Part shown: piece after piece, positions 1 to 64,000 of the stretch
How positions within the stretch are numbered: position 1 is the first letter of the stretch
Layout: each line of letters starts with the position of its first letter
Origin: Micromonospora inyonensis
Lineage (GTDB): Bacteria > Actinomycetota > Actinomycetes > Mycobacteriales > Micromonosporaceae
Assembly: GCF_900091415.1 (NCBI RefSeq)
Contig: NZ_FMHU01000002.1
Location: 1 to 64,000 of the forward strand
Length of the DNA stretch: 64,000 nt
Direction of reading: 5' to 3'
The notes under the pieces: model-generated
What the model saw: only the letters and a program-made list of their open reading frames with translations
What the model was told of the DNA's origin: nothing
Databases searched by the model: none
Translations under genes and position numbers: made by a program

Positions 1-1122
1 GCGGCGCGTTGGAGAACTTCAATATCCAGCTTGACCTGACCGCGACGGTTTCAAGGCGGGCAGCGCGGAGGCTGAGGCGTACCGCAAGGCGACTCTGGGC
101 ACGGCCGAGGCCGCTGATTTCGCCACGTTGAAAACGGCGGGGATGACCGATGCGGAGATCGCCGCCGCCGACGCGTCGGGCCGGTACCGGGCGCAGGCGG
201 ACCGTGCGTCCGAGGGGTCCGTGGGGTTGGTGACGCGGCCCGGGATGCGCTACCGCCGGTGCAGACGTTCACGGATTTCCTGGATCAGTCCACCGGACGT
301 GCCTTCACCGCGCTTGAAGCGAACATGCGGATGGCGTCGGCGTTCCGCGAGCTGGGTGAGGCGGCGAAGGAGGGTGCCGGTAAGGGCATCAACGAGAACA
401 CGGAGGCCGGGGAGCGTAACCTTCAGATGCTGATGGCCGCTGCCAAGGCCGCCAAGGAGAACGCTGCGACGATTCGGGAAACCACCGGCAATCACCAGAT
501 GGCCTCTGAGGTGATTGAGCAGAGCCGCGCGAAGTTCCTCGCCGCCGCCGACGCGATGGGCGTCGAGAAGGGCCGAGCTGTTGCGCTGGCGAACAGCCTT
601 TTCGGCATCCCGAACATCAACCGGACCGTGAAGGCCGACACGGGGCCCGCGCGTAGTCAGGTCAGCGCGTACAGGCAGTGGCTGGCGTCGGTGAACCTGG
701 ACAAGACCAGCACGGTGCGGCAGCGGATCATCGCCGAGCAATACACCGCCCGGGGCGGGCCCCGCGAGTTCAACCGGTGGGGTGGCGTGTACGAGCACGC
801 GGCCGAGGGTGTGCTGCGGGAGGCGCAGATCGCCGCCCCGGTCTCCCCGGCCCGGTACGCGTGGGCGGAGCCGGCCACGGGCGGCGAGGCGTTCATCCCG
901 CGGCACGGTAACCCCGAGCGGAGCCTGGACATCTTGTCGCGGGCGGCCCGCTGGTACGGGCAGCAGATCATCCCGGCCACCGCGTCGCTGACCCAGTCCG
1001 CAGGGACCACCGAGGTGCGGGTGTTCATCGGCGACCAGGAGTTGCGCGGGATGGTGCGGGTCGAGGTGGCGGACCACAACCGGGGGCTGCGGAGGCGCGT
1101 GAGCGCCGGGGCGGGGAGGTAG
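1..1122 (+). pseudogene. Tail tape measure protein, C-terminal part, frameshifted at the window edge
   Basis: This is the last half (about residues 381-754) of the tape measure protein whose full gene is at 47,273-49,537. Two one-base deletions, near 43 and at 214-217, break the frame. From about 259 to the stop at 1120-1122 the frame is intact and the protein is identical to the other copy. I read the breaks as sequence errors at the contig end, not as a true pseudogene. Confidence 0.9.
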
Positions 1123-1126
1123 ACGC

Positions 1127-3145
1127 GTGCCTGACCTGTATCCGAACTACGCCGCGCTCGCCGCCGCGAAGACGGAGGGTGTGGACTACACGCGGACGGC
1201 GATCCGGCCGACCGGGTCGACGTGGGCGGCCATCGCCATCCACGGCGGTCTGATCGAGGCCGGAGCGGGTCCGGTCGCCCGCGCGGTGGCTGGCGACCGG
1301 ATGGCGTTCTACGAGTTCGCGGGGATTCAGCCGGCGAACAATTTCGCCGAGCTGCATATCACCAGCAGTAATTTTGATGAGCCGATGTGCGAAAGTCTCG
1401 TCGCCGCAGCCCACCGGGTGATCAGCTTTCACGGGTACACCGGCACGACTGGGGTCGCGGAAACGCTGATCGGGGGGCTCGACGCCGGTCTGCGGGATCG
1501 CATCAAGGCGGCGTTGGAGCTGGCCGGGTTCGTGGTCACCATAGCCGCCAGTGAGCTTGCGGGCGCGGATCCGACGAACATCTGCAACGACGGGGCGACC
1601 CGGGCCGGAGTGCAGATCGAGATGTCCCGCGCACTGCGGGAGTCATTCTTCCCGGGCGGGGACCTGTCGCTGTCCAGCCTGACCGGCACCGCCCGCACGG
1701 CCGTGTTCGACGCGTACGTGGAGGCCATCCAGTCGGCTGCGGTGCTGTCCCTCACCTACGACGACACCCTGTCGCGGGTGCGACTGGCCGGGGTTGCCCC
1801 CGGCATCTGGGACACGTTCACCCGGGCCGTCACCGACGGGTGGGGCGTGTCCGACTCGGGTCACACATGGCTGACCGTGGGGGCTGCGACCGCGTTTCAG
1901 GTGGCCGATGGGGTCGGTAAGCACGTGTTGGGATCGGTCAACGTCTCCCGCTGGTCACTGACCGGGTGGGCGGCCGACTCGGACCGGTCCGCGACCGTCT
2001 CCACGGATGCCCTGGCCGTTGGTGGAAGCCAGTTCGCGTCGCTGGTGGCCCGGTCCACCGACGACGGGGCGACCTGCTACCTGGCCCGCCTGGAGTTCAG
2101 CACGACGGCCGGGGTGATCCTGACCCTCCGCAAGCGGCTCGCCGGCACGGAGAGCCTGATCGTGCAGCACACCACTGGCCTCACGCACGTCGCTGGCGCC
2201 ATGCACGGCCTGCGGTTGCAGGTGGTCGGGTCGAGGCTGCGCGCGCGGGCGTGGTTGGCGTCAGGTGAGCAGCCGACTACGTGGCAGATCGACCAGACCG
2301 ACGCCAGCATCACCGCCGCCGGACGGGTCGGGCACCGGTCCATCCTGTCCAGCGCCAACACCAACACCCTTCCGGTCACCGCAAGCTGGGACGACGTGAC
2401 CAGCTACGGCACCGCCGTGGTCGAGCGGTCCACGGACTCGATCCGGTGGACGACGGTGCGCGGTGGCCTGGACCGTGACGGCACCGCCGGGGCTGCGGTC
2501 CGTGCCGATGACTACGAGTTCGCCGATCGTGCGGCGAATTTCTTCCGGGTGCGCGTCTACGACCCGGACAGCGGGCGCACCCTGGGGGCAGAGACCGACC
2601 AGATCACCCCGACCCTGGCCGGGGTGTGGCTCAAGTCCCTCATCCGGCCGTTCCTTAACCGTGTCGTGTCGGTGCGGGGGTACGGCGAGGTAACCCGCCG
2701 CAGCCGGGCTGGCGTGTTCGACGTGATCGGCCGGTCCTACCCGGTGGCGGTGACCGATGTGCGCGGATCCAGGCAGTGGGTACTGGAGGTCGTGACAGAC
2801 ACGGCGGACGACGCCTCCGACCTGGACCTGGTGCTGGCGTCCGGTGATGTGCTGCTGGTGCACGTGCCCGCCGCGTCGGGCCGGGTCAGCGCGGTACCGG
2901 GCGGCTATGTGACGGTCGGGGACGTCCGTGAGATCACCCCGCCGACCGTCGACCTGGTGCAGCGGGTGTTTGCCCTGCCCTGCGTGGAGGTCGCGGCACC
3001 GGGCCCGGACGTGGTCGGGGCGACAGTCACCTGCCAGACGGTGCTCAACACGTACGCGACCTGCCAGGACGTGCTCGACGCCCACGACACATGCCTCGAC
3101 CTGCTGGAGCTGGTGGGCGACCCGGCCGATGTGGTGGTGCCATGA
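1127..3145 (+). CDS. Tail tip protein with N-terminal poly-gamma-glutamate hydrolase-like domain
   Basis: A 672-residue protein starting at GTG 1127 behind a GGGGAGG ribosome site. Residues 1 to about 200 look like the poly-gamma-glutamate hydrolase family (PghP/YjqB, zinc peptidases): IHGG with His39, Glu44, the ITSSNFDEP stretch, FHG with His102, and VQIEMSR with Glu165. The middle (about 230-420) resembles a concanavalin/LamG-like sugar-binding fold and the next part an Fn3-like module; both are weaker calls. Its place directly after the tape measure is where distal tail or tip proteins sit, so the enzyme domain is probably carried on the virion and acts on a surface polymer during adsorption. 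The substrate is unknown; a general amide-bond hydrolase is possible. Confidence 0.8.
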   Translation: MPDLYPNYAALAAAKTEGVDYTRTAIRPTGSTWAAIAIHGGLIEAGAGPVARAVAGDRMAFYEFAGIQPANNFAELHITSSNFDEPMCESLVAAAHRVISFHGYTGTTGVAETLIGGLDAGLRDRIKAALELAGFVVTIAASELAGADPTNICNDGATRAGVQIEMSRALRESFFPGGDLSLSSLTGTARTAVFDAYVEAIQSAAVLSLTYDDTLSRVRLAGVAPGIWDTFTRAVTDGWGVSDSGHTWLTVGAATAFQVADGVGKHVLGSVNVSRWSLTGWAADSDRSATVSTDALAVGGSQFASLVARSTDDGATCYLARLEFSTTAGVILTLRKRLAGTESLIVQHTTGLTHVAGAMHGLRLQVVGSRLRARAWLASGEQPTTWQIDQTDASITAAGRVGHRSILSSANTNTLPVTASWDDVTSYGTAVVERSTDSIRWTTVRGGLDRDGTAGAAVRADDYEFADRAANFFRVRVYDPDSGRTLGAETDQITPTLAGVWLKSLIRPFLNRVVSVRGYGEVTRRSRAGVFDVIGRSYPVAVTDVRGSRQWVLEVVTDTADDASDLDLVLASGDVLLVHVPAASGRVSAVPGGYVTVGDVREITPPTVDLVQRVFALPCVEVAAPGPDVVGATVTCQTVLNTYATCQDVLDAHDTCLDLLELVGDPADVVVP

Positions 3146-4257
3146 GACCGGTCAGCGAGCGTTTCCTCCGCGCTCTGCGGGGCTCGCATCGCATGGTGGT
3201 GCAGGCACGTGTGGTGGCCCCCGGCTCGACCGGGGTCAACCCGGACGGCACGGACATTCCGATCCTCGACGGCGACGTGCAGATGGACGGGTCCGCGCAG
3301 GTCCGCTCCACCCTCGATCTCACCACTGAGGGGAGCTTGTGGCCGACCCGCGCGTCGAGTCTGCTCGCCCCGTACGGCAACGAGTTGTTCGTGCGGCGGG
3401 GTGTCCGCTACGGCAACGGCGTCACCGAGTGGGTGTCCCTCGGCTACTACCGGATTTATACGCCGGAGCAGGATGACGCCCCGCGCGGCCCGATCCGTGT
3501 CATGGGCCGGGACCGCATGTCGGGGATTGTGGACGGGCGGATGGTTGCCCCGGTCCAGTTTCCCGCCACCACCACCTACGGGCAGGTTATGTCCACGTTG
3601 GTGACGGACATCTACCCGTGGGTGACCATCGAGTGGGACGACAGTACCGCCGACCAGCAGATCGGCCGGCAGATCATCGCCGATGATGACCGGTATCAGG
3701 TCCTCCACGACCTCGTCACGTCGGTGGGCAAATCGTGGTGGTGGGACCACCGGGGTGTCCTCGTCATCCGCACACCCGTCTCCTCCGCTCAGCCGGTGTG
3801 GGAGGTCAACCACGGTGAGGGCGGGGTGCTCGTCAAAATCGGCCGCAGGCTGACCCGGGAGGGCGTGTACAACGGGGTGATCGCGGTGGGCGAGGGCGCG
3901 GACACGTCCACACCGGCACGGGCCGTCGTCGTCGACAACAACCCCGCCAGCCCGACATGGTGGGACGGCCCGTTCGGCAGAGTCCCGCGTCGGTACTCGT
4001 CGCCCCTGATCACCTCGCAGGGGCAGGCGGACATCGCCGCCGCGTCGCTGCTGACCGCCCAACTCGGCCTGCCGTACGCGGTGGATTTCACCGCAGTGCC
4101 CAACCCGGCGTTGGAGCCGGGCGACCCGATACGGGTCCGATACCCGGGCCGCTCCGAAATCCACGTCATCGACCGGCTCACCGTTCCGCTGGCTCCAGGT
4201 GAGGCGATGCCCGCCTCCACCCGCCAGCAGACCACCATCCTGCTCGGGAGGCTCTAG
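3142..4257 (+). CDS. Minor tail protein, DUF5047-like
   Basis: A 371-residue protein whose ATG overlaps the previous stop as ATGA, so I prefer it to an in-frame ATG 51 bases upstream inside the preceding gene. The N-terminus (MRPVSERFL) and the pattern of a beta-rich protein with many Trp and Gly match the DUF5047 proteins found behind the tape measure in actinobacteriophages. These are taken to be tail-tip or baseplate components. No catalytic motif is visible. Confidence 0.7.
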   Translation: MRPVSERFLRALRGSHRMVVQARVVAPGSTGVNPDGTDIPILDGDVQMDGSAQVRSTLDLTTEGSLWPTRASSLLAPYGNELFVRRGVRYGNGVTEWVSLGYYRIYTPEQDDAPRGPIRVMGRDRMSGIVDGRMVAPVQFPATTTYGQVMSTLVTDIYPWVTIEWDDSTADQQIGRQIIADDDRYQVLHDLVTSVGKSWWWDHRGVLVIRTPVSSAQPVWEVNHGEGGVLVKIGRRLTREGVYNGVIAVGEGADTSTPARAVVVDNNPASPTWWDGPFGRVPRRYSSPLITSQGQADIAAASLLTAQLGLPYAVDFTAVPNPALEPGDPIRVRYPGRSEIHVIDRLTVPLAPGEAMPASTRQQTTILLGRL

Positions 4258-4949
4258 TGTCGTACCCGTCCGATGACCTGGTGCCGCTGCTCGTCCCGCA
4301 GCCCACCGCCGGGGTCCAGCTGAGGCAGGGCATTGTGCGGGCATGGGATCCGACGACAGCGCAGAGCACAGTCGAGGTCGACGGGGTCAACGTCACCGAC
4401 CTACCGGTCCTCAACACCACCGAGGTGCTGGTGCTCGCCCCCGGTGACACGGTGGCCATCCTCACCACCGGGCAGGCTGCCTCGTCGTGGGCGATCCTCG
4501 GCCGGCTCACCATCCCCGGCTCCCCGGCTGCGGCGTCGGCCCTGGACGCGATCCGCACCACGTCGGAAACGGTGGCCGCCTACGAGACGACGTCCTCGTC
4601 CACCTGGGGGGACCTGGCCACCCCCGGGCCGGTCGTGTCGGACGTGCTGATCGGCCCGTCCGGTAGGTGCCTGGTCCTGATCACGTCCACCATCACCATG
4701 CTCGTCGCGGCCGGCGGCGGGGAAATGGCCTACGAGATCAGTGGAGCCACCACCGTGCCGACGGGTGACACCCCGCCGTCGCTGGCCTACTACGGGCCCG
4801 CCGGGTCCGGACCCACCGCCACCCGGCTGGTACTGCACGAGGGCCTCAATCCGGGCCTGCACACGTTCACCGCGCGCTACGTCTCCGAGATGGATCCCGG
4901 CGGCGAGGCACGGTTCGGCGGCCGGAACCTGACAGTGATCCCCCTCTGA
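4257..4949 (+). CDS. Tail tip / baseplate protein with OB-fold-like N-terminus
   Basis: A 230-residue protein; its GTG shares one base with the upstream TAG. Residues about 20-90 (QGIVRAWDP, then TVEVDGV and LAPGDTVAIL) resemble the OB-fold hub/spike modules of gpV/gp5-type proteins. The rest is a beta-rich region without recognisable motifs. Position between the DUF5047-like protein and another minor tail protein supports a structural role at the tail tip. Confidence 0.55.
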   Translation: MSYPSDDLVPLLVPQPTAGVQLRQGIVRAWDPTTAQSTVEVDGVNVTDLPVLNTTEVLVLAPGDTVAILTTGQAASSWAILGRLTIPGSPAAASALDAIRTTSETVAAYETTSSSTWGDLATPGPVVSDVLIGPSGRCLVLITSTITMLVAAGGGEMAYEISGATTVPTGDTPPSLAYYGPAGSGPTATRLVLHEGLNPGLHTFTARYVSEMDPGGEARFGGRNLTVIPL

Positions 4950-4964
4950 CCACGGAAGGACATC

Positions 4965-5522
4965 ATGGCTGGAGAAACGTCGATATACGGCCTGCCGTAC
5001 CTGGAGCCGGATGACCCGCCGGACATCGCAGGCGCTACCCAGGATCTCGCCGAGGCGGTCGAGACGGAGCTGCAGCGCATCGAGTCGACACCGCAGCCGG
5101 TCGACGCGCACCAGGCCGCCAACGACACGACGTCGTCGCAGGCATACCAGCCGGGCACCACCCACGGGACAGCGTTCACCGCCCCGCCTAGCGGCCGGGT
5201 GTACATCACTGTCTCCGCCTCGCTGGGCACCAACGCCGTCACGTCCGTAGCCGGCTCCCTGCTGGCGTTCGAGGTGCGCATCGGCAGCTCCGTCGGATCC
5301 GGCACCGTCGCCGTGACCGCCGACGACACCCGCGCGGCAGGCCCGTGGCGGCCCAACAACTCCGACGTCGGCTACAAGTACTCGCCTGCCGAGCGGCGGA
5401 CCCTGGTGCCCGGACTGACCCCGGGCGGTGCCTACAACGTGCGGTCGCTGTTCCGCAGCGACACGTCGGGTGCCACGGCGGCGGTGCTCAACCGGTATGT
5501 ACTCGTCGAACCGTCTCCATAG
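4965..5522 (+). CDS. Minor tail protein
   Basis: A 185-residue protein with a clear GGAAGGA ribosome site. The opening YGLPYLEPDDPPDIAG followed by an amphipathic helix is typical of short tail-fibre or receptor-side proteins of actinobacteriophages, where it probably forms the trimerising stem. The Ser/Thr/Gly-rich beta part (about 60-185) would be the exposed head. No depolymerase motif is seen. Confidence 0.55.
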   Translation: MAGETSIYGLPYLEPDDPPDIAGATQDLAEAVETELQRIESTPQPVDAHQAANDTTSSQAYQPGTTHGTAFTAPPSGRVYITVSASLGTNAVTSVAGSLLAFEVRIGSSVGSGTVAVTADDTRAAGPWRPNNSDVGYKYSPAERRTLVPGLTPGGAYNVRSLFRSDTSGATAAVLNRYVLVEPSP

Positions 5523-5532
5523 GGAGGAACTG

Positions 5533-5778
5533 ATGTTCTCTATCGAAGAGTGGCGGCTCTCGGGCTGGCTGCTCGCCCGCCGCGACATCCCCGAATCTGA
5601 GCGTCAGGGGCTGCTGGACGCGAACCTCGCCGACGGGAACGTGTACTCGCAGGACGACCCGACGCCGGAGCAGATTCCGCCACCGCCGAAGACCGTTTTC
5701 CGGTTCGTTGACGCCCCGGTCATCGAGGAACCCGTCGAGATCCCAGAACCCCCCGAGGTTCCCGAGGAGGGGCAGTGA
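5533..5778 (+). CDS. Small acidic proline-rich protein, unknown
   Basis: An 81-residue protein beginning MFSIEEWRLSGW, with AGGGAGGA seven bases before the ATG. An N-terminal helix is followed by an acidic tail rich in Pro and Glu (many PEP/PPP steps). Its stop overlaps the endolysin GTG. Position suggests a tail-tip accessory or a lysis-linked protein; nothing in the sequence decides. Confidence 0.65.
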   Translation: MFSIEEWRLSGWLLARRDIPESERQGLLDANLADGNVYSQDDPTPEQIPPPPKTVFRFVDAPVIEEPVEIPEPPEVPEEGQ

Positions 5779-6719
5779 TCGTCTCTGGGGTCAGGTACGT
5801 CGCCGGACGTAACGCCTACAGCGACCGGGACAGCACGAAATGCGGCATCGCGATCCACAACACCAGCAACGACGCGAGCGCCGAGCAGGAAGCAAGCTAC
5901 GCCACCAGACGCACAGACGAGGTCAGCGCGCATTTCTACGTCGACGCTGACTCGGTGATCCAGTCGCTGGACACCCGGGCCCGCGCCGGTCACGCCGGTT
6001 CCAGCACCGGTAACGAGAACGCCATCGCGGTGGAGATCACCGGGGTCAACGGCTGGACCAGGGAGCAGTGGCTCCAGCGGGTGGCGTGGGACCGGCTCGC
6101 CCAGGTGCTCGCCGTCGTGTGCCGCGAGTACGACATCGCCCCCCGCCGCGCCACCGTCGTCGAGATGACGTCCAACCCCCGGGTCCGGGCTTTCTACGGC
6201 CACGACGACATGCGCCGGGCGTGGGGTGGCACCACGCACACCGACCCCGGCCCCAACTTCCCCTGGGACCACCTGCTGACCAAGGTCCAGCACGCGCTGG
6301 CCGGAGAGGACGACGACATGCCCAGCGCCGATGAGGTCGCTGCCGAGGTGTGGAGCCAGCCGTACCGCGACTACAACCTGCCGCCGGTCGACGGCAAGCC
6401 GGCGGTGCGGCCGACGTCCGCGATCCTGCTCGACGCCCGTACCGACGCAGCCCGCACCCGAGCTGAGGTGACCGCGCTCCGCAGCGAGGTGCGGGCCCTG
6501 ATCGACGCGCAGCAGGGTGTCGACGGCCGGGCGATCCTCGCCCGCCTCGACGAGCACGCCCAGGCCGAACGGGAGCGCGACGAGGCCGCCGCCCGCCGGG
6601 ACGCCGACCTGCTCGCCCTCGTCCAGCAGGGACAGGACGGGACGCTCGACGCGGCGGAGGTGCTCCGACGGATGGGCGAGCTGCTCGCCACCGCCGGCCA
6701 GGGGCAGGCACGTGAGTGA
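5775..6719 (+). CDS. Endolysin: N-acetylmuramoyl-L-alanine amidase (Amidase_2/PGRP type)
   Basis: A 314-residue lysin predicted to cut the MurNAc-L-Ala bond of peptidoglycan at the end of infection. The zinc ligands of amidase_2 are visible: His28 (IAIHNT), His155 and Asp157 in THTDPGPNFPW, with a conserved GHAGSSTGNENAIAVEI stretch around 72-88. Residues from about 195 form a charged coiled coil rather than a recognised wall-binding domain. The GTG start overlaps the previous stop, and holin-like genes follow with four-base overlaps, giving a lysis cassette. There is no signal peptide, so release should depend on a holin. Confidence 0.9.
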   Translation: MIVSGVRYVAGRNAYSDRDSTKCGIAIHNTSNDASAEQEASYATRRTDEVSAHFYVDADSVIQSLDTRARAGHAGSSTGNENAIAVEITGVNGWTREQWLQRVAWDRLAQVLAVVCREYDIAPRRATVVEMTSNPRVRAFYGHDDMRRAWGGTTHTDPGPNFPWDHLLTKVQHALAGEDDDMPSADEVAAEVWSQPYRDYNLPPVDGKPAVRPTSAILLDARTDAARTRAEVTALRSEVRALIDAQQGVDGRAILARLDEHAQAERERDEAAARRDADLLALVQQGQDGTLDAAEVLRRMGELLATAGQGQARE

Positions 6720-6982
6720 CGCTGCAGCAACGCATCCCGCTGGTGCGGGACCTCACCACGCTCGCCGCCGGGGTGGCGGGGTTCGCGTACGCGTTGAAGA
6801 CGGGCGCGGACTGGCCGGCGTTGCTCGTGAGCGCCGCGCTGATGGCCGGGCCGGGGGTCGTGCATCTGCTGCTGGCGGGGCATACCCCGGGCGCAGCGTT
6901 GTCGTCGGCGCCAGCATCGCCGGCACCGCCCTCGCCCTCGCCGCTGCCCTCGTCCGCGCCCTCGGCGGGTGATCCGCGGTGA
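6716..6982 (+). CDS. Small membrane protein, putative holin
   Basis: An 88-residue protein with two hydrophobic stretches (about 14-27 and 33-54) and a C-terminal tail rich in Ala, Pro and Ser. The GTG start overlaps the endolysin stop. Two membrane segments next to an amidase fit a class II holin, but a better holin candidate lies at 7276-7539, so this could be an antiholin or accessory lysis protein. Confidence 0.5.
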   Translation: MTLQQRIPLVRDLTTLAAGVAGFAYALKTGADWPALLVSAALMAGPGVVHLLLAGHTPGAALSSAPASPAPPSPSPLPSSAPSAGDPR

Positions 6983-7215
6983 GCCCGTACAGGCGGCCTG
7001 TCCCGGTGTGGTACGCGCTGCTCGCCGTCCTAGTGTCCGTGCTGGCCGTGTCGGGGGCGGGTATCTGGTATACGCACCGCGCGCAGGCCGACGCCGATCA
7101 GCGGTGGTGTGAGCTGCTGACTGTGCTGGCGGACCGGAGTCCGCCGCCGGAGACGGAGCGCGGCCAGCGGATCGCGCTGGAGGTCGCCGAGCTGCGCGCC
7201 TCGCTTGGCTGCTGA
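6979..7215 (+). CDS. Single-span membrane protein of the lysis cassette
   Basis: A 78-residue protein: N-terminal basic stretch, one membrane helix (about 11-30), then an extracellular-side region of about 45 residues ending in a helix and a Cys. The layout is that of an inner-membrane spanin-like or Rz-like protein, although Gram-positive hosts do not need a classical spanin. It overlaps the preceding gene by four bases (GTGA). Confidence 0.5.
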   Translation: MSPYRRPVPVWYALLAVLVSVLAVSGAGIWYTHRAQADADQRWCELLTVLADRSPPPETERGQRIALEVAELRASLGC

Positions 7216-7228
7216 CCTGACCAACCTC

Positions 7229-7253
7229 GGCCCGGACCGCGCTGGTCCGGGCC
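7229..7253. terminator. Perfect 10-bp hairpin between lysis genes
   Basis: GGCCCGGACC at 7229-7238 pairs with GGTCCGGGCC at 7244-7253 around a five-base loop. There is no T-run, as is usual in GC-rich actinobacteria. It lies inside the lysis cassette, so it may be a leaky terminator, an mRNA-stabilising hairpin or a timing element in front of the holin gene. Confidence 0.55.
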
Positions 7254-7275
7254 TCGTCGTACCTGGAGGCACCTC

Positions 7276-7539
7276 ATGGAGTACGGACCCACCCAGCCCG
7301 GCAGCACCGTGCCGGCCTCGCAGAGCACCGAGCCGCTGTGGACCGTCGGCGGCATCACCGCGGCGGTCACCGCGACCCTCGCTCTCCTCGTCGCGTTCGG
7401 CCTGGAGGTGACCGACGAGCAGGAGACCGCGATCCTCGGTGTGGTGGCGGTGGTCGCGCCGCTGATCGTGACCGCGGTCGCCCGTGGCCGGGTGTACGCC
7501 CCGGCGACCGTGGCGCGGCTGCTGTCCGGTCGCCGGTAG
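7276..7539 (+). CDS. Holin-like protein
   Basis: An 87-residue protein with membrane helices at about 23-43 and 52-70, a short connecting segment (EVTDEQETA) and a basic C-terminus. This compact two-helix pattern with TDEQ between the helices is common among actinobacteriophage holins. ATG with GGAGG eight bases upstream. It is the last rightward gene before the convergent terminator. Confidence 0.65.
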   Translation: MEYGPTQPGSTVPASQSTEPLWTVGGITAAVTATLALLVAFGLEVTDEQETAILGVVAVVAPLIVTAVARGRVYAPATVARLLSGRR

Positions 7540-7596
7540 GATCACCAGCGCGGTGCCCCCGTTGACGGCCGTCCGGAGGGTGCCGACCAAACAACC

Positions 7597-7636
7597 AGCG
7601 CCCCCACTCTGGCCTCGCGGCCGGGGTGGGGGCGCT
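7597..7636. terminator. Bidirectional terminator between convergent operons
   Basis: An 11-bp perfect stem, AGCGCCCCCAC at 7597-7607 with GTGGGGGCGCT at 7626-7636; the loop holds a further GGCC/GGCC pair. It sits between the end of the lysis genes (+) and the end of the minus-strand cassette (stop at 7661). Its arms nearly repeat those of the hairpin at 8472-8502. Confidence 0.8.
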
Positions 7637-7660
7637 TCGCTGTGTTCGGACCCGGGTGGA

Positions 7661-8074
7661 TCAGCGGCGACCGTCACGAATCTGGTAGAGACGTGCCGGC
7701 TTGACCCTGGCAGCGTTGGCGATGTCGGCGCGCGGCAGTTCGGTGCGAAGGGCAGCGCGGATCAGCTCGTCGCGGCGGGCCACCAGCTCCGCGTGCCCCT
7801 CCTCCAGCTTGGCGATCTCGGCGGCGGTGTCGTCGATGTCGGACAGCAGGATTTGCGCGCTGGTGGCCACCGCACCGACCATGTACGACTCGGCGATTGC
7901 CTGCGAGACGACCTCGACGCCGGATGGGGTGAGGGTGCGGGTGTCGGCATCCCAGAGGTCGGGGTCGTCCGCGATCTGGTCGACCATGACGGCGACGGAC
8001 TCGAGGGCGGCGGCGAGGGTGTCGATGTCGTGGCGGTCCTGGATGGCGCGGGCAAGGTCGTCGATGCTGGTCAC
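7661..8074 (-). CDS. Small protein with C-terminal helix-turn-helix
   Basis: A 137-residue protein read from GTG 8074, which overlaps the stop of the upstream GNAT-like gene as GTGA; the open frame continues upstream but runs through that gene. Residues about 80-105 form a charged helix. The end (ELPRADIANAARVKPARLYQ) reads as a helix-turn-helix of the type that recruits DNA by a final recognition helix. It may be the regulator of its own operon through the palindromes at 8432-8467; that link is inference. Confidence 0.6.
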   Translation of the reverse strand: MTSIDDLARAIQDRHDIDTLAAALESVAVMVDQIADDPDLWDADTRTLTPSGVEVVSQAIAESYMVGAVATSAQILLSDIDDTAAEIAKLEEGHAELVARRDELIRAALRTELPRADIANAARVKPARLYQIRDGRR

Positions 8075-8421
8075 CACTGGTCTCCGTCTTCGTCGGCGTA
8101 CAGGTTGGCGCAGCAGGTGTTGCAGTCGGGCATGACGAGTCCGCCAACGCGCTCGGCGAAACGGTTGCCGTCGTCGGTGCGGTGGCTGACGGGCGCGTGG
8201 AAGATGTCGATCTCGCTGGCGGCCTGCTGGTAGAGGGCGGTGGCGTGTCCCTGGCCCCGGTGGTCTTCGTGGGTCCAGACGTTGAGGATCTCGCCGGTGG
8301 CAATCTCGACCCACAGCTCCGCGATGCGCTCGCCGTCGATGGTGATGGACCAGAGGTGATCGATGCGGGTTTCGCCGGGGTAGGTGTCGAGGGTGCGGGT
8401 GATGGTTGCCGTCGCCGTCAT
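8071..8421 (-). CDS. GNAT-like N-acetyltransferase (small)
   Basis: A 116-residue protein. WVEIATGEILNVWTHEDHRG followed by QGHATALYQQA carries the R/Q-G-x-G/A acetyl-CoA loop of GNAT enzymes; substrate unknown. The C-terminus has an unusual CNTCCANL cysteine cluster. I chose ATG 8421 because the promoter -10 (TATACG, 8430-8435) lies eight bases upstream and would place the transcript start at or near that codon. An in-frame ATG at 8427 lies too close to the -10. Confidence 0.6.
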   Translation of the reverse strand: MTATATITRTLDTYPGETRIDHLWSITIDGERIAELWVEIATGEILNVWTHEDHRGQGHATALYQQAASEIDIFHAPVSHRTDDGNRFAERVGGLVMPDCNTCCANLYADEDGDQW

Positions 8422-8429
8422 GCCCATAG

Positions 8430-8467
8430 CGTATAGCGCGCTTTAGGGGCCTGTCAAGCGCGCTATA
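8430..8467 (-). promoter_or_regulatory. Leaderless promoter covered by two AGCGCGCT palindromes
   Basis: On the minus strand TTGACA (8452-8457) and TATACG (8430-8435) are 16 bp apart. TATAGCGCGCT (8432-8442) and its inverse AGCGCGCTATA (8457-8467) overlap the -10 and touch the -35 box. Each arm contains the self-complementary octamer AGCGCGCT. This is the arrangement of a repressor operator that blocks polymerase. It drives the GNAT/HTH pair only. Confidence 0.75.
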
Positions 8468-8471
8468 GAAA

Positions 8472-8502
8472 CGCCCCCACTGCCTGCGTGGCGGTGGGGG
8501 CG
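8472..8502. terminator. 13-bp hairpin upstream of the GNAT promoter
   Basis: CGCCCCCACTGCC (8472-8484) pairs with GGCGGTGGGGGCG (8490-8502) with one T-G wobble and loop TGCGT. It lies four bases beyond the operator and would stop minus-strand transcripts leaving the translocase gene. With 7597-7636 it brackets the GNAT/HTH cassette. Confidence 0.7.
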
Positions 8503-8681
8503 CTTCGTGCTGTCCGAGCCCGGACGTCGGTGGCCTGCTGGTCGGGCACCCCACCGCCCTCGGGCGTGGCCGGTGCCGTCGGAGTGGCCGCGTCGACCCG
8601 GTCAGCGTGCCGGCCCTGCGGCGGGTGGGGCAACCCTCGACGCCGCGCCTGTGGATAACCCTCGCATCTTGTGGACAGCAG
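8503..8681. other. Non-coding stretch with two DnaA-box-like sites; candidate origin or transfer locus
   Basis: Between two strong hairpins there is no credible gene. TGTGGATAA (8650-8658, the reverse of TTATCCACA) and TGTGGACAG (8670-8678, the reverse of the actinobacterial-type CTGTCCACA) lie in the same orientation 20 bp apart. The octamer AACCCTCG occurs at 8632-8639 and 8657-8664. A plasmid-type origin, or the cis-acting transfer site that often lies at the 3' end of traB genes, would fit here. Two boxes alone are weak evidence. Confidence 0.35.
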
Positions 8682-8714
8682 AGCGCCCCGCCACCGTGCT
8701 GGTGGCGGGGCGCT
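8682..8714. terminator. Terminator of the translocase operon
   Basis: A perfect 14-bp stem, AGCGCCCCGCCACC at 8682-8695 and its complement at 8701-8714, with a five-base loop. It starts nine bases after the translocase stop codon on the minus strand. Confidence 0.8.
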
Positions 8715-8722
8715 TCTGGGTG

Positions 8723-10678
8723 TCACGCGGCGAGACTGTGCGCCTTCTCCGTTGCCGTGTACCGGGCCGCCGGGCCCTTGCCGGTCTTCGTCAGGTAGCC
8801 GTGCGCCTGCAACTCGGACGCGAGTTGGTAGAAGCGGCTCGACCCCAGCCCGACGGCCTCCATGACGTCCTTCGGCTGCTGACGGCCACCGCCCACCGCG
8901 TCGAGGATCCGCCGGTGGCTGTCGGACAGGTCGAGCGTCGGCGGCTCCATCGACCCCGGCCACACCGGGAACACCACGTCCTCCAGCAGTTCTGCCACGA
9001 CCTGCGGAGGGACGCCCGTCGCGGTGGCTGCCGCAACCGAAGGTGACACCGGCGGCGGGGTGTGGATGCCGGCCTGTCGCTGCTGGCGGCGCTTCAACGC
9101 CTCCGCCTTCGCCTTCACCCGTACAAGCTTCCGCTCGTCGTAGGCCGGACCGAATGCAGCAGCTTCCGGCGGGGACAAGGACAGCCAGCGAAGCTGCTTC
9201 GGCAGAGTCTCCACCTGCTCGTCGGTGACCCGAAAGCCCCGGAACGCCGCACCACGCGACTCGTCGACCATGCGGGCGTAGCCGGGGATGTCGGGGAAGT
9301 CACGCGGATCGTAGGGCAGCTTGAGCACGTCCTTGATCGACCCGCTCTTGATGCGCAAGACCACCCCGTTGCCGGTGAGGAGAGCGCCTCGCAGTGCGTC
9401 GGCGGCGTCGCCGGTGCCGAACGCCCGGTTGAGGTTGGCGGACTGAGTGGCGGCGATGACCGCGAAGCCCACCTTCCGGAACTCGGTGATCATGTTGGCG
9501 ACCGTGTACTGGATGTCGTCGTGCTCGAAGAACTTGTGGCACTCGTCGATGACCAGGATCAGGCCGGGACGGTCCTCGGTCGCGGTGAACCCTTCCAGGT
9601 CGTCCAACAGCATGTCGTCGAAGCGGGCTTCGGCTACCAGGTGCAGACCAGCGAGCATCGTGCGGAGCTGGTCGGCGGTGCCGGCGAAGTAGTCGCAGTG
9701 ATCGCGTAGCAGCTTCGACGACGCGCCGGTTTCGCCGTGCCCGTCGGCGAAGAACACCGCCGTCGGCGTTGAGGCGACGACCGACATGACGATGCCTTCC
9801 ATCATGCGGGTCTTCCCCGACCCCTGAGCGCCGACGAGGAAACCGCCCCAGATGGAGTTCGACGAGTACACCCGCCACTGCGCGTACCCGTCCCCGTCGA
9901 CGTGTGGGCCGAGCGCCACCTTGCCGGTCGTCGGGTTGTACGCCTCCGGGCCGGGCCACACGTTGTCGCGCTTGAGCACGGGAGCGGCTTCCAACACGGT
10001 CACCCGGATGTACGACTGGTCGCGGCTAGGGTGGTGCTCCACCACCAGCTCGTCGGTGGCGCGCAAGCCGAGGCCGGTGCGGATCTTCCCAGCCGCGCCG
10101 GTGACGGTGGCGAGCTCCTGCTTGCCGGGAACGAGCTGCACCGTGAACCGAGCACCACCCTCCACCGGTTTCTCGTCCATGGCCACGGAGCCGGTGAGGG
10201 CGGCACCAGGGCCAGCGAGGTTCGCCTTCCACCGCTGCACGTACGGACGCTCGTCGACCTTCCGGCGGGCGGGGCCGGGGTCGATGCGGTGCTCCCGCCA
10301 CCAGTGCAGGGCCAGGCCGTACCCGAACGCCATGAGGATGCCGACCGCGCCGAGGCTGAGGCCGGTGACGGTGACTCCGGTGAGCCAGCCGGCGGCTGTG
10401 GCGATGAACGCCACCGCGCGGGCGGTGGCCTTCGGGCCGAACACCCGCCGCTTCCGGGACACGACCGCGGCGGCGACCACAGCGACGACGAAAGCGGTGC
10501 CGGCCACGAACTGCGCCACGGTGGCCTCGTCGCCGGTGAGGTGCACGGCGGTGCGGGCGGCACCGGCGGCGAGAACGAGCGCACCCACGGCGACGTGAGG
10601 TGCCCTCTGTGCGGACAGGTCCACGCGTCGTGCTCGGGTGGGGGCGTCCGGTCCGGACACCACGGTCTTGGTGGTCAT
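8723..10678 (-). CDS. FtsK/SpoIIIE-type DNA translocase, TraB/TraSA-like conjugation protein
   Basis: A 651-residue membrane ATPase. The start is ATG 10678 behind GGGAGA; the open frame runs 81 codons further upstream but that stretch is Pro/Arg-rich and non-coding in character. Hydrophobic segments lie at about 29-46, 57-73 and 86-125. Then come the motor domain with Walker A GAQGSGKT (283-290), Walker B LILVIDE (373-379) and sensor-like AATQSANLNR (409-418). The C-terminus (about 580-651) is a winged helix like the FtsK gamma domain. In actinomycete plasmids and AICEs one such protein moves double-stranded plasmid DNA between cells after binding short repeats (clt). A chromosome-segregation FtsK would be longer, with a bigger membrane part. 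Finding this gene in a phage genome with complete structural genes is the oddest feature here. Confidence 0.85.
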   Translation of the reverse strand: MTTKTVVSGPDAPTRARRVDLSAQRAPHVAVGALVLAAGAARTAVHLTGDEATVAQFVAGTAFVVAVVAAAVVSRKRRVFGPKATARAVAFIATAAGWLTGVTVTGLSLGAVGILMAFGYGLALHWWREHRIDPGPARRKVDERPYVQRWKANLAGPGAALTGSVAMDEKPVEGGARFTVQLVPGKQELATVTGAAGKIRTGLGLRATDELVVEHHPSRDQSYIRVTVLEAAPVLKRDNVWPGPEAYNPTTGKVALGPHVDGDGYAQWRVYSSNSIWGGFLVGAQGSGKTRMMEGIVMSVVASTPTAVFFADGHGETGASSKLLRDHCDYFAGTADQLRTMLAGLHLVAEARFDDMLLDDLEGFTATEDRPGLILVIDECHKFFEHDDIQYTVANMITEFRKVGFAVIAATQSANLNRAFGTGDAADALRGALLTGNGVVLRIKSGSIKDVLKLPYDPRDFPDIPGYARMVDESRGAAFRGFRVTDEQVETLPKQLRWLSLSPPEAAAFGPAYDERKLVRVKAKAEALKRRQQRQAGIHTPPPVSPSVAAATATGVPPQVVAELLEDVVFPVWPGSMEPPTLDLSDSHRRILDAVGGGRQQPKDVMEAVGLGSSRFYQLASELQAHGYLTKTGKGPAARYTATEKAHSLAA

Positions 10679-10757
10679 CGTGTCTCCCTCGGGTGTCCCG
10701 GCTTCCACCGCACGGCGCAGACCGGGGAGGGCCTGCGCCGCACGGCGGGAGTCGGGG

Positions 10758-11051
10758 CTACTCGCCGGTGACGAACCGCTTGTTACCGGCGTCCGGGACG
10801 GCCTGGTACGCCTCGGTGACGGTGGTCTGCTTCGCCAGATCGGCGGCGGCCCGCTCCCACGCGGCAGCGGCCTGCGCGGACATCTCCTGCGCGGTGGCGA
10901 CCGTGGCGATGGTGCCGTCACCGACCTCGAAGTTCCTCAGGGCGGCGACGTACTGCTCGCCACCGGCGGTGGACGCGGCCCGGTGGGCGGCGGCCATGCC
11001 CCGGGCGAACGCGATGGCGGTGGGCAGGCCGGTGATTTCGGCGTTGGACAT
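10758..11051 (-). CDS. Internal in-frame start: separate 97-residue MSNAEI-type protein
   Basis: ATG 11051 lies in the same frame as the longer protein and is preceded by AAGGAGG at ideal distance. A free 97-residue protein (MSNAEITGLP to NKRFVTGE, all-helical, Ala-rich) should therefore be made as well as, or instead of, the fusion. Either two ancestral genes have fused by loss of a stop, or the gene makes two products on purpose. Confidence 0.6.
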   Translation of the reverse strand: MSNAEITGLPTAIAFARGMAAAHRAASTAGGEQYVAALRNFEVGDGTIATVATAQEMSAQAAAAWERAAADLAKQTTVTEAYQAVPDAGNKRFVTGE

Positions 11052-11795
11052 GGGTGCCTCCTTGATAGTGGGGAACATTGGGATGACGGTGGCGAGCGGC
11101 TGGGTGTCAGCCGGGTCGCTGGTCGGGCGGTTGTGGAACTCGTCGGCGAGCTGATCCCACGTCTTGCCGGTGGTGTGGGAGGACAGCCACCCGCACCGGT
11201 CGCAGTTCTGGTCGGCGGTGTCCGAGCTGGTGGGGTCGCCCGGCCAGCAGCGAGTGCCGATGATCCGGCCGTCGAAGCAGCCGGGCCGGTTGCATCGAGC
11301 GCGGCTGTCCGACTGGTCGGGGGTGGTGACGTCCGGTTCACAGACGGGGCAGCGGGTGGAGCCGTCCGACTGGAGGGACAGGAGCACAAGGTTACAGCGG
11401 GGGCATGTCGGGTTGCCCTTGGTGAGCAGGTCCATCTCGTCGGGGGCGGGGGTCAGCCAGTCCGGCTCGGCGGCCGGCTTGGTGTCAGCGGCCGGCTTGG
11501 TGTCGGCGGGTCGCACCTCGGCAACGTCGAGCATGTCGTCGACCGGCTGCCGGGCGGCCTTGGCCTTCGCCCGTCGATTCTCGGTGTGCGCCACCAGCGC
11601 GTCCGAGCGCAGGTCGGCGAGCCAGTCACGGGTGCCGTACCGGGGCTGGCCCTGGACCGGCTGACCGGCGGCGAGCGCCTTCTGCTTCTTCAGCTCGTAG
11701 CGGGGGTTCGGCTTCCCCGACCACGCGTACAGCACGTCCTGCGTGGCCGTCTTCGCCATCCAGGTCAGCACCCAAATCCAGAACAGGATCTCCAC
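10758..11795 (-). CDS. Transfer-module protein: membrane helix plus zinc ribbons fused to an MSNAEI-type domain
   Basis: A 345-residue open frame from GTG 11795, three bases after the previous stop. An N-terminal hydrophobic helix (2-14) is followed by KPNPRYELKKQKALAAG and PRYGTRDWLADL, a pattern I associate with proteins next to traB in streptomycete plasmids. Cysteine pairs at 131/134 and 149/152, and 168/173/183/198/201, could form zinc ribbons. The last 97 residues are a helical Ala-rich domain that has its own ribosome site (next entry). Likely a membrane-anchored partner of the translocase; the exact role is unknown. Confidence 0.65.
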   Translation of the reverse strand: MEILFWIWVLTWMAKTATQDVLYAWSGKPNPRYELKKQKALAAGQPVQGQPRYGTRDWLADLRSDALVAHTENRRAKAKAARQPVDDMLDVAEVRPADTKPAADTKPAAEPDWLTPAPDEMDLLTKGNPTCPRCNLVLLSLQSDGSTRCPVCEPDVTTPDQSDSRARCNRPGCFDGRIIGTRCWPGDPTSSDTADQNCDRCGWLSSHTTGKTWDQLADEFHNRPTSDPADTQPLATVIPMFPTIKEAPMSNAEITGLPTAIAFARGMAAAHRAASTAGGEQYVAALRNFEVGDGTIATVATAQEMSAQAAAAWERAAADLAKQTTVTEAYQAVPDAGNKRFVTGE

Positions 11796-11798
11796 GGG

Positions 11799-12173
11799 TT
11801 ACCGCCCCGCCCGCTGCATGGTCTTCGTCGACACGAGGAACGACACGGCGACGGCGGCCAGGGCGAGGCCGACGGTGGTCGTGCCCACCCAGTCTCCGAG
11901 GGTGTCGTTCGCCCACCCCCACAGGTCGCCGAGTCGGGCGTTGATCCAGTCGGGGATCGTGCCGTTGATCGACACGATCAGCGAGGGCAACACGAACGCG
12001 CCGATCACCGCGTACTGGTTCGGGACGCGGTCTTTGGCGATGTCGATGGCGATGATGATCAGCGCGCCGAGGGCGGCGACGACCAGGACGGTTGAGGCGA
12101 GGCCAACGCCGACCAGGCCAGCGCCGCCGATGACGGCGAGCGCGAACCCGATCCAGGCCAGAGGCTTCATCAT
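11799..12173 (-). CDS. Membrane protein of the transfer module (Spd-like)
   Basis: A 124-residue protein with a GAAGGAGA ribosome site, about three membrane helices (about 5-25, 27-45, 95-115) and a loop containing PNQYAVIGAFVLPSLIVSIN. Small multi-span proteins encoded beside traB are the rule in actinomycete conjugative elements, where they help DNA spread through the mycelium. Assignment rests on context. Confidence 0.6.
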   Translation of the reverse strand: MMKPLAWIGFALAVIGGAGLVGVGLASTVLVVAALGALIIIAIDIAKDRVPNQYAVIGAFVLPSLIVSINGTIPDWINARLGDLWGWANDTLGDWVGTTTVGLALAAVAVSFLVSTKTMQRAGR

Positions 12174-12193
12174 GGTGATCTCTCCTTCGGGGG

Positions 12194-12676
12194 TTAGAGG
12201 AACAGCCAGAGCGCGAACGCCACGCCCGGCTTGACGACGTGCTCGACAGCCCAATCGGCCGGCGGCAGCTCGGACAGGAACTTGACGGTCAGCGCGGTGA
12301 CGATCAGCCGGGCGGGCCGCGCCACGATCCACTCGCGGATCCGCGACCAGGTGAGGTAGGGGATCGCCACCAGGCGGGCGTAGGCCATGCCGGCGAACCG
12401 GACCGGCCCGTCGTGGCGGGACGTCCACGGGGCCCGGTCGGCGTACGCGCGGATCTGGTCGATGCCGGGGGCCTTCTCGGTGAGCGGTGACGGCAGCGTG
12501 AAGTACGCCTTGACAGCCTGCCACCGCCGCACCCCGGCGTCACCGTCGGTAATCGGAGAGTGGAGAGTTTCCGGCTTGCCTGCCGGGGTTTCGCGCTTGA
12601 CGGGGGAGGGTCGGAACTGTCCAGTGGAGAGTGGAGAGTTACGCAGCGTGGGCCTGTGGCCGTTGGTGACGGTCAC
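12194..12676 (-). CDS. Membrane-associated protein of the transfer module
   Basis: A 160-residue protein. GTG 12676 overlaps the preceding stop as GTGA, which I prefer to an in-frame ATG four codons upstream. Residues 1 to about 45 are polar and repetitive at DNA level (see repeat 12,555-12,640). The C-terminal half has hydrophobic stretches around 115-130 and 145-160, ending FALWLFL. No catalytic motif. Spd-like by position. Confidence 0.55.
   Translation of the reverse strand: MTVTNGHRPTLRNSPLSTGQFRPSPVKRETPAGKPETLHSPITDGDAGVRRWQAVKAYFTLPSPLTEKAPGIDQIRAYADRAPWTSRHDGPVRFAGMAYARLVAIPYLTWSRIREWIVARPARLIVTALTVKFLSELPPADWAVEHVVKPGVAFALWLFL
12555..12640. repeat. Two copies of a GGAGAGT tandem heptamer pair
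   Basis: GGAGAGTGGAGAGTT occurs at 12,555-12,569 and again at 12,626-12,640, 71 bp apart. Each is two tandem GGAGAGT heptamers. They lie inside the 5' part of a coding gene with no obvious protein-level reason, and could be binding sites for the translocase or a plasmid protein. Confidence 0.5.
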
Positions 12677-12798
12677 GCCGACCACCATCCGAGCGCCACG
12701 GCGACCATGCCGACGGTGAGGAACAGGGCGGCGAGGCCGACGAGGAATCCGGGTCCGGCGTCACCGCGACGGTGCGCCCGGTTGGTGTAGTGGGACAT
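12673..12798 (-). CDS. 41-residue single-span membrane protein
   Basis: Starts MSHYTNRAHRR at ATG 12798 and contains one membrane helix (about 18-38, GFLVGLAALFLTVGMVAVAL). Its TGA overlaps the next GTG, so translation is coupled. A basic N-terminus suggests the helix enters with its start inside the cell. A small transfer-module protein of unknown role. Confidence 0.65.
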   Translation of the reverse strand: MSHYTNRAHRRGDAGPGFLVGLAALFLTVGMVAVALGWWSA

Positions 12799-12832
12799 GA
12801 TGAGGGTCCTGCCTCTCTCTGTGGGTAGGTGA

Positions 12833-12877
12833 CCCGGGGCGCGGCGCTGCTTTGGTCGGCGGGGGCCGCGCCCCGGG
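12833..12877. terminator. Long hairpin inside the transfer operon
   Basis: CCCGGGGCGCGGC (12,833-12,845) pairs perfectly over 13 bp with GCCGCGCCCCGGG (12,865-12,877). It lies four bases after the stop at 12,881 and upstream of the 41-residue gene, so it could attenuate the distal genes, including the translocase. Confidence 0.6.
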
Positions 12878-12880
12878 GCG

Positions 12881-13030
12881 TCATCGGGTGGTGGTCTTGG
12901 CGGCGATGCGGTCGAGGGCGTCGGCCACGTGGACCAGTCCGGCGTCGCGGATCTGCTGGCGCACGCGGGCGTGCTCGGTGGGGTCGGTGGTCGTGATGAG
13001 CCGGCGCTCGAGTTCGGCGAGCCGGGTCAC
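12881..13030 (-). CDS. 49-residue charged helical protein, unknown
   Basis: Reads MTRLAELERRLITTTDPTEH and ends AAKTTTR. GTG 13030 overlaps the stop of the preceding gene (GTGA). It is almost entirely predicted helix with alternating charge, like short coiled-coil partners. No family recognised. Confidence 0.6.
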   Translation of the reverse strand: MTRLAELERRLITTTDPTEHARVRQQIRDAGLVHVADALDRIAAKTTTR

Positions 13031-13230
13031 CGGGAGGCCTCCGTCTCGAAGCGCTGCCAGCCGGTGACGGTCAGCCCCGGCTGGCCCGTCTGGGTGCGCA
13101 GGTACGACTGGATGGCCTCGATGTCGGCGGGGCTCTGGATGCCGGCCGGCAGGGTGATCGACGTCCAGCCGCGGCTGGACCTGGTCACGAAGCTGACGAA
13201 GTGGGTCGGCGGCGCGGTCGTAGTGGGCAT
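13027..13230 (-). CDS. 67-residue protein, unknown
   Basis: ATG 13230 with GAAGGAGA ahead of it. The sequence MPTTTAPPTHFVSFVTRS is followed by a small mixed alpha/beta body (PADIEAIQSYLRTQ, then GLTVTGWQRFE). Similar small proteins accompany plasmid transfer genes in actinomycetes, but I cannot name a family. Confidence 0.6.
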   Translation of the reverse strand: MPTTTAPPTHFVSFVTRSSRGWTSITLPAGIQSPADIEAIQSYLRTQTGQPGLTVTGWQRFETEASR

Positions 13231-13232
13231 GA

Positions 13233-14480
13233 TCAGTTCTCCTTCGTCCCGGCCAGCTCGTGGGAGTGGCCGTTGACCTTCTGAGCGGGTGGCTGCGCCA
13301 CGGTGCGCAGTTGAGTCAGGTGCCGGCGCAGCGTCGCGTCCGGCACGCCGGCAGCGCGGGCCGCGCCACGGATCGAGTCCTTCTTGCGCAGGACCGCGTC
13401 GGCGGCCTGCGCCAGGGCCGCGTCACGGTCGGCAGGCGGGGCGCTTACCGGGCGCCGCATCACCACCTCGCGAGTGCGCCGCTGGGGTGCGTCGTACCGC
13501 GTCAGAGTGGAGGTGACCTGCGGTGACGCAGGCTGCGCGGACTGCGCCACGGGCGCGTCATCTGGCTGCGCCACCGGTGCGTCAACCCGAGCCGGCTCGT
13601 GCGTCACCGGCAGGGCCGGCGGCGCGTCAACGGGCCCGCCGAGGGTGGCCGGTGACGCGGGTGCGGCGGGGTGCGCCAGGGCCGGCGCGGTGAGGTTCAG
13701 GTCCGCGATCCGCGGTGCGCCATCCCACGGCTTCGCCTCGCTGGCGTAGTCGACGAGAACCCCGATCAGCCACGCGACCACGGCCGCGCCGACCGCCCCC
13801 ACCGAGTGCGCCAGGGCCTCACCGAGCGCCGTCACCGAGTCGTGCTTGCCGGTCCAGCCGCCCAGCAGGTTCAGGGCGACGGAGAAGAACAGCGCGCCCC
13901 ATTTGGCGACGTCCGCCCGCCGGTCGGTTTGCCCACCGGACATCCGTAGGACCGACCCGGCGAGGATGATCCCGACCGCCACCGCGATCAGCAGCGGCTC
14001 CACCCCCCACGCGGCCCACCAGCCGGCCGAGCCCCGCTCCAGGTCCAGCAGCTCGACCATGCCCCGCTGCACGCCGGGCGTGGAGTAGGCGGCGAACCCG
14101 GCCACGAGGGGCAGGCCCAGCAGCAGGGCGTACCGGCGCACCCCGGCCACCCGCAGCGCCCGCACCTCGGCGGACCGCTGAATCTCGGCGCGGATACGGG
14201 CTCGGGTGCCGGACCGGGCGGCCCGCCGGTACAGGGCGGCCAGCTCGGCGCCCTCGATTTCGTCGCGGTCGCGTTCGCGGCGGGCCCGCCGGCGGGTCGT
14301 GGACTGCTCGTCGACGGCGGCCAGGGCGTCGCGGTGCTCGGCGTCGAGGCGGCGGCGCTCCTGCTGGTCGGTGCGCTGGACGTCGATGATGGCGCGTTCT
14401 TCGGCGAGGGCTGCGGCCAGGTCCTTGGCGGTCTGGGCCGGCTGCTGGCTCCGGTCAGTCAGCTTCATGCCGGTCATCAT
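13233..14480 (-). CDS. Multi-span membrane protein with C-terminal HTH, DUF2637/SpdB-like
   Basis: About 415 residues, counted from ATG 14480; ATGs at 14477 and 14468 are alternatives, and no strong ribosome site is present. Residues 1-110 are a highly charged coiled coil. Four hydrophobic segments follow (about 117-133, 157-178, 193-210, 220-245), as in the DUF2637/SpdB membrane proteins of actinomycete plasmids. After a Pro/Ala-rich linker (about 260-340) the end carries a helix-turn-helix (ADAVLRKKDSIRGAARAAG, VPDATLRRHL). A DNA-binding membrane protein would suit tethering of plasmid DNA for transfer. It heads the leftward transfer operon. Confidence 0.65.
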   Translation of the reverse strand: MMTGMKLTDRSQQPAQTAKDLAAALAEERAIIDVQRTDQQERRRLDAEHRDALAAVDEQSTTRRRARRERDRDEIEGAELAALYRRAARSGTRARIRAEIQRSAEVRALRVAGVRRYALLLGLPLVAGFAAYSTPGVQRGMVELLDLERGSAGWWAAWGVEPLLIAVAVGIILAGSVLRMSGGQTDRRADVAKWGALFFSVALNLLGGWTGKHDSVTALGEALAHSVGAVGAAVVAWLIGVLVDYASEAKPWDGAPRIADLNLTAPALAHPAAPASPATLGGPVDAPPALPVTHEPARVDAPVAQPDDAPVAQSAQPASPQVTSTLTRYDAPQRRTREVVMRRPVSAPPADRDAALAQAADAVLRKKDSIRGAARAAGVPDATLRRHLTQLRTVAQPPAQKVNGHSHELAGTKEN

Positions 14481-14485
14481 GGCAC

Positions 14486-14517
14486 AGAGTTGCCAGAGTT
14501 CCAAAGGTTGCTAGCCT
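14486..14517 (+). promoter_or_regulatory. Divergent control region with head-to-tail AGAGTTGCC-like repeats and a rightward promoter
   Basis: AGAGTTGCC (14,486), AGAGTTCC (14,495) and AAAGGTTGC (14,503) follow each other at 8-9 bp; a fourth, AAAGTTGC, lies at 14,587. TTGCCA (14,490-14,495) and TAGCCT (14,512-14,517), 16 bp apart, read as a rightward promoter overlapping the repeats. A protein binding here could control both the transfer operon and the excisionase-like gene. Confidence 0.55.
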
Positions 14518-14617
14518 TCACGACATGTCGCCACCCACCGCTCCCGCGCTCGCCCTGCCCTGTCTGCGATCATCGAGAGACTCGCCAAAGTTGCGAGCGT
14601 CGGCAGGGAGGGCGACC

Positions 14618-14830
14618 GTGGACTCAGATTGGCTCACCGTGAAGCAGGTGACGGATGTCGTCCAGGCTGCCGGCTACCCGGACAAGGTCGACACGATTCG
14701 CCGCCGCGTCGATGCCGGAAAGTTCGGCGAGCAGGGACAGGACTGGTACCGGTCGGAGAGCGGCTACCGGTTCGTGCGGCGGGCCGCGGTGGAGGAGTTC
14801 ATCCGACGTCGCCGAGCTGGCGACCAGTAG
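14618..14830 (+). CDS. Excisionase-like small DNA-binding protein
   Basis: A 70-residue protein from GTG 14618 behind GGGAGGG. WLTVKQVTDVVQAAGYPDK followed by DTIRRRVDAGKF and VRRAAVEEFIRRRRAG matches the winged helix of the excisionase/MerR-like HTH_17 group. An earlier ATG at 14525, seven bases from a -10 box, would add 31 Ser/Pro/Arg-rich residues; I consider it less likely. It could be the directionality factor of the serine integrase or a regulator of the transfer genes. Confidence 0.6.
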   Translation: MDSDWLTVKQVTDVVQAAGYPDKVDTIRRRVDAGKFGEQGQDWYRSESGYRFVRRAAVEEFIRRRRAGDQ

Positions 14831-14842
14831 CCCACGCAGAGA

Positions 14843-14873
14843 ACCGCCCCCGGCCAGCAGGCGCGGGGGCGGT
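14843..14873. terminator. 10-bp hairpin after the excisionase-like gene
   Basis: ACCGCCCCCG (14,843-14,852) pairs perfectly with CGGGGGCGGT (14,864-14,873), 12 bases after the stop codon. Confidence 0.75.
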
Positions 14874-14905
14874 GGTGTGTCCAGGGTTAGGTTGAGCGGC
14901 CACGT

Positions 14906-14965
14906 ACCTGGGGGCCCCAGGATCCCCGGACCCCAGGTTGTCAACTCCGGCGTCGTTCGTACGGT
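14906..14965 (+). promoter_or_regulatory. Leaderless promoter and CCTGGGG operator of the GntR gene
   Basis: CCTGGGG at 14,907 and the inverse CCCCAGG at 14,915-14,921 form a palindrome; a third half-site, CCCCAGGT, at 14,931-14,938 touches the -35 box TTGTCA (14,938-14,943). The -10 TACGGT (14,960-14,965) follows after 16 bp and lies six bases from the GTG start. This is what an autorepressed regulator would show. Confidence 0.65.
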
Positions 14966-14971
14966 TCGCCC

Positions 14972-15382
14972 GTGATTGACCCTCGCGCCGAGCGGGCCGT
15001 CTACCAGCAGCTCGCCGACCTGCTGCGAGGGCTGATCGCGTCCGGGCAGGTGAAACCCGGTGCGCTACTGCCGTCGAGTAAGACCCTGGAGCAGACCCAC
15101 GGGGTCAGTCGGGAAACGGTGCGCCGGGCACTGGCCGTGCTGCGCGGAGAGGGCCTGGTTGTCACCGAGGGTGGCTACGGTACGCGCGTGGTGCAGCAGC
15201 AGACTCGGCAACATGTCAGGGTTCCTAGATCCGCCCAAATCGTGTGTCGCATGCCGACGGACGCCGAACGCGTGGATCTGGGCATCGAGCTGGGCGAGGT
15301 TGTTCCCGTGGTGACCATCCATGTCGGAGCGCAGACCCGGGGCCCGTACCGCGCCGACATGTTCGACTTCACCACCGCCTGA
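14972..15382 (+). CDS. GntR-family transcriptional regulator (short C-terminus)
   Basis: A 136-residue protein. Residues about 8-75 form the GntR winged helix (YQQLADLLRGLIASGQVKPG, then VSRETVRRALAVLRGEGLV and the GYGTRV wing). The remainder is too short for a normal FadR or HutC effector domain. Short GntR proteins regulate traB-type genes in actinomycete integrative and conjugative elements (KorSA in pSAM2), so this is the likely transfer repressor. The GTG start is leaderless (see the promoter). Confidence 0.85.
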   Translation: MIDPRAERAVYQQLADLLRGLIASGQVKPGALLPSSKTLEQTHGVSRETVRRALAVLRGEGLVVTEGGYGTRVVQQQTRQHVRVPRSAQIVCRMPTDAERVDLGIELGEVVPVVTIHVGAQTRGPYRADMFDFTTA

Positions 15383-15430
15383 CCGACGACTCGGGCACGG
15401 CGGTTGCACGGGCAACGTTCCAGGCATAAC

Positions 15431-15440
15431 GTCACGTGAC
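15431..15440. other. Perfect 10-bp palindrome GTCACGTGAC
   Basis: Lies in the 178-bp gap between the GntR gene and the secreted-protein gene. An imperfect GTTGC/GCAAC dyad precedes it by about 15 bp. Likely regulator site; the protein is unknown. Confidence 0.4.
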
Positions 15441-15483
15441 AGAACCGTATCTATGCAACTTGCGGTAAATCGTCTGCCACGAA

Positions 15484-15512
15484 GAGTTTCCCTGGTCGCA
15501 CAGGTGTACTAA
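15484..15512 (+). promoter_or_regulatory. Putative promoter of the secreted-protein gene
   Basis: GAGTTT (15,484-15,489) and TACTAA (15,507-15,512) are 17 bp apart, in a relatively AT-rich stretch for this genome. A ribosome site GGGGAGG follows before ATG 15561. Confidence 0.45.
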
Positions 15513-15560
15513 GATCGACAGTCTCTACAGGACCCCGGACGTGCGGGGAGGTGCTGGCCA

Positions 15561-16505
15561 ATGTCCATGATCGCCCGCTGGACCCAGCGTGCCATCATCG
15601 CCGCCGGCGGCACCATGCTGGCCCTCGCCGCCCTGGCCGCCCTCGACTCCGACCCGGCCCACGCCGCGGACCGCCCCCTGCCGGCCACCGTGGACCGCGC
15701 CGTCGACCGCGTACTCGACCGGCCCACCCGCGAGCACCCGCCCCGGGTGCTGCCGCGCCGGGACCGGCCACCGCCGGACTGCGACGACCCCGCCGACCGG
15801 CCGCCGCCGACCGAGCCGGACCGCGACGATCCGCCCGAGCCCAGCGAGCCCGCGCCAGCACCCGAGACGCCCGCCGACGAGCCGGCACCCGCCGAGCCAG
15901 AGCCCGACGCGCCGCCCCTCGACGCGCCGCCCGTCGACATCGAGGTACCCGCCCCACCCGGCCCGCCCATCGTGGTGGACCCGCCGGCCCTGCTCCCGCC
16001 GGCCAGCCCCGCCGCACCGGAGCCCGCGCCCGTCGACCCACCCCTCGTCGGCGCCACCCCCGCGCCGCTGCCCACCCCCCGCCCCGCCAGGCCGGCACCC
16101 GTAGCGCCCCCGGTGGAGGTCGACCCGGAGCAGGTGGCCAACCCCCGCGCGGGACCATCCGGACGGCCGGCGCGCCCCGACCGCGGCACCGACCGGGCCG
16201 CCACCACCCGCGACGACGACGTGGAGCCCTGCGACCCGCAGACCCGGCAGGTGCCACGCATCCTCCCCACGCCCGCGCGCCCGGCCGCCGCTGACCGGCC
16301 CGACCGGTGTGGCCACGGCCCCGGCGCCTGGGTCGACAGCCCACCACCGCCCGTCTCCAAGCCACCCGGCGGCGGGCACGAGATGCAGGGACTGGCCGCC
16401 ACGGCCACCGTCGACACCGACACCCTCGACCGGCTCACCGTCGCCCGAGCCCGCGCACACCTGACCGGCCGCGACGGCGAGGCTCTCGACCCACGGCCTG
16501 CCTGA
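15561..16505 (+). CDS. Secreted proline-rich protein, unknown
   Basis: 314 residues. The N-terminus is a standard signal peptide (basic 6-10, hydrophobic 12-27, cleavage expected after AHA near 36). Almost all of the mature part up to residue 200 is Pro, Ala, Glu and Asp: a long unstructured extracellular spacer. The end (about 225-314) has a few Cys and a short helical part. It stands alone between the GntR gene and the integrase, outside the lytic operons, so it could be expressed from the prophage and alter the host surface or superinfection. No enzymatic motif. Confidence 0.65.
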   Translation: MSMIARWTQRAIIAAGGTMLALAALAALDSDPAHAADRPLPATVDRAVDRVLDRPTREHPPRVLPRRDRPPPDCDDPADRPPPTEPDRDDPPEPSEPAPAPETPADEPAPAEPEPDAPPLDAPPVDIEVPAPPGPPIVVDPPALLPPASPAAPEPAPVDPPLVGATPAPLPTPRPARPAPVAPPVEVDPEQVANPRAGPSGRPARPDRGTDRAATTRDDDVEPCDPQTRQVPRILPTPARPAAADRPDRCGHGPGAWVDSPPPPVSKPPGGGHEMQGLAATATVDTDTLDRLTVARARAHLTGRDGEALDPRPA

Positions 16506-16612
16506 CCCGCCGGCCCGTGCCACCCGGGCAGAGCCCGGACCACCGCGCCTCGGAGAGGGCCCCGCGCCCTCCAATCACCCCCACCTGCCTCACAGTGCGG
16601 AGCAGCACAACC

Positions 16613-16951
16613 ATGCACAGGAACAGCCGTACCCACAGCCAGATCCAGACCACCCGGAACGCCCTCGGCATCCTCGCCGCCGTCCTCGGCGCCGCCGCGT
16701 TTGCCGTCGGCGCGCACCTCTACGGGCTCCAGGCCCGTGACCGGGCCGCCGCCGCCCAGCGGGAGGCGCAGAGGCACCAGGCCGAGGCCGCCGCCCTCCG
16801 CGATGAACTCGCCCGGGTGCGGCACACCGACACCGTGCAGCCCGGTCGGGTGCACGTCGACATGGAGTTGATGGGCATGGACCCCGAGGTGGCCGCCGCC
16901 GCCCGACGCATCCACGAGCGGCTGACGAAGAGCAACTCCTCTTCGAGGTGA
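16613..16951 (+). CDS. Single-span membrane protein with coiled coil
   Basis: 112 residues from ATG 16613. One membrane helix (about 17-38, NALGILAAVLGAAAFAVGAHL) is followed by a charged coiled coil (about 42-70), then VQPGRVHVDMELMGMDPE. The longer open frame upstream overlaps the secreted-protein gene and is not used. The pairing with the secreted protein suggests a joint envelope function. It is weakly reminiscent of phage exclusion proteins; unproven. Confidence 0.6.
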   Translation: MHRNSRTHSQIQTTRNALGILAAVLGAAAFAVGAHLYGLQARDRAAAAQREAQRHQAEAAALRDELARVRHTDTVQPGRVHVDMELMGMDPEVAAAARRIHERLTKSNSSSR

Positions 16952-16968
16952 CGCAGCGTTGGTAGGTC

Positions 16969-17002
16969 TTTGCAATCCCTCACAGTGGTGGCGGATTGCA
17001 AA
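16969..17002. repeat. 10-bp inverted repeat next to the integrase: terminator and/or attP candidate
   Basis: TTTGCAATCC (16,969-16,978) and GGATTGCAAA (16,993-17,002) flank a 14-bp centre. They lie between convergent genes, so a bidirectional terminator is one explanation. The arms are AT-rich compared with every other hairpin here, and a dyad directly beside a serine integrase is where attP is expected. Confidence 0.5.
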
Positions 17003-17014
17003 GCGCCAACACGT

Positions 17015-18442
17015 CTACCAGCGGAAATGAACCTCGATGCGCTCGGATTCGGGCTGCCGCCACCGCTCCGCCGCACGCACCTCCACCCTGTCGACTACGG
17101 CGCGTAGCGCCCGACTGCGCTCCTGATTCGTCATGTCCGGCCACAGCCCGAGCAGCGTGTCCACCATCGCCGCCTCAGCCTCCGGGGCGGGCGCCTCCCG
17201 CACGGGGGCGAGCCGAGCCAGCTCGGCCGCAGCCGACTGCTCGATGCGGGTCAGCTCACCGAGCGCCTTCTGATAGACCTCGTCTGGAAGCTGGCTAAGG
17301 GCGTTGCTGGTGGCGAGCTTCACCATGGCCGCGCGTGCGGCATTCAACTCCTTCTCCAGCCGGTCCCGGTCGACGCGCGCGCTGTCGATCCGTGCGGCGC
17401 GGGAAGCGCGGACACCGGCGTCGGTGCGCAGCTTCGCCGCGTACGCGGCGACCTGGCGTAGCGTCTCCTCCTCAACGAGGGCGATGATCGGCCTACCCAC
17501 GCCGGGACAGTCGCCGCCCTTCGTGTCGCCCCGTCCGTGGCCGCAGACGAGCCTGTTGCCCTGCTTCTGAAGCTTGTGGCCCCTCTGGCATTCCACCAGC
17601 CCCACAAGCGCCCAGGTGTACGCCAGGGCGCGCGGAGGGGCGCCCGCCTCGTCGTCGAGTCGCTGCTGAACCTTCCGCCAGGTCTCCTCGTCGGTAAGAG
17701 GGTCGTGCTCACCCTGGAGCACCTCGCCGCCAGCGACGACCTTGCCGAGGTAGGCGGGGTTCCGGAGCAGCTTCTTGACGTTGATGTTGGTCATGGCGAC
17801 GCCGCGCACACCGGAGAGGTACTCGGTGACCTCACCGACCCGGGCGCCAGCCGCGTACCGGCGGAACGCCTCGGCGATGGCCGGACCGACCAGCGGGTCC
17901 GGGACGAGTCGCTTGTCCTCCTTCAGATAGCCCAGGGGGCGGCCGTGGTGCTGGCCGCGCTCGGCACGCCGCTGGATCGCCCCGGACCAGCCTCGGCCGA
18001 TCTCGTCGGAGCGGTACTCGGCGATGGCGAGCATGTTGGTGAGCATCAGCCGCCCGGCCGGCGTGGAGGTGTCGACCTGCTCGTTGGCGGAGAGGATCGT
18101 GACGCCCTTGTCGGCCAGTTCGGCGAGGAACGCGAGGGACTCGCGGACGTTGCGGCCGAGGCGGGACACGTCGTAGACGGCGAGTGCGTCGATCTGGCCC
18201 GCGTCGGCCATGCGGCGGATGCGGTCGATGCCTTCGCGGGAGAAGTGGCGGCCGGTGCGGTCGATGTCCTCGACGACGGCGACCTCGGTCATGCCGTGGG
18301 TGGTGCGCCGCATGGCGCTGATCTGCACGTCGGGCGAATGGAAGTCCTCGCCGCCGCGGCCCATCAGCGCGGAAACCCGGACGTAGAGAACGGCTCGGGT
18401 GGGGCGGTCGGGTACGGCGGCGAGCCGGCGGCGCGGCGGCAT
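17015..18442 (-). CDS. int: Large serine integrase
   Basis: 475 residues. The resolvase domain (about 15-165) begins VLYVRVS with the catalytic Ser24, and continues with DRTGRHFSREG and VSRLGRN (arginines 94 and 97). Next come the recombinase domain (about 175-275), a zinc-ribbon region with Cys around CQRGHK, CGHGRG and CPGVG (about 293-325), and a long coiled coil (about 345-410). This is the architecture of phiC31/Bxb1-type integrases, at a normal length. The ATG overlaps the repressor stop (TGATG), so integrase and repressor are co-transcribed. Confidence 0.93.
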   Translation of the reverse strand: MPPRRRLAAVPDRPTRAVLYVRVSALMGRGGEDFHSPDVQISAMRRTTHGMTEVAVVEDIDRTGRHFSREGIDRIRRMADAGQIDALAVYDVSRLGRNVRESLAFLAELADKGVTILSANEQVDTSTPAGRLMLTNMLAIAEYRSDEIGRGWSGAIQRRAERGQHHGRPLGYLKEDKRLVPDPLVGPAIAEAFRRYAAGARVGEVTEYLSGVRGVAMTNINVKKLLRNPAYLGKVVAGGEVLQGEHDPLTDEETWRKVQQRLDDEAGAPPRALAYTWALVGLVECQRGHKLQKQGNRLVCGHGRGDTKGGDCPGVGRPIIALVEEETLRQVAAYAAKLRTDAGVRASRAARIDSARVDRDRLEKELNAARAAMVKLATSNALSQLPDEVYQKALGELTRIEQSAAAELARLAPVREAPAPEAEAAMVDTLLGLWPDMTNQERSRALRAVVDRVEVRAAERWRQPESERIEVHFRW

Positions 18443-18960
18443 CAGCTGGCGCGGCGATCCTGCTCTTCGCCTCGCTCGGCGCGGTCGGCGAGGTCGGCGA
18501 GGTGCTTCAGTGTCCCTCGAATGACGGCCTTCTCCGCTTCGCTGGCCTCGGGAGACTTCAGCCGCCGGAGGATGATCCGCAGGTCAGGGTCGAGAGCCTC
18601 TTCCGGCTCCACCCCACCCGCAGCAGCTAGGGCATGTGCCTCGTCGTCACCGAGAGCCTTGGCAATGACCTTGACGTTGGCGACGGTCACCCCGTCGCCG
18701 TTCATCCAGCCGAAGATCGTAGCCCGGTTGATCCCAGACTCTCGCGCAAGCCTGGCGACGCTCCAGCCATGCCTGCGGGTCATCCGTCTGAGGTAGCCGG
18801 CCCAGTCCTCGGCCGAAGAAGCGTCGCCCATAGGCGAACGGTATGCGTTCTGCCAGTGGCAACGGTAATTCGGTGGCCGTTGCTCTTTGGCGACGATCGC
18901 GGGCACCTCGCGTCGTCGCTTGATCCAGTCGGCTTCCTGGGTGTTCGTGGGCTGGGACAT
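18442..18960 (-). CDS. XRE-family repressor (immunity repressor candidate)
   Basis: 172 residues from ATG 18960 behind AGGAGGAG. The HTH is at about 64-110 (MTRRHGWSVARLARESGI, then NRATIFGWMNGDG). The remainder is helical without a LexA-like cleavage domain. A second start at ATG 18831 (129 residues) is six bases from a TACCGT -10-like box, so a shorter leaderless product is possible. The gene is divergent from a Cro-like gene across two CGTTGCC palindromes and lies upstream of the integrase: the layout of a lysogeny control region. Confidence 0.75.
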   Translation of the reverse strand: MSQPTNTQEADWIKRRREVPAIVAKEQRPPNYRCHWQNAYRSPMGDASSAEDWAGYLRRMTRRHGWSVARLARESGINRATIFGWMNGDGVTVANVKVIAKALGDDEAHALAAAGGVEPEEALDPDLRIILRRLKSPEASEAEKAVIRGTLKHLADLADRAERGEEQDRRAS

Positions 18961-18980
18961 GGCCCATGACCTCCTCCTGT

Positions 18981-18998
18981 CGTTGCCTGCGGGCAACG
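18981..18998. promoter_or_regulatory. Operator 1 of the lysogeny switch
   Basis: CGTTGCC-TGCG-GGCAACG, a perfect 7-bp dyad. It overlaps the leftward -10-like box TATCGT (18,996-19,001 on the complement) and ends about 20 bases before the repressor start, so it should control the repressor and integrase. Confidence 0.7.
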
Positions 18999-19067
18999 AT
19001 AGGGCATCGGAGTGGCCGATGGGTACCCACCCGTTCGGTTGGTCTCGGCGTGTTTTGCCGCCAGGTG

Positions 19068-19097
19068 TTGCGTTGCCTAAAGCCAACGGTCTACCGT
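19068..19097 (+). promoter_or_regulatory. Cro promoter with operator 2
   Basis: TTGCGT (19,068-19,073) and TACCGT (19,092-19,097) are 18 bp apart; the ATG lies seven bases on, so the transcript is probably leaderless. Operator CGTTGCC-TAAA-GCCAACG (19,071-19,088, one mismatch from operator 1) fills the spacer. Confidence 0.65.
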
Positions 19098-19104
19098 CTT
19101 GCCC

Positions 19105-19365
19105 ATGCAACCGACGGGAAAGACCAACGCACCATCGCCCAGGGGCGACGGGGCGCGGCTGCGGGTCGAGGTCTACGACGCCTTGGCCGAAAAGAAGGGG
19201 CTCAAGTCGGTCACCGCCCAGGCCAAGCAGCACGGCATCGGACGCCCGCACATGTCCCTCATCAAGGCCGGCAAGAAGGGCGTGAGCCTTCTCCTGGCGC
19301 TGCGCATGGCAAGCGACCTGGACACCACGGTGGAGGCGCTATTCGGGCGGGTGGCGAAGAAATGA
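19105..19365 (+). CDS. Cro-like HTH protein
   Basis: 86 residues from ATG 19105. The HTH lies around 28-62 (SVTAQAKQHGIGRPHMSLIK, then ALRMASDLDTTVEALFG). Being first in the rightward early operon and divergent from the repressor, it is the natural opponent in the lysis-lysogeny decision. A TTG two codons upstream is possible but unneeded. Confidence 0.7.
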   Translation: MQPTGKTNAPSPRGDGARLRVEVYDALAEKKGLKSVTAQAKQHGIGRPHMSLIKAGKKGVSLLLALRMASDLDTTVEALFGRVAKK

Positions 19366-19565
19366 CGCAACCGCCTCCCACGTACCCGCAAACCCCAAGC
19401 GCCCCCGGGCCGAAGACCCCGAAGTACGCGCATCCGCTGGTGACGCCGCTTGACCCCGCGAGCCCCGAGGGGCAGGCCGCGGCCGAGGCGCTCAGCGCGG
19501 TCCTCGCCGACATCCAGGTCGCCATCTGGCGCCGCAAGGCCGCCGCCCAGCAGTCGGCCGCCTGA
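19362..19565 (+). CDS. 67-residue protein, unknown
   Basis: ATG overlaps the Cro-like stop (ATGA). A Pro-rich N-terminus (MTQPPPTYPQTPSAPGPK) is followed by one amphipathic helix (about 36-65). Gene coupling suggests a role in early regulation; no family recognised. Confidence 0.6.
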   Translation: MTQPPPTYPQTPSAPGPKTPKYAHPLVTPLDPASPEGQAAAEALSAVLADIQVAIWRRKAAAQQSAA

Positions 19566-19592
19566 CCCACCCACAACCGAAAGGAGGCACCC

Positions 19593-20402
19593 GTGTCCGC
19601 TCTCGCCCGCGCCTTCGAATACACCGACGGCGCCCAGATCCGCACCGTCCTGATCGACGACGAGCCCTGGTTCGTCGCCGCCGACATCCTCGCCCTGCTC
19701 GGACTCCACCGCTCGTCGCTCACCGCACTCGACGACGACGAGAGGGGCGTACACAGTCTGGACACCCCCGGCGGGCAGCAGCAGTTCGGCACCATCAACG
19801 AGCCGGGCCTCTACTCGCTGATCCTCCGCTCCCGCAAGCCGGAGGCGAGAGCCTTCAAGCGGTGGATCACCCACGAGGTGCTCCCCGCCATCCGCAAGAC
19901 CGGCAGTTACAGCACCGCGCCCGCGATTCCCCAGACCTACGCCGACGCGCTCCAGCTCGCCGCCGACCAGGCCCGGCAGATCGAAGCCCAGGCCGCGCAG
20001 CTCGCCATCGCCGCACCGAAGGCCGAGTCGTGGGACCTGCTCGCCTCCGCCGACGGTGACTTCTCGGTCCGCGACGCCGCGAAGGTGCTGTCCCGCGACC
20101 CGCAGATCCAGCTCGGCGAACGCCGCCTGTTCACCCTGCTCGGCGACTTCGAGTGGTCCTACCGGCAGCAGTCGGACGGCCGGTGGCGGGCCTACCAGCG
20201 GGCCGTCAACGCCGGCTGGCTGTCGGAGATGCCCGCGTCGCACTACCACCCGCGCACCGGTGACCTCGTCCTCGACGCCCCGCAGGTGCGCGTGACCGTC
20301 AAGGGCCTCCACGAGCTGCACCGCCGCCTCGGCGGGTCGCAGCCGCTCCAGTCGGGTCAGCAGTTGCAGCTGGTCACCGCCGGGCCGCTCGCCCGCCCCT
20401 GA
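19593..20402 (+). CDS. Phage antirepressor (BRO-N plus KilAC/ANT-like)
   Basis: 269 residues from GTG 19593 behind AAAGGAGG. The N-terminal BRO domain has the usual VLIDDEPWFVAADILALLGL (19-38), then INEPGLYSLILRSRKPEA and FKRWITHEVLPAIRKTGSY. The C-terminal half (about 145-265) resembles the phage antirepressor KilAC domain (VRDAAKVLSRD, GERRLFTLLGDF, VTVKGLHELHRRL). Such proteins relieve prophage repression, which suits its place just after the Cro-like gene. Confidence 0.85.
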   Translation: MSALARAFEYTDGAQIRTVLIDDEPWFVAADILALLGLHRSSLTALDDDERGVHSLDTPGGQQQFGTINEPGLYSLILRSRKPEARAFKRWITHEVLPAIRKTGSYSTAPAIPQTYADALQLAADQARQIEAQAAQLAIAAPKAESWDLLASADGDFSVRDAAKVLSRDPQIQLGERRLFTLLGDFEWSYRQQSDGRWRAYQRAVNAGWLSEMPASHYHPRTGDLVLDAPQVRVTVKGLHELHRRLGGSQPLQSGQQLQLVTAGPLARP

Positions 20403-20418
20403 ACCCCTGCCGGTGCCC

Positions 20419-20432
20419 GTCCGGGCCCGGAC
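20419..20432. other. 14-bp palindrome GTCCGGGCCCGGAC
   Basis: Perfectly self-complementary, in the 92-bp gap after the antirepressor gene. Possible hairpin or dyad binding site. The gap otherwise holds only the GAAGGAG ribosome site of the next gene. Confidence 0.4.
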
Positions 20433-20494
20433 ATGACAGCGGCCCCGCAACACCGACCAAGAGCCGCGGGACCGCCAACCGAAGGAGATCGTAC

Positions 20495-21232
20495 GTGAAC
20501 CCCAACACCAACACCCCGGCCGAGCCGGACACCACCCCCGACCTGACCGCCGCCCGCCGGGAGATCAAGGCCCGGTACCTGACGGCCGGCATGGCCGTCA
20601 TCTGCGCCGGGTTCGGCGACCCGCTGACCGTCTCGGTCGTCCACCGGTACGCCGACGACACCATCCTCGTGCAGTTCGACGAGGTGGACGGCGAGCTTCC
20701 GTACCACCCGGAGGAGGGCGTCACCGTCGTCGGTGCTCCGGAGCACTACCACGCCGCCGGTTCGACCGGAGGTCCGGGCGCGTGCAGCGCGGTCTGCGCG
20801 TGCGGGACGGCCGTCGCCGGGTTCGACACGGTCGCCGAGGCCGCCGCAGTGCTCGACCAGCACATCGCCAACCCGGACGGCACCAGCGAGCCGACCACCC
20901 GGCAGCGTCTCGCCGCGGAGTTGCGCCACCTCGTCGACGGCATCGTCCGCCTGGACCTGCCGGTCGGCGGCCACATCCGCATGCACCTCGGGGTGCTCGA
21001 CAGCCGGGCCGACCTGGAGAAGCTGTCCGGCTACCTCGGCAGCGAGATCACCGAGGACGGCGGGACCGGCGGCGACATCCCGTTCACGGAGCACACGATC
21101 CGGCTTGACGACGACCCGTGGGGGCCGGAGCTGCACATCCGCGCGCAGATCCAGCCGGACGGCCGGTCCGAGGTGGAGCGGCTGCGGGCTCGGGTCGCCG
21201 AGCTGGAGTCGCAGCAGGGCGGCACCCGATGA
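20495..21232 (+). CDS. Early protein, unknown
   Basis: 245 residues from GTG 20495. A beta-rich first half contains a possible small Cys site (ACSAVCACG, about 96-104). The second half is helical and ends in a coiled coil ([16 protein letters not shown]). Not recognised. Confidence 0.6.
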
Positions 21233-21812
21233 CCGCCCCCACCCTCGACGTCGACGCCCTCCAGGCCCGCATCGTCTACCTGGAGCAGCGGCTCGCCGAA
21301 CGCACCTGGCAGGCCACCACCGACCCGCTCACCGGCCTGTACAACCGGCGCTGGCTCGAGGAGACCTGGCAGGTCGACCGGCCCGCCGGGCAGCTCGTCG
21401 CCCTCGTCGACCTGGACGGTTTCAAGGCAATCAACGACACCCTCGGCCACGCCGCCGGTGACGCGGTGCTCGTCGCGGTCGCCGCTCACCTCCAGCCGTA
21501 CGGCACGGCGGTGCGGCTCGGCGGCGACGAGCTGCTGCTGCTCGCCGCGCCGGACATGCTGGCCGGTCTGGTCACGTCGTGGCGGGTGGACCTGCCGACC
21601 GGGCAGATCACCGTCACCGGCGCCGTCGGCATCACCGAGGCGCTGCCGGATCTGGAGGAGACGCTGCGCCGGGTCGACGTGTGTACGACGCGAAGCACGC
21701 CGGCTGGGGGCCTGGTCTGCGGCAGGTGTGGTACCCGGAGCTGGACACCACGGTGCCGACTGGCACGGGTCGCCGCCGGGTGCGGGACGCGGACCGGGCA
21801 GGTGTCCGGTGA
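21229..21812 (+). pseudogene. GGDEF-domain protein (diguanylate cyclase-like) with a one-base frameshift
   Basis: The first 151 codons encode a leading helix and a GGDEF domain: [12 protein letters not shown] (31-42), [20 protein letters not shown] (59-78) and RLGGDEL (96-102, with Leu in place of Phe). At about 21,682-21,683 the frame changes. The usual ending (YDAKHAG and onward to [10 protein letters not shown]) is found one frame over and stops at 21,812. With one base restored the product is 194 residues. It could be a sequencing error, a real mutation, or an unusual frameshift; I see no slippery site. The remaining frame opens by chance into the downstream gene. Confidence 0.75.
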
Positions 21813-21895
21813 CCGCCGTGGACGTCACCGACGGCCCGTACCGGCCGACCCTCGGCCCGTGGCAGCCCACCCACCACCAGGACGAGGCCGCGTGA
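21809..21895 (+). CDS. 28-residue ORF, doubtful
   Basis: GTG overlaps the restored GGDEF stop and the TGA shares one base with the next ATG, so it fits the overlapping chain of this operon. Sequence [16 protein letters not shown] and on to HHQDEAA. Only the spacing supports it. Confidence 0.35.
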
Positions 21896-22095
21896 TGGCC
21901 CCCGTCTTCGCCACCCTCGCCGCCCTGCTCCTCGGCCTGGCCGCCGGCTGGACCGGCCACCACCTGCGCACCCGCGCCCACCTGGCCCGCCTGGACGCCG
22001 CCCACACGGCGATCACCGACCCCGACCACTGGGCGGCCGTGTTCGCCCACTACGCCCGCCTGCTCGGCATCAGCCTGCCCCGGAGGACCCGATGA
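21895..22095 (+). CDS. 66-residue single-span membrane protein
   Basis: [19 protein letters not shown] forms an N-terminal membrane anchor or uncleaved signal; the rest is a polar helix containing [18 protein letters not shown]. Similar anchored small proteins are frequent in actinobacteriophage early operons; function unknown. Confidence 0.55.
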
Positions 22096-22760
22096 GCACC
22101 GACACCACCACCAAGCCCAAGACCCTCCAGCAGGAAATTGCCGACCGGTTCGCCCGCGACACCACCGAGCACCAGCTCACCGTCCGCCACGACGACGGCC
22201 TCTACCGGCACCTGCACTGCGCCAAGCCCGGCACCGGCATCTGGTCGTTCGAGGTCATCACCTGGCCCGGCGCGCTGGTGGTCCGCGGCGACTTCGGTCC
22301 CGCCAGGGTGTTCCGCCGCATCGACGACATGTTCGAGTTCTTCCGCGGCGCCGGCGGCCGGATCAACCCGACCTACTGGTCGGAGAAGCTCGACGGCGGC
22401 AGCCGCGCCTCGGCGATGGAGCACAGCGAGGAGCACGCCCGCCAGCTCATCACCGAATGCGTCGACCAGTACGAGGCCGACACGTACCCGCACCTGCTCG
22501 ACCAGTACACCCGGCGGGCCATCCCGACCAGGCCAAACCCGCCGGCCGAGGTCCGCGAGACGGTCTCCGACTACGACGACGAGGGCTACCTGGCCCACGC
22601 CGACGGCACCCGGATCGTGCTGGGCGACCTGGAGCGGCTCGGCGTCACCGCCGACACGTGGGAGTGGGACCTCCGCGACTGGGACTGGACGTTCCTGTGG
22701 GCCTGCCACGCGATCGTCTGGGCGATCCAGCAGTACGACGCCGCCCGGGGCACCCGGTGA
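22092..22760 (+). CDS. Early protein, unknown
   Basis: 222 residues from an ATG overlapping the previous stop. Rich in Trp, Tyr and acidic residues, with an apparently globular alpha/beta body ([47 protein letters not shown] at the end). The look is that of conserved phage proteins of unknown function seen near replication genes. Confidence 0.6.
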
Positions 22761-22861
22761 CCCGCCGCGACCTGGCCGCGATCCGGGGCCTCCTCCACGG
22801 CCTCCCCATCTCCGCCGCCCTCTGGGCCGCCATCCTCCTCACCCTCTGGAGCCTGCGATGA
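22757..22861 (+). CDS. 34-residue membrane peptide
   Basis: GTG overlaps the upstream stop and the downstream ATG overlaps its [20 protein letters not shown] precedes one hydrophobic helix (about 17-32). The overlaps on both sides make translation plausible. Confidence 0.5.
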   Translation: MTRRDLAAIRGLLHGLPISAALWAAILLTLWSLR

Positions 22862-23880
22862 CCGACACCACCACCACCACCGCCCTCGACCTCGACGCCA
22901 TCCGCCGCGTAGCCGGCCGCGCCACCGACGGCCCCTGGACCACCACCGGCGTGCACTTCCAGCCCGGCCGCCGGGTCATCAACGTCATCGCCCCCGACCA
23001 CGACGACGACGGGCCCGCCCTGATTGCGGAGCTTCCGATCCACCCGGAGGACGACGTCGAGGACTGCCGCGCCGACGGCGAGCTCATCGCCGCCGCCCGC
23101 ACCCTCGTGCCCGCCCTGATCGCCGAGGTCGACCGGCTCCGCGACAGCTACGAGCGCGCACACGCGGACCGGCTGGCTCGTGCACTGGAGCGAGACCGCA
23201 CGATCGACGAGCGCGAGCACCTCAATGCCGAGGTCGGCCGACTCCGCGCCGAACTGGGCAGCTTCAAGCCGATCACCGTCACGGCGGGCGAGCAGCTCTA
23301 CCTGCACCAGTGCCCCGGCAGCCTCATCACCCGATGGGCCGGCTCGCAGCCGCCGCCCAGCTACATGGAGTGCTGCGAGCGCGAGGGCAACTGGCAGCCG
23401 ACCTACCTCCGCGCCGAGCAGCCCGGGGCGCACCCCTGCAACTGCTGCTACGTCGACGGCCACACCCGCCGCTGCGGACGCCCCGCCACCACCGAAACCG
23501 ACATCGCCCCGTTCGGGATCCTCGCCGTCGCCGCAGAGTGCCGGGACCGCATCAACCGCACCGGCCGGGCGGAGGAGACCCAGCCGGCCGAGCCGGAGTA
23601 CCTGATCTGGTCGAACCACCACGGTGCCTGGTTCGCGCCGAACGGGGCCGGCTACCGCAGCAACGTCAACGACGCCGGGCGGTACACCCTCGCCGACACC
23701 CGGCAGTGGCTCGGCCGGGGCTGCCGCTGCTGCGAGGTGCCCGAAGTGCCCGTCCCCGCCGAGCAGGTGCTCCAGGCCGGGATGGTCGCCCTGAACAAGG
23801 CCATCACGGCGGCGACGACCGCCGCCATCCAGGCCGGCAACGTCAACCGCCACTACGCGGGCAGCGAGGTGGCCCGGTGA
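22858..23880 (+). CDS. Ea22-like / unknown early protein with Cys clusters
   Basis: 340 residues from ATG 22858. The N-terminus (DLDAIRRVAGRATDGPW and the region to about 100, ending in DRLR) resembles the Ea22-type proteins of phage early operons. A coiled coil follows (about 85-140), then a Cys-rich middle (HQCPGS, MECCERE, PCNCCYVDGHTRRCG, about 150-210) that may bind zinc. The end has a second Cys group (GCRCCEVPEVP). Confidence 0.5.
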   Translation: MTDTTTTTALDLDAIRRVAGRATDGPWTTTGVHFQPGRRVINVIAPDHDDDGPALIAELPIHPEDDVEDCRADGELIAAARTLVPALIAEVDRLRDSYERAHADRLARALERDRTIDEREHLNAEVGRLRAELGSFKPITVTAGEQLYLHQCPGSLITRWAGSQPPPSYMECCEREGNWQPTYLRAEQPGAHPCNCCYVDGHTRRCGRPATTETDIAPFGILAVAAECRDRINRTGRAEETQPAEPEYLIWSNHHGAWFAPNGAGYRSNVNDAGRYTLADTRQWLGRGCRCCEVPEVPVPAEQVLQAGMVALNKAITAATTAAIQAGNVNRHYAGSEVAR

Positions 23881-24176
23881 CCGCCACGACCAGCCGCGAC
23901 CCGCTCGCCGCCACCGCCACCACCATCACCGCCCGCTACCTCGCCGCCCTCACCCGCCTACACCACGAGCAGATCACCTCCGACCTCTACACCCACGCCG
24001 ACCACGCCGCCGACACCAACCTGATCACCGCCCTCGACGACGGCGGCGTCGACCAGGTCGCCGCCGTCCGCAACCACCTCGAGCGCCTCGTCGACCGGTG
24101 CCGGGAGACCCTCGGCATCAGCCCGGACCTGATCGCCGCCCTCGCCGACGAGATCGAGAACGGTGAGGACTGGTGA
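23877..24176 (+). CDS. 99-residue helical protein, unknown
   Basis: GTG 23877 overlaps the preceding stop. All-helical, acidic, with regular Leu/Ala spacing (ARYLAALTRLHHEQITSDLY; ERLVDRCRETLGISPDLIAA). No family recognised. Confidence 0.6.
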   Translation: MTATTSRDPLAATATTITARYLAALTRLHHEQITSDLYTHADHAADTNLITALDDGGVDQVAAVRNHLERLVDRCRETLGISPDLIAALADEIENGEDW

Positions 24177-24913
24177 CCGCCGTGCTACTCGCCCAGCCCG
24201 GACGCCGACCCGGCGCCCTCACCCCCGCAGGCCTCGACCTGCGTCCGTGCGTCACCCACGACCCGCAGTGGTGGGACACCGGGAACGCCGGCAACCCGGA
24301 GGCCATCAAGCTGTGCGGCACCTGCCCCTGGCAGAACCAGTGCACCCCCGCCGACGGCCTCGACGCCGCCGGCACCATCCGCGCCGGCATCCCCTACGAC
24401 GACTACGGCAAGGTCGCCCCCGGCTGCACCGCCTGCGGCGGCCTCATCCTCGGCGCCGGCACCAACCCGCGCTGCGTCAACGGCCACGGCGGCACCGCCG
24501 CCGACCACCACGACACCATCGCCCGGATGCTCGCCGACGGCGCGACCATGCGCCACATCGGCGCCGTCATCGGACTCAGCCACACCAGCATCAGCAACTA
24601 CTGGGCGCTGCACCTCAACAGCAAAGGCCACCGGTCCGTCCGCGTCGACCGGCTCCCCGACGTACCCGAAGGCTGCACCACCAACAAACCCCGCGACTGG
24701 CACCACCAGATCGAAACGATGCTGTCCGACCTCGACGCCGCCTACACCTACCACGAGGTCGCCTACGCCATCGGCTCCACCAACGAAGCCGTCAAGGCCT
24801 ACTGGATGCGCCTCCAGCGGGCCCGCGCCAAAGCCGGGCTGCCCACCATCAACCGGCGGTCCGTGTCCAACCGGGCCCACCGCGGCACCGACCGGACGCA
24901 GGTGCCGGCATGA
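24173..24913 (+). CDS. WhiB-type regulator fused to a zinc-ribbon/HTH region
   Basis: 246 residues. Cys26, then KLCGTCPWQNQC (Cys48, 51, 57), is the four-cysteine iron-sulphur signature of WhiB proteins (C-Xn-C-X2-C-X5-C). The usual turn after it is replaced by AGIPYDDYG. A second CxxC (GCTACGG) with a matching RCVNGHGG follows, then an HTH (TMRHIGAVIGLSHTSISNYW, about 123-142) and another possible one near 200. Free WhiB proteins are about 80-130 residues, so this is an extended form. Phage WhiB proteins are known to interfere with host WhiB regulators; here it may control host or phage promoters. Confidence 0.75.
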   Translation: MTAVLLAQPGRRPGALTPAGLDLRPCVTHDPQWWDTGNAGNPEAIKLCGTCPWQNQCTPADGLDAAGTIRAGIPYDDYGKVAPGCTACGGLILGAGTNPRCVNGHGGTAADHHDTIARMLADGATMRHIGAVIGLSHTSISNYWALHLNSKGHRSVRVDRLPDVPEGCTTNKPRDWHHQIETMLSDLDAAYTYHEVAYAIGSTNEAVKAYWMRLQRARAKAGLPTINRRSVSNRAHRGTDRTQVPA

Positions 24914-25095
24914 CCGCCCGCCACGTCCGGCCGGTCGTCGCCAAGCCGGCACCCCGCAAGACCGGCCCCTGCACCCACTGGATCGGCGGCGAAGCCCGCA
25001 CCTGCGGCAGCCAGATCGGCGTCCGGCTGTTCATCCAGGGCCCCCGCTGCCCCATCCACGACCCCCGCAACGTGAAGGGAGACGAGACGGCGTGA
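24910..25095 (+). CDS. 61-residue zinc-finger-like protein
   Basis: ATG overlaps the WhiB-type stop. Four Cys/His sites (GPCTHW, RTCGSQ, PRCPIHDP) suggest one small zinc site. Possibly a nucleic-acid-binding accessory of the recombination genes that follow. Confidence 0.55.
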   Translation: MTARHVRPVVAKPAPRKTGPCTHWIGGEARTCGSQIGVRLFIQGPRCPIHDPRNVKGDETA

Positions 25096-25955
25096 CCACG
25101 CTGACCGTGACCGAGCCGGGCCTCTACCCGGACATCGCCGACGAGGACTACCACCGCGACCCGGTACCCGGCGGCAGCCTGTCGTCCACCGGCCTGCGGA
25201 AGCTCCTGCCGCCGTCCTGCCCGGCGAAGTTCCGGCACTGGCTCGACCACGGTCAGCCCCCCAAGGACGCCTTCGACCTCGGCCACGCCGCCCACCTCAA
25301 GGTGTTGGGCCGCGGCCTCGACCTGGTCGTGGTCGACGCCGCCGACTGGCGAACCAAAGACGCCCGCGAGGCCAAAGCCGCCGCGTACGCCGCCGGCCAG
25401 GTGCCGCTCCTGGCCGCCGACCACGACCGGGTCGAGGCGATGGCCGACGCGATCCGCCAGCACCCCATCGCCGGGCCGCTCCTGCACCCCGACAGCGGGC
25501 AGCCGGAGGTGTCCGCGTTCTGGATCGACCCGGCGACCGGGGTGTGGTGCCGCGCCCGGTACGACTTCCTCCGCCACCCGGTGCCCGGCCGCCGGCGGAT
25601 CGTCGTCGACTACAAAACCACCCCCGACGCCAGCCCCGAACACATCCAGCGGGCCGTCAGCCGGTTCGGCTACGCCCTCCAAGGCGGCCACTACCTCGAC
25701 GGGGCCGTGCAGCTCGGCGTCGCCGACGATCCGGTGTTCGTCCTGGCCTTCCAGGAGATCGAACCGCCCCACCTCGTCACCGTCGTCCAGCTCGACCCCG
25801 TGGCGCTGCGCATCGGCCGGGACCTCGCCCAGCAGGCCCGCGACATCTACGCCGAGTGCCTGCGCACCGACACGTGGCCCGCATACAGCGACGACATCGA
25901 ACCGATCGCCCTGCCCGCCTGGGTGGAGCGCCAACACACCAAGGAGATCTGGTGA
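25092..25955 (+). CDS. RecE-like exonuclease (PD-(D/E)XK, DUF3799/Cas4-like fold)
   Basis: 287 residues from GTG 25092. Catalytic pattern: GHAAH (His67 region), Asp158 in ARYDFL, then VVDYKTT (Asp173-x-Lys175) and YALQGGHYLDG (about 194-204). This is the order in phage RecE/exonuclease VIII-type nucleases. Followed directly by a probable annealing protein and SSB, it would resect double-strand ends for phage recombination or circularisation. Confidence 0.8.
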   Translation: MTTLTVTEPGLYPDIADEDYHRDPVPGGSLSSTGLRKLLPPSCPAKFRHWLDHGQPPKDAFDLGHAAHLKVLGRGLDLVVVDAADWRTKDAREAKAAAYAAGQVPLLAADHDRVEAMADAIRQHPIAGPLLHPDSGQPEVSAFWIDPATGVWCRARYDFLRHPVPGRRRIVVDYKTTPDASPEHIQRAVSRFGYALQGGHYLDGAVQLGVADDPVFVLAFQEIEPPHLVTVVQLDPVALRIGRDLAQQARDIYAECLRTDTWPAYSDDIEPIALPAWVERQHTKEIW

Positions 25956-26770
25956 CCAACGCCATCGACCGACTGACCACGCCGCAGGTGCCCATCCCGG
26001 CGCATCTCGGCCAGGCCACCGCCATCGAGCAGTCCCGTGCCGTCGCCGAAGTCCAGGCCGCCGTCGTCGTCGCCCAGCAGTGCCCCCGCGACATGGTCCG
26101 CGCCTGGGCCGAGATGCGCGCCGCCTGCGGCCGGCTCTCCCTCGCCTCCCGCGCGTTCTACGCCGTCCCGAACCGCGGCCACGGCCCGTCCGTGCACCTC
26201 GCCCGGGAACTCGCCCGCATCTGGGGCAACCTCGACTACGGGGTGCGGGAACTGCGCCGCGACGACACCGCCGGCGAGTCCGAGGTCCAGGCGTTCGCGT
26301 GGGACCAGCAGACCAACGTCCGGTCCACCCGATCGCTGATCGTGCCGCACGCCCGTATGGCCGGGAAGGAGCGCCGCAAGCTCGTCGACCTGACCGACGT
26401 GTACCTCAACAACCAGAACGTCGGAGCCCGCGCCGTCCGCGAGTGCCTGTTCACCGTCCTGCCCGCTGACTTCGTCGCCGAGGCGCAGGAACTGTGCCGC
26501 CGCACCATCGAGCACGGCGACGGCAAGCCCCTCGACGAGCGCATCGCCGACATGGTCGCCGCGTTCGCAGGGATCGGCGTCAGGGTGCCGCAAATCGAGG
26601 ACCGGCTCGAACGCAAACGCGGCCAGTGGACGGCCGCCGACGTCGCTGACCTGGGCGTCGTGTTCTCGTCGATCAACCGGGGTGAGACGACCGCCGCCGA
26701 CGAGTTCCCGACGGCCCGGGTTACCGCCGCCGACGTCACCGGCGACCAGCGGGCGGAGGTGGCGGCATGA
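25952..26770 (+). CDS. Probable single-strand annealing protein (RecT-like role)
   Basis: 272 residues. Features include PRDMVRAWAEMRAACGRL, VHLARELARIWGNLDYGVRE, a beta sheet with AFAWDQQTNVRSTRSLIVPH, and QNVGARAVRECLFTVLP. This matches what I know of a conserved actinobacteriophage group found between RecE-like nucleases and SSB. The strand-pairing role is drawn mainly from that neighbourhood. Confidence 0.6.
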   Translation: MTNAIDRLTTPQVPIPAHLGQATAIEQSRAVAEVQAAVVVAQQCPRDMVRAWAEMRAACGRLSLASRAFYAVPNRGHGPSVHLARELARIWGNLDYGVRELRRDDTAGESEVQAFAWDQQTNVRSTRSLIVPHARMAGKERRKLVDLTDVYLNNQNVGARAVRECLFTVLPADFVAEAQELCRRTIEHGDGKPLDERIADMVAAFAGIGVRVPQIEDRLERKRGQWTAADVADLGVVFSSINRGETTAADEFPTARVTAADVTGDQRAEVAA

Positions 26771-27234
26771 GCCTGCCCGTCATCAGCGGTGTCGCCCGCC
26801 TCACCGACGACCCCGAGCTGCGCTACGCCGCCTCCGGCACCGCGGTGTGCAAGCTGCGGCTCGCCTTCAACTCCCGCAAGAAGAACGACTCCACCGGCCA
26901 GTGGGAAGACGGCGACACGTTCTTCGTCGACGGCACCGTCTTCAACCAGGAAGCCGAGCATGCCGCCGAGAGCTTGCAGCGGGGCCTGGAGGTCGTCGTC
27001 ACCGGCCGGCTCAAGACTCGCCGCTACGAGACCAAGGAAGGCGAAAAGCGGTCCGTCGTCGAGCTGATGGTCGACGGCATCGGCCCGGCCCTGAAGTTCG
27101 CCACCGCCACGGTCAACAAGATGCAGCGCTCCGGCGGCTCGACCGGCACCCGACCGGCACCCGCAGCCGACGACCCGTGGGCGACCGCCCCGCCGGCAGG
27201 CCGTAACTCGCGCGACGACATCCCGCCGTTTTAA
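26767..27234 (+). CDS. ssb: Single-stranded DNA-binding protein
   Basis: 155 residues. OB-fold (about 1-110) with GVARLTDDPELRYAASGTAV, FFVDGTVFNQEAEHAAESLQ, GLEVVVTGRLKTRRYETKEG. A disordered Gly/Ala/Pro linker ends in the acidic tip DDIPPF, which in bacterial SSBs recruits repair and replication partners. Protects and organises single strands during phage replication and recombination. Confidence 0.93.
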   Translation: MSLPVISGVARLTDDPELRYAASGTAVCKLRLAFNSRKKNDSTGQWEDGDTFFVDGTVFNQEAEHAAESLQRGLEVVVTGRLKTRRYETKEGEKRSVVELMVDGIGPALKFATATVNKMQRSGGSTGTRPAPAADDPWATAPPAGRNSRDDIPPF

Positions 27235-27332
27235 CCACTTCGGCCCCGCCCGGACCAGGCCGGCACCGCGCATCGAGCGCGCGACGGGGCGCCACCCACC
27301 CGACCACGAACACGACGACCAGGGGGGACCAC

Positions 27333-27500
27333 ATGAGCGCCACCCACCACGACGAGCGCGCCACACAGCTCCGCGCCCTCCTCGACGAGCGGTACGGCCC
27401 CTACGCCGACACCGCCCGCGAACGAGCCGCCACACCCGCCCAGGTGCTCCACCTCAACCAGGCCCGCCGCTGGGCGACCGAACGCAGGGAGGCGGCGTGA
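27333..27500 (+). CDS. 55-residue protein, unknown
   Basis: ATG 27333 after a 98-bp gap and a strong AGGGGGG site. A single charged helix-rich protein (MSATHHDERATQLRALLDER, ending ATERREAA). No recognised family. Confidence 0.55.
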   Translation: MSATHHDERATQLRALLDERYGPYADTARERAATPAQVLHLNQARRWATERREAA

Positions 27501-27637
27501 ACACCGCAACCACCGTCGACTGCCCGCTCTGCACGGTCACCGTCCTCATCCGCGAGACGGACCCGGCCGAAGCGGCGGTCGCCGCCGCCGACGCCCTCGA
27601 AGAGCACCTCGTCGAGCACCACCAGGGGGAACAGTGA
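27497..27637 (+). CDS. 46-residue zinc-finger protein
   Basis: GTG overlaps the upstream stop. CPLC at 9-12 and EEHLVEHH at 35-42 form a C2H2-type zinc site with an intervening helix. Short phage fingers of this kind usually bind nucleic acid or partner proteins. Confidence 0.6.
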   Translation: MNTATTVDCPLCTVTVLIRETDPAEAAVAAADALEEHLVEHHQGEQ

Positions 27638-28860
27638 CCACCCAAATCTGGGAGCTGATCGACCCACGCGACTTCGCCGACGGCGTGTTCTACGTGCCCG
27701 CGATGCTGGAGTTGCAGCCCCGGCTGCCGCACTGGGGGCACCCAGACCAGCCAGGGCTCCGGGACCGGCTGGCCACCGCGGACCGACCCCACGGAGTTCG
27801 CGGAAAGAAGCTGCTCTGCCTGCTCTGCATGCGCATTCAGGCCGAGCGGAACCTTCCGCCCGAGCCGGTGTGGCTCACCTTCGTGGAGGGCCGGTACGGG
27901 CCGATGTTCCGGCACGAGGGCGGGCGTTCCCCACACCCTGAGCATCAGCCCGAAACCGACATCCACAAGGCCCTCAAGGAGCGGAAGGCTCGCACGTTCG
28001 ACGCTGCCGGCGCGATCGACGTCAACGTGGAGGTGTGGCGGCCGAAGGCCCGCCGTCGCCCGGATGTGCTCGCCGTCGGCCCGGAGCTAACCGTCGCGGG
28101 CGAGGTCCAGCACTCTGCGGCACGCGCCCGCGAGATCCAGAGCCGGCAGAAGGCGCTCCGCAAGGCCGGCGACCGAGTGGTGTGGACGACCGACCTCCCG
28201 GCCGCCGACATCGGCTTCATGCACCTCGTGCCGCACCTCGCGCTCCCCACCGTCGGAGACCACCGGTACTACCTGCGCGAGCCGAAGGTGAATCTCATCG
28301 CCGGCGCCATCGTCCTGGAACGGCGACGCTGTGGCTGGGCTGACCTGTGGACGGGAACCCAGCGGTGCCCGGCAACCCGCAAGGCCATCCCATGCGGCCA
28401 GTGGCACCTCTACCCGACGTACGACCCCCGCGACCGGTTCGCCTTCCCCAACCACGTAGACGCCCGGTTCCCGGCCACGGACCGCCCTCACCTCGACCAC
28501 CTGCTCGAAGGCATCCTCCACGGATCGTGGCTGCCCTACCGGCACCGCAACCGGGTCACCTGGATCCCTGCTAAGGAGTACGACCAGCTCGTCGCCGAGC
28601 GGGGAGGCAACGTCGACCAAGCCGAGACGGCGAACGTCCGACGCAGTGACCGCCCAGCCGGTCGAGCATGCGAGGACCGGACCAGCCCTGGCATCCCCGC
28701 CCAGCGCGATGCGCCGGCCGTCGAGCGCCTCGCAACGTGCTGCGGCGGACGTACACCTGGCCGCCACGGCGCTCCTCTCGTACCCGCCTGCCTGCTCTGC
28801 CCGAAGTCGCCCACCTACTGGCGACGCAACGAGCTCAACCCCGAAGGGACCCAGGACTAA
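27634..28860 (+). CDS. CoiA-like nuclease (PD-(D/E)XK)
   Basis: 408 residues from GTG 27634. A Cys pair with downstream His (CLLCMR, about 62-67) precedes the nuclease core: HKALKER (His111), RRPDVL (Asp144) and GEVQHSA (Glu157, Gln159), the D...ExQxS pattern of competence protein CoiA. The extension after about 240 contains further Cys (RRCGWADLWTGTQRC) and ends with another Cys group (TCCGG, CLLCP). CoiA acts in natural competence and its relatives are scattered in phages and plasmids; here it may process incoming or recombining DNA. Confidence 0.7.
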   Translation: MTTQIWELIDPRDFADGVFYVPAMLELQPRLPHWGHPDQPGLRDRLATADRPHGVRGKKLLCLLCMRIQAERNLPPEPVWLTFVEGRYGPMFRHEGGRSPHPEHQPETDIHKALKERKARTFDAAGAIDVNVEVWRPKARRRPDVLAVGPELTVAGEVQHSAARAREIQSRQKALRKAGDRVVWTTDLPAADIGFMHLVPHLALPTVGDHRYYLREPKVNLIAGAIVLERRRCGWADLWTGTQRCPATRKAIPCGQWHLYPTYDPRDRFAFPNHVDARFPATDRPHLDHLLEGILHGSWLPYRHRNRVTWIPAKEYDQLVAERGGNVDQAETANVRRSDRPAGRACEDRTSPGIPAQRDAPAVERLATCCGGRTPGRHGAPLVPACLLCPKSPTYWRRNELNPEGTQD

Positions 28861-29684
28861 TGCCGTGGTTCAAGGTCGACGACGGCCTGCACGCCCACAT
28901 GAAGGCGGTGCGCGCCGGCGTCCCCGCGATGGGCCTCTGGGTCCTCGCCGGGTCCTGGTCCTCCAGCCAGCTCACCGACGGCTGGGTGCCCGACTACATC
29001 GCCGCCCGCCTCGACCCCGACTACCGGGAGCACGCCGCCACCCTCGTCCGGGCCGGCCTGTGGGAGGAAGACGAGCACGACGGCGACAAGGGCTGGCGGT
29101 TCCACCAATGGGACGACCACCAGCCGTCCTCCGAAGAGGTGCTGGCGAAGCGGGAGGCTGCGCGCGAACGCATGCGCCGCATTCGCGAACAGCGCTCGCC
29201 CGGTTCGCAGGATGTTCGCGCGAACGTGCGCGAGAACATCGCGGGAAGTTCGCCTAACCCCGACCCGACCCGACCCGACCCGACCCGAACTTCCTACGGA
29301 AGTTCTGTGGGCACCCCCTCCGCGTCGCCTTCGGCTCCGCCCACCACCACCCGAGGCACCCGCATCTCCGGTGACTTCGACGTAACCCCCGCCATGCGCG
29401 CCTGGGCACGGGAGAAGGCACCGAACGTGGACGTCGCTGTCGAGACCGCCAACTTCGTCGACCACTGGACCTCGAAGGCCGGCAAGGACGCCGTCAAGAA
29501 CGACTGGACCGCCGCCTGGCGCACCTGGATGCGCAAGGCCCAGCAGTGGAAGACCGACCGTGCCCAGACCGGCGGCAGCCGCACCACCGGAGCAAACCGG
29601 CACGTCGACCGCCGCACCGACAACCCCTTCGCCGGCGGGGCCAATGCCACCGTCGCCAGCCAGCACACCGGAGGCCACCGATGA
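28860..29684 (+). CDS. Replication initiator-like protein with internal DNA repeats
   Basis: 274 residues; ATG 28860 overlaps the CoiA-like TAA. The N-terminal domain (1-95: MPWFKVDDGLHAHMKAVRAG and WVPDYIAARL) is the winged-helix-like head of phage replisome organisers. After a coiled coil (AKREAARERMRRIREQR) comes a low-complexity linker (about 118-165), and the C-terminal part (PAMRAWAREKAP to WRTWMRKAQQW) looks like the loader-binding DnaD/DnaT-type tail. The DnaC-like gene follows with a four-base overlap. By analogy with lambda O, the origin may lie in the repeats at 29,182-29,305. Confidence 0.7.
   Translation: MPWFKVDDGLHAHMKAVRAGVPAMGLWVLAGSWSSSQLTDGWVPDYIAARLDPDYREHAATLVRAGLWEEDEHDGDKGWRFHQWDDHQPSSEEVLAKREAARERMRRIREQRSPGSQDVRANVRENIAGSSPNPDPTRPDPTRTSYGSSVGTPSASPSAPPTTTRGTRISGDFDVTPAMRAWAREKAPNVDVAVETANFVDHWTSKAGKDAVKNDWTAAWRTWMRKAQQWKTDRAQTGGSRTTGANRHVDRRTDNPFAGGANATVASQHTGGHR
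29182..29305. repeat. Repeat cluster inside the initiator gene; candidate replication origin
   Basis: Includes TTCGCGAA (29,182-29,189), a 12-bp palindrome GTTCGCGCGAAC (29,214-29,225), GGAAGTTC (29,244-29,251), six tandem CCCGA pentamers (29,259-29,288) and the dyad GAACTTCC-TAC-GGAAGTTC (29,287-29,305). It encodes the protein's linker, so the DNA pattern is not needed for folding. The pentamer number could also vary and shift the frame. Confidence 0.5.
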
Positions 29685-30409
29685 CCGCCGAACTCATTCG
29701 CAACCCGCTGCGGGAGTGGCAGCGCCGGATCTGGGCCCACGCCGTCATCGACGACACCACGCCCAGCCACGACGAGCTCAGCCGGGAAGCCGACCGGGCG
29801 GAACGGGCCGCCATCCACGCGCGACAGGCCGCGAACCGGGCCATCGCCTACACCCGCCGCCGGCCCAGCCGCTACGCCAACGCCAGCTACGAGCTGCTCC
29901 TGCCCGAGCAGGACCCGGCCGGGAAGGTCAGCCGCTGGCGAGCCCACGGGCCACGGGCACTCCTCATCGCCGGCCCCGCCCGCACCGGCAAGACCACCGC
30001 CGCGTACGCCATCGCCAACGACACCCACGCCCACGACCAGTGGGTGATGGTGTGGACCGCCCCCGACCTGTCCGCCGCCCTCAAGCCCGACGGCGAGCCG
30101 TTCGCCTACGACTACGCCACCGGCTGCGACCTGCTCGTCCTCGACGACCTCGGCCGGGAACGCGTCACCGACTGGTGGCTAGAACAGCTCCAGCGGATCC
30201 TCGACGAGCGGTGCGCCCAGGAACGCCGGCTCGTCGTCACCTGCAACACCACCGGGCCGGACGAAGGCGACGACCGGTCGCCCGCCGAGGTGGCCTACGC
30301 GCAGCTCGTCACCCGGTACGGCCACCCCATCGTCGAGCGGCTCATCGACGGCGGTGGCGTGCTCGTCCTCGACGGGCCCGCAGTCCGCCAGGTGGTGACC
30401 GAATGGTGA
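29681..30409 (+). CDS. DnaC-like helicase loader (AAA+)
   Basis: 242 residues. A helical N-terminus (1-85), then Walker A GPARTGKT (98-105) and Walker B CDLLVLDDLG (149-158), a sensor-1-like LVVTCNTTG, and the arginine-finger region ERLIDGGG. Predicted to load the host replicative helicase at the phage origin together with the upstream initiator. Confidence 0.85.
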   Translation: MTAELIRNPLREWQRRIWAHAVIDDTTPSHDELSREADRAERAAIHARQAANRAIAYTRRRPSRYANASYELLLPEQDPAGKVSRWRAHGPRALLIAGPARTGKTTAAYAIANDTHAHDQWVMVWTAPDLSAALKPDGEPFAYDYATGCDLLVLDDLGRERVTDWWLEQLQRILDERCAQERRLVVTCNTTGPDEGDDRSPAEVAYAQLVTRYGHPIVERLIDGGGVLVLDGPAVRQVVTEW

Positions 30410-30627
30410 ACCGCCTCAGCCCCGAGCAGGTCGAGCGCAACGAACACGGCGTCGCCGCCTGCCGCGCCGTGGTCGACGCCGCCCTCGCCCGCCGGGAGAA
30501 GCCCGCCGACGACGAGCCGCCGCCCACCCGCTCCGACGAACTGCTCCTCGCCGCCCGCCGCCGGGCCGCCCTCGACCGCCTCCGCCGCCAAACCCCCGCC
30601 ATCCGCACCCGCAAGGAGCAGCCGTGA
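30403..30627 (+). CDS. 74-residue basic protein, unknown
   Basis: ATG 30403 overlaps the loader gene by seven bases. Charged helices (SPEQVERNEHGVAACRAVVD; LLLAARRRAALDRLRRQ) with a basic end. It could be a small DNA-binding or replication accessory. Confidence 0.55.
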   Translation: MVNRLSPEQVERNEHGVAACRAVVDAALARREKPADDEPPPTRSDELLLAARRRAALDRLRRQTPAIRTRKEQP

Positions 30628-31601
30628 CGCCCTACTACGCCGACGACACCGTCACCCTCCACCACGGCGACAGCCTCACCGTCCTCCGCGCCCTTCCGTC
30701 CGGGTCCGTCAACTGCGTCGTCACCTCGCCGCCCTACTACGGGCTCCGGGACTACGGGGAGCCCGGCCAGTACGGGCTGGAGTCCTCGCCCGCCGCGTAC
30801 GTCGACCGGATGCGGGAGGTGTTCGCCGAGGTACGGCGGGTCCTCGCTGACGACGGCACCCTGTGGCTCAACCTCGGCGACTCGTACTCCTCCACCGGTG
30901 GCACGTCTGGTGTCGGCCCCAACGCGGTCGTGGCGCAGACGCGACGGCAGGACGTCGAGCGGACCCGGCCGTCGTCGCCGCTGCCGCCGAAGAACCTGCT
31001 CGGCATTCCGTGGCGGGTCGCGTTCGCCCTCCAGGACGACGGCTGGATCCTCCGCTCCGAAATCATCTGGGCGAAGCGGAACTTCATGCCCGAAGCCGTC
31101 AAGGACCGGCCCACCCGCGCCCACGAGCACGTCTTCCTCATGACCAAGCGGCCCCGCTACTACTTCGACGCCGACGCCATCCGTGAGGAATCCGACCCCG
31201 AGCAAGAAGCCCACAACCGCCGGTACGCCAAGGAGTACACCGCCCACACCGAGCGGGCCTCCGACACCGGCCAGCCCGGCAACGTCAACAACATCGGCAT
31301 CCACTCCCGCCCCGGCCGGGGCGGTCGGAACTCCCGCGACGTGTGGTCGATCTCCGCTCAGCCGTTCCCCGGCGCGCACTTCGCCGTCATGCCACCCGAG
31401 CTGGCCCGCCGCTGCATCGCCGCCGGCAGCCGCACCGGCGACGTCGTTCTCGACCCGTTCGCCGGGTCCTGCACCACCGGCATGGTCGCCGGGCAGCTCG
31501 GCCGCCGGTTCGTCGGCATCGACCTGTCCGCCACCTACCTCGACCTGGCGTTGCGCACCCGACTCGCCCAGGGCGCGCTCATGTTCGGCGGTGCCGCATG
31601 A
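30624..31601 (+). CDS. DNA methyltransferase (beta-group, N4-C/N6-A type)
   Basis: 325 residues from GTG 30624. Motif IV SPPYYGL (35-41) precedes motif I DPFAGSCTT (277-285), the beta order; VGIDLSATYLDLA follows at the end. SPPY is typical of N4-cytosine enzymes but also occurs in N6-adenine ones. No restriction partner is adjacent, so it is probably an orphan enzyme that protects phage DNA or marks replication. Confidence 0.85.
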   Translation: MTPYYADDTVTLHHGDSLTVLRALPSGSVNCVVTSPPYYGLRDYGEPGQYGLESSPAAYVDRMREVFAEVRRVLADDGTLWLNLGDSYSSTGGTSGVGPNAVVAQTRRQDVERTRPSSPLPPKNLLGIPWRVAFALQDDGWILRSEIIWAKRNFMPEAVKDRPTRAHEHVFLMTKRPRYYFDADAIREESDPEQEAHNRRYAKEYTAHTERASDTGQPGNVNNIGIHSRPGRGGRNSRDVWSISAQPFPGAHFAVMPPELARRCIAAGSRTGDVVLDPFAGSCTTGMVAGQLGRRFVGIDLSATYLDLALRTRLAQGALMFGGAA

Positions 31602-32164
31602 CCCAGCCCACCCCGCCCAAGGTCGTCGGCGTCGACCTGTCGCTCACCGGCACCGGCATCGCCTCCAACCTCGGCTGGTGCCAGCTCATCGGCGAAACCG
31701 GCATCACCACCCGCCCGCTCGACGAACGCCTCGACGCCATCGACCGGCTCACCCGCGACATCCTCATCGCCATCGGCGGCGGCAGCGGACGCTGGCCGGC
31801 CCTCGTCGCCATCGAGATCCCCGCCTACTCCCGGTCCGGCGCCGGCCAGCACGAACGCTCCGCCCTCTGGTGGCGAGTCGTCCGGAACCTCCGACGCCGC
31901 GAGGTGCCCGTCGCCGAGATCCCCATCCAGGCACGCATGCGCTACGCCACCGGCCGAGGCCGCGCCCTCAAGGGCGCCGTCATCGACGCCGTAGCTCGCC
32001 GCTGGCCGGGCTACGAGACCAAGGGCGACGACAACCTCGCCGACGCCGTCGTTCTCGCCGCCATGGCCGCCGACCACCTCGGCCACCCCCTCGCCCCCAT
32101 GCCCGCCGCCCACCGGGCCGCCCTCGACGCCGTCACCTGGCCCGAAACCCACCAGCCCGCCTGA
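31598..32164 (+). CDS. RuvC-like Holliday junction resolvase
   Basis: 188 residues. RNase H-fold acidic residues: Asp13 (VVGVDLSLTGTG), Glu73 (VAIEIPAYS), and Asp144/145/149 (GDDNLADAVVLA). Matches actinobacteriophage RuvC-type resolvases, which resolve recombination and replication intermediates before packaging. Confidence 0.8.
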   Translation: MTQPTPPKVVGVDLSLTGTGIASNLGWCQLIGETGITTRPLDERLDAIDRLTRDILIAIGGGSGRWPALVAIEIPAYSRSGAGQHERSALWWRVVRNLRRREVPVAEIPIQARMRYATGRGRALKGAVIDAVARRWPGYETKGDDNLADAVVLAAMAADHLGHPLAPMPAAHRAALDAVTWPETHQPA

Positions 32165-32178
32165 CCGAGGAGACCGCC

Positions 32179-33099
32179 ATGCCCACTGACCACGTCCACC
32201 CCGACGCCCAAGCCGCCATCGACGCGGTCCTCACCGCCAGCCCCGACGCCATCCAGCCCCGCGACCCCAACCGGCCGGAGCCGCACTGGCGCGACATCAC
32301 CGGGGCGGACACAGCCGACGCCGCCCCGTACGACGCCGGAGACGCCCCCACCGCCATCGTGCGGCCCCTGCCCACCCTCGACGACTACCTCGCCAGCGAC
32401 GCCAGGCTCACCCCCGACACCCTCCGCAAGCACCTCGCCACCATGTACCGAGTCCGCGACCGGCAGGCCGCCGAGATCGAGCAGCTCACCGCCGAACGCG
32501 ACCAGGCCCGCGCCACCATCGCCAGCCAGGCCGAGCAGCTCCGCCGTAACGGCACCCTCCTCTGCCGGCTCCGCGACCTCGACGAGCAGCGCGACCGGGC
32601 CTGGGCCGAGCACGACACCCTCGGCCGCAGCGACGACCTCACCACCGACGACGTCGACGCCCTCGCCCAGGCCATCGAGAAGGCCGACAGCGTCCGCATC
32701 GACGCCCGCGACCTGATCTGGCGACCCGCACCCGACGGCGGCTGGCAGCACCCCACCTACGGCGTCATCAGCGAGCATGCCCTCGACGCGCTCGGCCCCA
32801 ACCGCGCCGTCCTCCTCGTCGACATCGACGCCGACGACAGCGACATGGGCAGCCCGCCCGCCAACTGGCGACTCAACCCCAACGAGGACCAGGGCGCCGC
32901 CCTCGGTTCCCCGCCGGCCCGCGCGCAGGACCCGGCCGACATCACCGACCCGCTCACCGCCGCCCTCGACACGTGGGCCCAGCACTGGCGCCACCGCCGC
33001 CAACACGGCGCCACCCCCGCCCAGCCCGCCGACGTTGCCCTCCTCGCCGCCCACGACGCCCACCGGCACCGCACCACCGACCACGAGGCGACGCCATGA
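32179..33099 (+). CDS. Coiled-coil early protein, unknown
   Basis: 306 residues from ATG 32179 with GAGGAGA upstream. A central coiled coil (about 90-155, VRDRQAAEIEQLTAERDQAR) is flanked by acidic segments. The last part has a DTWAQHWRHRRQHG helix. Unrecognised; perhaps part of a multiprotein early complex. Confidence 0.55.
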   Translation: MPTDHVHPDAQAAIDAVLTASPDAIQPRDPNRPEPHWRDITGADTADAAPYDAGDAPTAIVRPLPTLDDYLASDARLTPDTLRKHLATMYRVRDRQAAEIEQLTAERDQARATIASQAEQLRRNGTLLCRLRDLDEQRDRAWAEHDTLGRSDDLTTDDVDALAQAIEKADSVRIDARDLIWRPAPDGGWQHPTYGVISEHALDALGPNRAVLLVDIDADDSDMGSPPANWRLNPNEDQGAALGSPPARAQDPADITDPLTAALDTWAQHWRHRRQHGATPAQPADVALLAAHDAHRHRTTDHEATP

Positions 33100-33563
33100 A
33101 CGACCTGCACCTGCTCCTCGAAACCGCCCTCGGCGCCAGCCGCCACCACGCCCTCGAACTCCACGCCCTCGCCCGCCGCGACAACTGGAACGTCGACCTC
33201 GTCGAGAAAGCCCTCACCGCATGCGCCGAGAAAGCCCACCACTACCGCGAGTCGTGGGCCGCCGTGAAAGTCGACACCGACCGGCAAGTCCTCGAAGCCA
33301 CCGCACGGGCCCTCGACTGCACCGAACACGGCCACATGATCAGCGAGCTGGAGAAGCAGCTCCATCACGCCGACAGCGAATGCCGTCGCGTCGACCGGTC
33401 CCGCCGCGAATACCTCACCGGCGTCACCCGCCTCCAAGAAGCCCTCCACCGGCTACAGGCCCGCATCCGCGGCCAGGACCCCGACCTGCCCGACCTGCCC
33501 ACCGTCGTCAACACCATCACCCAGCTCGTCGACCTCATCCAGAAGGAGGCGCGAACCCGATGA
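33096..33563 (+). CDS. 155-residue helical protein, unknown
   Basis: ATG overlaps the previous stop. Nearly all helix, rich in His and Glu (LLETALGASRHHALELHALA; ISELEKQLHHADSECRRVDR), probably dimeric by coiled coil. Not recognised. Confidence 0.55.
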   Translation: MNDLHLLLETALGASRHHALELHALARRDNWNVDLVEKALTACAEKAHHYRESWAAVKVDTDRQVLEATARALDCTEHGHMISELEKQLHHADSECRRVDRSRREYLTGVTRLQEALHRLQARIRGQDPDLPDLPTVVNTITQLVDLIQKEARTR

Positions 33564-34204
33564 CCCTCCTCCGTTACGGCTACACCATTGCCGACCTGCA
33601 ACGCCTCGCCCGACTCGTCGCCGCCACCACCCACACCAGCACCAGCCACGCCGACCGCTACCAGGAGGCGTACAGCGCCATCGCCGAGCACCTCTACACC
33701 ACCACCAGCCGGCCCGATGACCACGACCTCGTCCACGCCGGCCGGGCCGCGGTCCTCACCGCCATGCGACACACCCTCCGCCACCACGGGTACGACACCA
33801 ACACCCCCGGCGCCGGCACCGGCGACCGCCCCCGATACGTCACCTACTGGCGGTGGATCGGCCAACCCGCCCCCGGCCACGACGACCACATCATCGACGC
33901 CGTCGCCGTCCGGCAGATCCTGCCGCTACTCACCGCCCAGGAACAGGCCGCCGTCAACGCCCTCGCCGCGTTCGACACCTACCAGGCGGCAGCTGCCGCG
34001 CTCGGCATCCCATACGGCAGGTTCTGCGACCGCCTCGCCCGAGCCCGCCACCGGTTCCTCACCTACTGGCATGAGCACGAGCAACCGTCCCGGCCGTGGA
34101 CCTCCGACCGACGCGACGGCGGACCCGACAGCCGCGACCCGCGCCGGGTGATGAAGCGGTTCCGGGAACGCCAGCGGTACGCGGCCCGCACCAAGGCCGC
34201 CTGA
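33560..34204 (+). CDS. Sigma-factor-like protein; possible late-gene activator
   Basis: 214 residues. The end contains LLTAQEQAAVNALAAFDTYQ followed by AAAALGIPYGRFCDRLARAR, which reads as sigma region 4 with its HTH. The N-terminal part (ADRYQEAYSAIAEHLY and onward) is compatible with a reduced region 2. It closes the early operon just before a strong terminator, where a late-transcription factor would be expected. Confidence 0.6.
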   Translation: MTLLRYGYTIADLQRLARLVAATTHTSTSHADRYQEAYSAIAEHLYTTTSRPDDHDLVHAGRAAVLTAMRHTLRHHGYDTNTPGAGTGDRPRYVTYWRWIGQPAPGHDDHIIDAVAVRQILPLLTAQEQAAVNALAAFDTYQAAAAALGIPYGRFCDRLARARHRFLTYWHEHEQPSRPWTSDRRDGGPDSRDPRRVMKRFRERQRYAARTKAA

Positions 34205-34212
34205 CACGACGA

Positions 34213-34242
34213 CGGCCCGGCGGACCCCCATCCGCCGGGCCG
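34213..34242. terminator. Terminator after the sigma-like gene
   Basis: CGGCCCGGCGGA (34,213-34,224) and TCCGCCGGGCCG (34,231-34,242) pair over 12 bp with a six-base loop. Confidence 0.8.
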
Positions 34243-34302
34243 CACACCCCCCACAGGGGCACCCCATCGCACCGGCCAGCCTACCCAGGGGGGACCAGCA
34301 CC

Positions 34303-34965
34303 ATGACCAGCCCGCACCACCTCCACGCCACCCGCACCACCTGGGCCCTCGACGTCGCCCTCACCCGCCTCCACCAACTCGCCCGCCTCGAAACCCGCCA
34401 CCGCAGCGACCAGTACCTCGCCGCCGCCGACCGGCTCCGCTCACCCATCTACGGTGTCCGACACGCCACCGGCGACCACGCCGACCCCGTAGGAGCCGTC
34501 CTCACCGCCCCGGAAGGCTCCGGGCATACCTCGGGGTGGGTGGAGCTGTCCCAACGCGCCCACGACCGTCTCACGTGGATCGCCACCCAATTCCGGGCAC
34601 AACCCGGCCAGGCGCCCCTCACCGCCATCCGCAACCGCATCCCCATGCTGCTGCCCGGCACCGCCGCGCTCCTCGCCAAGCACCTCGCCGACGAAGACAC
34701 GTGGATCAGGGCCGCCGTACGCCTCGAACCCGCCGGCATGCCACTCGTCGGCGTCCCCTGCCCCCGCTGCGGACACCGCACCCTCACCGCCCACACCGAC
34801 GGCCCCACCAACACGTGGACCATCACCTGCACCTGCCTGTGCGTCGGACAGGGTTGCCGCTGCGGCATGCCCGGTGCCGTCGAAGGCGCCCAACACATCT
34901 GGCCCCGCAACGTTGTACTCACCCCGGCCACCACCAGCAACGAGGGAGAATCGGACCGTGGATGA
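34303..34965 (+). CDS. Zinc-ribbon protein, unknown
   Basis: 220 residues from ATG 34303 with AGGGGGGA. The C-terminal part holds CPRCGH, CTCLC and GCRCG groups (about 150-195), a likely zinc ribbon. The N-terminal 90 residues are a helical bundle (YLAAADRLRSPIYG). A small actinobacteriophage protein without a known role. Confidence 0.55.
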   Translation: MTSPHHLHATRTTWALDVALTRLHQLARLETRHRSDQYLAAADRLRSPIYGVRHATGDHADPVGAVLTAPEGSGHTSGWVELSQRAHDRLTWIATQFRAQPGQAPLTAIRNRIPMLLPGTAALLAKHLADEDTWIRAAVRLEPAGMPLVGVPCPRCGHRTLTAHTDGPTNTWTITCTCLCVGQGCRCGMPGAVEGAQHIWPRNVVLTPATTSNEGESDRG

Positions 34966-35239
34966 CCTGGTCACCTGGCTGCGCGCCCAGCTCGACGAGG
35001 ACGAACGCGAACTGTGGTCTGCCGGGGCAAGGGGCGAGCGCTGGCCACACCCGGGATTCAAGTGGCTGATCGCCGACATCAACGCCAAGCGGCTGCTACT
35101 GACGCAGTTCGAACTGCGAGGCAACTCCGTCCGCGGGATGGTGCAGCCGGCCACCGGTGGAGTCTGGGACGACCTGCTGCGCGTCCTTGCCCTGCCGTAC
35201 GCCAACCGGCCCGGCTACCGGCCGGAGTGGCGGCCATGA
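34958..35239 (+). CDS. DUF6221-like protein
   Basis: 93 residues from GTG 34958. The opening MDDLVTWLRAQLDEDERELW is the hallmark of the DUF6221 group widespread in actinobacteriophages and their hosts. Function unknown. The stop overlaps the next ATG. Confidence 0.6.
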   Translation: MDDLVTWLRAQLDEDERELWSAGARGERWPHPGFKWLIADINAKRLLLTQFELRGNSVRGMVQPATGGVWDDLLRVLALPYANRPGYRPEWRP

Positions 35240-35490
35240 TCCGCATCGCCGGCCACCAGTACGGCACCGCCGCCCAGATCGCCGACCGGCTCGGCGACGA
35301 CGTCACCCCCACCATGGTCCGCAACTGGGCCCGCCGCTCCGGCCTCGCCCGACATCGCACCACCGACAACAACGGACGCCCCTGCGTCCTCTACCCGCTC
35401 GACCAAGCCGCCCGCATCGAAGCCACCACCCGGCAGGCGACACGCGGACGACGTCGCCGAGTTGACGTTGAGGCGGTCGCCGCCGCATGA
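35236..35490 (+). CDS. MerR/HTH-like DNA-binding protein
   Basis: 84 residues. GTAAQIADRLGDDVTPTMVR, then NWARRSGLARHRT and YPLDQAARIEATTR form a winged-helix DNA-binding domain ending in a basic tail (RGRRRRVD). Likely a small regulator at the early/late boundary. Confidence 0.6.
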   Translation: MIRIAGHQYGTAAQIADRLGDDVTPTMVRNWARRSGLARHRTTDNNGRPCVLYPLDQAARIEATTRQATRGRRRRVDVEAVAAA

Positions 35491-35746
35491 TTTGACCACT
35501 CCGCTTGTAGGTGAAGTCTGTCCGCAGCCCGGTCGAGCGCCCCGCGCCGCCGGGCTGTCGCGCATCCAGACCTGCGCCCGCCACACGTCGAGGCTCTCCC
35601 TGCCGCCGGGACGACAGGGAACTCCACGCGACTGCAGCCCGTGCAAGTCGGGCCGGGTGCGCCAACGCCCACACGGTGGGGACCGGGGGAACGCGGGCAG
35701 GCCCTGTGGCGGTGGCCTGCCCGCACACCCGCAGACGGAGGTGACC
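35491..35746. other. 256-bp gap with a 10-bp hairpin
   Basis: No frame here looks coding. CGGGCAGGCC (35,694-35,703) and GGCCTGCCCG (35,714-35,723) form a perfect stem 24 bases before the next ATG. This is the expected place for a late promoter, but I see no convincing -35/-10 pair, perhaps because a phage sigma factor is used. Confidence 0.5.
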
Positions 35747-35923
35747 ATGGCGGCCGAGCACGTCGTCCCCGAAAACGACCTCATCGCCCACGACAGCAGC
35801 GGCGGACAACCCTGCGTCTGCGGGCCTGCGACGGTTCCGGTCAAGCGGGCCGACGGGACGGTGGTGTGGCAGGTCGTGCACCACAGCCTCGACGGCAGGG
35901 AGCACAGCGAACCACGGGGGTGA
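35747..35923 (+). CDS. 58-residue protein, unknown
   Basis: ATG 35747 behind GGAGGTG. Sequence MAAEHVVPENDLIAHDSSGG with one CVCG group, then a small beta part (VPVKRADGTVVWQVVHHS). Possibly a zinc-stabilised mini-domain. Confidence 0.5.
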   Translation: MAAEHVVPENDLIAHDSSGGQPCVCGPATVPVKRADGTVVWQVVHHSLDGREHSEPRG

Positions 35924-35925
35924 CC

Positions 35926-36315
35926 ATGCCGAGCCGGCCGTGCCTCGACTGCGGAGACATCACCACGGGGAGCAGGTGCCACGGGTGCCGCCTCGCGCGG
36001 GGCAGGCAGCGGGAGCGGACCAGACAGAGACCCAGCGCCCGGCAGCGTGGATACACCACGGAATACGAACGGAACCGTGCCACCTTGCTTGCCGCCTCCA
36101 CAACGTGCGGCATCTGCGGCCACCCGGGCGCGGACCAGGCGGACCACCGCACCCCCACCTCCCATGGTGGTGCTCCCGCCTTGGCCAACCTGCGTCCTGC
36201 ACATGGCACGAAGCCCTGCGAGACATGCGGACGCAGGTGCAACCAGGAGCGAGGCGCGCCGCCAATCCCGAGCGACAGTCACACACGGTCACGGGAGGCA
36301 GGTCACCCAGGGTGA
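35926..36315 (+). CDS. HNH endonuclease
   Basis: 129 residues from ATG 35926. Zinc Cys pairs CLDCGD, CHGC, CGICGHPG and CETCGRRC frame the HNH core QADHRTPTSHGG, then ALANLRPAH (Asp-His, Asn, His). An HNH enzyme upstream of terminase is common in cohesive-end phages, where it assists end cutting. Confidence 0.8.
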   Translation: MPSRPCLDCGDITTGSRCHGCRLARGRQRERTRQRPSARQRGYTTEYERNRATLLAASTTCGICGHPGADQADHRTPTSHGGAPALANLRPAHGTKPCETCGRRCNQERGAPPIPSDSHTRSREAGHPG

Positions 36316-36503
36316 GGGGGGCGGGGTGGCGACGCAAGATCAGTCGGCCTCCGGACCCCCGGGGCCAGGCTTCTCCGGGTGGCGACAGTTCCCACATTTC
36401 AAGATCGCTAACTGATGGTTAGGCACCCCACGGCCTGATCACCGTGGGTTAGGAAGCCCCGAGTCTCCCGGCTCGGGGCTTCCGCATTCCCGGGAGATTC
36501 GAG
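36316..36503. other. Non-coding region before the second HNH gene; cos candidate
   Basis: 188 bp without a gene, the largest gap close to the packaging genes. GGTTAGG occurs twice (near 36,416 and 36,447), with a CCCACGG/CCGTGGG stem between them. By analogy with HNH-bearing actinobacteriophages the packaging cut site may be here; nothing in the sequence proves it. Confidence 0.4.
36452..36483. terminator. 12-bp hairpin
   Basis: GGAAGCCCCGAG (36,452-36,463) pairs perfectly with CTCGGGGCTTCC (36,472-36,483), eight-base loop, with a pyrimidine-rich 3' side. Terminates the 35.7-36.3 kb genes or isolates the packaging operon. Confidence 0.75.
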
Positions 36504-37239
36504 ATGAACGCTTGCGTCGACTGCAACTCACCCGCGCCCGGTCTTCGGTGTGCTGATTGCGCTGCCGAGGTTGAGGAGTCGCCGAACTGGCGCGCCGTTG
36601 AGCCTCTCCGCAGGCGAACAGCGGGATGCGGTCATGAGATCCCGGTCCGCCGAGGCCGGGTGCCCAGACTCTGCGCTTCCTGCCAGCAGCTGCCCCGCAC
36701 TGTGCGAGCTGCGCGCCCCGCTCGGCCCTGCGAACGGTGCAGCGCGCCTATCCGGTCCTCTCGCCGAGAGGCTCGGTTCTGCTCGCTGTCGTGCAGCTCG
36801 ACGAGCCGCACGGGAAGACCGGAAGTGCAGCGAACGAGGCTGCGACGAGAAGCACCGCTCTGCTGGCTTGTGCCGTCGCCACTACCGCCAGAAGAACCGC
36901 AGCAAGTGGAGCGACGGCAACCCGGAGACCCGGAGGGCGCGTGAGCGCGCTAAGACGCACCGGCGCCGAGCGGTCGGCCGGTACGGAGATGTGACGCCCG
37001 CGATTGAGCGGGAGCTGCGCGTGAAGGCTCGCCGCTGTCCGTTGTGCGCCGTCCGGATGACGGACCAGCCGTATCTGCCGGCCAGCAAGGAACTCGACCA
37101 CATCGTGCCGCTCGGTGTAGGCGGCACCCACACGATCGGCAACGTCCGAATCATCTGCCGCGCCTGCAACTTGAAGCGACCGAAGGACGGCGGCGACTAC
37201 GCCGGTCCCGTGACCCTCTTCGCCTTGGAGGTGGCCTGA
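36504..37239 (+). pseudogene. HNH endonuclease with zinc-ribbon N-terminus, frameshifted
   Basis: The first frame (from ATG 36504) gives MNACVDCNSPAPGLRCADCA and further Cys pairs (CGHE, CASCQQ, CERC, FCSLSC). The zinc/HNH end (RKCSERGCDEKHRSAGLCRR, CPLCAVRM, ELDHIVPLGVGGTHT, NVRIICRACNLKRP) is in the next frame and stops at 37,239. The join must lie near 36,800-36,823 around the GGGAAG run, one base out. Both halves have normal domain content, so a single-base sequencing error or a recent mutation is likely. Its stop overlaps the terminase small subunit ATG. Confidence 0.7.
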
Positions 37240-37646
37240 TGCCGAACCCTCCGAAGATGGACCCACAGCGGGGCTCTCGCGGCCGTGGCGTCATCACCCT
37301 TCCCGCCGCCGGCCGCAAGGGCGACCCCCCGCCGTGGCCGTTGCCCGGGCGGATGGCCGCCGCCGAGCGTGAGGCGTGGGCGCAGTTGTGGGCCACTCCG
37401 CAGGCGGTGGCGTGGGAGCAGCTCGGTTGGACGCGCACCGTGGCCCGTTACTGCCGGGTGATGGTCGCCTCCGAGGAGCCCGACGCGATCGCGGCGCTCC
37501 TCGCCCAGGCCGTCGCCCTGGAGGACCGGCTCGGGCTGACGCCGAAGTCGATGCGGCTGCTGTTGTGGCAGATCGCCGAGGACGAGGTCGGGCAGAAGCG
37601 CGAGCAGTCCGCTGGCGCGCGGGGGCGGATCAAGGCGGTCGGCTGA
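37239..37646 (+). CDS. Terminase small subunit-like protein
   Basis: 135 residues. PGRMAAAEREAWAQLWATPQ, a conserved Trp-rich helix pair and LGLTPKSMRLLLWQIAEDE resemble the P27-type small terminases of actinobacteriophages. It would recognise packaging-start DNA. ATG shares a base with the HNH stop; the large subunit follows at once. Confidence 0.75.
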   Translation: MPNPPKMDPQRGSRGRGVITLPAAGRKGDPPPWPLPGRMAAAEREAWAQLWATPQAVAWEQLGWTRTVARYCRVMVASEEPDAIAALLAQAVALEDRLGLTPKSMRLLLWQIAEDEVGQKREQSAGARGRIKAVG

Positions 37647-39256
37647 TGCCGTGGCGTGGCCCGAACGAGGAGGGCGAGTTCCCGACCCTCGGCTACGACG
37701 TCGGCGAGTGGATCGAGGACAACGTCGTTGTCCCGGACGGCTACCAGCGTGGTGAGCCGTACCGGCTGACCGACGAGATGTGGCGGTTCCTGGTCCACTA
37801 CTACCGGCTGTACCCGCACGCGGGGCCGTGGCCGGCACCGGACGCGCTGCGGCACTACGGCGGTCAGCTGCGCCGGTCGCAGAAGTGGGGCAAGGACCCG
37901 TTCGGTGCGGCGATCATCCTGGCTGAGGCGTTGGGTCCGACCCGCTTCGACGGGTGGAACGCCGATGGTGAGCCGGTGGGGGCCCCGTATCCGACGCCGC
38001 TGATCGTGTGCCTGGGCACGTCGGAGGATCAGACGGACAACACGTGGCGTCCGCTGCTGTCGTCGGTGCGGAACGGGCCGCTGATCAACCTGTCGGGCAT
38101 CGACGCCGGCGAGACGAAGGTGACGCTGCCGGGCGGCGGGAAGATCGAGCCGGTGACGACCAGCGCGAAGTCGCGGCTGGGTGCACCGCTGACGTTCCTG
38201 ACGATCACCGAGTCGCACCTGTTCACGTTGCAGGGCGGCTACCGCAAGGTGTGCGGCGCCGTGAAGCGGAACGTGGCCGGTATGGACGGCCGCTGGTTGG
38301 AGCTGACGAACGCCTGGGATCCGACGGAGGGTTCGGAGGCGCAGGTCACGGCGGAGGCGAAGGACGATCGGATCTACGTCGACACGGTGGAGCCGAAGCG
38401 GGTCGACGACCTGGCCGACGATGAGGCGTTGTACGCGGAGCTGCTGCGCCAGTACGGCGACAGCGCGCGGGAGCGCGGCGGCTGGGTGAACATCCGGGGC
38501 CGCATCGTGCACGAGGTGCGGTCGTCGCGGCACATGGAGGCTGACCGGCGGCGGTTCTTCCTCAACGAGATCGTCGTCGGTGAGTCGGTGTTCGTGGACC
38601 CGGTCCGCTGGGATCTGTTCGCCCGCGATGACCAGCTGCGCCCTGGTGACGGGATCGCGTTGGGGTTCGACGGGTCGAAGTATCGGGATGCCACCGCGCT
38701 GGTGGCGTCGCGGCTGTCCGACGGCCGGCTGTTCGAGCTGGGTGTGTGGGAGCGGCCGGCGGACGCGGGGCCGGACTGGAAGGTGCCGTCGGCGAAGGTC
38801 GACGAGCGGCTGCGTGAGGTGTTCAGCGCGTACGAGGTGGCGTTGATGTTCGCCGACCCGTACCGGTGGCAGGACTACCTGAACGCGTGGGCGGCGGAGT
38901 GGCCGGGCCGGGTGGTGGAGTTCCCGACGAACGTCGAGCAGCGGATGGACAAGGCGATCGAGCGGTTCACGACGGGCTTCGCCGCTGGTCAGATCACCCA
39001 TGACGGGTCGGAGACGCTCGGCAAGCACTGCAAGAACGCCGTGTTGGTGAAGGGCTCCCGGAAGAAGCCCCGCCCCGGTGAGGAGCAGGACATCGCCACG
39101 CACTACCTGAAGATGGCGAAGCGGGGCGAGGGGATGCTGATCGACGCGGCGGTGGCCACGGTGCTGGCGCACGCGGCCCGCGGTCGGGCCATCGAGGATG
39201 GGGCGCTGACCGCGCCCGGACAAACCGAGGTGTGGGCGGAGTGGCTCGATGTCTAA
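37646..39256 (+). CDS. Terminase large subunit
   Basis: 536 residues from ATG 37646 (TGATG overlap). The ATPase has an adapted Walker A SQKWGKDP (78-85), a beta-strand plus acid TFLTITES (183-190), and a linker. The nuclease half starts with the metal-site strand LGFDGSKYRDATALVA (Asp342) and continues with LMFADPYRWQDY. Powers DNA packaging and makes the genome cuts. Typical length for a siphovirus. Confidence 0.9.
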   Translation: MPWRGPNEEGEFPTLGYDVGEWIEDNVVVPDGYQRGEPYRLTDEMWRFLVHYYRLYPHAGPWPAPDALRHYGGQLRRSQKWGKDPFGAAIILAEALGPTRFDGWNADGEPVGAPYPTPLIVCLGTSEDQTDNTWRPLLSSVRNGPLINLSGIDAGETKVTLPGGGKIEPVTTSAKSRLGAPLTFLTITESHLFTLQGGYRKVCGAVKRNVAGMDGRWLELTNAWDPTEGSEAQVTAEAKDDRIYVDTVEPKRVDDLADDEALYAELLRQYGDSARERGGWVNIRGRIVHEVRSSRHMEADRRRFFLNEIVVGESVFVDPVRWDLFARDDQLRPGDGIALGFDGSKYRDATALVASRLSDGRLFELGVWERPADAGPDWKVPSAKVDERLREVFSAYEVALMFADPYRWQDYLNAWAAEWPGRVVEFPTNVEQRMDKAIERFTTGFAAGQITHDGSETLGKHCKNAVLVKGSRKKPRPGEEQDIATHYLKMAKRGEGMLIDAAVATVLAHAARGRAIEDGALTAPGQTEVWAEWLDV

Positions 39257-39470
39257 GCGCAGGCCGAAGCGTCGAGTGAGCCGCGCCGCTCGGGCCCGCA
39301 GCGGCTACTTCCTGGGGCTGCTGCTGCTCGCTGTCGGCTTCGGCCTGGCGCTGAGCGTCGGCTGGGGTCTGGTCGCCGCCGGTGTGGGGCTGATCGCGTA
39401 CGTGGTGCTGCTGTACGACGTCGACGAGGCGGGGCAGGTCGATCCTGAGGGGGAGGTGCGGTTGCGGTGA
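39249..39470 (+). CDS. 73-residue two-span membrane protein
   Basis: ATG 39249 overlaps the terminase end by eight bases. A very basic start (MSKRRPKRRVSRAARARSG) is followed by two hydrophobic helices (about 20-36 and 40-56) and an acidic tail. A membrane protein between terminase and portal is unusual but recurrent in actinobacteriophages; role unknown. Confidence 0.6.
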   Translation: MSKRRPKRRVSRAARARSGYFLGLLLLAVGFGLALSVGWGLVAAGVGLIAYVVLLYDVDEAGQVDPEGEVRLR

Positions 39471-40849
39471 CGAACCTGCTGCGCGCCGTCTCCCGGTCGC
39501 TGGCGGCCCGCCCTGCGGAGCGGCACGACGACTGGCACCTGTTCCAGGGCAACCAGTACTGGAACAACGTGCTGACGTCGTGGGAGCCCAACCATGAGGG
39601 CATCGGCTCGGACTTCGCGAACCTGGTCGGGAAGGCGTTCAAGGGCAACGCGATCGTGTTCGCCTGTGAGCTGACCCGCATGGGCCTGTTGTCGCAGGCG
39701 CGGCCGGCGTGGCGGCGGCTGCGGCGCAGTGGGCGCGGCGGTGACCTGTTCGGCAACGACGACCTGTCGGTGCTGGAGAACCCGTGGCCGGGCGGCACGT
39801 TTGCTTCCCTCGCGTCGCGGATGGAGTTGGACGCGGCGTTCGGTGGGACGGCGTTCGTGGGTCGCCGCCAGGAGCGCCCTGACCGGCTGCTGCGGATGCG
39901 CCCTGACTGGGTGACGATGGTCCTCGGCTCGGACGCCGAGCCGGATGCTGAGGCGCAGTTCGCCCTCGACGCCGACTTCCTGGGGATCATGTATCACCCG
40001 GGCGGGAAGGGCTCCGGCCGTGAGCCGAAGGTGCTGCTGGCCGACGAGGTGGCGGTGTGGGCGCCGATCCCGGATCCGATGGCCGCCTACCGGGGTATCC
40101 CGTGGCCGACGGCCGCGCTGCGAGAGGTCGACTCGGACGTTGCGGCGACGATGCACAAGGCGGCGTTCTTCGAGCGTGGCGCGACGCCGCAGATGATCCT
40201 GTCGCTGGACCCGTCGGTGAAGCGTGAGGAGTTCCAGAAGTTCAACACGACGCTGGAGTCCCGGCACGCTGGTGTGTCGAACGCCTACCGGACGTTGGTG
40301 TTGCAGGGCGTCACCCCGCACGTGGTCGGTAAGGATCTGCACCAGCTGGACTTCAAGGTGACGCAGGGCGCGGGTGAGACGCGGATCGCCGCGGGCTCGG
40401 GCGTGCATCCGGTGGTGGCGGCGCTGTCGGAGGGCATGGCCGGTTCGTCGCTGAACGCGGGCAACTTCAAGGCCGCGTGCCGGCTGGTCGCCGACCGAAC
40501 CCTGCGCCCACTGTGGGCGTCGATGTTCGCGTCCTTGCAGACGATCATGTGGGAGAAGCCGTCCGACGCGGAGCTGTGGTACCCCGAGCGGGAGATCAGC
40601 TTCTTGCAGGAGGACCGCAAGGACGCGGCGGAGATCGAGCAGTTGAAGGCGCAGACGATCGGCGCGCTGGTGCGGGAGGGCTTCGAGCCCCGCTCGGTGA
40701 TCGCGGCGGTCGAGGCCGAGGACATGAACCTCCTGGTGCACTCGGGCCTGCTGTCCGTGCAGTTGCAGGCGCCGGGCTCCGCGCCCCCCAAATCCAGTGG
40801 TGGCCTGAACGGCGCCCGACCGGCGATCACAGTGGGAGGTAAGCCGTGA
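39467..40849 (+). CDS. Portal protein (HK97-type)
   Basis: 460 residues from GTG 39467. NAIVFACELTRMGLLSQARP opens the wing; then PNHEGI, LRMRPDWVTMV, GIPWPTAALRE, the long stem helix and the helix with ERGATPQMILSLDPSVKREE. This dodecamer forms the DNA entry vertex and binds terminase. Confidence 0.88.
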   Translation: MTNLLRAVSRSLAARPAERHDDWHLFQGNQYWNNVLTSWEPNHEGIGSDFANLVGKAFKGNAIVFACELTRMGLLSQARPAWRRLRRSGRGGDLFGNDDLSVLENPWPGGTFASLASRMELDAAFGGTAFVGRRQERPDRLLRMRPDWVTMVLGSDAEPDAEAQFALDADFLGIMYHPGGKGSGREPKVLLADEVAVWAPIPDPMAAYRGIPWPTAALREVDSDVAATMHKAAFFERGATPQMILSLDPSVKREEFQKFNTTLESRHAGVSNAYRTLVLQGVTPHVVGKDLHQLDFKVTQGAGETRIAAGSGVHPVVAALSEGMAGSSLNAGNFKAACRLVADRTLRPLWASMFASLQTIMWEKPSDAELWYPEREISFLQEDRKDAAEIEQLKAQTIGALVREGFEPRSVIAAVEAEDMNLLVHSGLLSVQLQAPGSAPPKSSGGLNGARPAITVGGKP

Positions 40850-41637
40850 GCGAGTTCATCCGGGCCGTCGCCCTCGATGACATCCGGATCCGCTCCGGCG
40901 GCACCGGCCGTACCGTCGAGGCGTACGCCGCGATCTTCAACGAACCAGCGGAGATCATCGACCAGGACGGCCACTACTATGAGGTCAACTCGCCGGTGGC
41001 GTTCAACCGCACGATCGCCAACAGCAAGGGCCGGTTCCCGGTGGTCTACCACCACGGGCTGACGCTTGCGGGCACCGCGTCGGAGCGCGGCAGTGTTCCG
41101 ATCGGCGTCTCCACCGAGGTCCGCGCCGACAAGCGGGGCGTGCTGACGGTCAGCGAGTACGGCCGCTCGGAACTGGCTGACGAGGTGCTTGAGGCGATCC
41201 GCCTGGGCGCCGTGACGGCGCAGTCGTACGGTGGCCGTTTCATCCGCTCCGACGTGCGCAGGCCGCCAGGCGGCTTCCGGGCCGACCCCGACGGCAAGCT
41301 GCGCACTGTGACCCGCCTTGAGGTCGCGATGCGCGAGTTCGGGCCGACACCGTTTCCCGCCTTCGCGGGCGCGGCCATCACCGGTATCCGGGCGCAGCAG
41401 GTACTCGGTGCTCTGCTCACTGCCCCGGCGTCCCGCCGGCAGGCACTGCTCGACCATCTCGACCACCTGGCCACTCCCCTCGACGAGGTGGACCCGGCCG
41501 AGGTGGACAACACCGGCACCCCGGACGTCCCGGGCTCCGCCGGAACCGTGACCGACGACCCGCCAGCACGGCACTCCCGGTCCGTCCCTCTGAGCATGCG
41601 CGTCCGCGCTGCTCGTATCGCCCGAGGATGGGAGTGA
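40846..41637 (+). CDS. Prohead maturation protease (HK97-type)
   Basis: 263 residues from GTG 40846. PVVYHHG (His69/70), LTVSEYGRSELADEVLEAI and the serine in AVTAQSYGG (Ser127) form the catalytic core of the U35/HK97 protease group. The C-terminal 70 residues are a disordered acidic tail that may act as scaffold. Cleaves capsid delta domains during assembly. Confidence 0.85.
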   Translation: MSEFIRAVALDDIRIRSGGTGRTVEAYAAIFNEPAEIIDQDGHYYEVNSPVAFNRTIANSKGRFPVVYHHGLTLAGTASERGSVPIGVSTEVRADKRGVLTVSEYGRSELADEVLEAIRLGAVTAQSYGGRFIRSDVRRPPGGFRADPDGKLRTVTRLEVAMREFGPTPFPAFAGAAITGIRAQQVLGALLTAPASRRQALLDHLDHLATPLDEVDPAEVDNTGTPDVPGSAGTVTDDPPARHSRSVPLSMRVRAARIARGWE

Positions 41638-41642
41638 CCCTG

Positions 41643-43103
41643 ATGGGTTTGAAGCGCGCGGATGAGATCCGCACCCGGATGGAGAGCATCCGGGCTGACC
41701 TGGCAACCCTGGAGCAGCTCGACCGGAGCGGCGAGGCCGACGAGGCGGCGCACCAGCGTCTCGACGACCTGCTCGCCGAGGCCGACCTGCTGGCCGAGGA
41801 GCTGAAGCCCCTCGCCGAGCGGGAGGAACGCATCGCCCGCGTGCAGCGCGCGTCGCTGAACGAGGCGAACCACGACGAGCCCGTCGACGAGCCGCACCGC
41901 AGCGAGCGCAGCATCGCCGAACGCGGCGTCCCCGAGTTGGGGCGGCGCCGGTCGATCCGCAACCCGTACGAGAACCTCGACGCGATCCGCGCCGGCCTGG
42001 CCGACCCCGCCGACGTGCGGGCCCGGGCGGTCGCCGCGATCGAGCAGTACGCCAACCGCACCGACCACTGGGCGCTCGCCCACGACGGCGCGGAGCAGGC
42101 CACCAAGCTGGTCGAGAAGACCGGCGCCCGGTTCGGTACCGCCGTCGCCCGGCAGATGCTCATCACCGGCACCCCGGAGTACCTGGCGGCGTTCCAGTCG
42201 TACATGGAGGACCCGGGCGGCATGTCCTCGCGGGCGGCCCTGTCGCTGACCCCGGCCAACGGCGGCTACCTGGTGCCGTTCACCCTCGACCCGACGATCA
42301 TCCTGACGAACAACGGGTCGGCGAACCCCTACCGGGCGTACGCGACGATCAAGACGACCGCCACGAACGACTGGAACGGCGTCACCTCGGCCGGTGTCAG
42401 CGCGGAGTGGACGGCGGAAGGCATTGAGGCCGCCGACGCGACCCCGACGGTCGGCCAGTTGAAGATCACCCCGCAGAAGGCCGACGCGTACCTGTTCGGC
42501 TCCTACGAGGTGCTCGGCGACTCCGACATCGCCCAGCAGCTACCCGAGCTGCTCGCCGACGCGAAGGACCGGCTGGAGGAGTCGGCGTTCGCTGTCGGCA
42601 CCGGCACCGGCCAGCCCAACGGTGTGCTCGCCCGGGGCACCACGCTCGCCGCCGCCGCTGGCACCGCCGCGACCGGTCCGACCGCCGCGTCGGTGTACTC
42701 GCTGATGGGTGCCCTGCCGGCCCGCTGGCGGGGTCCGCGCGCCAACAACGTGTGGCTGGCGAACCTGACCACCATCAACGCCCTGCGTAACGTGCCGTCG
42801 TTCACGGGCTCGACCACGTCGATCGTGAACGACTCGGGCCCGGTGCCGACGCTGCTGGGTAAGCCGCTGCTGGAGTCGACTAGCGTGGCCGGCGCGTTCG
42901 CCAACGGAGCCAAGGTGCTGGCGTTCGGTGATATGCGCCAGTACTACATCGTCGACCGGGTCGGCATGTCCGTGGTCTACGACCCGGTGGTGCTCGGCGC
43001 GAACCGCCGCCCGACCGGACAGGGCGCCTGGTACGCGTTCTGGCGGGTCGGCGCGGACGTCTCGACGGCCGGCGCGTTCCGCGTCCTGACCCTGACCACC
43101 TGA
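41643..43103 (+). CDS. Major capsid protein (HK97 fold)
   Basis: 486 residues from ATG 41643; GGGAG lies eight bases upstream, and an earlier ATG at 41,628 overlaps the protease gene. Residues 1 to about 110 are a charged coiled coil (the delta domain removed by the protease). The HK97 body follows with GGYLVPFTLDPTIILTN, AEWTAEGIEAADATPTVGQL, AYLFGSYEVLGDS and YYIVDRVGMSVVYD. Confidence 0.92.
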   Translation: MGLKRADEIRTRMESIRADLATLEQLDRSGEADEAAHQRLDDLLAEADLLAEELKPLAEREERIARVQRASLNEANHDEPVDEPHRSERSIAERGVPELGRRRSIRNPYENLDAIRAGLADPADVRARAVAAIEQYANRTDHWALAHDGAEQATKLVEKTGARFGTAVARQMLITGTPEYLAAFQSYMEDPGGMSSRAALSLTPANGGYLVPFTLDPTIILTNNGSANPYRAYATIKTTATNDWNGVTSAGVSAEWTAEGIEAADATPTVGQLKITPQKADAYLFGSYEVLGDSDIAQQLPELLADAKDRLEESAFAVGTGTGQPNGVLARGTTLAAAAGTAATGPTAASVYSLMGALPARWRGPRANNVWLANLTTINALRNVPSFTGSTTSIVNDSGPVPTLLGKPLLESTSVAGAFANGAKVLAFGDMRQYYIVDRVGMSVVYDPVVLGANRRPTGQGAWYAFWRVGADVSTAGAFRVLTLTT

Positions 43104-43118
43104 TCGGAGAGCTGACCC

Positions 43119-43772
43119 ATGGCAGACACGCAGCGCAGCGGCGAACGTGCCGCTGACAAGGCGGAAGCGAAGGCGGACACCCGCACCGCCGCCGCGAAGG
43201 CGACCTCCGCCCGGGCGTCGCAGGACACGTCCAACTCCCGCACCACCGCGCAGGCGGAGGGCGAGCAGCGGATCGCCGGCGACGCGTCCGTGACCAACGC
43301 CCCCGTCCGCGGCGACGTGATCGTGACGGAGGGCCAGTCGGCGCCGTTCGCCACAAAGCCGGACGACGTGCCGGTCGACCCGCGCAGCGGCCAGCCGTTC
43401 AGCGAGTCGAACAGCGACGGACTGAAGGGCACCCACGGTGAGGAACTGCTCGCCGCGACCGGTTCGGTCGTGCCGGGCGTCGACCCGGCCCGGATCCCGG
43501 CGGAGGTCACCCCGGGCGTGAGCCCGGACGCCGGCGGCGACAAGCTGTTCGCGGCGGCGCTGGCGAAGGCCCCGAGCCTGACCCGGGAGTTCGTCGACAA
43601 GATGGGCATCGACGACGAAACCCTCGGGCAGATCGCCCGCGGGGAGATCCCGCCGCCCCCGATGCCCGGCCCGATCTACACGACGGACATGTACCGGACC
43701 CCGGGTGGCTACCAGCAGACCCCGCCCGGTGTGCCGCCGGAGGACGTCGGCAAGAACGCCACCACCCGCTGA
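43119..43772 (+). CDS. Capsid-associated protein, unknown
   Basis: 217 residues. A Lys/Ala/Glu-rich first third, an acidic Pro-rich middle, then a short domain with SLTREFVDKMGIDDETLGQI. Directly behind the capsid gene and before the connectors, where decoration proteins are often encoded, though it lacks a recognisable Ig-like fold. Confidence 0.5.
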   Translation: MADTQRSGERAADKAEAKADTRTAAAKATSARASQDTSNSRTTAQAEGEQRIAGDASVTNAPVRGDVIVTEGQSAPFATKPDDVPVDPRSGQPFSESNSDGLKGTHGEELLAATGSVVPGVDPARIPAEVTPGVSPDAGGDKLFAAALAKAPSLTREFVDKMGIDDETLGQIARGEIPPPPMPGPIYTTDMYRTPGGYQQTPPGVPPEDVGKNATTR

Positions 43773-43806
43773 CCGAGACAACCGCACAAGGGGTAGGGGG
43801 CCAGCG

Positions 43807-44334
43807 ATGCCGATGTACGCGACGCCTGAGGAGCTGGCCTCCTACCTTCAGCAGGATCTCGACGAGCCTGCCGCGACGCTGGCGCTGACACTGGCGTCAG
43901 GCGACTTCGCCCGCGCCGCCGACGCCGCTTTCTCCCCGACAACAGCCACGTGGACGGTGCAGGGCGGGCCGGGCACGAACATCGAGATCCCGTACCGGCC
44001 GGTGACCGAGATTTCGCAGGTGCGACTCAACGGCAACGTCATCACCGGGTGGACGCTGCGCCACAACGCGCTGTGGCGTTCGGCGGGGTTCGGCACCTGG
44101 TACGCGTTCCCACCGGACGTCGTCGAGGTGGACCTGACGTACGGGTACACCACCGTCCCCGACGACGTGAAGAAGGCGGTGCTGGAGATCGCCGCCGGGA
44201 TGTACGAGCACCCCGGTGACGCGGCCTCGGAGTCCATCGACGACTACACGGTTCGCTACAACGGCAAGCCGATCACGGCAGGGCGGCCGTGGTCGGAGGT
44301 CGCCGCCGACTACCGCGGCATCCTCATCGCCTGA
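43807..44334 (+). CDS. Head-tail connector (gp6-like)
   Basis: 175 residues from ATG 43807. YATPEELASYLQQDLDEPAA gives the opening helix; a beta-rich insert follows (TWTVQGGPGTNIEIPYRPVT, VDLTYGYTTVPDDVKKAVLE) with the final helix region WSEVAADYRG. This is the pattern of HK97 gp6/SPP1 gp15-type adaptors that sit under the portal. Confidence 0.75.
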   Translation: MPMYATPEELASYLQQDLDEPAATLALTLASGDFARAADAAFSPTTATWTVQGGPGTNIEIPYRPVTEISQVRLNGNVITGWTLRHNALWRSAGFGTWYAFPPDVVEVDLTYGYTTVPDDVKKAVLEIAAGMYEHPGDAASESIDDYTVRYNGKPITAGRPWSEVAADYRGILIA

Positions 44335-44347
44335 TCAGCCAGGACGC

Positions 44348-44366
44348 CGCACGGCGTGGCCGTGCG
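44348..44366. terminator. Short hairpin between connector genes
   Basis: CGCACGGC (44,348-44,355) and GCCGTGCG (44,359-44,366) with a three-base loop. It lies inside the late operon, so it is probably an mRNA processing or stability element rather than a stop. Confidence 0.4.
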
Positions 44367-44392
44367 TGCGTTGACCGTGGAAGAGGGCTGAC

Positions 44393-44791
44393 ATGTCCCT
44401 GGTATCGGCGCTTGCTCGAGGCAGGCGCGCGGCGGAGCGGCTCATGACCGACGGGTGCGAGATTGAGACGGTCACCGGGTCTACGACCGACCCGGAGTCA
44501 GGTGAGGTCACGGACACCGTCGAGCAGGTGTACGCGGGCCGCTGCCGGGTGCAGCAGGCCACCACGACGGCCGGGGAGACGAACGTCGGCGAGGCGGAAC
44601 TGCTGATGTTGTCGCGCGTGCTTCAACTGCCGGTGGCGACCTCTCCTGGTGTTCGTGCCGGCCACCGGGTGCGGATCACCGCCTGCGCCAACGACCCCGA
44701 CCTGGTGGGCCGGCTGTTCGTGGTCCGGACCGAGTTCGCCAAGAGCCACGCCACGTCACGGCGTCTGGGTATTCAGGAGGCGACGAGCTGA
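44393..44791 (+). CDS. Head closure protein
   Basis: 132 residues. MSLVSALARGRRAAERLMTD, then a beta-barrel-like body (VYAGRCRVQQATT, LQLPVATSPGVRAGHRVRI, LVGRLFVVRTEFAKSHATSR) resembling small stopper proteins (SPP1 gp16 type). Its stop overlaps the next ATG. Confidence 0.65.
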   Translation: MSLVSALARGRRAAERLMTDGCEIETVTGSTTDPESGEVTDTVEQVYAGRCRVQQATTTAGETNVGEAELLMLSRVLQLPVATSPGVRAGHRVRITACANDPDLVGRLFVVRTEFAKSHATSRRLGIQEATS

Positions 44792-45210
44792 TGCGCATCG
44801 ACGTGAGGACGTTCGGCGCTGACCGGCTGGTCGCCGAACTGCACGACGTGCCAGAGGGGGCGCACCGCAACGTCGTGAAGGCCACGCAGGTTACCGCCCA
44901 CCACATCCGGGACACCGCGCGCGAGCGTTCCTCGGGCATCGCGCACGCCCCCCTGTACCCGTACACGATCAGCTACGACGTCAACGACCGCGGTGTCGGC
45001 GACGGGGTGGACGCGGAGATCGGCCCGGACCGCGACAAGGTGATCGGTGGCGGCCCGAAACGCACCCCCGGGCACCTGGACAACATCTTCGAGTACGGCA
45101 CCCCGAACAGCGCGCCGATCCCGCACGTCAACCCGGCCCTGGACAAGTGGGCGCCGGACTTCGAGCGCGGTCTACGGATCGCCGCCGAGCAGGCGTTGGA
45201 GCGGCTGTGA
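44791..45210 (+). CDS. Tail completion / neck protein (HK97 gp10-like)
   Basis: 139 residues. VVKATQVTAHHIRDTARERS, then YTISYDVN, AEIGPDRDKVIGGGPKRTPG, LDNIFEYGTPNSAPIPHVNP: the sequence pattern of HK97 gp10-type proteins that join head and tail. Confidence 0.75.
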   Translation: MRIDVRTFGADRLVAELHDVPEGAHRNVVKATQVTAHHIRDTARERSSGIAHAPLYPYTISYDVNDRGVGDGVDAEIGPDRDKVIGGGPKRTPGHLDNIFEYGTPNSAPIPHVNPALDKWAPDFERGLRIAAEQALERL

Positions 45211-45614
45211 GCGACGACCCGCACGCCACGGCGTTCCTGTCCCTGCTGCGGGCTGTTCCCGGCCTGCGGGTGTTCCCCGACGGGGAGGGCGGGACGCCGA
45301 CGGCGACCACCGCCCTGCCGTACGTGGTGGCGTGGATCAGCGTCCGCTACGACCTCGGCCCGACCATCGAGGGCCGGTCGAGCCGGGGGGTGGCCACCGC
45401 GACGGTGCACTCGGTCGGCGCGAACGACACCGCCGCGCGGATCACAGCAGGGAGGGTGCGGGTCGCGCTGCTCGACGTCGTGCCAGCGATGACGGGCCGC
45501 AGACCGTACCCGATCCGCCAGGATGCGTCGTTGCCGCCGGACGTGGATGAGTCCACGGGCCGGCGGGTGTTCGACCAGATCGACCAGTACCGCTTGGAAT
45601 CTCTGCCGGGCTGA
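45207..45614 (+). CDS. Tail terminator protein
   Basis: 135 residues from GTG 45207 (overlap). An alpha/beta protein (FLSLLRAVPGLRVF, PYVVAWISVRYDLGPTIEGR, ATATVHSVGANDTAARITAG) as in gpU/gp17-type terminators that cap the growing tail tube. Confidence 0.7.
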   Translation: MSDDPHATAFLSLLRAVPGLRVFPDGEGGTPTATTALPYVVAWISVRYDLGPTIEGRSSRGVATATVHSVGANDTAARITAGRVRVALLDVVPAMTGRRPYPIRQDASLPPDVDESTGRRVFDQIDQYRLESLPG

Positions 45615-45640
45615 TCCGGCACCACACCTGAGGAGGAGTC

Positions 45641-45847
45641 GTGCCGGACCTGGTGCGCATCCGCGACAAGAGCAACAGCACCGAGTACAGCGTCGGGGCG
45701 CGGCGGGCCGAGCAGCTCGTGGAGCGCGGCGGCGTCGAGATCGTGAAGGACGGCGACGCGGCGGACCGGCTGGGTCGTGCCCTGCCGCCGTCGGAGACCA
45801 CCAGCAAGAGCAAGACCTCGACCGCGAGTAAGGAGTCGACCCGATGA
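45641..45847 (+). CDS. 68-residue protein before the major tail protein
   Basis: GTG 45641 with GAGGAGGAG upstream. A small basic beta part (VRIRDKSNSTEYSVGARRAE) and a Ser/Thr/Lys tail. Short proteins at this position often modify or stabilise the tail tube; unknown here. Confidence 0.55.
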   Translation: MPDLVRIRDKSNSTEYSVGARRAEQLVERGGVEIVKDGDAADRLGRALPPSETTSKSKTSTASKESTR

Positions 45848-46350
45848 CGTCCCCGCTGCCCACCTCGGTGCCGTCCGACGGCACCCTGCGCATCGACTTC
45901 GTGCCGACCATCGCGGTCCGCACCGCCCCGACGGTGGCGGAGGTGTCCGCGGTCGGCGCGCAGGAGTTGGCCGGCTACGTCACCGGCGACGGGTTCACCC
46001 CGTCCGGTGAGCAGGCCACCGTCACCGACGAGCGGATCGCCTCGACGCAGACGTTCGAGCAACCGGGCCGCAAGTCCAAGAGCCTCACGATGACGTACGT
46101 GCACAACCCGGACGACCCGACGAACAACGAGGCGTACCTGACCCTGGAGGAGGGCGTGACCGGGTACATCGTCACCCGCTACGGGGTGCCCCGCGCCCAG
46201 GCGTACGCCGCCGGCGACATCGTCGACGTGTGGCCGATCACCGCCGGTGAGCCGATGAAGAACTGGAACGGCGCCAACTCGGTGCACACGGCCACGCAGC
46301 GCCTGTTCGTCACTGGTGACGTGGTCATCGACGCGGTGGTCGCGGCGTGA
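45844..46350 (+). CDS. Major tail tube protein
   Basis: 168 residues. A beta-rich fold (TLRIDFVPTIAVRTAPTVAE, GFTPSGEQATVTDERIASTQ, KSLTMTYVHNPDDPTNNEAY, TGYIVTRYGV) of the lambda gpV type found immediately before tail chaperones. Forms the hexameric rings of the tail. Confidence 0.85.
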   Translation: MTSPLPTSVPSDGTLRIDFVPTIAVRTAPTVAEVSAVGAQELAGYVTGDGFTPSGEQATVTDERIASTQTFEQPGRKSKSLTMTYVHNPDDPTNNEAYLTLEEGVTGYIVTRYGVPRAQAYAAGDIVDVWPITAGEPMKNWNGANSVHTATQRLFVTGDVVIDAVVAA

Positions 46351-46913
46351 CCGACCCGAATACGCTGCTGACCGGCGCGCGCCTGCCGGAGGATGAGGTG
46401 TCGATCTGCACCCGCCCGGATCTGGCCGGCGAGTGGCAGCAGCTCGCCCAGGCCGTGGCGGCGAGGAAGCTGAAGTCGGCGGCGGACCCGCGGCTGGCCG
46501 GCGACGGCACCGACGAGCAGGTCCAGCGGATGGAGACGCTGCGGGAGCAGGTGGAGGCCGCCACCGTGGTGTTCCGGCTCCGGGCGCTGCGCCGCAAGGT
46601 GTGGCTGGACCTGGTGGAGACGCACCCGGCCCGGCAGAGCGACGAGGAGGACGCCCGGATGGGCGTCAACCGGGAGTCGTTCCTGCCGGCCCTGGTCCGG
46701 GCGTCCACCGTCGCACCCGAACTGACCGACGAGACATGGGCGGCGCTGCTCGACCCGGACGGCGAACTGCTCACCGTCCACCAGTGGCGGCAACTGTGGC
46801 GGACCTGCTGGAACCTCAACGTCCAGCAGGTGGACCTCCCTTTCTCCGTGGCCGGATTGCTGCCGAACCCGAACTGCGGCGGCGAGTCCGGCTCTCCCGA
46901 ACCCTCGGCGTAA
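46347..46913 (+). CDS. Tail assembly chaperone, short form (gpG-like)
   Basis: 188 residues from GTG 46347. Helical (AAVAARKLKSA, MRLEQV-type helices, ALRRKVWLDLVETHPARQSD). This is the zero-frame product that ends soon after the slippery site. In siphoviruses the G and GT chaperones bind the tape measure protein and guide tube assembly. Confidence 0.85.
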   Translation: MTDPNTLLTGARLPEDEVSICTRPDLAGEWQQLAQAVAARKLKSAADPRLAGDGTDEQVQRMETLREQVEAATVVFRLRALRRKVWLDLVETHPARQSDEEDARMGVNRESFLPALVRASTVAPELTDETWAALLDPDGELLTVHQWRQLWRTCWNLNVQQVDLPFSVAGLLPNPNCGGESGSPEPSA

Positions 46914-47272
46914 GCCTCCGCCGCCTGGAGGGCTGGGAGCCGGCGACGGTCTACGAGTACGACGACGCTGGCCGACTGGTCCGGTCGGTGCCGGAGTCCG
47001 AGTGGAACGCCGAGCAACTCGCGTGGCTGGAGGCACTCGAGGAGCACGAGGCCGGGCTGTGCAGGTGCGGGGAGCCGCTCGCCGAAAGCACCAAGCTGGA
47101 GCACGACTTCAACAACCCGCAGGCCACGGCGGTCTACCTGCCGGTCGAGGGCACGCCAGTGCAGTGTCACGCCTGCGCCGCACTCCACCGGTCAGAGAAG
47201 GCGACAGCCGACCTAAATCCGCAGCATCCAGGGGCGCTGATCCACGCGGTCCGGCTCGTACCGAGGGGGTGA
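46347..47272 (+). CDS. Tail assembly chaperone, frameshifted long form (gpGT-like)
   Basis: A -1 shift at the slippery site joins 166 zero-frame codons to 142 more, giving about 308 residues that end at TGA 47,270-47,272, directly abutting the tape measure GTG. The extension begins LRGRIAAEPELRRRVRLSRT and contains a possible zinc site (LCRCGEPLAES, QCHACAALH). The second frame has no start or ribosome site suited to independent translation. Confidence 0.85.
46838..46844 (+). promoter_or_regulatory. Programmed -1 frameshift site CCCTTTC
   Basis: In the zero frame it reads ctC-CCT-TTC, a perfect X-XXY-YYZ heptamer. Slipping one base back leaves both tRNAs paired (CCC, TTT). It lies about 70 bases before the zero-frame stop and in the gene pair where such sites are conserved. 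Confidence 0.85.
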
Positions 47273-49537
47273 GTGGTGGCCCGCATCGTCAAGGTCGGTC
47301 TCGACGTCGACGAGGGCAAGTTCGTCAAGGGCATGGACCGGGCCGCCGGCGCGGCGGACCGGCTCGAGGACGCCCTAGACGACGTCACCGACTCCGCCCG
47401 GGACACGGCCACCACCACCGAGCGGGCCGCCGAGTCGACCGAGGATCTCGGGGACTCCGCCCGGGACGCTGGCCAGGGCCTGAACCGGCTCCGCGCCGAC
47501 GCTGAGCGGCTGGACCGGCAGATCGACGAGACCTCGCGCGGAATCCGTGATCTCGCGCGGGCTATCGCCGCCACCTCCGACGAGGCCGAGCGAGCGGACC
47601 TCAACAAGCAGCTCAACGTCGAGCGGCGCAACCTGCGGCGGCAGACCAACCTGCGGGAGTTGCTCGACGTCGACTCGGCCGACGACATGGGTGCCGAGCT
47701 GGCCGAACAGGTGTCGATGTCGTTCACCCAGCGGATCGGCCCGCTGCTGGCGCGGGCACCGCTCGGCCCGGCCGGCGCAGCGGCTGGCGCGGTCCTGGCG
47801 GCGGGGCTCGCCCCCACCCTGGGTGCCGCTGTCGCCGGTGCGGTGGCTGGCGGTGTTGCGGGCGGCGGTGTTATCGGCGGTGTCGTCTTGGCCGCCCGCA
47901 ACCCTGCGGTCAAGGCCGCCGGGAGCGAGCTGGGTCAGTTCATCATCGGTGACCTTGAGCAGCGGGCGTCGGGGTTCACGCCGGTCGTTCTGGATGTCAT
48001 CGACGACATCCGGGCCGGCTGGCGGTCGCTGGGCCCGGACCTGGACCGGATCTTCCGGGCCAACCGGTTCGTGGATCCTCTCGTGGACGGCGCTCTGTCC
48101 GGTGCCCGCAAGGTGGTCGCCGGGGTCGCGGACGTGATGGACAGCGCCGACCCGGCGGTGGATGCGCTGGCTCGCGGTTTCGACCGTCTCGGGGACGCCG
48201 CTGGCGACACCTTGACCTTGCTGTCGGAGGACGCCGACGAAGGCGCGTCGGCCATCGACAGCTTGACGACGGCCATGTCCAACCTGGTGAGAGTGTCCGG
48301 GGAGGCGGTGCACGCGCTCGCCCAGGTCAAGGGGGCCACGGACGAGCTTGCTGCTTCCACGGACACCGCCATTGACCGGGGCCGGTACTGGCTGGAGGAC
48401 TGGATGTCCTCTGGCGGCGCGTTGGAGAACTTCAATATCCAGCTTGACCTGACCGCCGACGGTTTCAAGGCGGGCAGCGCGGAGGCTGAGGCGTACCGCA
48501 AGGCGACTCTGGGCACGGCCGAGGCCGCTGATTTCGCCACGTTGAAAACGGCGGGGATGACCGATGCGGAGATCGCCGCCGCCGACGCGTCGGGCCGGTA
48601 CCGGGCGCAGGCGGACCGTGCGTCCGAGGGGGTCCGTGGGGTTGGTGACGCGGCCCGGGATGCGCTACCGCCGGTGCAGACGTTCACGGATTTCCTGGAT
48701 CAGTCCACCGGACGTGCCTTCACCGCGCTTGAAGCGAACATGCGGATGGCGTCGGCGTTCCGCGAGCTGGGTGAGGCGGCGAAGGAGGGTGCCGGTAAGG
48801 GCATCAACGAGAACACGGAGGCCGGGGAGCGTAACCTTCAGATGCTGATGGCCGCTGCCAAGGCCGCCAAGGAGAACGCTGCGACGATTCGGGAAACCAC
48901 CGGCAATCACCAGATGGCCTCTGAGGTGATTGAGCAGAGCCGCGCGAAGTTCCTCGCCGCCGCCGACGCGATGGGCGTCGAGAAGGGCCGAGCTGTTGCG
49001 CTGGCGAACAGCCTTTTCGGCATCCCGAACATCAACCGGACCGTGAAGGCCGACACGGGGCCCGCGCGTAGTCAGGTCAGCGCGTACAGGCAGTGGCTGG
49101 CGTCGGTGAACCTGGACAAGACCAGCACGGTGCGGCAGCGGATCATCGCCGAGCAATACACCGCCCGGGGCGGGCCCCGCGAGTTCAACCGGTGGGGTGG
49201 CGTGTACGAGCACGCGGCCGAGGGTGTGCTGCGGGAGGCGCAGATCGCCGCCCCGGTCTCCCCGGCCCGGTACGCGTGGGCGGAGCCGGCCACGGGCGGC
49301 GAGGCGTTCATCCCGCGGCACGGTAACCCCGAGCGGAGCCTGGACATCTTGTCGCGGGCGGCCCGCTGGTACGGGCAGCAGATCATCCCGGCCACCGCGT
49401 CGCTGACCCAGTCCGCAGGGACCACCGAGGTGCGGGTGTTCATCGGCGACCAGGAGTTGCGCGGGATGGTGCGGGTCGAGGTGGCGGACCACAACCGGGG
49501 GCTGCGGAGGCGCGTGAGCGCCGGGGCGGGGAGGTAG
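47273..49537 (+). CDS. Tail tape measure protein (complete copy)
   Basis: 754 residues; GTG 47273 follows the chaperone stop without a gap. Coiled coil 25-135, then a Gly/Ala-rich hydrophobic region (about 160-210, with AGAVLAAGLAPTLGAAVAGA) as in tape measures that enter the host membrane, then more helices and a beta end. At about 0.15 nm per residue it predicts a tail of roughly 110 nm. The gene crosses the repeat boundary intact. Confidence 0.92.
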   Translation: MVARIVKVGLDVDEGKFVKGMDRAAGAADRLEDALDDVTDSARDTATTTERAAESTEDLGDSARDAGQGLNRLRADAERLDRQIDETSRGIRDLARAIAATSDEAERADLNKQLNVERRNLRRQTNLRELLDVDSADDMGAELAEQVSMSFTQRIGPLLARAPLGPAGAAAGAVLAAGLAPTLGAAVAGAVAGGVAGGGVIGGVVLAARNPAVKAAGSELGQFIIGDLEQRASGFTPVVLDVIDDIRAGWRSLGPDLDRIFRANRFVDPLVDGALSGARKVVAGVADVMDSADPAVDALARGFDRLGDAAGDTLTLLSEDADEGASAIDSLTTAMSNLVRVSGEAVHALAQVKGATDELAASTDTAIDRGRYWLEDWMSSGGALENFNIQLDLTADGFKAGSAEAEAYRKATLGTAEAADFATLKTAGMTDAEIAAADASGRYRAQADRASEGVRGVGDAARDALPPVQTFTDFLDQSTGRAFTALEANMRMASAFRELGEAAKEGAGKGINENTEAGERNLQMLMAAAKAAKENAATIRETTGNHQMASEVIEQSRAKFLAAADAMGVEKGRAVALANSLFGIPNINRTVKADTGPARSQVSAYRQWLASVNLDKTSTVRQRIIAEQYTARGGPREFNRWGGVYEHAAEGVLREAQIAAPVSPARYAWAEPATGGEAFIPRHGNPERSLDILSRAARWYGQQIIPATASLTQSAGTTEVRVFIGDQELRGMVRVEVADHNRGLRRRVSAGAGR

Positions 49538-49541
49538 ACGC

Positions 49542-51560
49542 GTGCCTGACCTGTATCCGAACTACGCCGCGCTCGCCGCCGCGAAGACGGAGGGTGTGGA
49601 CTACACGCGGACGGCGATCCGGCCGACCGGGTCGACGTGGGCGGCCATCGCCATCCACGGCGGTCTGATCGAGGCCGGAGCGGGTCCGGTCGCCCGCGCG
49701 GTGGCTGGCGACCGGATGGCGTTCTACGAGTTCGCGGGGATTCAGCCGGCGAACAATTTCGCCGAGCTGCATATCACCAGCAGTAATTTTGATGAGCCGA
49801 TGTGCGAAAGTCTCGTCGCCGCAGCCCACCGGGTGATCAGCTTTCACGGGTACACCGGCACGACTGGGGTCGCGGAAACGCTGATCGGGGGGCTCGACGC
49901 CGGTCTGCGGGATCGCATCAAGGCGGCGTTGGAGCTGGCCGGGTTCGTGGTCACCATAGCCGCCAGTGAGCTTGCGGGCGCGGATCCGACGAACATCTGC
50001 AACGACGGGGCGACCCGGGCCGGAGTGCAGATCGAGATGTCCCGCGCACTGCGGGAGTCATTCTTCCCGGGCGGGGACCTGTCGCTGTCCAGCCTGACCG
50101 GCACCGCCCGCACGGCCGTGTTCGACGCGTACGTGGAGGCCATCCAGTCGGCTGCGGTGCTGTCCCTCACCTACGACGACACCCTGTCGCGGGTGCGACT
50201 GGCCGGGGTTGCCCCCGGCATCTGGGACACGTTCACCCGGGCCGTCACCGACGGGTGGGGCGTGTCCGACTCGGGTCACACATGGCTGACCGTGGGGGCT
50301 GCGACCGCGTTTCAGGTGGCCGATGGGGTCGGTAAGCACGTGTTGGGATCGGTCAACGTCTCCCGCTGGTCACTGACCGGGTGGGCGGCCGACTCGGACC
50401 GGTCCGCGACCGTCTCCACGGATGCCCTGGCCGTTGGTGGAAGCCAGTTCGCGTCGCTGGTGGCCCGGTCCACCGACGACGGGGCGACCTGCTACCTGGC
50501 CCGCCTGGAGTTCAGCACGACGGCCGGGGTGATCCTGACCCTCCGCAAGCGGCTCGCCGGCACGGAGAGCCTGATCGTGCAGCACACCACTGGCCTCACG
50601 CACGTCGCTGGCGCCATGCACGGCCTGCGGTTGCAGGTGGTCGGGTCGAGGCTGCGCGCGCGGGCGTGGTTGGCGTCAGGTGAGCAGCCGACTACGTGGC
50701 AGATCGACCAGACCGACGCCAGCATCACCGCCGCCGGACGGGTCGGGCACCGGTCCATCCTGTCCAGCGCCAACACCAACACCCTTCCGGTCACCGCAAG
50801 CTGGGACGACGTGACCAGCTACGGCACCGCCGTGGTCGAGCGGTCCACGGACTCGATCCGGTGGACGACGGTGCGCGGTGGCCTGGACCGTGACGGCACC
50901 GCCGGGGCTGCGGTCCGTGCCGATGACTACGAGTTCGCCGATCGTGCGGCGAATTTCTTCCGGGTGCGCGTCTACGACCCGGACAGCGGGCGCACCCTGG
51001 GGGCAGAGACCGACCAGATCACCCCGACCCTGGCCGGGGTGTGGCTCAAGTCCCTCATCCGGCCGTTCCTTAACCGTGTCGTGTCGGTGCGGGGGTACGG
51101 CGAGGTAACCCGCCGCAGCCGGGCTGGCGTGTTCGACGTGATCGGCCGGTCCTACCCGGTGGCGGTGACCGATGTGCGCGGATCCAGGCAGTGGGTACTG
51201 GAGGTCGTGACAGACACGGCGGACGACGCCTCCGACCTGGACCTGGTGCTGGCGTCCGGTGATGTGCTGCTGGTGCACGTGCCCGCCGCGTCGGGCCGGG
51301 TCAGCGCGGTACCGGGCGGCTATGTGACGGTCGGGGACGTCCGTGAGATCACCCCGCCGACCGTCGACCTGGTGCAGCGGGTGTTTGCCCTGCCCTGCGT
51401 GGAGGTCGCGGCACCGGGCCCGGACGTGGTCGGGGCGACAGTCACCTGCCAGACGGTGCTCAACACGTACGCGACCTGCCAGGACGTGCTCGACGCCCAC
51501 GACACATGCCTCGACCTGCTGGAGCTGGTGGGCGACCCGGCCGATGTGGTGGTGCCATGA
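49542..51560 (+). CDS. Tail tip protein with poly-gamma-glutamate hydrolase-like domain (second copy)
   Basis: Repeat of the gene at 1127-3145. Here it stands behind the complete tape measure gene with a four-base gap between stop and GTG, confirming the native gene order. Confidence 0.8.
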   Translation: MPDLYPNYAALAAAKTEGVDYTRTAIRPTGSTWAAIAIHGGLIEAGAGPVARAVAGDRMAFYEFAGIQPANNFAELHITSSNFDEPMCESLVAAAHRVISFHGYTGTTGVAETLIGGLDAGLRDRIKAALELAGFVVTIAASELAGADPTNICNDGATRAGVQIEMSRALRESFFPGGDLSLSSLTGTARTAVFDAYVEAIQSAAVLSLTYDDTLSRVRLAGVAPGIWDTFTRAVTDGWGVSDSGHTWLTVGAATAFQVADGVGKHVLGSVNVSRWSLTGWAADSDRSATVSTDALAVGGSQFASLVARSTDDGATCYLARLEFSTTAGVILTLRKRLAGTESLIVQHTTGLTHVAGAMHGLRLQVVGSRLRARAWLASGEQPTTWQIDQTDASITAAGRVGHRSILSSANTNTLPVTASWDDVTSYGTAVVERSTDSIRWTTVRGGLDRDGTAGAAVRADDYEFADRAANFFRVRVYDPDSGRTLGAETDQITPTLAGVWLKSLIRPFLNRVVSVRGYGEVTRRSRAGVFDVIGRSYPVAVTDVRGSRQWVLEVVTDTADDASDLDLVLASGDVLLVHVPAASGRVSAVPGGYVTVGDVREITPPTVDLVQRVFALPCVEVAAPGPDVVGATVTCQTVLNTYATCQDVLDAHDTCLDLLELVGDPADVVVP

Positions 51561-52672
51561 GACCGGTCAGCGAGCGTTTCCTCCGCGCTCTGCGGGGCTC
51601 GCATCGCATGGTGGTGCAGGCACGTGTGGTGGCCCCCGGCTCGACCGGGGTCAACCCGGACGGCACGGACATTCCGATCCTCGACGGCGACGTGCAGATG
51701 GACGGGTCCGCGCAGGTCCGCTCCACCCTCGATCTCACCACTGAGGGGAGCTTGTGGCCGACCCGCGCGTCGAGTCTGCTCGCCCCGTACGGCAACGAGT
51801 TGTTCGTGCGGCGGGGTGTCCGCTACGGCAACGGCGTCACCGAGTGGGTGTCCCTCGGCTACTACCGGATTTATACGCCGGAGCAGGATGACGCCCCGCG
51901 CGGCCCGATCCGTGTCATGGGCCGGGACCGCATGTCGGGGATTGTGGACGGGCGGATGGTTGCCCCGGTCCAGTTTCCCGCCACCACCACCTACGGGCAG
52001 GTTATGTCCACGTTGGTGACGGACATCTACCCGTGGGTGACCATCGAGTGGGACGACAGTACCGCCGACCAGCAGATCGGCCGGCAGATCATCGCCGATG
52101 ATGACCGGTATCAGGTCCTCCACGACCTCGTCACGTCGGTGGGCAAATCGTGGTGGTGGGACCACCGGGGTGTCCTCGTCATCCGCACACCCGTCTCCTC
52201 CGCTCAGCCGGTGTGGGAGGTCAACCACGGTGAGGGCGGGGTGCTCGTCAAAATCGGCCGCAGGCTGACCCGGGAGGGCGTGTACAACGGGGTGATCGCG
52301 GTGGGCGAGGGCGCGGACACGTCCACACCGGCACGGGCCGTCGTCGTCGACAACAACCCCGCCAGCCCGACATGGTGGGACGGCCCGTTCGGCAGAGTCC
52401 CGCGTCGGTACTCGTCGCCCCTGATCACCTCGCAGGGGCAGGCGGACATCGCCGCCGCGTCGCTGCTGACCGCCCAACTCGGCCTGCCGTACGCGGTGGA
52501 TTTCACCGCAGTGCCCAACCCGGCGTTGGAGCCGGGCGACCCGATACGGGTCCGATACCCGGGCCGCTCCGAAATCCACGTCATCGACCGGCTCACCGTT
52601 CCGCTGGCTCCAGGTGAGGCGATGCCCGCCTCCACCCGCCAGCAGACCACCATCCTGCTCGGGAGGCTCTAG
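51557..52672 (+). CDS. DUF5047-like minor tail protein (second copy)
   Basis: Repeat of 3142-4257, 371 residues, with the same ATGA overlap at its start. Confidence 0.7.
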   Translation: MRPVSERFLRALRGSHRMVVQARVVAPGSTGVNPDGTDIPILDGDVQMDGSAQVRSTLDLTTEGSLWPTRASSLLAPYGNELFVRRGVRYGNGVTEWVSLGYYRIYTPEQDDAPRGPIRVMGRDRMSGIVDGRMVAPVQFPATTTYGQVMSTLVTDIYPWVTIEWDDSTADQQIGRQIIADDDRYQVLHDLVTSVGKSWWWDHRGVLVIRTPVSSAQPVWEVNHGEGGVLVKIGRRLTREGVYNGVIAVGEGADTSTPARAVVVDNNPASPTWWDGPFGRVPRRYSSPLITSQGQADIAAASLLTAQLGLPYAVDFTAVPNPALEPGDPIRVRYPGRSEIHVIDRLTVPLAPGEAMPASTRQQTTILLGRL

Positions 52673-53364
52673 TGTCGTACCCGTCCGATGACCTGGTGCC
52701 GCTGCTCGTCCCGCAGCCCACCGCCGGGGTCCAGCTGAGGCAGGGCATTGTGCGGGCATGGGATCCGACGACAGCGCAGAGCACAGTCGAGGTCGACGGG
52801 GTCAACGTCACCGACCTACCGGTCCTCAACACCACCGAGGTGCTGGTGCTCGCCCCCGGTGACACGGTGGCCATCCTCACCACCGGGCAGGCTGCCTCGT
52901 CGTGGGCGATCCTCGGCCGGCTCACCATCCCCGGCTCCCCGGCTGCGGCGTCGGCCCTGGACGCGATCCGCACCACGTCGGAAACGGTGGCCGCCTACGA
53001 GACGACGTCCTCGTCCACCTGGGGGGACCTGGCCACCCCCGGGCCGGTCGTGTCGGACGTGCTGATCGGCCCGTCCGGTAGGTGCCTGGTCCTGATCACG
53101 TCCACCATCACCATGCTCGTCGCGGCCGGCGGCGGGGAAATGGCCTACGAGATCAGTGGAGCCACCACCGTGCCGACGGGTGACACCCCGCCGTCGCTGG
53201 CCTACTACGGGCCCGCCGGGTCCGGACCCACCGCCACCCGGCTGGTACTGCACGAGGGCCTCAATCCGGGCCTGCACACGTTCACCGCGCGCTACGTCTC
53301 CGAGATGGATCCCGGCGGCGAGGCACGGTTCGGCGGCCGGAACCTGACAGTGATCCCCCTCTGA
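52672..53364 (+). CDS. OB-fold-like tail tip protein (second copy)
   Basis: Repeat of 4257-4949; the one-base TAG/GTG overlap is preserved. Confidence 0.55.
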   Translation: MSYPSDDLVPLLVPQPTAGVQLRQGIVRAWDPTTAQSTVEVDGVNVTDLPVLNTTEVLVLAPGDTVAILTTGQAASSWAILGRLTIPGSPAAASALDAIRTTSETVAAYETTSSSTWGDLATPGPVVSDVLIGPSGRCLVLITSTITMLVAAGGGEMAYEISGATTVPTGDTPPSLAYYGPAGSGPTATRLVLHEGLNPGLHTFTARYVSEMDPGGEARFGGRNLTVIPL

Positions 53365-53379
53365 CCACGGAAGGACATC

Positions 53380-53937
53380 ATGGCTGGAGAAACGTCGATA
53401 TACGGCCTGCCGTACCTGGAGCCGGATGACCCGCCGGACATCGCAGGCGCTACCCAGGATCTCGCCGAGGCGGTCGAGACGGAGCTGCAGCGCATCGAGT
53501 CGACACCGCAGCCGGTCGACGCGCACCAGGCCGCCAACGACACGACGTCGTCGCAGGCATACCAGCCGGGCACCACCCACGGGACAGCGTTCACCGCCCC
53601 GCCTAGCGGCCGGGTGTACATCACTGTCTCCGCCTCGCTGGGCACCAACGCCGTCACGTCCGTAGCCGGCTCCCTGCTGGCGTTCGAGGTGCGCATCGGC
53701 AGCTCCGTCGGATCCGGCACCGTCGCCGTGACCGCCGACGACACCCGCGCGGCAGGCCCGTGGCGGCCCAACAACTCCGACGTCGGCTACAAGTACTCGC
53801 CTGCCGAGCGGCGGACCCTGGTGCCCGGACTGACCCCGGGCGGTGCCTACAACGTGCGGTCGCTGTTCCGCAGCGACACGTCGGGTGCCACGGCGGCGGT
53901 GCTCAACCGGTATGTACTCGTCGAACCGTCTCCATAG
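53380..53937 (+). CDS. Minor tail protein (second copy)
   Basis: Repeat of 4965-5522, 185 residues, YGLPYLEPDDPP-type start. Confidence 0.55.
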   Translation: MAGETSIYGLPYLEPDDPPDIAGATQDLAEAVETELQRIESTPQPVDAHQAANDTTSSQAYQPGTTHGTAFTAPPSGRVYITVSASLGTNAVTSVAGSLLAFEVRIGSSVGSGTVAVTADDTRAAGPWRPNNSDVGYKYSPAERRTLVPGLTPGGAYNVRSLFRSDTSGATAAVLNRYVLVEPSP

Positions 53938-53947
53938 GGAGGAACTG

Positions 53948-54193
53948 ATGTTCTCTATCGAAGAGTGGCGGCTCTCGGGCTGGCTGCTCGCCCGCCGCGA
54001 CATCCCCGAATCTGAGCGTCAGGGGCTGCTGGACGCGAACCTCGCCGACGGGAACGTGTACTCGCAGGACGACCCGACGCCGGAGCAGATTCCGCCACCG
54101 CCGAAGACCGTTTTCCGGTTCGTTGACGCCCCGGTCATCGAGGAACCCGTCGAGATCCCAGAACCCCCCGAGGTTCCCGAGGAGGGGCAGTGA
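53948..54193 (+). CDS. Acidic proline-rich protein (second copy)
   Basis: Repeat of 5533-5778, 81 residues, with the AGGGAGGA site just ahead. Confidence 0.65.
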   Translation: MFSIEEWRLSGWLLARRDIPESERQGLLDANLADGNVYSQDDPTPEQIPPPPKTVFRFVDAPVIEEPVEIPEPPEVPEEGQ

Positions 54194-55134
54194 TCGTCTC
54201 TGGGGTCAGGTACGTCGCCGGACGTAACGCCTACAGCGACCGGGACAGCACGAAATGCGGCATCGCGATCCACAACACCAGCAACGACGCGAGCGCCGAG
54301 CAGGAAGCAAGCTACGCCACCAGACGCACAGACGAGGTCAGCGCGCATTTCTACGTCGACGCTGACTCGGTGATCCAGTCGCTGGACACCCGGGCCCGCG
54401 CCGGTCACGCCGGTTCCAGCACCGGTAACGAGAACGCCATCGCGGTGGAGATCACCGGGGTCAACGGCTGGACCAGGGAGCAGTGGCTCCAGCGGGTGGC
54501 GTGGGACCGGCTCGCCCAGGTGCTCGCCGTCGTGTGCCGCGAGTACGACATCGCCCCCCGCCGCGCCACCGTCGTCGAGATGACGTCCAACCCCCGGGTC
54601 CGGGCTTTCTACGGCCACGACGACATGCGCCGGGCGTGGGGTGGCACCACGCACACCGACCCCGGCCCCAACTTCCCCTGGGACCACCTGCTGACCAAGG
54701 TCCAGCACGCGCTGGCCGGAGAGGACGACGACATGCCCAGCGCCGATGAGGTCGCTGCCGAGGTGTGGAGCCAGCCGTACCGCGACTACAACCTGCCGCC
54801 GGTCGACGGCAAGCCGGCGGTGCGGCCGACGTCCGCGATCCTGCTCGACGCCCGTACCGACGCAGCCCGCACCCGAGCTGAGGTGACCGCGCTCCGCAGC
54901 GAGGTGCGGGCCCTGATCGACGCGCAGCAGGGTGTCGACGGCCGGGCGATCCTCGCCCGCCTCGACGAGCACGCCCAGGCCGAACGGGAGCGCGACGAGG
55001 CCGCCGCCCGCCGGGACGCCGACCTGCTCGCCCTCGTCCAGCAGGGACAGGACGGGACGCTCGACGCGGCGGAGGTGCTCCGACGGATGGGCGAGCTGCT
55101 CGCCACCGCCGGCCAGGGGCAGGCACGTGAGTGA
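54190..55134 (+). CDS. Endolysin amidase (second copy)
   Basis: Repeat of 5775-6719. His28, His155 and Asp157 are the same as in the first copy. Confidence 0.9.
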   Translation: MIVSGVRYVAGRNAYSDRDSTKCGIAIHNTSNDASAEQEASYATRRTDEVSAHFYVDADSVIQSLDTRARAGHAGSSTGNENAIAVEITGVNGWTREQWLQRVAWDRLAQVLAVVCREYDIAPRRATVVEMTSNPRVRAFYGHDDMRRAWGGTTHTDPGPNFPWDHLLTKVQHALAGEDDDMPSADEVAAEVWSQPYRDYNLPPVDGKPAVRPTSAILLDARTDAARTRAEVTALRSEVRALIDAQQGVDGRAILARLDEHAQAERERDEAAARRDADLLALVQQGQDGTLDAAEVLRRMGELLATAGQGQARE

Positions 55135-55397
55135 CGCTGCAGCAACGCATCCCGCTGGTGCGGGACCTCACCACGCTCGCCGCCGGGGTGGCGGGGTTCG
55201 CGTACGCGTTGAAGACGGGCGCGGACTGGCCGGCGTTGCTCGTGAGCGCCGCGCTGATGGCCGGGCCGGGGGTCGTGCATCTGCTGCTGGCGGGGCATAC
55301 CCCGGGCGCAGCGTTGTCGTCGGCGCCAGCATCGCCGGCACCGCCCTCGCCCTCGCCGCTGCCCTCGTCCGCGCCCTCGGCGGGTGATCCGCGGTGA
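55131..55397 (+). CDS. Putative holin 1 (second copy)
   Basis: Repeat of 6716-6982, two-span, Ala/Pro/Ser-rich tail. Confidence 0.5.
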   Translation: MTLQQRIPLVRDLTTLAAGVAGFAYALKTGADWPALLVSAALMAGPGVVHLLLAGHTPGAALSSAPASPAPPSPSPLPSSAPSAGDPR

Positions 55398-55630
55398 GCC
55401 CGTACAGGCGGCCTGTCCCGGTGTGGTACGCGCTGCTCGCCGTCCTAGTGTCCGTGCTGGCCGTGTCGGGGGCGGGTATCTGGTATACGCACCGCGCGCA
55501 GGCCGACGCCGATCAGCGGTGGTGTGAGCTGCTGACTGTGCTGGCGGACCGGAGTCCGCCGCCGGAGACGGAGCGCGGCCAGCGGATCGCGCTGGAGGTC
55601 GCCGAGCTGCGCGCCTCGCTTGGCTGCTGA
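55394..55630 (+). CDS. Single-span lysis-cassette protein (second copy)
   Basis: Repeat of 6979-7215. Confidence 0.5.
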   Translation: MSPYRRPVPVWYALLAVLVSVLAVSGAGIWYTHRAQADADQRWCELLTVLADRSPPPETERGQRIALEVAELRASLGC

Positions 55631-55643
55631 CCTGACCAACCTC

Positions 55644-55668
55644 GGCCCGGACCGCGCTGGTCCGGGCC
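55644..55668. terminator. 10-bp lysis hairpin (second copy)
   Basis: Repeat of the stem at 7229-7253. Confidence 0.55.
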
Positions 55669-55690
55669 TCGTCGTACCTGGAGGCACCTC

Positions 55691-55954
55691 ATGGAGTACG
55701 GACCCACCCAGCCCGGCAGCACCGTGCCGGCCTCGCAGAGCACCGAGCCGCTGTGGACCGTCGGCGGCATCACCGCGGCGGTCACCGCGACCCTCGCTCT
55801 CCTCGTCGCGTTCGGCCTGGAGGTGACCGACGAGCAGGAGACCGCGATCCTCGGTGTGGTGGCGGTGGTCGCGCCGCTGATCGTGACCGCGGTCGCCCGT
55901 GGCCGGGTGTACGCCCCGGCGACCGTGGCGCGGCTGCTGTCCGGTCGCCGGTAG
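55691..55954 (+). CDS. Holin-like protein (second copy)
   Basis: Repeat of 7276-7539, 87 residues. Confidence 0.65.
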   Translation: MEYGPTQPGSTVPASQSTEPLWTVGGITAAVTATLALLVAFGLEVTDEQETAILGVVAVVAPLIVTAVARGRVYAPATVARLLSGRR

Positions 55955-56011
55955 GATCACCAGCGCGGTGCCCCCGTTGACGGCCGTCCGGAGGGTGCCG
56001 ACCAAACAACC

Positions 56012-56051
56012 AGCGCCCCCACTCTGGCCTCGCGGCCGGGGTGGGGGCGCT
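56012..56051. terminator. Bidirectional terminator (second copy)
   Basis: Repeat of 7597-7636, between convergent lysis and GNAT/HTH genes. Confidence 0.8.
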
Positions 56052-56075
56052 TCGCTGTGTTCGGACCCGGGTGGA

Positions 56076-56489
56076 TCAGCGGCGACCGTCACGAATCTGG
56101 TAGAGACGTGCCGGCTTGACCCTGGCAGCGTTGGCGATGTCGGCGCGCGGCAGTTCGGTGCGAAGGGCAGCGCGGATCAGCTCGTCGCGGCGGGCCACCA
56201 GCTCCGCGTGCCCCTCCTCCAGCTTGGCGATCTCGGCGGCGGTGTCGTCGATGTCGGACAGCAGGATTTGCGCGCTGGTGGCCACCGCACCGACCATGTA
56301 CGACTCGGCGATTGCCTGCGAGACGACCTCGACGCCGGATGGGGTGAGGGTGCGGGTGTCGGCATCCCAGAGGTCGGGGTCGTCCGCGATCTGGTCGACC
56401 ATGACGGCGACGGACTCGAGGGCGGCGGCGAGGGTGTCGATGTCGTGGCGGTCCTGGATGGCGCGGGCAAGGTCGTCGATGCTGGTCAC
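56076..56489 (-). CDS. HTH protein of the GNAT pair (second copy)
   Basis: Repeat of 7661-8074; GTG 56489 overlaps the GNAT stop. Confidence 0.6.
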   Translation of the reverse strand: MTSIDDLARAIQDRHDIDTLAAALESVAVMVDQIADDPDLWDADTRTLTPSGVEVVSQAIAESYMVGAVATSAQILLSDIDDTAAEIAKLEEGHAELVARRDELIRAALRTELPRADIANAARVKPARLYQIRDGRR

Positions 56490-56836
56490 CACTGGTCTCC
56501 GTCTTCGTCGGCGTACAGGTTGGCGCAGCAGGTGTTGCAGTCGGGCATGACGAGTCCGCCAACGCGCTCGGCGAAACGGTTGCCGTCGTCGGTGCGGTGG
56601 CTGACGGGCGCGTGGAAGATGTCGATCTCGCTGGCGGCCTGCTGGTAGAGGGCGGTGGCGTGTCCCTGGCCCCGGTGGTCTTCGTGGGTCCAGACGTTGA
56701 GGATCTCGCCGGTGGCAATCTCGACCCACAGCTCCGCGATGCGCTCGCCGTCGATGGTGATGGACCAGAGGTGATCGATGCGGGTTTCGCCGGGGTAGGT
56801 GTCGAGGGTGCGGGTGATGGTTGCCGTCGCCGTCAT
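56486..56836 (-). CDS. GNAT-like acetyltransferase (second copy)
   Basis: Repeat of 8071-8421, start at ATG 56836. Confidence 0.6.
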   Translation of the reverse strand: MTATATITRTLDTYPGETRIDHLWSITIDGERIAELWVEIATGEILNVWTHEDHRGQGHATALYQQAASEIDIFHAPVSHRTDDGNRFAERVGGLVMPDCNTCCANLYADEDGDQW

Positions 56837-56844
56837 GCCCATAG

Positions 56845-56882
56845 CGTATAGCGCGCTTTAGGGGCCTGTCAAGCGCGCTATA
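56845..56882 (-). promoter_or_regulatory. AGCGCGCT operator-promoter (second copy)
   Basis: Repeat of 8430-8467; both palindromes and both promoter boxes are unchanged. Confidence 0.75.
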
Positions 56883-56886
56883 GAAA

Positions 56887-56917
56887 CGCCCCCACTGCCT
56901 GCGTGGCGGTGGGGGCG
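56887..56917. terminator. 13-bp hairpin (second copy)
   Basis: Repeat of 8472-8502. Confidence 0.7.
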
Positions 56918-57096
56918 CTTCGTGCTGTCCGAGCCCGGACGTCGGTGGCCTGCTGGTCGGGCACCCCACCGCCCTCGGGCGTGGCCGGTGCCGTCGGAGT
57001 GGCCGCGTCGACCCGGTCAGCGTGCCGGCCCTGCGGCGGGTGGGGCAACCCTCGACGCCGCGCCTGTGGATAACCCTCGCATCTTGTGGACAGCAG
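56918..57096. other. Non-coding stretch with DnaA-box-like sites (second copy)
   Basis: Repeat of 8503-8681; the boxes fall at 57,065-57,073 and 57,085-57,093. Confidence 0.35.
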
Positions 57097-57129
57097 AGCG
57101 CCCCGCCACCGTGCTGGTGGCGGGGCGCT
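57097..57129. terminator. Translocase terminator (second copy)
   Basis: Repeat of the 14-bp stem at 8682-8714. Confidence 0.8.
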
Positions 57130-57137
57130 TCTGGGTG

Positions 57138-59093
57138 TCACGCGGCGAGACTGTGCGCCTTCTCCGTTGCCGTGTACCGGGCCGCCGGGCCCTTGCCGGT
57201 CTTCGTCAGGTAGCCGTGCGCCTGCAACTCGGACGCGAGTTGGTAGAAGCGGCTCGACCCCAGCCCGACGGCCTCCATGACGTCCTTCGGCTGCTGACGG
57301 CCACCGCCCACCGCGTCGAGGATCCGCCGGTGGCTGTCGGACAGGTCGAGCGTCGGCGGCTCCATCGACCCCGGCCACACCGGGAACACCACGTCCTCCA
57401 GCAGTTCTGCCACGACCTGCGGAGGGACGCCCGTCGCGGTGGCTGCCGCAACCGAAGGTGACACCGGCGGCGGGGTGTGGATGCCGGCCTGTCGCTGCTG
57501 GCGGCGCTTCAACGCCTCCGCCTTCGCCTTCACCCGTACAAGCTTCCGCTCGTCGTAGGCCGGACCGAATGCAGCAGCTTCCGGCGGGGACAAGGACAGC
57601 CAGCGAAGCTGCTTCGGCAGAGTCTCCACCTGCTCGTCGGTGACCCGAAAGCCCCGGAACGCCGCACCACGCGACTCGTCGACCATGCGGGCGTAGCCGG
57701 GGATGTCGGGGAAGTCACGCGGATCGTAGGGCAGCTTGAGCACGTCCTTGATCGACCCGCTCTTGATGCGCAAGACCACCCCGTTGCCGGTGAGGAGAGC
57801 GCCTCGCAGTGCGTCGGCGGCGTCGCCGGTGCCGAACGCCCGGTTGAGGTTGGCGGACTGAGTGGCGGCGATGACCGCGAAGCCCACCTTCCGGAACTCG
57901 GTGATCATGTTGGCGACCGTGTACTGGATGTCGTCGTGCTCGAAGAACTTGTGGCACTCGTCGATGACCAGGATCAGGCCGGGACGGTCCTCGGTCGCGG
58001 TGAACCCTTCCAGGTCGTCCAACAGCATGTCGTCGAAGCGGGCTTCGGCTACCAGGTGCAGACCAGCGAGCATCGTGCGGAGCTGGTCGGCGGTGCCGGC
58101 GAAGTAGTCGCAGTGATCGCGTAGCAGCTTCGACGACGCGCCGGTTTCGCCGTGCCCGTCGGCGAAGAACACCGCCGTCGGCGTTGAGGCGACGACCGAC
58201 ATGACGATGCCTTCCATCATGCGGGTCTTCCCCGACCCCTGAGCGCCGACGAGGAAACCGCCCCAGATGGAGTTCGACGAGTACACCCGCCACTGCGCGT
58301 ACCCGTCCCCGTCGACGTGTGGGCCGAGCGCCACCTTGCCGGTCGTCGGGTTGTACGCCTCCGGGCCGGGCCACACGTTGTCGCGCTTGAGCACGGGAGC
58401 GGCTTCCAACACGGTCACCCGGATGTACGACTGGTCGCGGCTAGGGTGGTGCTCCACCACCAGCTCGTCGGTGGCGCGCAAGCCGAGGCCGGTGCGGATC
58501 TTCCCAGCCGCGCCGGTGACGGTGGCGAGCTCCTGCTTGCCGGGAACGAGCTGCACCGTGAACCGAGCACCACCCTCCACCGGTTTCTCGTCCATGGCCA
58601 CGGAGCCGGTGAGGGCGGCACCAGGGCCAGCGAGGTTCGCCTTCCACCGCTGCACGTACGGACGCTCGTCGACCTTCCGGCGGGCGGGGCCGGGGTCGAT
58701 GCGGTGCTCCCGCCACCAGTGCAGGGCCAGGCCGTACCCGAACGCCATGAGGATGCCGACCGCGCCGAGGCTGAGGCCGGTGACGGTGACTCCGGTGAGC
58801 CAGCCGGCGGCTGTGGCGATGAACGCCACCGCGCGGGCGGTGGCCTTCGGGCCGAACACCCGCCGCTTCCGGGACACGACCGCGGCGGCGACCACAGCGA
58901 CGACGAAAGCGGTGCCGGCCACGAACTGCGCCACGGTGGCCTCGTCGCCGGTGAGGTGCACGGCGGTGCGGGCGGCACCGGCGGCGAGAACGAGCGCACC
59001 CACGGCGACGTGAGGTGCCCTCTGTGCGGACAGGTCCACGCGTCGTGCTCGGGTGGGGGCGTCCGGTCCGGACACCACGGTCTTGGTGGTCAT
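57138..59093 (-). CDS. TraB/TraSA-like FtsK-type translocase (second copy)
   Basis: Repeat of 8723-10,678, 651 residues. Walker A and B and the winged-helix end are intact, so both copies predict a functional motor. Confidence 0.85.
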   Translation of the reverse strand: MTTKTVVSGPDAPTRARRVDLSAQRAPHVAVGALVLAAGAARTAVHLTGDEATVAQFVAGTAFVVAVVAAAVVSRKRRVFGPKATARAVAFIATAAGWLTGVTVTGLSLGAVGILMAFGYGLALHWWREHRIDPGPARRKVDERPYVQRWKANLAGPGAALTGSVAMDEKPVEGGARFTVQLVPGKQELATVTGAAGKIRTGLGLRATDELVVEHHPSRDQSYIRVTVLEAAPVLKRDNVWPGPEAYNPTTGKVALGPHVDGDGYAQWRVYSSNSIWGGFLVGAQGSGKTRMMEGIVMSVVASTPTAVFFADGHGETGASSKLLRDHCDYFAGTADQLRTMLAGLHLVAEARFDDMLLDDLEGFTATEDRPGLILVIDECHKFFEHDDIQYTVANMITEFRKVGFAVIAATQSANLNRAFGTGDAADALRGALLTGNGVVLRIKSGSIKDVLKLPYDPRDFPDIPGYARMVDESRGAAFRGFRVTDEQVETLPKQLRWLSLSPPEAAAFGPAYDERKLVRVKAKAEALKRRQQRQAGIHTPPPVSPSVAAATATGVPPQVVAELLEDVVFPVWPGSMEPPTLDLSDSHRRILDAVGGGRQQPKDVMEAVGLGSSRFYQLASELQAHGYLTKTGKGPAARYTATEKAHSLAA

Positions 59094-59172
59094 CGTGTCT
59101 CCCTCGGGTGTCCCGGCTTCCACCGCACGGCGCAGACCGGGGAGGGCCTGCGCCGCACGGCGGGAGTCGGGG

Positions 59173-59466
59173 CTACTCGCCGGTGACGAACCGCTTGTTA
59201 CCGGCGTCCGGGACGGCCTGGTACGCCTCGGTGACGGTGGTCTGCTTCGCCAGATCGGCGGCGGCCCGCTCCCACGCGGCAGCGGCCTGCGCGGACATCT
59301 CCTGCGCGGTGGCGACCGTGGCGATGGTGCCGTCACCGACCTCGAAGTTCCTCAGGGCGGCGACGTACTGCTCGCCACCGGCGGTGGACGCGGCCCGGTG
59401 GGCGGCGGCCATGCCCCGGGCGAACGCGATGGCGGTGGGCAGGCCGGTGATTTCGGCGTTGGACAT
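59173..59466 (-). CDS. Internal-start MSNAEI-type protein (second copy)
   Basis: Repeat of 10,758-11,051, with AAGGAGG preserved before ATG 59466. Confidence 0.6.
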   Translation of the reverse strand: MSNAEITGLPTAIAFARGMAAAHRAASTAGGEQYVAALRNFEVGDGTIATVATAQEMSAQAAAAWERAAADLAKQTTVTEAYQAVPDAGNKRFVTGE

Positions 59467-60210
59467 GGGTGCCTCCTTGATAGTGGGGAACATTGGGATG
59501 ACGGTGGCGAGCGGCTGGGTGTCAGCCGGGTCGCTGGTCGGGCGGTTGTGGAACTCGTCGGCGAGCTGATCCCACGTCTTGCCGGTGGTGTGGGAGGACA
59601 GCCACCCGCACCGGTCGCAGTTCTGGTCGGCGGTGTCCGAGCTGGTGGGGTCGCCCGGCCAGCAGCGAGTGCCGATGATCCGGCCGTCGAAGCAGCCGGG
59701 CCGGTTGCATCGAGCGCGGCTGTCCGACTGGTCGGGGGTGGTGACGTCCGGTTCACAGACGGGGCAGCGGGTGGAGCCGTCCGACTGGAGGGACAGGAGC
59801 ACAAGGTTACAGCGGGGGCATGTCGGGTTGCCCTTGGTGAGCAGGTCCATCTCGTCGGGGGCGGGGGTCAGCCAGTCCGGCTCGGCGGCCGGCTTGGTGT
59901 CAGCGGCCGGCTTGGTGTCGGCGGGTCGCACCTCGGCAACGTCGAGCATGTCGTCGACCGGCTGCCGGGCGGCCTTGGCCTTCGCCCGTCGATTCTCGGT
60001 GTGCGCCACCAGCGCGTCCGAGCGCAGGTCGGCGAGCCAGTCACGGGTGCCGTACCGGGGCTGGCCCTGGACCGGCTGACCGGCGGCGAGCGCCTTCTGC
60101 TTCTTCAGCTCGTAGCGGGGGTTCGGCTTCCCCGACCACGCGTACAGCACGTCCTGCGTGGCCGTCTTCGCCATCCAGGTCAGCACCCAAATCCAGAACA
60201 GGATCTCCAC
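59173..60210 (-). CDS. Membrane/zinc-ribbon transfer protein (second copy)
   Basis: Repeat of 10,758-11,795. The fusion without a stop codon is present in this copy too; if the copies are independent reads, it is not an error. Confidence 0.65.
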   Translation of the reverse strand: MEILFWIWVLTWMAKTATQDVLYAWSGKPNPRYELKKQKALAAGQPVQGQPRYGTRDWLADLRSDALVAHTENRRAKAKAARQPVDDMLDVAEVRPADTKPAADTKPAAEPDWLTPAPDEMDLLTKGNPTCPRCNLVLLSLQSDGSTRCPVCEPDVTTPDQSDSRARCNRPGCFDGRIIGTRCWPGDPTSSDTADQNCDRCGWLSSHTTGKTWDQLADEFHNRPTSDPADTQPLATVIPMFPTIKEAPMSNAEITGLPTAIAFARGMAAAHRAASTAGGEQYVAALRNFEVGDGTIATVATAQEMSAQAAAAWERAAADLAKQTTVTEAYQAVPDAGNKRFVTGE

Positions 60211-60213
60211 GGG

Positions 60214-60588
60214 TTACCGCCCCGCCCGCTGCATGGTCTTCGTCGACACGAGGAACGACACGGCGACGGCGGCCAGGGCGAGGCCGACGGTGGTCGTGCC
60301 CACCCAGTCTCCGAGGGTGTCGTTCGCCCACCCCCACAGGTCGCCGAGTCGGGCGTTGATCCAGTCGGGGATCGTGCCGTTGATCGACACGATCAGCGAG
60401 GGCAACACGAACGCGCCGATCACCGCGTACTGGTTCGGGACGCGGTCTTTGGCGATGTCGATGGCGATGATGATCAGCGCGCCGAGGGCGGCGACGACCA
60501 GGACGGTTGAGGCGAGGCCAACGCCGACCAGGCCAGCGCCGCCGATGACGGCGAGCGCGAACCCGATCCAGGCCAGAGGCTTCATCAT
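60214..60588 (-). CDS. Spd-like membrane protein (second copy)
   Basis: Repeat of 11,799-12,173, 124 residues. Confidence 0.6.
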   Translation of the reverse strand: MMKPLAWIGFALAVIGGAGLVGVGLASTVLVVAALGALIIIAIDIAKDRVPNQYAVIGAFVLPSLIVSINGTIPDWINARLGDLWGWANDTLGDWVGTTTVGLALAAVAVSFLVSTKTMQRAGR

Positions 60589-60608
60589 GGTGATCTCTCC
60601 TTCGGGGG

Positions 60609-61091
60609 TTAGAGGAACAGCCAGAGCGCGAACGCCACGCCCGGCTTGACGACGTGCTCGACAGCCCAATCGGCCGGCGGCAGCTCGGACAGGAACTTGA
60701 CGGTCAGCGCGGTGACGATCAGCCGGGCGGGCCGCGCCACGATCCACTCGCGGATCCGCGACCAGGTGAGGTAGGGGATCGCCACCAGGCGGGCGTAGGC
60801 CATGCCGGCGAACCGGACCGGCCCGTCGTGGCGGGACGTCCACGGGGCCCGGTCGGCGTACGCGCGGATCTGGTCGATGCCGGGGGCCTTCTCGGTGAGC
60901 GGTGACGGCAGCGTGAAGTACGCCTTGACAGCCTGCCACCGCCGCACCCCGGCGTCACCGTCGGTAATCGGAGAGTGGAGAGTTTCCGGCTTGCCTGCCG
61001 GGGTTTCGCGCTTGACGGGGGAGGGTCGGAACTGTCCAGTGGAGAGTGGAGAGTTACGCAGCGTGGGCCTGTGGCCGTTGGTGACGGTCAC
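60609..61091 (-). CDS. Membrane-associated transfer protein (second copy)
   Basis: Repeat of 12,194-12,676; it contains the GGAGAGT repeats at 60,970-60,984 and 61,041-61,055. Confidence 0.55.
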   Translation of the reverse strand: MTVTNGHRPTLRNSPLSTGQFRPSPVKRETPAGKPETLHSPITDGDAGVRRWQAVKAYFTLPSPLTEKAPGIDQIRAYADRAPWTSRHDGPVRFAGMAYARLVAIPYLTWSRIREWIVARPARLIVTALTVKFLSELPPADWAVEHVVKPGVAFALWLFL

Positions 61092-61213
61092 GCCGACCAC
61101 CATCCGAGCGCCACGGCGACCATGCCGACGGTGAGGAACAGGGCGGCGAGGCCGACGAGGAATCCGGGTCCGGCGTCACCGCGACGGTGCGCCCGGTTGG
61201 TGTAGTGGGACAT
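61088..61213 (-). CDS. 41-residue membrane protein (second copy)
   Basis: Repeat of 12,673-12,798. Confidence 0.65.
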   Translation of the reverse strand: MSHYTNRAHRRGDAGPGFLVGLAALFLTVGMVAVALGWWSA

Positions 61214-61247
61214 GATGAGGGTCCTGCCTCTCTCTGTGGGTAGGTGA

Positions 61248-61292
61248 CCCGGGGCGCGGCGCTGCTTTGGTCGGCGGGGGCCGCGCCCCGGG
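61248..61292. terminator. Transfer-operon hairpin (second copy)
   Basis: Repeat of 12,833-12,877. Confidence 0.6.
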
Positions 61293-61295
61293 GCG

Positions 61296-61445
61296 TCATC
61301 GGGTGGTGGTCTTGGCGGCGATGCGGTCGAGGGCGTCGGCCACGTGGACCAGTCCGGCGTCGCGGATCTGCTGGCGCACGCGGGCGTGCTCGGTGGGGTC
61401 GGTGGTCGTGATGAGCCGGCGCTCGAGTTCGGCGAGCCGGGTCAC
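61296..61445 (-). CDS. 49-residue helical protein (second copy)
   Basis: Repeat of 12,881-13,030. Confidence 0.6.
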   Translation of the reverse strand: MTRLAELERRLITTTDPTEHARVRQQIRDAGLVHVADALDRIAAKTTTR

Positions 61446-61645
61446 CGGGAGGCCTCCGTCTCGAAGCGCTGCCAGCCGGTGACGGTCAGCCCCGGCTGGC
61501 CCGTCTGGGTGCGCAGGTACGACTGGATGGCCTCGATGTCGGCGGGGCTCTGGATGCCGGCCGGCAGGGTGATCGACGTCCAGCCGCGGCTGGACCTGGT
61601 CACGAAGCTGACGAAGTGGGTCGGCGGCGCGGTCGTAGTGGGCAT
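61442..61645 (-). CDS. 67-residue protein (second copy)
   Basis: Repeat of 13,027-13,230. Confidence 0.6.
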   Translation of the reverse strand: MPTTTAPPTHFVSFVTRSSRGWTSITLPAGIQSPADIEAIQSYLRTQTGQPGLTVTGWQRFETEASR

Positions 61646-61647
61646 GA

Positions 61648-62895
61648 TCAGTTCTCCTTCGTCCCGGCCAGCTCGTGGGAGTGGCCGTTGACCTTCTGAG
61701 CGGGTGGCTGCGCCACGGTGCGCAGTTGAGTCAGGTGCCGGCGCAGCGTCGCGTCCGGCACGCCGGCAGCGCGGGCCGCGCCACGGATCGAGTCCTTCTT
61801 GCGCAGGACCGCGTCGGCGGCCTGCGCCAGGGCCGCGTCACGGTCGGCAGGCGGGGCGCTTACCGGGCGCCGCATCACCACCTCGCGAGTGCGCCGCTGG
61901 GGTGCGTCGTACCGCGTCAGAGTGGAGGTGACCTGCGGTGACGCAGGCTGCGCGGACTGCGCCACGGGCGCGTCATCTGGCTGCGCCACCGGTGCGTCAA
62001 CCCGAGCCGGCTCGTGCGTCACCGGCAGGGCCGGCGGCGCGTCAACGGGCCCGCCGAGGGTGGCCGGTGACGCGGGTGCGGCGGGGTGCGCCAGGGCCGG
62101 CGCGGTGAGGTTCAGGTCCGCGATCCGCGGTGCGCCATCCCACGGCTTCGCCTCGCTGGCGTAGTCGACGAGAACCCCGATCAGCCACGCGACCACGGCC
62201 GCGCCGACCGCCCCCACCGAGTGCGCCAGGGCCTCACCGAGCGCCGTCACCGAGTCGTGCTTGCCGGTCCAGCCGCCCAGCAGGTTCAGGGCGACGGAGA
62301 AGAACAGCGCGCCCCATTTGGCGACGTCCGCCCGCCGGTCGGTTTGCCCACCGGACATCCGTAGGACCGACCCGGCGAGGATGATCCCGACCGCCACCGC
62401 GATCAGCAGCGGCTCCACCCCCCACGCGGCCCACCAGCCGGCCGAGCCCCGCTCCAGGTCCAGCAGCTCGACCATGCCCCGCTGCACGCCGGGCGTGGAG
62501 TAGGCGGCGAACCCGGCCACGAGGGGCAGGCCCAGCAGCAGGGCGTACCGGCGCACCCCGGCCACCCGCAGCGCCCGCACCTCGGCGGACCGCTGAATCT
62601 CGGCGCGGATACGGGCTCGGGTGCCGGACCGGGCGGCCCGCCGGTACAGGGCGGCCAGCTCGGCGCCCTCGATTTCGTCGCGGTCGCGTTCGCGGCGGGC
62701 CCGCCGGCGGGTCGTGGACTGCTCGTCGACGGCGGCCAGGGCGTCGCGGTGCTCGGCGTCGAGGCGGCGGCGCTCCTGCTGGTCGGTGCGCTGGACGTCG
62801 ATGATGGCGCGTTCTTCGGCGAGGGCTGCGGCCAGGTCCTTGGCGGTCTGGGCCGGCTGCTGGCTCCGGTCAGTCAGCTTCATGCCGGTCATCAT
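61648..62895 (-). CDS. DUF2637/SpdB-like membrane protein with HTH (second copy)
   Basis: Repeat of 13,233-14,480; the same start ambiguity applies (ATG 62895, 62892 or 62883). Confidence 0.65.
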   Translation of the reverse strand: MMTGMKLTDRSQQPAQTAKDLAAALAEERAIIDVQRTDQQERRRLDAEHRDALAAVDEQSTTRRRARRERDRDEIEGAELAALYRRAARSGTRARIRAEIQRSAEVRALRVAGVRRYALLLGLPLVAGFAAYSTPGVQRGMVELLDLERGSAGWWAAWGVEPLLIAVAVGIILAGSVLRMSGGQTDRRADVAKWGALFFSVALNLLGGWTGKHDSVTALGEALAHSVGAVGAAVVAWLIGVLVDYASEAKPWDGAPRIADLNLTAPALAHPAAPASPATLGGPVDAPPALPVTHEPARVDAPVAQPDDAPVAQSAQPASPQVTSTLTRYDAPQRRTREVVMRRPVSAPPADRDAALAQAADAVLRKKDSIRGAARAAGVPDATLRRHLTQLRTVAQPPAQKVNGHSHELAGTKEN

Positions 62896-62900
62896 GGCAC

Positions 62901-62932
62901 AGAGTTGCCAGAGTTCCAAAGGTTGCTAGCCT
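62901..62932 (+). promoter_or_regulatory. Divergent AGAGTTGCC-repeat control region (second copy)
   Basis: Repeat of 14,486-14,517. Confidence 0.55.
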
Positions 62933-63032
62933 TCACGACATGTCGCCACCCACCGCTCCCGCGCTCGCCCTGCCCTGTCTGCGATCATCGAGAGACTCGC
63001 CAAAGTTGCGAGCGTCGGCAGGGAGGGCGACC

Positions 63033-63245
63033 GTGGACTCAGATTGGCTCACCGTGAAGCAGGTGACGGATGTCGTCCAGGCTGCCGGCTACCCGGACAA
63101 GGTCGACACGATTCGCCGCCGCGTCGATGCCGGAAAGTTCGGCGAGCAGGGACAGGACTGGTACCGGTCGGAGAGCGGCTACCGGTTCGTGCGGCGGGCC
63201 GCGGTGGAGGAGTTCATCCGACGTCGCCGAGCTGGCGACCAGTAG
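63033..63245 (+). CDS. Excisionase-like protein (second copy)
   Basis: Repeat of 14,618-14,830. Confidence 0.6.
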   Translation: MDSDWLTVKQVTDVVQAAGYPDKVDTIRRRVDAGKFGEQGQDWYRSESGYRFVRRAAVEEFIRRRRAGDQ

Positions 63246-63257
63246 CCCACGCAGAGA

Positions 63258-63288
63258 ACCGCCCCCGGCCAGCAGGCGCGGGGGCGGT
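63258..63288. terminator. 10-bp hairpin (second copy)
   Basis: Repeat of 14,843-14,873. Confidence 0.75.
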
Positions 63289-63320
63289 GGTGTGTCCAGG
63301 GTTAGGTTGAGCGGCCACGT

Positions 63321-63380
63321 ACCTGGGGGCCCCAGGATCCCCGGACCCCAGGTTGTCAACTCCGGCGTCGTTCGTACGGT
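63321..63380 (+). promoter_or_regulatory. GntR promoter-operator (second copy)
   Basis: Repeat of 14,906-14,965. Confidence 0.65.
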
Positions 63381-63386
63381 TCGCCC

Positions 63387-63797
63387 GTGATTGACCCTCG
63401 CGCCGAGCGGGCCGTCTACCAGCAGCTCGCCGACCTGCTGCGAGGGCTGATCGCGTCCGGGCAGGTGAAACCCGGTGCGCTACTGCCGTCGAGTAAGACC
63501 CTGGAGCAGACCCACGGGGTCAGTCGGGAAACGGTGCGCCGGGCACTGGCCGTGCTGCGCGGAGAGGGCCTGGTTGTCACCGAGGGTGGCTACGGTACGC
63601 GCGTGGTGCAGCAGCAGACTCGGCAACATGTCAGGGTTCCTAGATCCGCCCAAATCGTGTGTCGCATGCCGACGGACGCCGAACGCGTGGATCTGGGCAT
63701 CGAGCTGGGCGAGGTTGTTCCCGTGGTGACCATCCATGTCGGAGCGCAGACCCGGGGCCCGTACCGCGCCGACATGTTCGACTTCACCACCGCCTGA
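63387..63797 (+). CDS. GntR-family regulator (second copy)
   Basis: Repeat of 14,972-15,382, GTG start. Confidence 0.85.
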   Translation: MIDPRAERAVYQQLADLLRGLIASGQVKPGALLPSSKTLEQTHGVSRETVRRALAVLRGEGLVVTEGGYGTRVVQQQTRQHVRVPRSAQIVCRMPTDAERVDLGIELGEVVPVVTIHVGAQTRGPYRADMFDFTTA

Positions 63798-63975
63798 CCG
63801 ACGACTCGGGCACGGCGGTTGCACGGGCAACGTTCCAGGCATAACGTCACGTGACAGAACCGTATCTATGCAACTTGCGGTAAATCGTCTGCCACGAAGA
63901 GTTTCCCTGGTCGCACAGGTGTACTAAGATCGACAGTCTCTACAGGACCCCGGACGTGCGGGGAGGTGCTGGCCA

Positions 63976-64000
63976 ATGTCCATGATCGCCCGCTGGACCC
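63976..64000 (+). CDS. Secreted proline-rich protein, first 25 bases only (second copy)
   Basis: The window ends inside the signal-peptide region of the gene that is complete at 15,561-16,505. Confidence 0.8.

Follow-up and report, generated by a model that had tools for sequence, protein, structure and literature searches.

Why does a temperate phage of Micromonospora carry a cassette resembling the transfer region of an actinomycete plasmid, and could this cassette give the phage a second way to spread? The original prediction placed a TraB/Spd-type conjugation module in a siphophage genome and proposed a phage-conjugative hybrid.

An integrated prophage with a complete phage gene set

The window, that is, the whole 64,000-nucleotide stretch analysed, is the end of a 3.6-Mb Micromonospora contig (C2) and contains a 48,415-bp siphophage-type prophage with a serine integrase. 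This length is the period of a repeat within the long contig. The repeat stops at C2:65,404 (equivalent to window 16,989), and other sequence is found from there on. The window segment 30,841-16,980, reversed, corresponds to positions 1-13,860 of a second contig (C1) with 99.98% identity, and other sequence again lies beyond. Because of the repeat end and the C1 match, the attL, attR and attP (phage-to-phage) junctions are all present, and the element exists both integrated as a prophage and in a further form that is circular, concatemeric or tandem. The attP region lies at 16980..16989, where the contig junctions have a shared core of about GTGGT, read by eye. The predicted 48.4-kb circle therefore holds as to the 48,415-bp period and the attP junction but not as the only form, since attL, attR and the repeat in the long contig place the element in the chromosome. 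With respect to the definition of a phage-plasmid, stable extrachromosomal lysogeny with rep/par genes, we found chromosomal junctions as well as the attP junction, and no ParA or ParB in the 46 phage genes, of 71 predicted, that were compared with one or more family libraries.

Family matches confirmed that terminase, portal, capsid, tail, lysis and integrase genes share one element with the translocase. With a repressor, they complete the gene set of a temperate tailed phage. The large serine integrase (475 aa; 17015..18442, − strand) matches PF00239 (3.8e-26), PF07508 (1e-9) and phrog_95 (4.5e-71). A Cro/C1-type repressor-like protein (18442..18960, −) and a BRO-N/KilAC antirepressor (19593..20402, +) were assigned by family matches, and a lambda-like replication pair (28860..30409, +) consists of an initiator (28860-29684) and a DnaC-like helicase loader (29681-30409). 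The terminase large subunit, portal, head protease and major capsid genes span 37646..43103 (+), and the major tail protein gene lies at 45844..46350 (+; phrog_2491, 2.7e-27). The three lysis genes (5775..7539, +) run from an amidase endolysin (5775-6719) through a small gene with one hydrophobic segment (7006-7215) to a holin (7276-7539). The phage is known here from its genes alone, and these suggest a siphovirus-type tail.

The repeat in the contig and the contig start inside the element would fit an assembly error that joined the tra genes from another replicon. However, the cassette has the same phage flanks in both copies, and the arrangement is repeated in other prophages, two of which also have homologous late genes in the contig concerned. 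We therefore regard such an artefact as highly improbable.

The translocase and its cassette partners

The tra cassette sits between the lysis genes and the attachment site, on the strand opposite to the lysis genes. Its traB gene (8723..10678, −) encodes a TraB-type membrane DNA translocase of 651 aa from the ATG, while the longest ORF reaches 10921. Residues, hydropathy and profiles agree on the membrane FtsK/SpoIIIE-type translocase with Walker motifs and winged helix that had been predicted at this position. Walker A (GAQGSGKT) is at residue 283 and Walker B (LILVIDE) at residue 373; G283, G288, the Walker A lysine K289 and the Walker B residue E379 are invariant in 12 of 12 translocase sequences. 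The protein combines the three parts of a TraB-type translocase, namely a motor of the FtsK/SpoIIIE superfamily, N-terminal transmembrane segments (three hydrophobic segments in a simple hydropathy scan) and a C-terminal winged helix (residues ~585-650), over which pIJ101 Tra also aligns. Profile matches included FtsK, EssC/EccC and HerA chains, and winged-helix-type regulator chains too. PF01580 matched weakly (13 bits, cut-off 24), HTH_IclR and MarR_2 matched residues 583-632 below cut-off (E 0.007 and 0.04; HTH_IclR itself at 590-631), and phrog_6336 matched at 1e-4. The dN/dS of traB was 0.40-0.54 (four pairs).

We compared Tra proteins and FtsK against a family profile built from 21 members, with which the hhalign score of reversed sequences never exceeded 1.3. 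The translations in rows rel_L054, rel_L069 and rel_L073 of this comparison are in the wrong frame and uninformative. pCQ4 TraB gave 109 bits over the N-terminal part and the motor, the best of four named comparators, and pIJ101 Tra gave 42 bits, with the motor and winged-helix stretches separate, and hhalign 98.3 over 416 columns, extending into the C-terminal domain. FtsK scored 34 bits (host) and 22 bits (E. coli) over the motor alone. By the pCQ4 TraB and pIJ101 Tra scores, the translocase resembles Tra proteins more than it does FtsK and sides by profile with the TraB-type proteins of actinomycete plasmids, in keeping with its predicted affinity. Several other scores count against the transfer reading: three-domain FtsK-family proteins of the host, which we take to be EccC-like, reached 38-56 bits, some exceeding pIJ101 Tra; the host ATPase own_L111 (477-aa frame) gave hhalign 97.6 over 347 columns; and pZL12 gp071 matched distantly, at the level of the motor (hhalign 95.5, 23.5 bits), and not above FtsK.

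Seven genes for small or membrane proteins (345, 124, 164, 41, 49, 67 and 415 aa) lie 5' of traB in the same direction, with a GntR gene divergent from them, where at least five such genes and a nearby GntR gene had been expected. The 345-aa partner (cl2; 10758..11795, −) has an N-terminal hydrophobic stretch, a Cys-rich middle and a conserved C-terminal part, and its homologue is immediately upstream of traB in all nine mapped elements. The 124-aa membrane protein (cl4; 11799..12173, −), with four hydrophobic segments, has homologues in eight of the nine, and the 164-aa protein (cl1; 12194..12688, −) in all nine; the cl1 profile also matches proteins of PhiNon1 and the Amycolatopsis FU40 plasmid. 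Three small genes (12673..13230, −) encode 41 aa with one hydrophobic segment, 49 aa and 67 aa. The 415-aa protein (13233..14480, −) contains hydrophobic segments and, at its C terminus, an HTH_psq-like stretch that scores just below cut-off, and its gene occupies the position of DUF2637-HTH_psq proteins in the relatives G004 and G013b. In both of these, the cassette is adjoined by homologues of a 70-aa HTH_17/excisionase-like protein (14618..14830, +; weak match); the G024 member of this cluster looks like another ORF and was left out of the count. The GntR-family regulator (136 aa; 14972..15382, +; PF00392, 5.5e-16) belongs to a family whose profile matches the GntR proteins of pIJ101, pCQ4 and pZL12. 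Regulator, small and membrane proteins and translocase all match plasmid regions, which upholds the predicted plasmid-like layout. GntR regulators are generic, a point that counts against the transfer reading.

Downstream of traB, a GNAT-like protein (118 aa; 8071-8427, −) and an HTH-like protein (138 aa; 7661-8077, −) had no clustered homologue in the elements mapped. The dN/dS values of the partners indicate weak or no constraint (cl2, 0.64 and 0.68, with a third pair identical; cl4, 0.28 and 0.98; cl1, 1.38 and 0.91). Because SpdA and SpdB of pIJ101, the two Spd proteins compared, were unmatched by the cl1, cl2, cl4 and cl10 profiles, the predicted "Spd-type" is a label of topology alone.

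In k-mer counts, no 8-bp word occurred more than twice 3' of traB, and no convincing clt cluster appeared over 47,011 of the 48,415 bases of one phage unit. TGACACC, a clt repeat of pWTY27, occurs once, at the traB stop codon. The failure to find a clt, the lack of Spd homology and the weak partner dN/dS count against the transfer reading. Six exact CCCGA iterons (29259-29288) were considered as clt; they lie within the replication-initiator gene and more likely mark a phage origin. A conserved noncoding element 3' of traB (8493..8640) contains the near-palindrome GTCCGAGCCCGGAC (8512-8525) and TTATCCACA, the latter presumably DnaA-box-like; covariation contributes -1.11 to the -38.66 kcal/mol of its consensus fold. 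It was rejected as clt because it has no strong copy in other cassette carriers and occurs by other genes elsewhere, adjoining holin-like or Rep-like genes (read by eye). Its best matches, in G004, G024, G094, G148 and G084, reached 5e-5 at best, one being a 31-bp stretch 0.6 kb 3' of the G024 traB, and G013 and G113 had no listed match.

Recurrence of the cassette beside phage genes

The same gene set was sought in other phages, and the cassette recurs in other prophages. The order cl1-cl4-cl2-traB is kept in eight of nine mapped elements, and five further loci of the genus have the cassette in fixed order beside a terminase. In the genus sample, the terminase lies 16-25 kb from traB on the same contig at five of eight strong loci. 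The same holds for PhiNon1 and for four of six IMG/VR contigs, two of these contigs probably being the phages of genus loci. The repeated occurrence of homologous cassettes with a fixed gene order across other genomes makes the cassette more than a chance assembly of genes. Taken together, the profile matches of the cassette and its recurrence beside terminase give good support, on homology, to a phage-borne tra region of plasmid type.

The alignment-based search of genome contigs gave 15 translocase loci, and a scan with one protein gave none; searches with single sequences lacked sensitivity. With the window translocase as query, tblastn found no match in 50,697 phage records, and the single-sequence search hit 22 of the 72,556 plasmid records; the PhiNon1 translocase matched 96 plasmid records and none of the phage records. 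Cassette relatives also occur in terminase-free plasmids, and the partners matched an Amycolatopsis plasmid cassette (cl2, 97.2; cl1, 94.3). The DUF2637-position proteins of G094, G113 and G148, falsely linked to the traB cluster, were disregarded. The translocase tree was built without rows L075 and L077, and the long rows pIJ101, pCQ4, PhiNon1, L054 and L055 are unsure in place. Two observations here count against the transfer reading: one genome has a broken extra traB (G013:C3), and the cassette-bearing genomes G113 and G148 gave no terminase match.

The cassette might instead be a captured plasmid remnant that is being lost or that is useful in another way, for example by excluding related plasmids or phages. 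Its accessory slot near att, the fast evolution of the small partners, the broken traB copy and the unshared downstream GNAT and HTH genes would all fit such a remnant, but traB is open in nine distinct terminase-bearing elements, its motor residues are invariant and its dN/dS is below 1. We consider this explanation quite unlikely.

Known plasmid-phages and a second route of spread

The proposed hybrid had been taken for an undescribed system. It is not, because pZL12 is a Streptomyces plasmid-phage whose conjugal transfer, according to the available part of PMC3583192, requires a tra gene and two neighbours. The kind is thus already known: pZL12 is reported to conjugate, and pCQ4 has traA and traB beside terminase, portal and capsid. 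pZL12/PhiZL12 (NC_013420; 90,435 bp) is about twice the size of the Micromonospora prophage. It resembles the prophage in having a GntR gene divergent from small, membrane-protein-like, large and FtsK/SpoIIIE-like genes; it differs in carrying ParA/ParB and an annotated integrase/recombinase, in a translocase related only distantly through the motor and in the lack of homology among the five partners compared. pCQ4 of Streptomyces sp. W75 (NC_019307; 84,833 bp) has the similar order GntR, small genes, traA and traB, then terminase, portal and capsid, but carries ParB and has cassette and late genes on one strand.

PhiNon1, a plasmid-phage of Nonomuraea gerenzanensis (NZ_LT559120; 59,257 bp), has a like layout (DUF2637, small genes, 133 aa, 396 aa, TraB-like), terminase and portal genes and a cl1-like protein (hhalign 88.6), and beside its cassette, in the opposite orientation, lies a peptidoglycan-recognition gene. 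Unlike the prophage, it has a copy number of 17 and inserts at tRNA-Val, and its translocase is 22% identical. The accessible portion of PMC5431353 reports circular and integrated forms by PCR and, within that portion, makes no mention of tra genes.

A membrane FtsK-type motor with a C-terminal winged helix is also described for pSVH1 TraB and pWTY27 TraA in the available part of PMC3583192. pIJ101 Tra has the same build and pIJ101 a GntR regulator, but this plasmid lacks phage genes (nine annotated genes), has a known clt where none was found here, and encodes SpdA/SpdB not homologous to the partners. pSAM2-type AICEs share an integrase and an FtsK-type Tra with the prophage, and pSAM2 has a GntR regulator. 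The prophage differs from AICEs in its phage-type replication genes and virion genes. The AICE criteria, as given in the available text of PMC3218068, are a Tra with PF01580, RepSA, RepAM or Prim-Pol, and a tyrosine or serine integrase. The integrase qualifies (PF07508, 39 bits against a cut-off of 21.1); PF01580 falls under its cut-off, and a Pfam scan of 40 of the 71 predicted genes gave no RepSA, RepAM or Prim-Pol, RepSA being defined by a profile of that paper's own. On the criteria covered, the comparison with AICEs such as pSAM2 was not sustained.

The translocase may act inside the mycelium only, where it would move or segregate prophage circles past hyphal septa or into the spores but not to other strains. 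In actinomycete plasmids, spd genes serve spread within the mycelium, which favours this explanation, as does the lack of ParA/ParB among the scanned phage genes. Deletion of pIJ101 spdA2 alters stability and not transfer, as far as the available part of PMC4170104 describes it. On the other hand, two plasmids with related translocases also encode ParA/ParB separately, pZL12 likewise has ParA/ParB and pCQ4 has ParB, and an integrated prophage needs no partition; we consider a purely intramycelial role unlikely.

The reading we prefer, and hold to be probable, is a temperate Micromonospora siphophage whose lysis-attP accessory slot holds a tra cassette of the actinomycete plasmid type, and which would spread by virions and by contact. 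The cassette would function in DNA transfer, judging from its homologies. The GntR protein would hold the divergent cassette low, and its release in mycelium containing the excised circle would be the trigger. The membrane-anchored translocase would then assemble into a ring, use its winged helix to recognise a site in cis on the circular phage DNA and pump double-stranded DNA to a neighbouring hypha or compartment, while the conserved small and membrane partners may aid transfer or spread through the mycelium. The serine integrase would insert the circle at the ssb-like attB of the recipient, and the phage would spread by both routes, as has been reported for pZL12. More tentatively, integrated siphoviral prophages of Micromonosporaceae may form a recurrent, unnamed conjugative class whose tra module moves excised double-stranded DNA through or between mycelia without virions, even to cells that lack the receptor.

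A working cassette would mean that phages of filamentous actinomycetes need not rely only on virions and receptors to spread. Contact movement of a prophage is directly testable, because the relatives are integrated, medium-sized and carried with one homologous cassette by cultured Micromonospora strains. pSVH1 TraB binds clt-like chromosomal regions and is linked to chromosomal gene transfer (the accessible part of PMC3218068), and such prophages might therefore move host genes by a second route.

Extent and phage genes of the prophage

The host genome (6.92 Mb) is assembled into four contigs, of which C2 has 3,600,009 bases and supplies the window as its first 64,000. Window 48,414-64,000 is a repeat of 1-15,585 with 99.99% identity, and the repeat ends at C2:65,404, equivalent to window 16,989, beyond which other sequence follows. 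The first bases of another contig, C1:1-13,860, are the reverse of window 30,841-16,980, again followed by other sequence, and C1 begins inside the same element. The repeat end on C2 and the start of C1 therefore indicate an integrated 48,415-bp prophage flanked by attL, on C1, and attR, on C2. Besides these two, an attP junction lies within the window at 16,980-16,989, so the prophage is present both integrated and in a circular, concatemeric or tandem form; the data fit any of the three. When the junctions were read by eye, the att sites shared a core of ~GTGGT, and translation of the empty site would give MFDTYVTVVGNVLTAPEWRR..., which looks like the N-terminus of an SSB protein. The host gene at the insertion site appears to be ssb-like, with the prophage in its 5' end (window 16980-16989). 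A phage-encoded SSB is found at 26767-27234 (PF00436, 1.3e-23).

On the plus strand lie genes for packaging and head (terminase, portal, head protease, major capsid), for the major tail protein and a further tail protein, and for lysis (endolysin, holin). A large serine recombinase is the integrase. Regulators are represented by a Cro/C1-type repressor and a BRO-N/KilAC antirepressor; an exonuclease VIII-like gene and a DNA methylase are also present. The element contains a lambda-like replication pair with six exact CCCGA iterons (29259-29288) within the initiator gene, and lambda gene O likewise holds iterons; this iteron array is likely the phage origin. Of the 71 predicted genes in one copy, 46 were compared with one or more libraries (40 of the 71 with Pfam), and no ParA, ParB or plasmid Rep turned up among these 46. 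We also noticed a phage early-region protein (21229-22095) with a GGDEF-domain match (4e-17), and similar genes occur on the cassette contigs of three relatives (G113, G148 and G084). Ahead of the terminase genes, a 1.1-kb stretch (35924-37056) has no called genes and no tRNA was found in it; 72 bp inside it (36301-36372) match near-end sequence of C1 and C2 at 86-88%.

The tra-type cassette and its translocase

Between the holin gene (7276-7539) and att, the minus strand carries genes for proteins of, from upstream to downstream, 415, 67, 49, 41, 164, 124, 345 and 651 aa. The 651-aa gene, traB, is followed on the same strand by a GNAT-like and then an HTH-like gene, and a 70-aa excisionase-like gene and the GntR gene lie beyond the cassette on the plus strand. 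Features of the traB product are three hydrophobic segments, Walker A and B motifs and a C-terminal winged helix. The observation behind the original prediction, a phage genome carrying a translocase cassette, is right.

A profile built from 21 translocase relatives was scored on 21 proteins, with reversed and shuffled versions of them as controls. It gave 300 bits for a Nocardiopsis plasmid protein (rel_L055, itself a tblastn relative), 109 for pCQ4 TraB and 42 for pIJ101 Tra, the last over both motor and winged helix. Both of these named proteins came out above the host FtsK (L101, so called from its top PF01580 score; 34 bits) and E. coli FtsK (22), which matched over the motor only. Three host three-domain FtsK-family proteins, which we label EccC-like, scored 38-56 over the motor only (two views each), pZL12 gp071 23.5, the host ATPase own_L111 21.6 and the remaining host frames <7, while the three control rows reported were below zero. 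The hhalign scores were 99.6 for pCQ4 TraB, 98.3 for pIJ101 Tra (416 columns, reaching the C-terminus), 97.2-97.8 for the EccC-like proteins, 97.6 for own_L111 (347 columns), 95.7 for E. coli FtsK, 95.5 for pZL12 gp071, 95.0 for host FtsK, 94.9 for own_L114/L115, 52.8 for own_L109 and ≤1.3 for reversed copies. Both sets of scores support, at the sequence level, a TraB-like translocase through pCQ4 and pIJ101. They also place the EccC-like motors nearly as close as pIJ101 Tra, and they imply that layout counts more than sequence in the link to pZL12.

Among the partners, the clusters of the 164-aa (cl1) and 345-aa (cl2) proteins match Amycolatopsis linear plasmid cassette proteins (hhalign 94.3 for cl1; 97.2 for cl2, over its last 114 profile columns, at the C-terminus), and cl1 also matches a PhiNon1 protein (88.6). 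The 124-aa cluster (cl4) shows a weak match alone to the Amycolatopsis cassette (30.2). The partner profiles had no match to pIJ101 SpdA/SpdB or to the five pZL12 partner proteins compared. The predicted tra reading mostly holds, its TraB part through pCQ4 and pIJ101 and its Spd part at the level of topology only, and we infer the tra function of the cassette. A true DUF2637 protein occupies the position of the 415-aa protein in G004, G013b and PhiNon1; the 415-aa protein has no DUF2637 match and shares the HTH_psq end.

Recurrence, descent and precedents

The translocase has a match in 12 of 151 genus genomes, own included, and 8 are strong (E < 1e-60). Seven genomes other than the host's hold 8 strong loci (G013:C3 fragments left out), and for five of these loci the contig also carries a phrog_9 terminase at a distance of 16-25 kb (G013 twice, G094, G004 and G024). 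Neither G113 nor G148 shows a terminase match anywhere in the genome, and in G084 the cassette contig is just 4.1 kb and the terminase is on a different contig. Four of the six IMG/VR contigs found with an alignment carry a terminase and two (108-113 kb) do not. The terminase scores of G153 and G154 equal those of G024 and G004, and they are probably the same phages. Together with PhiNon1, which has terminase and portal, this makes nine distinct terminase-bearing elements with the translocase (window, G013a, G013b, G094, G004, G024, G151, G152 and PhiNon1). Five plasmids bearing related translocases (W02-W06) gave no phrog_9 match. Translocase and terminase are on opposite strands in 8/9 of these elements, the exception being G013a, where the terminase and portal matches differ in strand. 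The window shares tail genes with G004, and capsid, portal and further genes with G024.

When the cassette was mapped in nine elements (window, L001, G013a, G013b, G024, G094, G004, G113 and G148), cl1, cl2 and traB homologues were present in all nine and cl4 in eight. In G013 the cassette is present twice in very similar form, at the prophage-like loci C1:3619832 and C1:5390537, and a third traB (C3:36-1662) is broken. In a 29-row translocase tree, the window and L001 form a pair (support 100/100) that falls within a Micromonosporaceae clade of 13 rows (97/100), made up of 8 phage rows, 3 plasmid-labelled or terminase-free rows and 2 unlabelled rows. Under our own context labels, which leave 8 rows blank, the starred branches require three or more phage/non-phage changes over the tree; the labels are nonetheless clustered, with values as low in 9 and 12 of 500 shuffles. 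Movement of the cassette between plasmids and phages is probable. The dN/dS values are 0.40-0.54 for traB in four pairs and 0.28 to 1.38 for the partners, with one pair identical.

The claim of an undescribed kind of element falls because the Streptomyces plasmid-phage pZL12 is a precedent; pFP4 is reportedly another plasmid-phage, going by a title. Within the reach of our searches, the novelty lies in an integrated siphophage of Micromonospora that has a serine integrase and lambda-like replication (both read in the window element only), and in a set of Micromonospora prophages with one homologous cassette. Among the papers listed on conjugation genes in prophages of these hosts, with most subscription journals outside coverage, none describes this arrangement there. 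The part of PMC5431353 covered here describes PhiNon1 as a plasmid-phage, both circular and integrated, and has no mention of tra genes for it. PMC3583192, on conjugal transfer of theta-type plasmids, states that transfer of pZL12 requires a tra gene and two adjacent genes, and gives the pWTY27 clt as 16 bp of traA plus 159 bp behind traA.

Noncoding elements and a second mobile-looking element

Directly behind traB, motifs containing TAGCGCGC are found in the window (8434-8466) and in G013b, and these are possibly regulator sites. A noncoding element behind traB (8493-8640) combines the near-palindrome GTCCGAGCCCGGAC with the DnaA-box-like TTATCCACA, and strong copies (E<1e-10) occur in 8 of 151 genus genomes, own included. 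The perfect palindrome GTCCGGGCCCGGAC has five occurrences in the 6.92-Mb genome, including window 20419-20432. By position, these come down to two sites, one in this prophage (C2:20419, C1:10408) and one in another mobile-looking element (C1:1109455, C3, C4). This second element comprises contigs C3 (18.8 kb, L005) and C4 (18.4 kb, L006), which look like variants of one element, with a related site at C1:1109359. By eye, its genes include integrase-like, XRE, lysin-like and Rep-like genes, and a dnaX-like gene is on C4.
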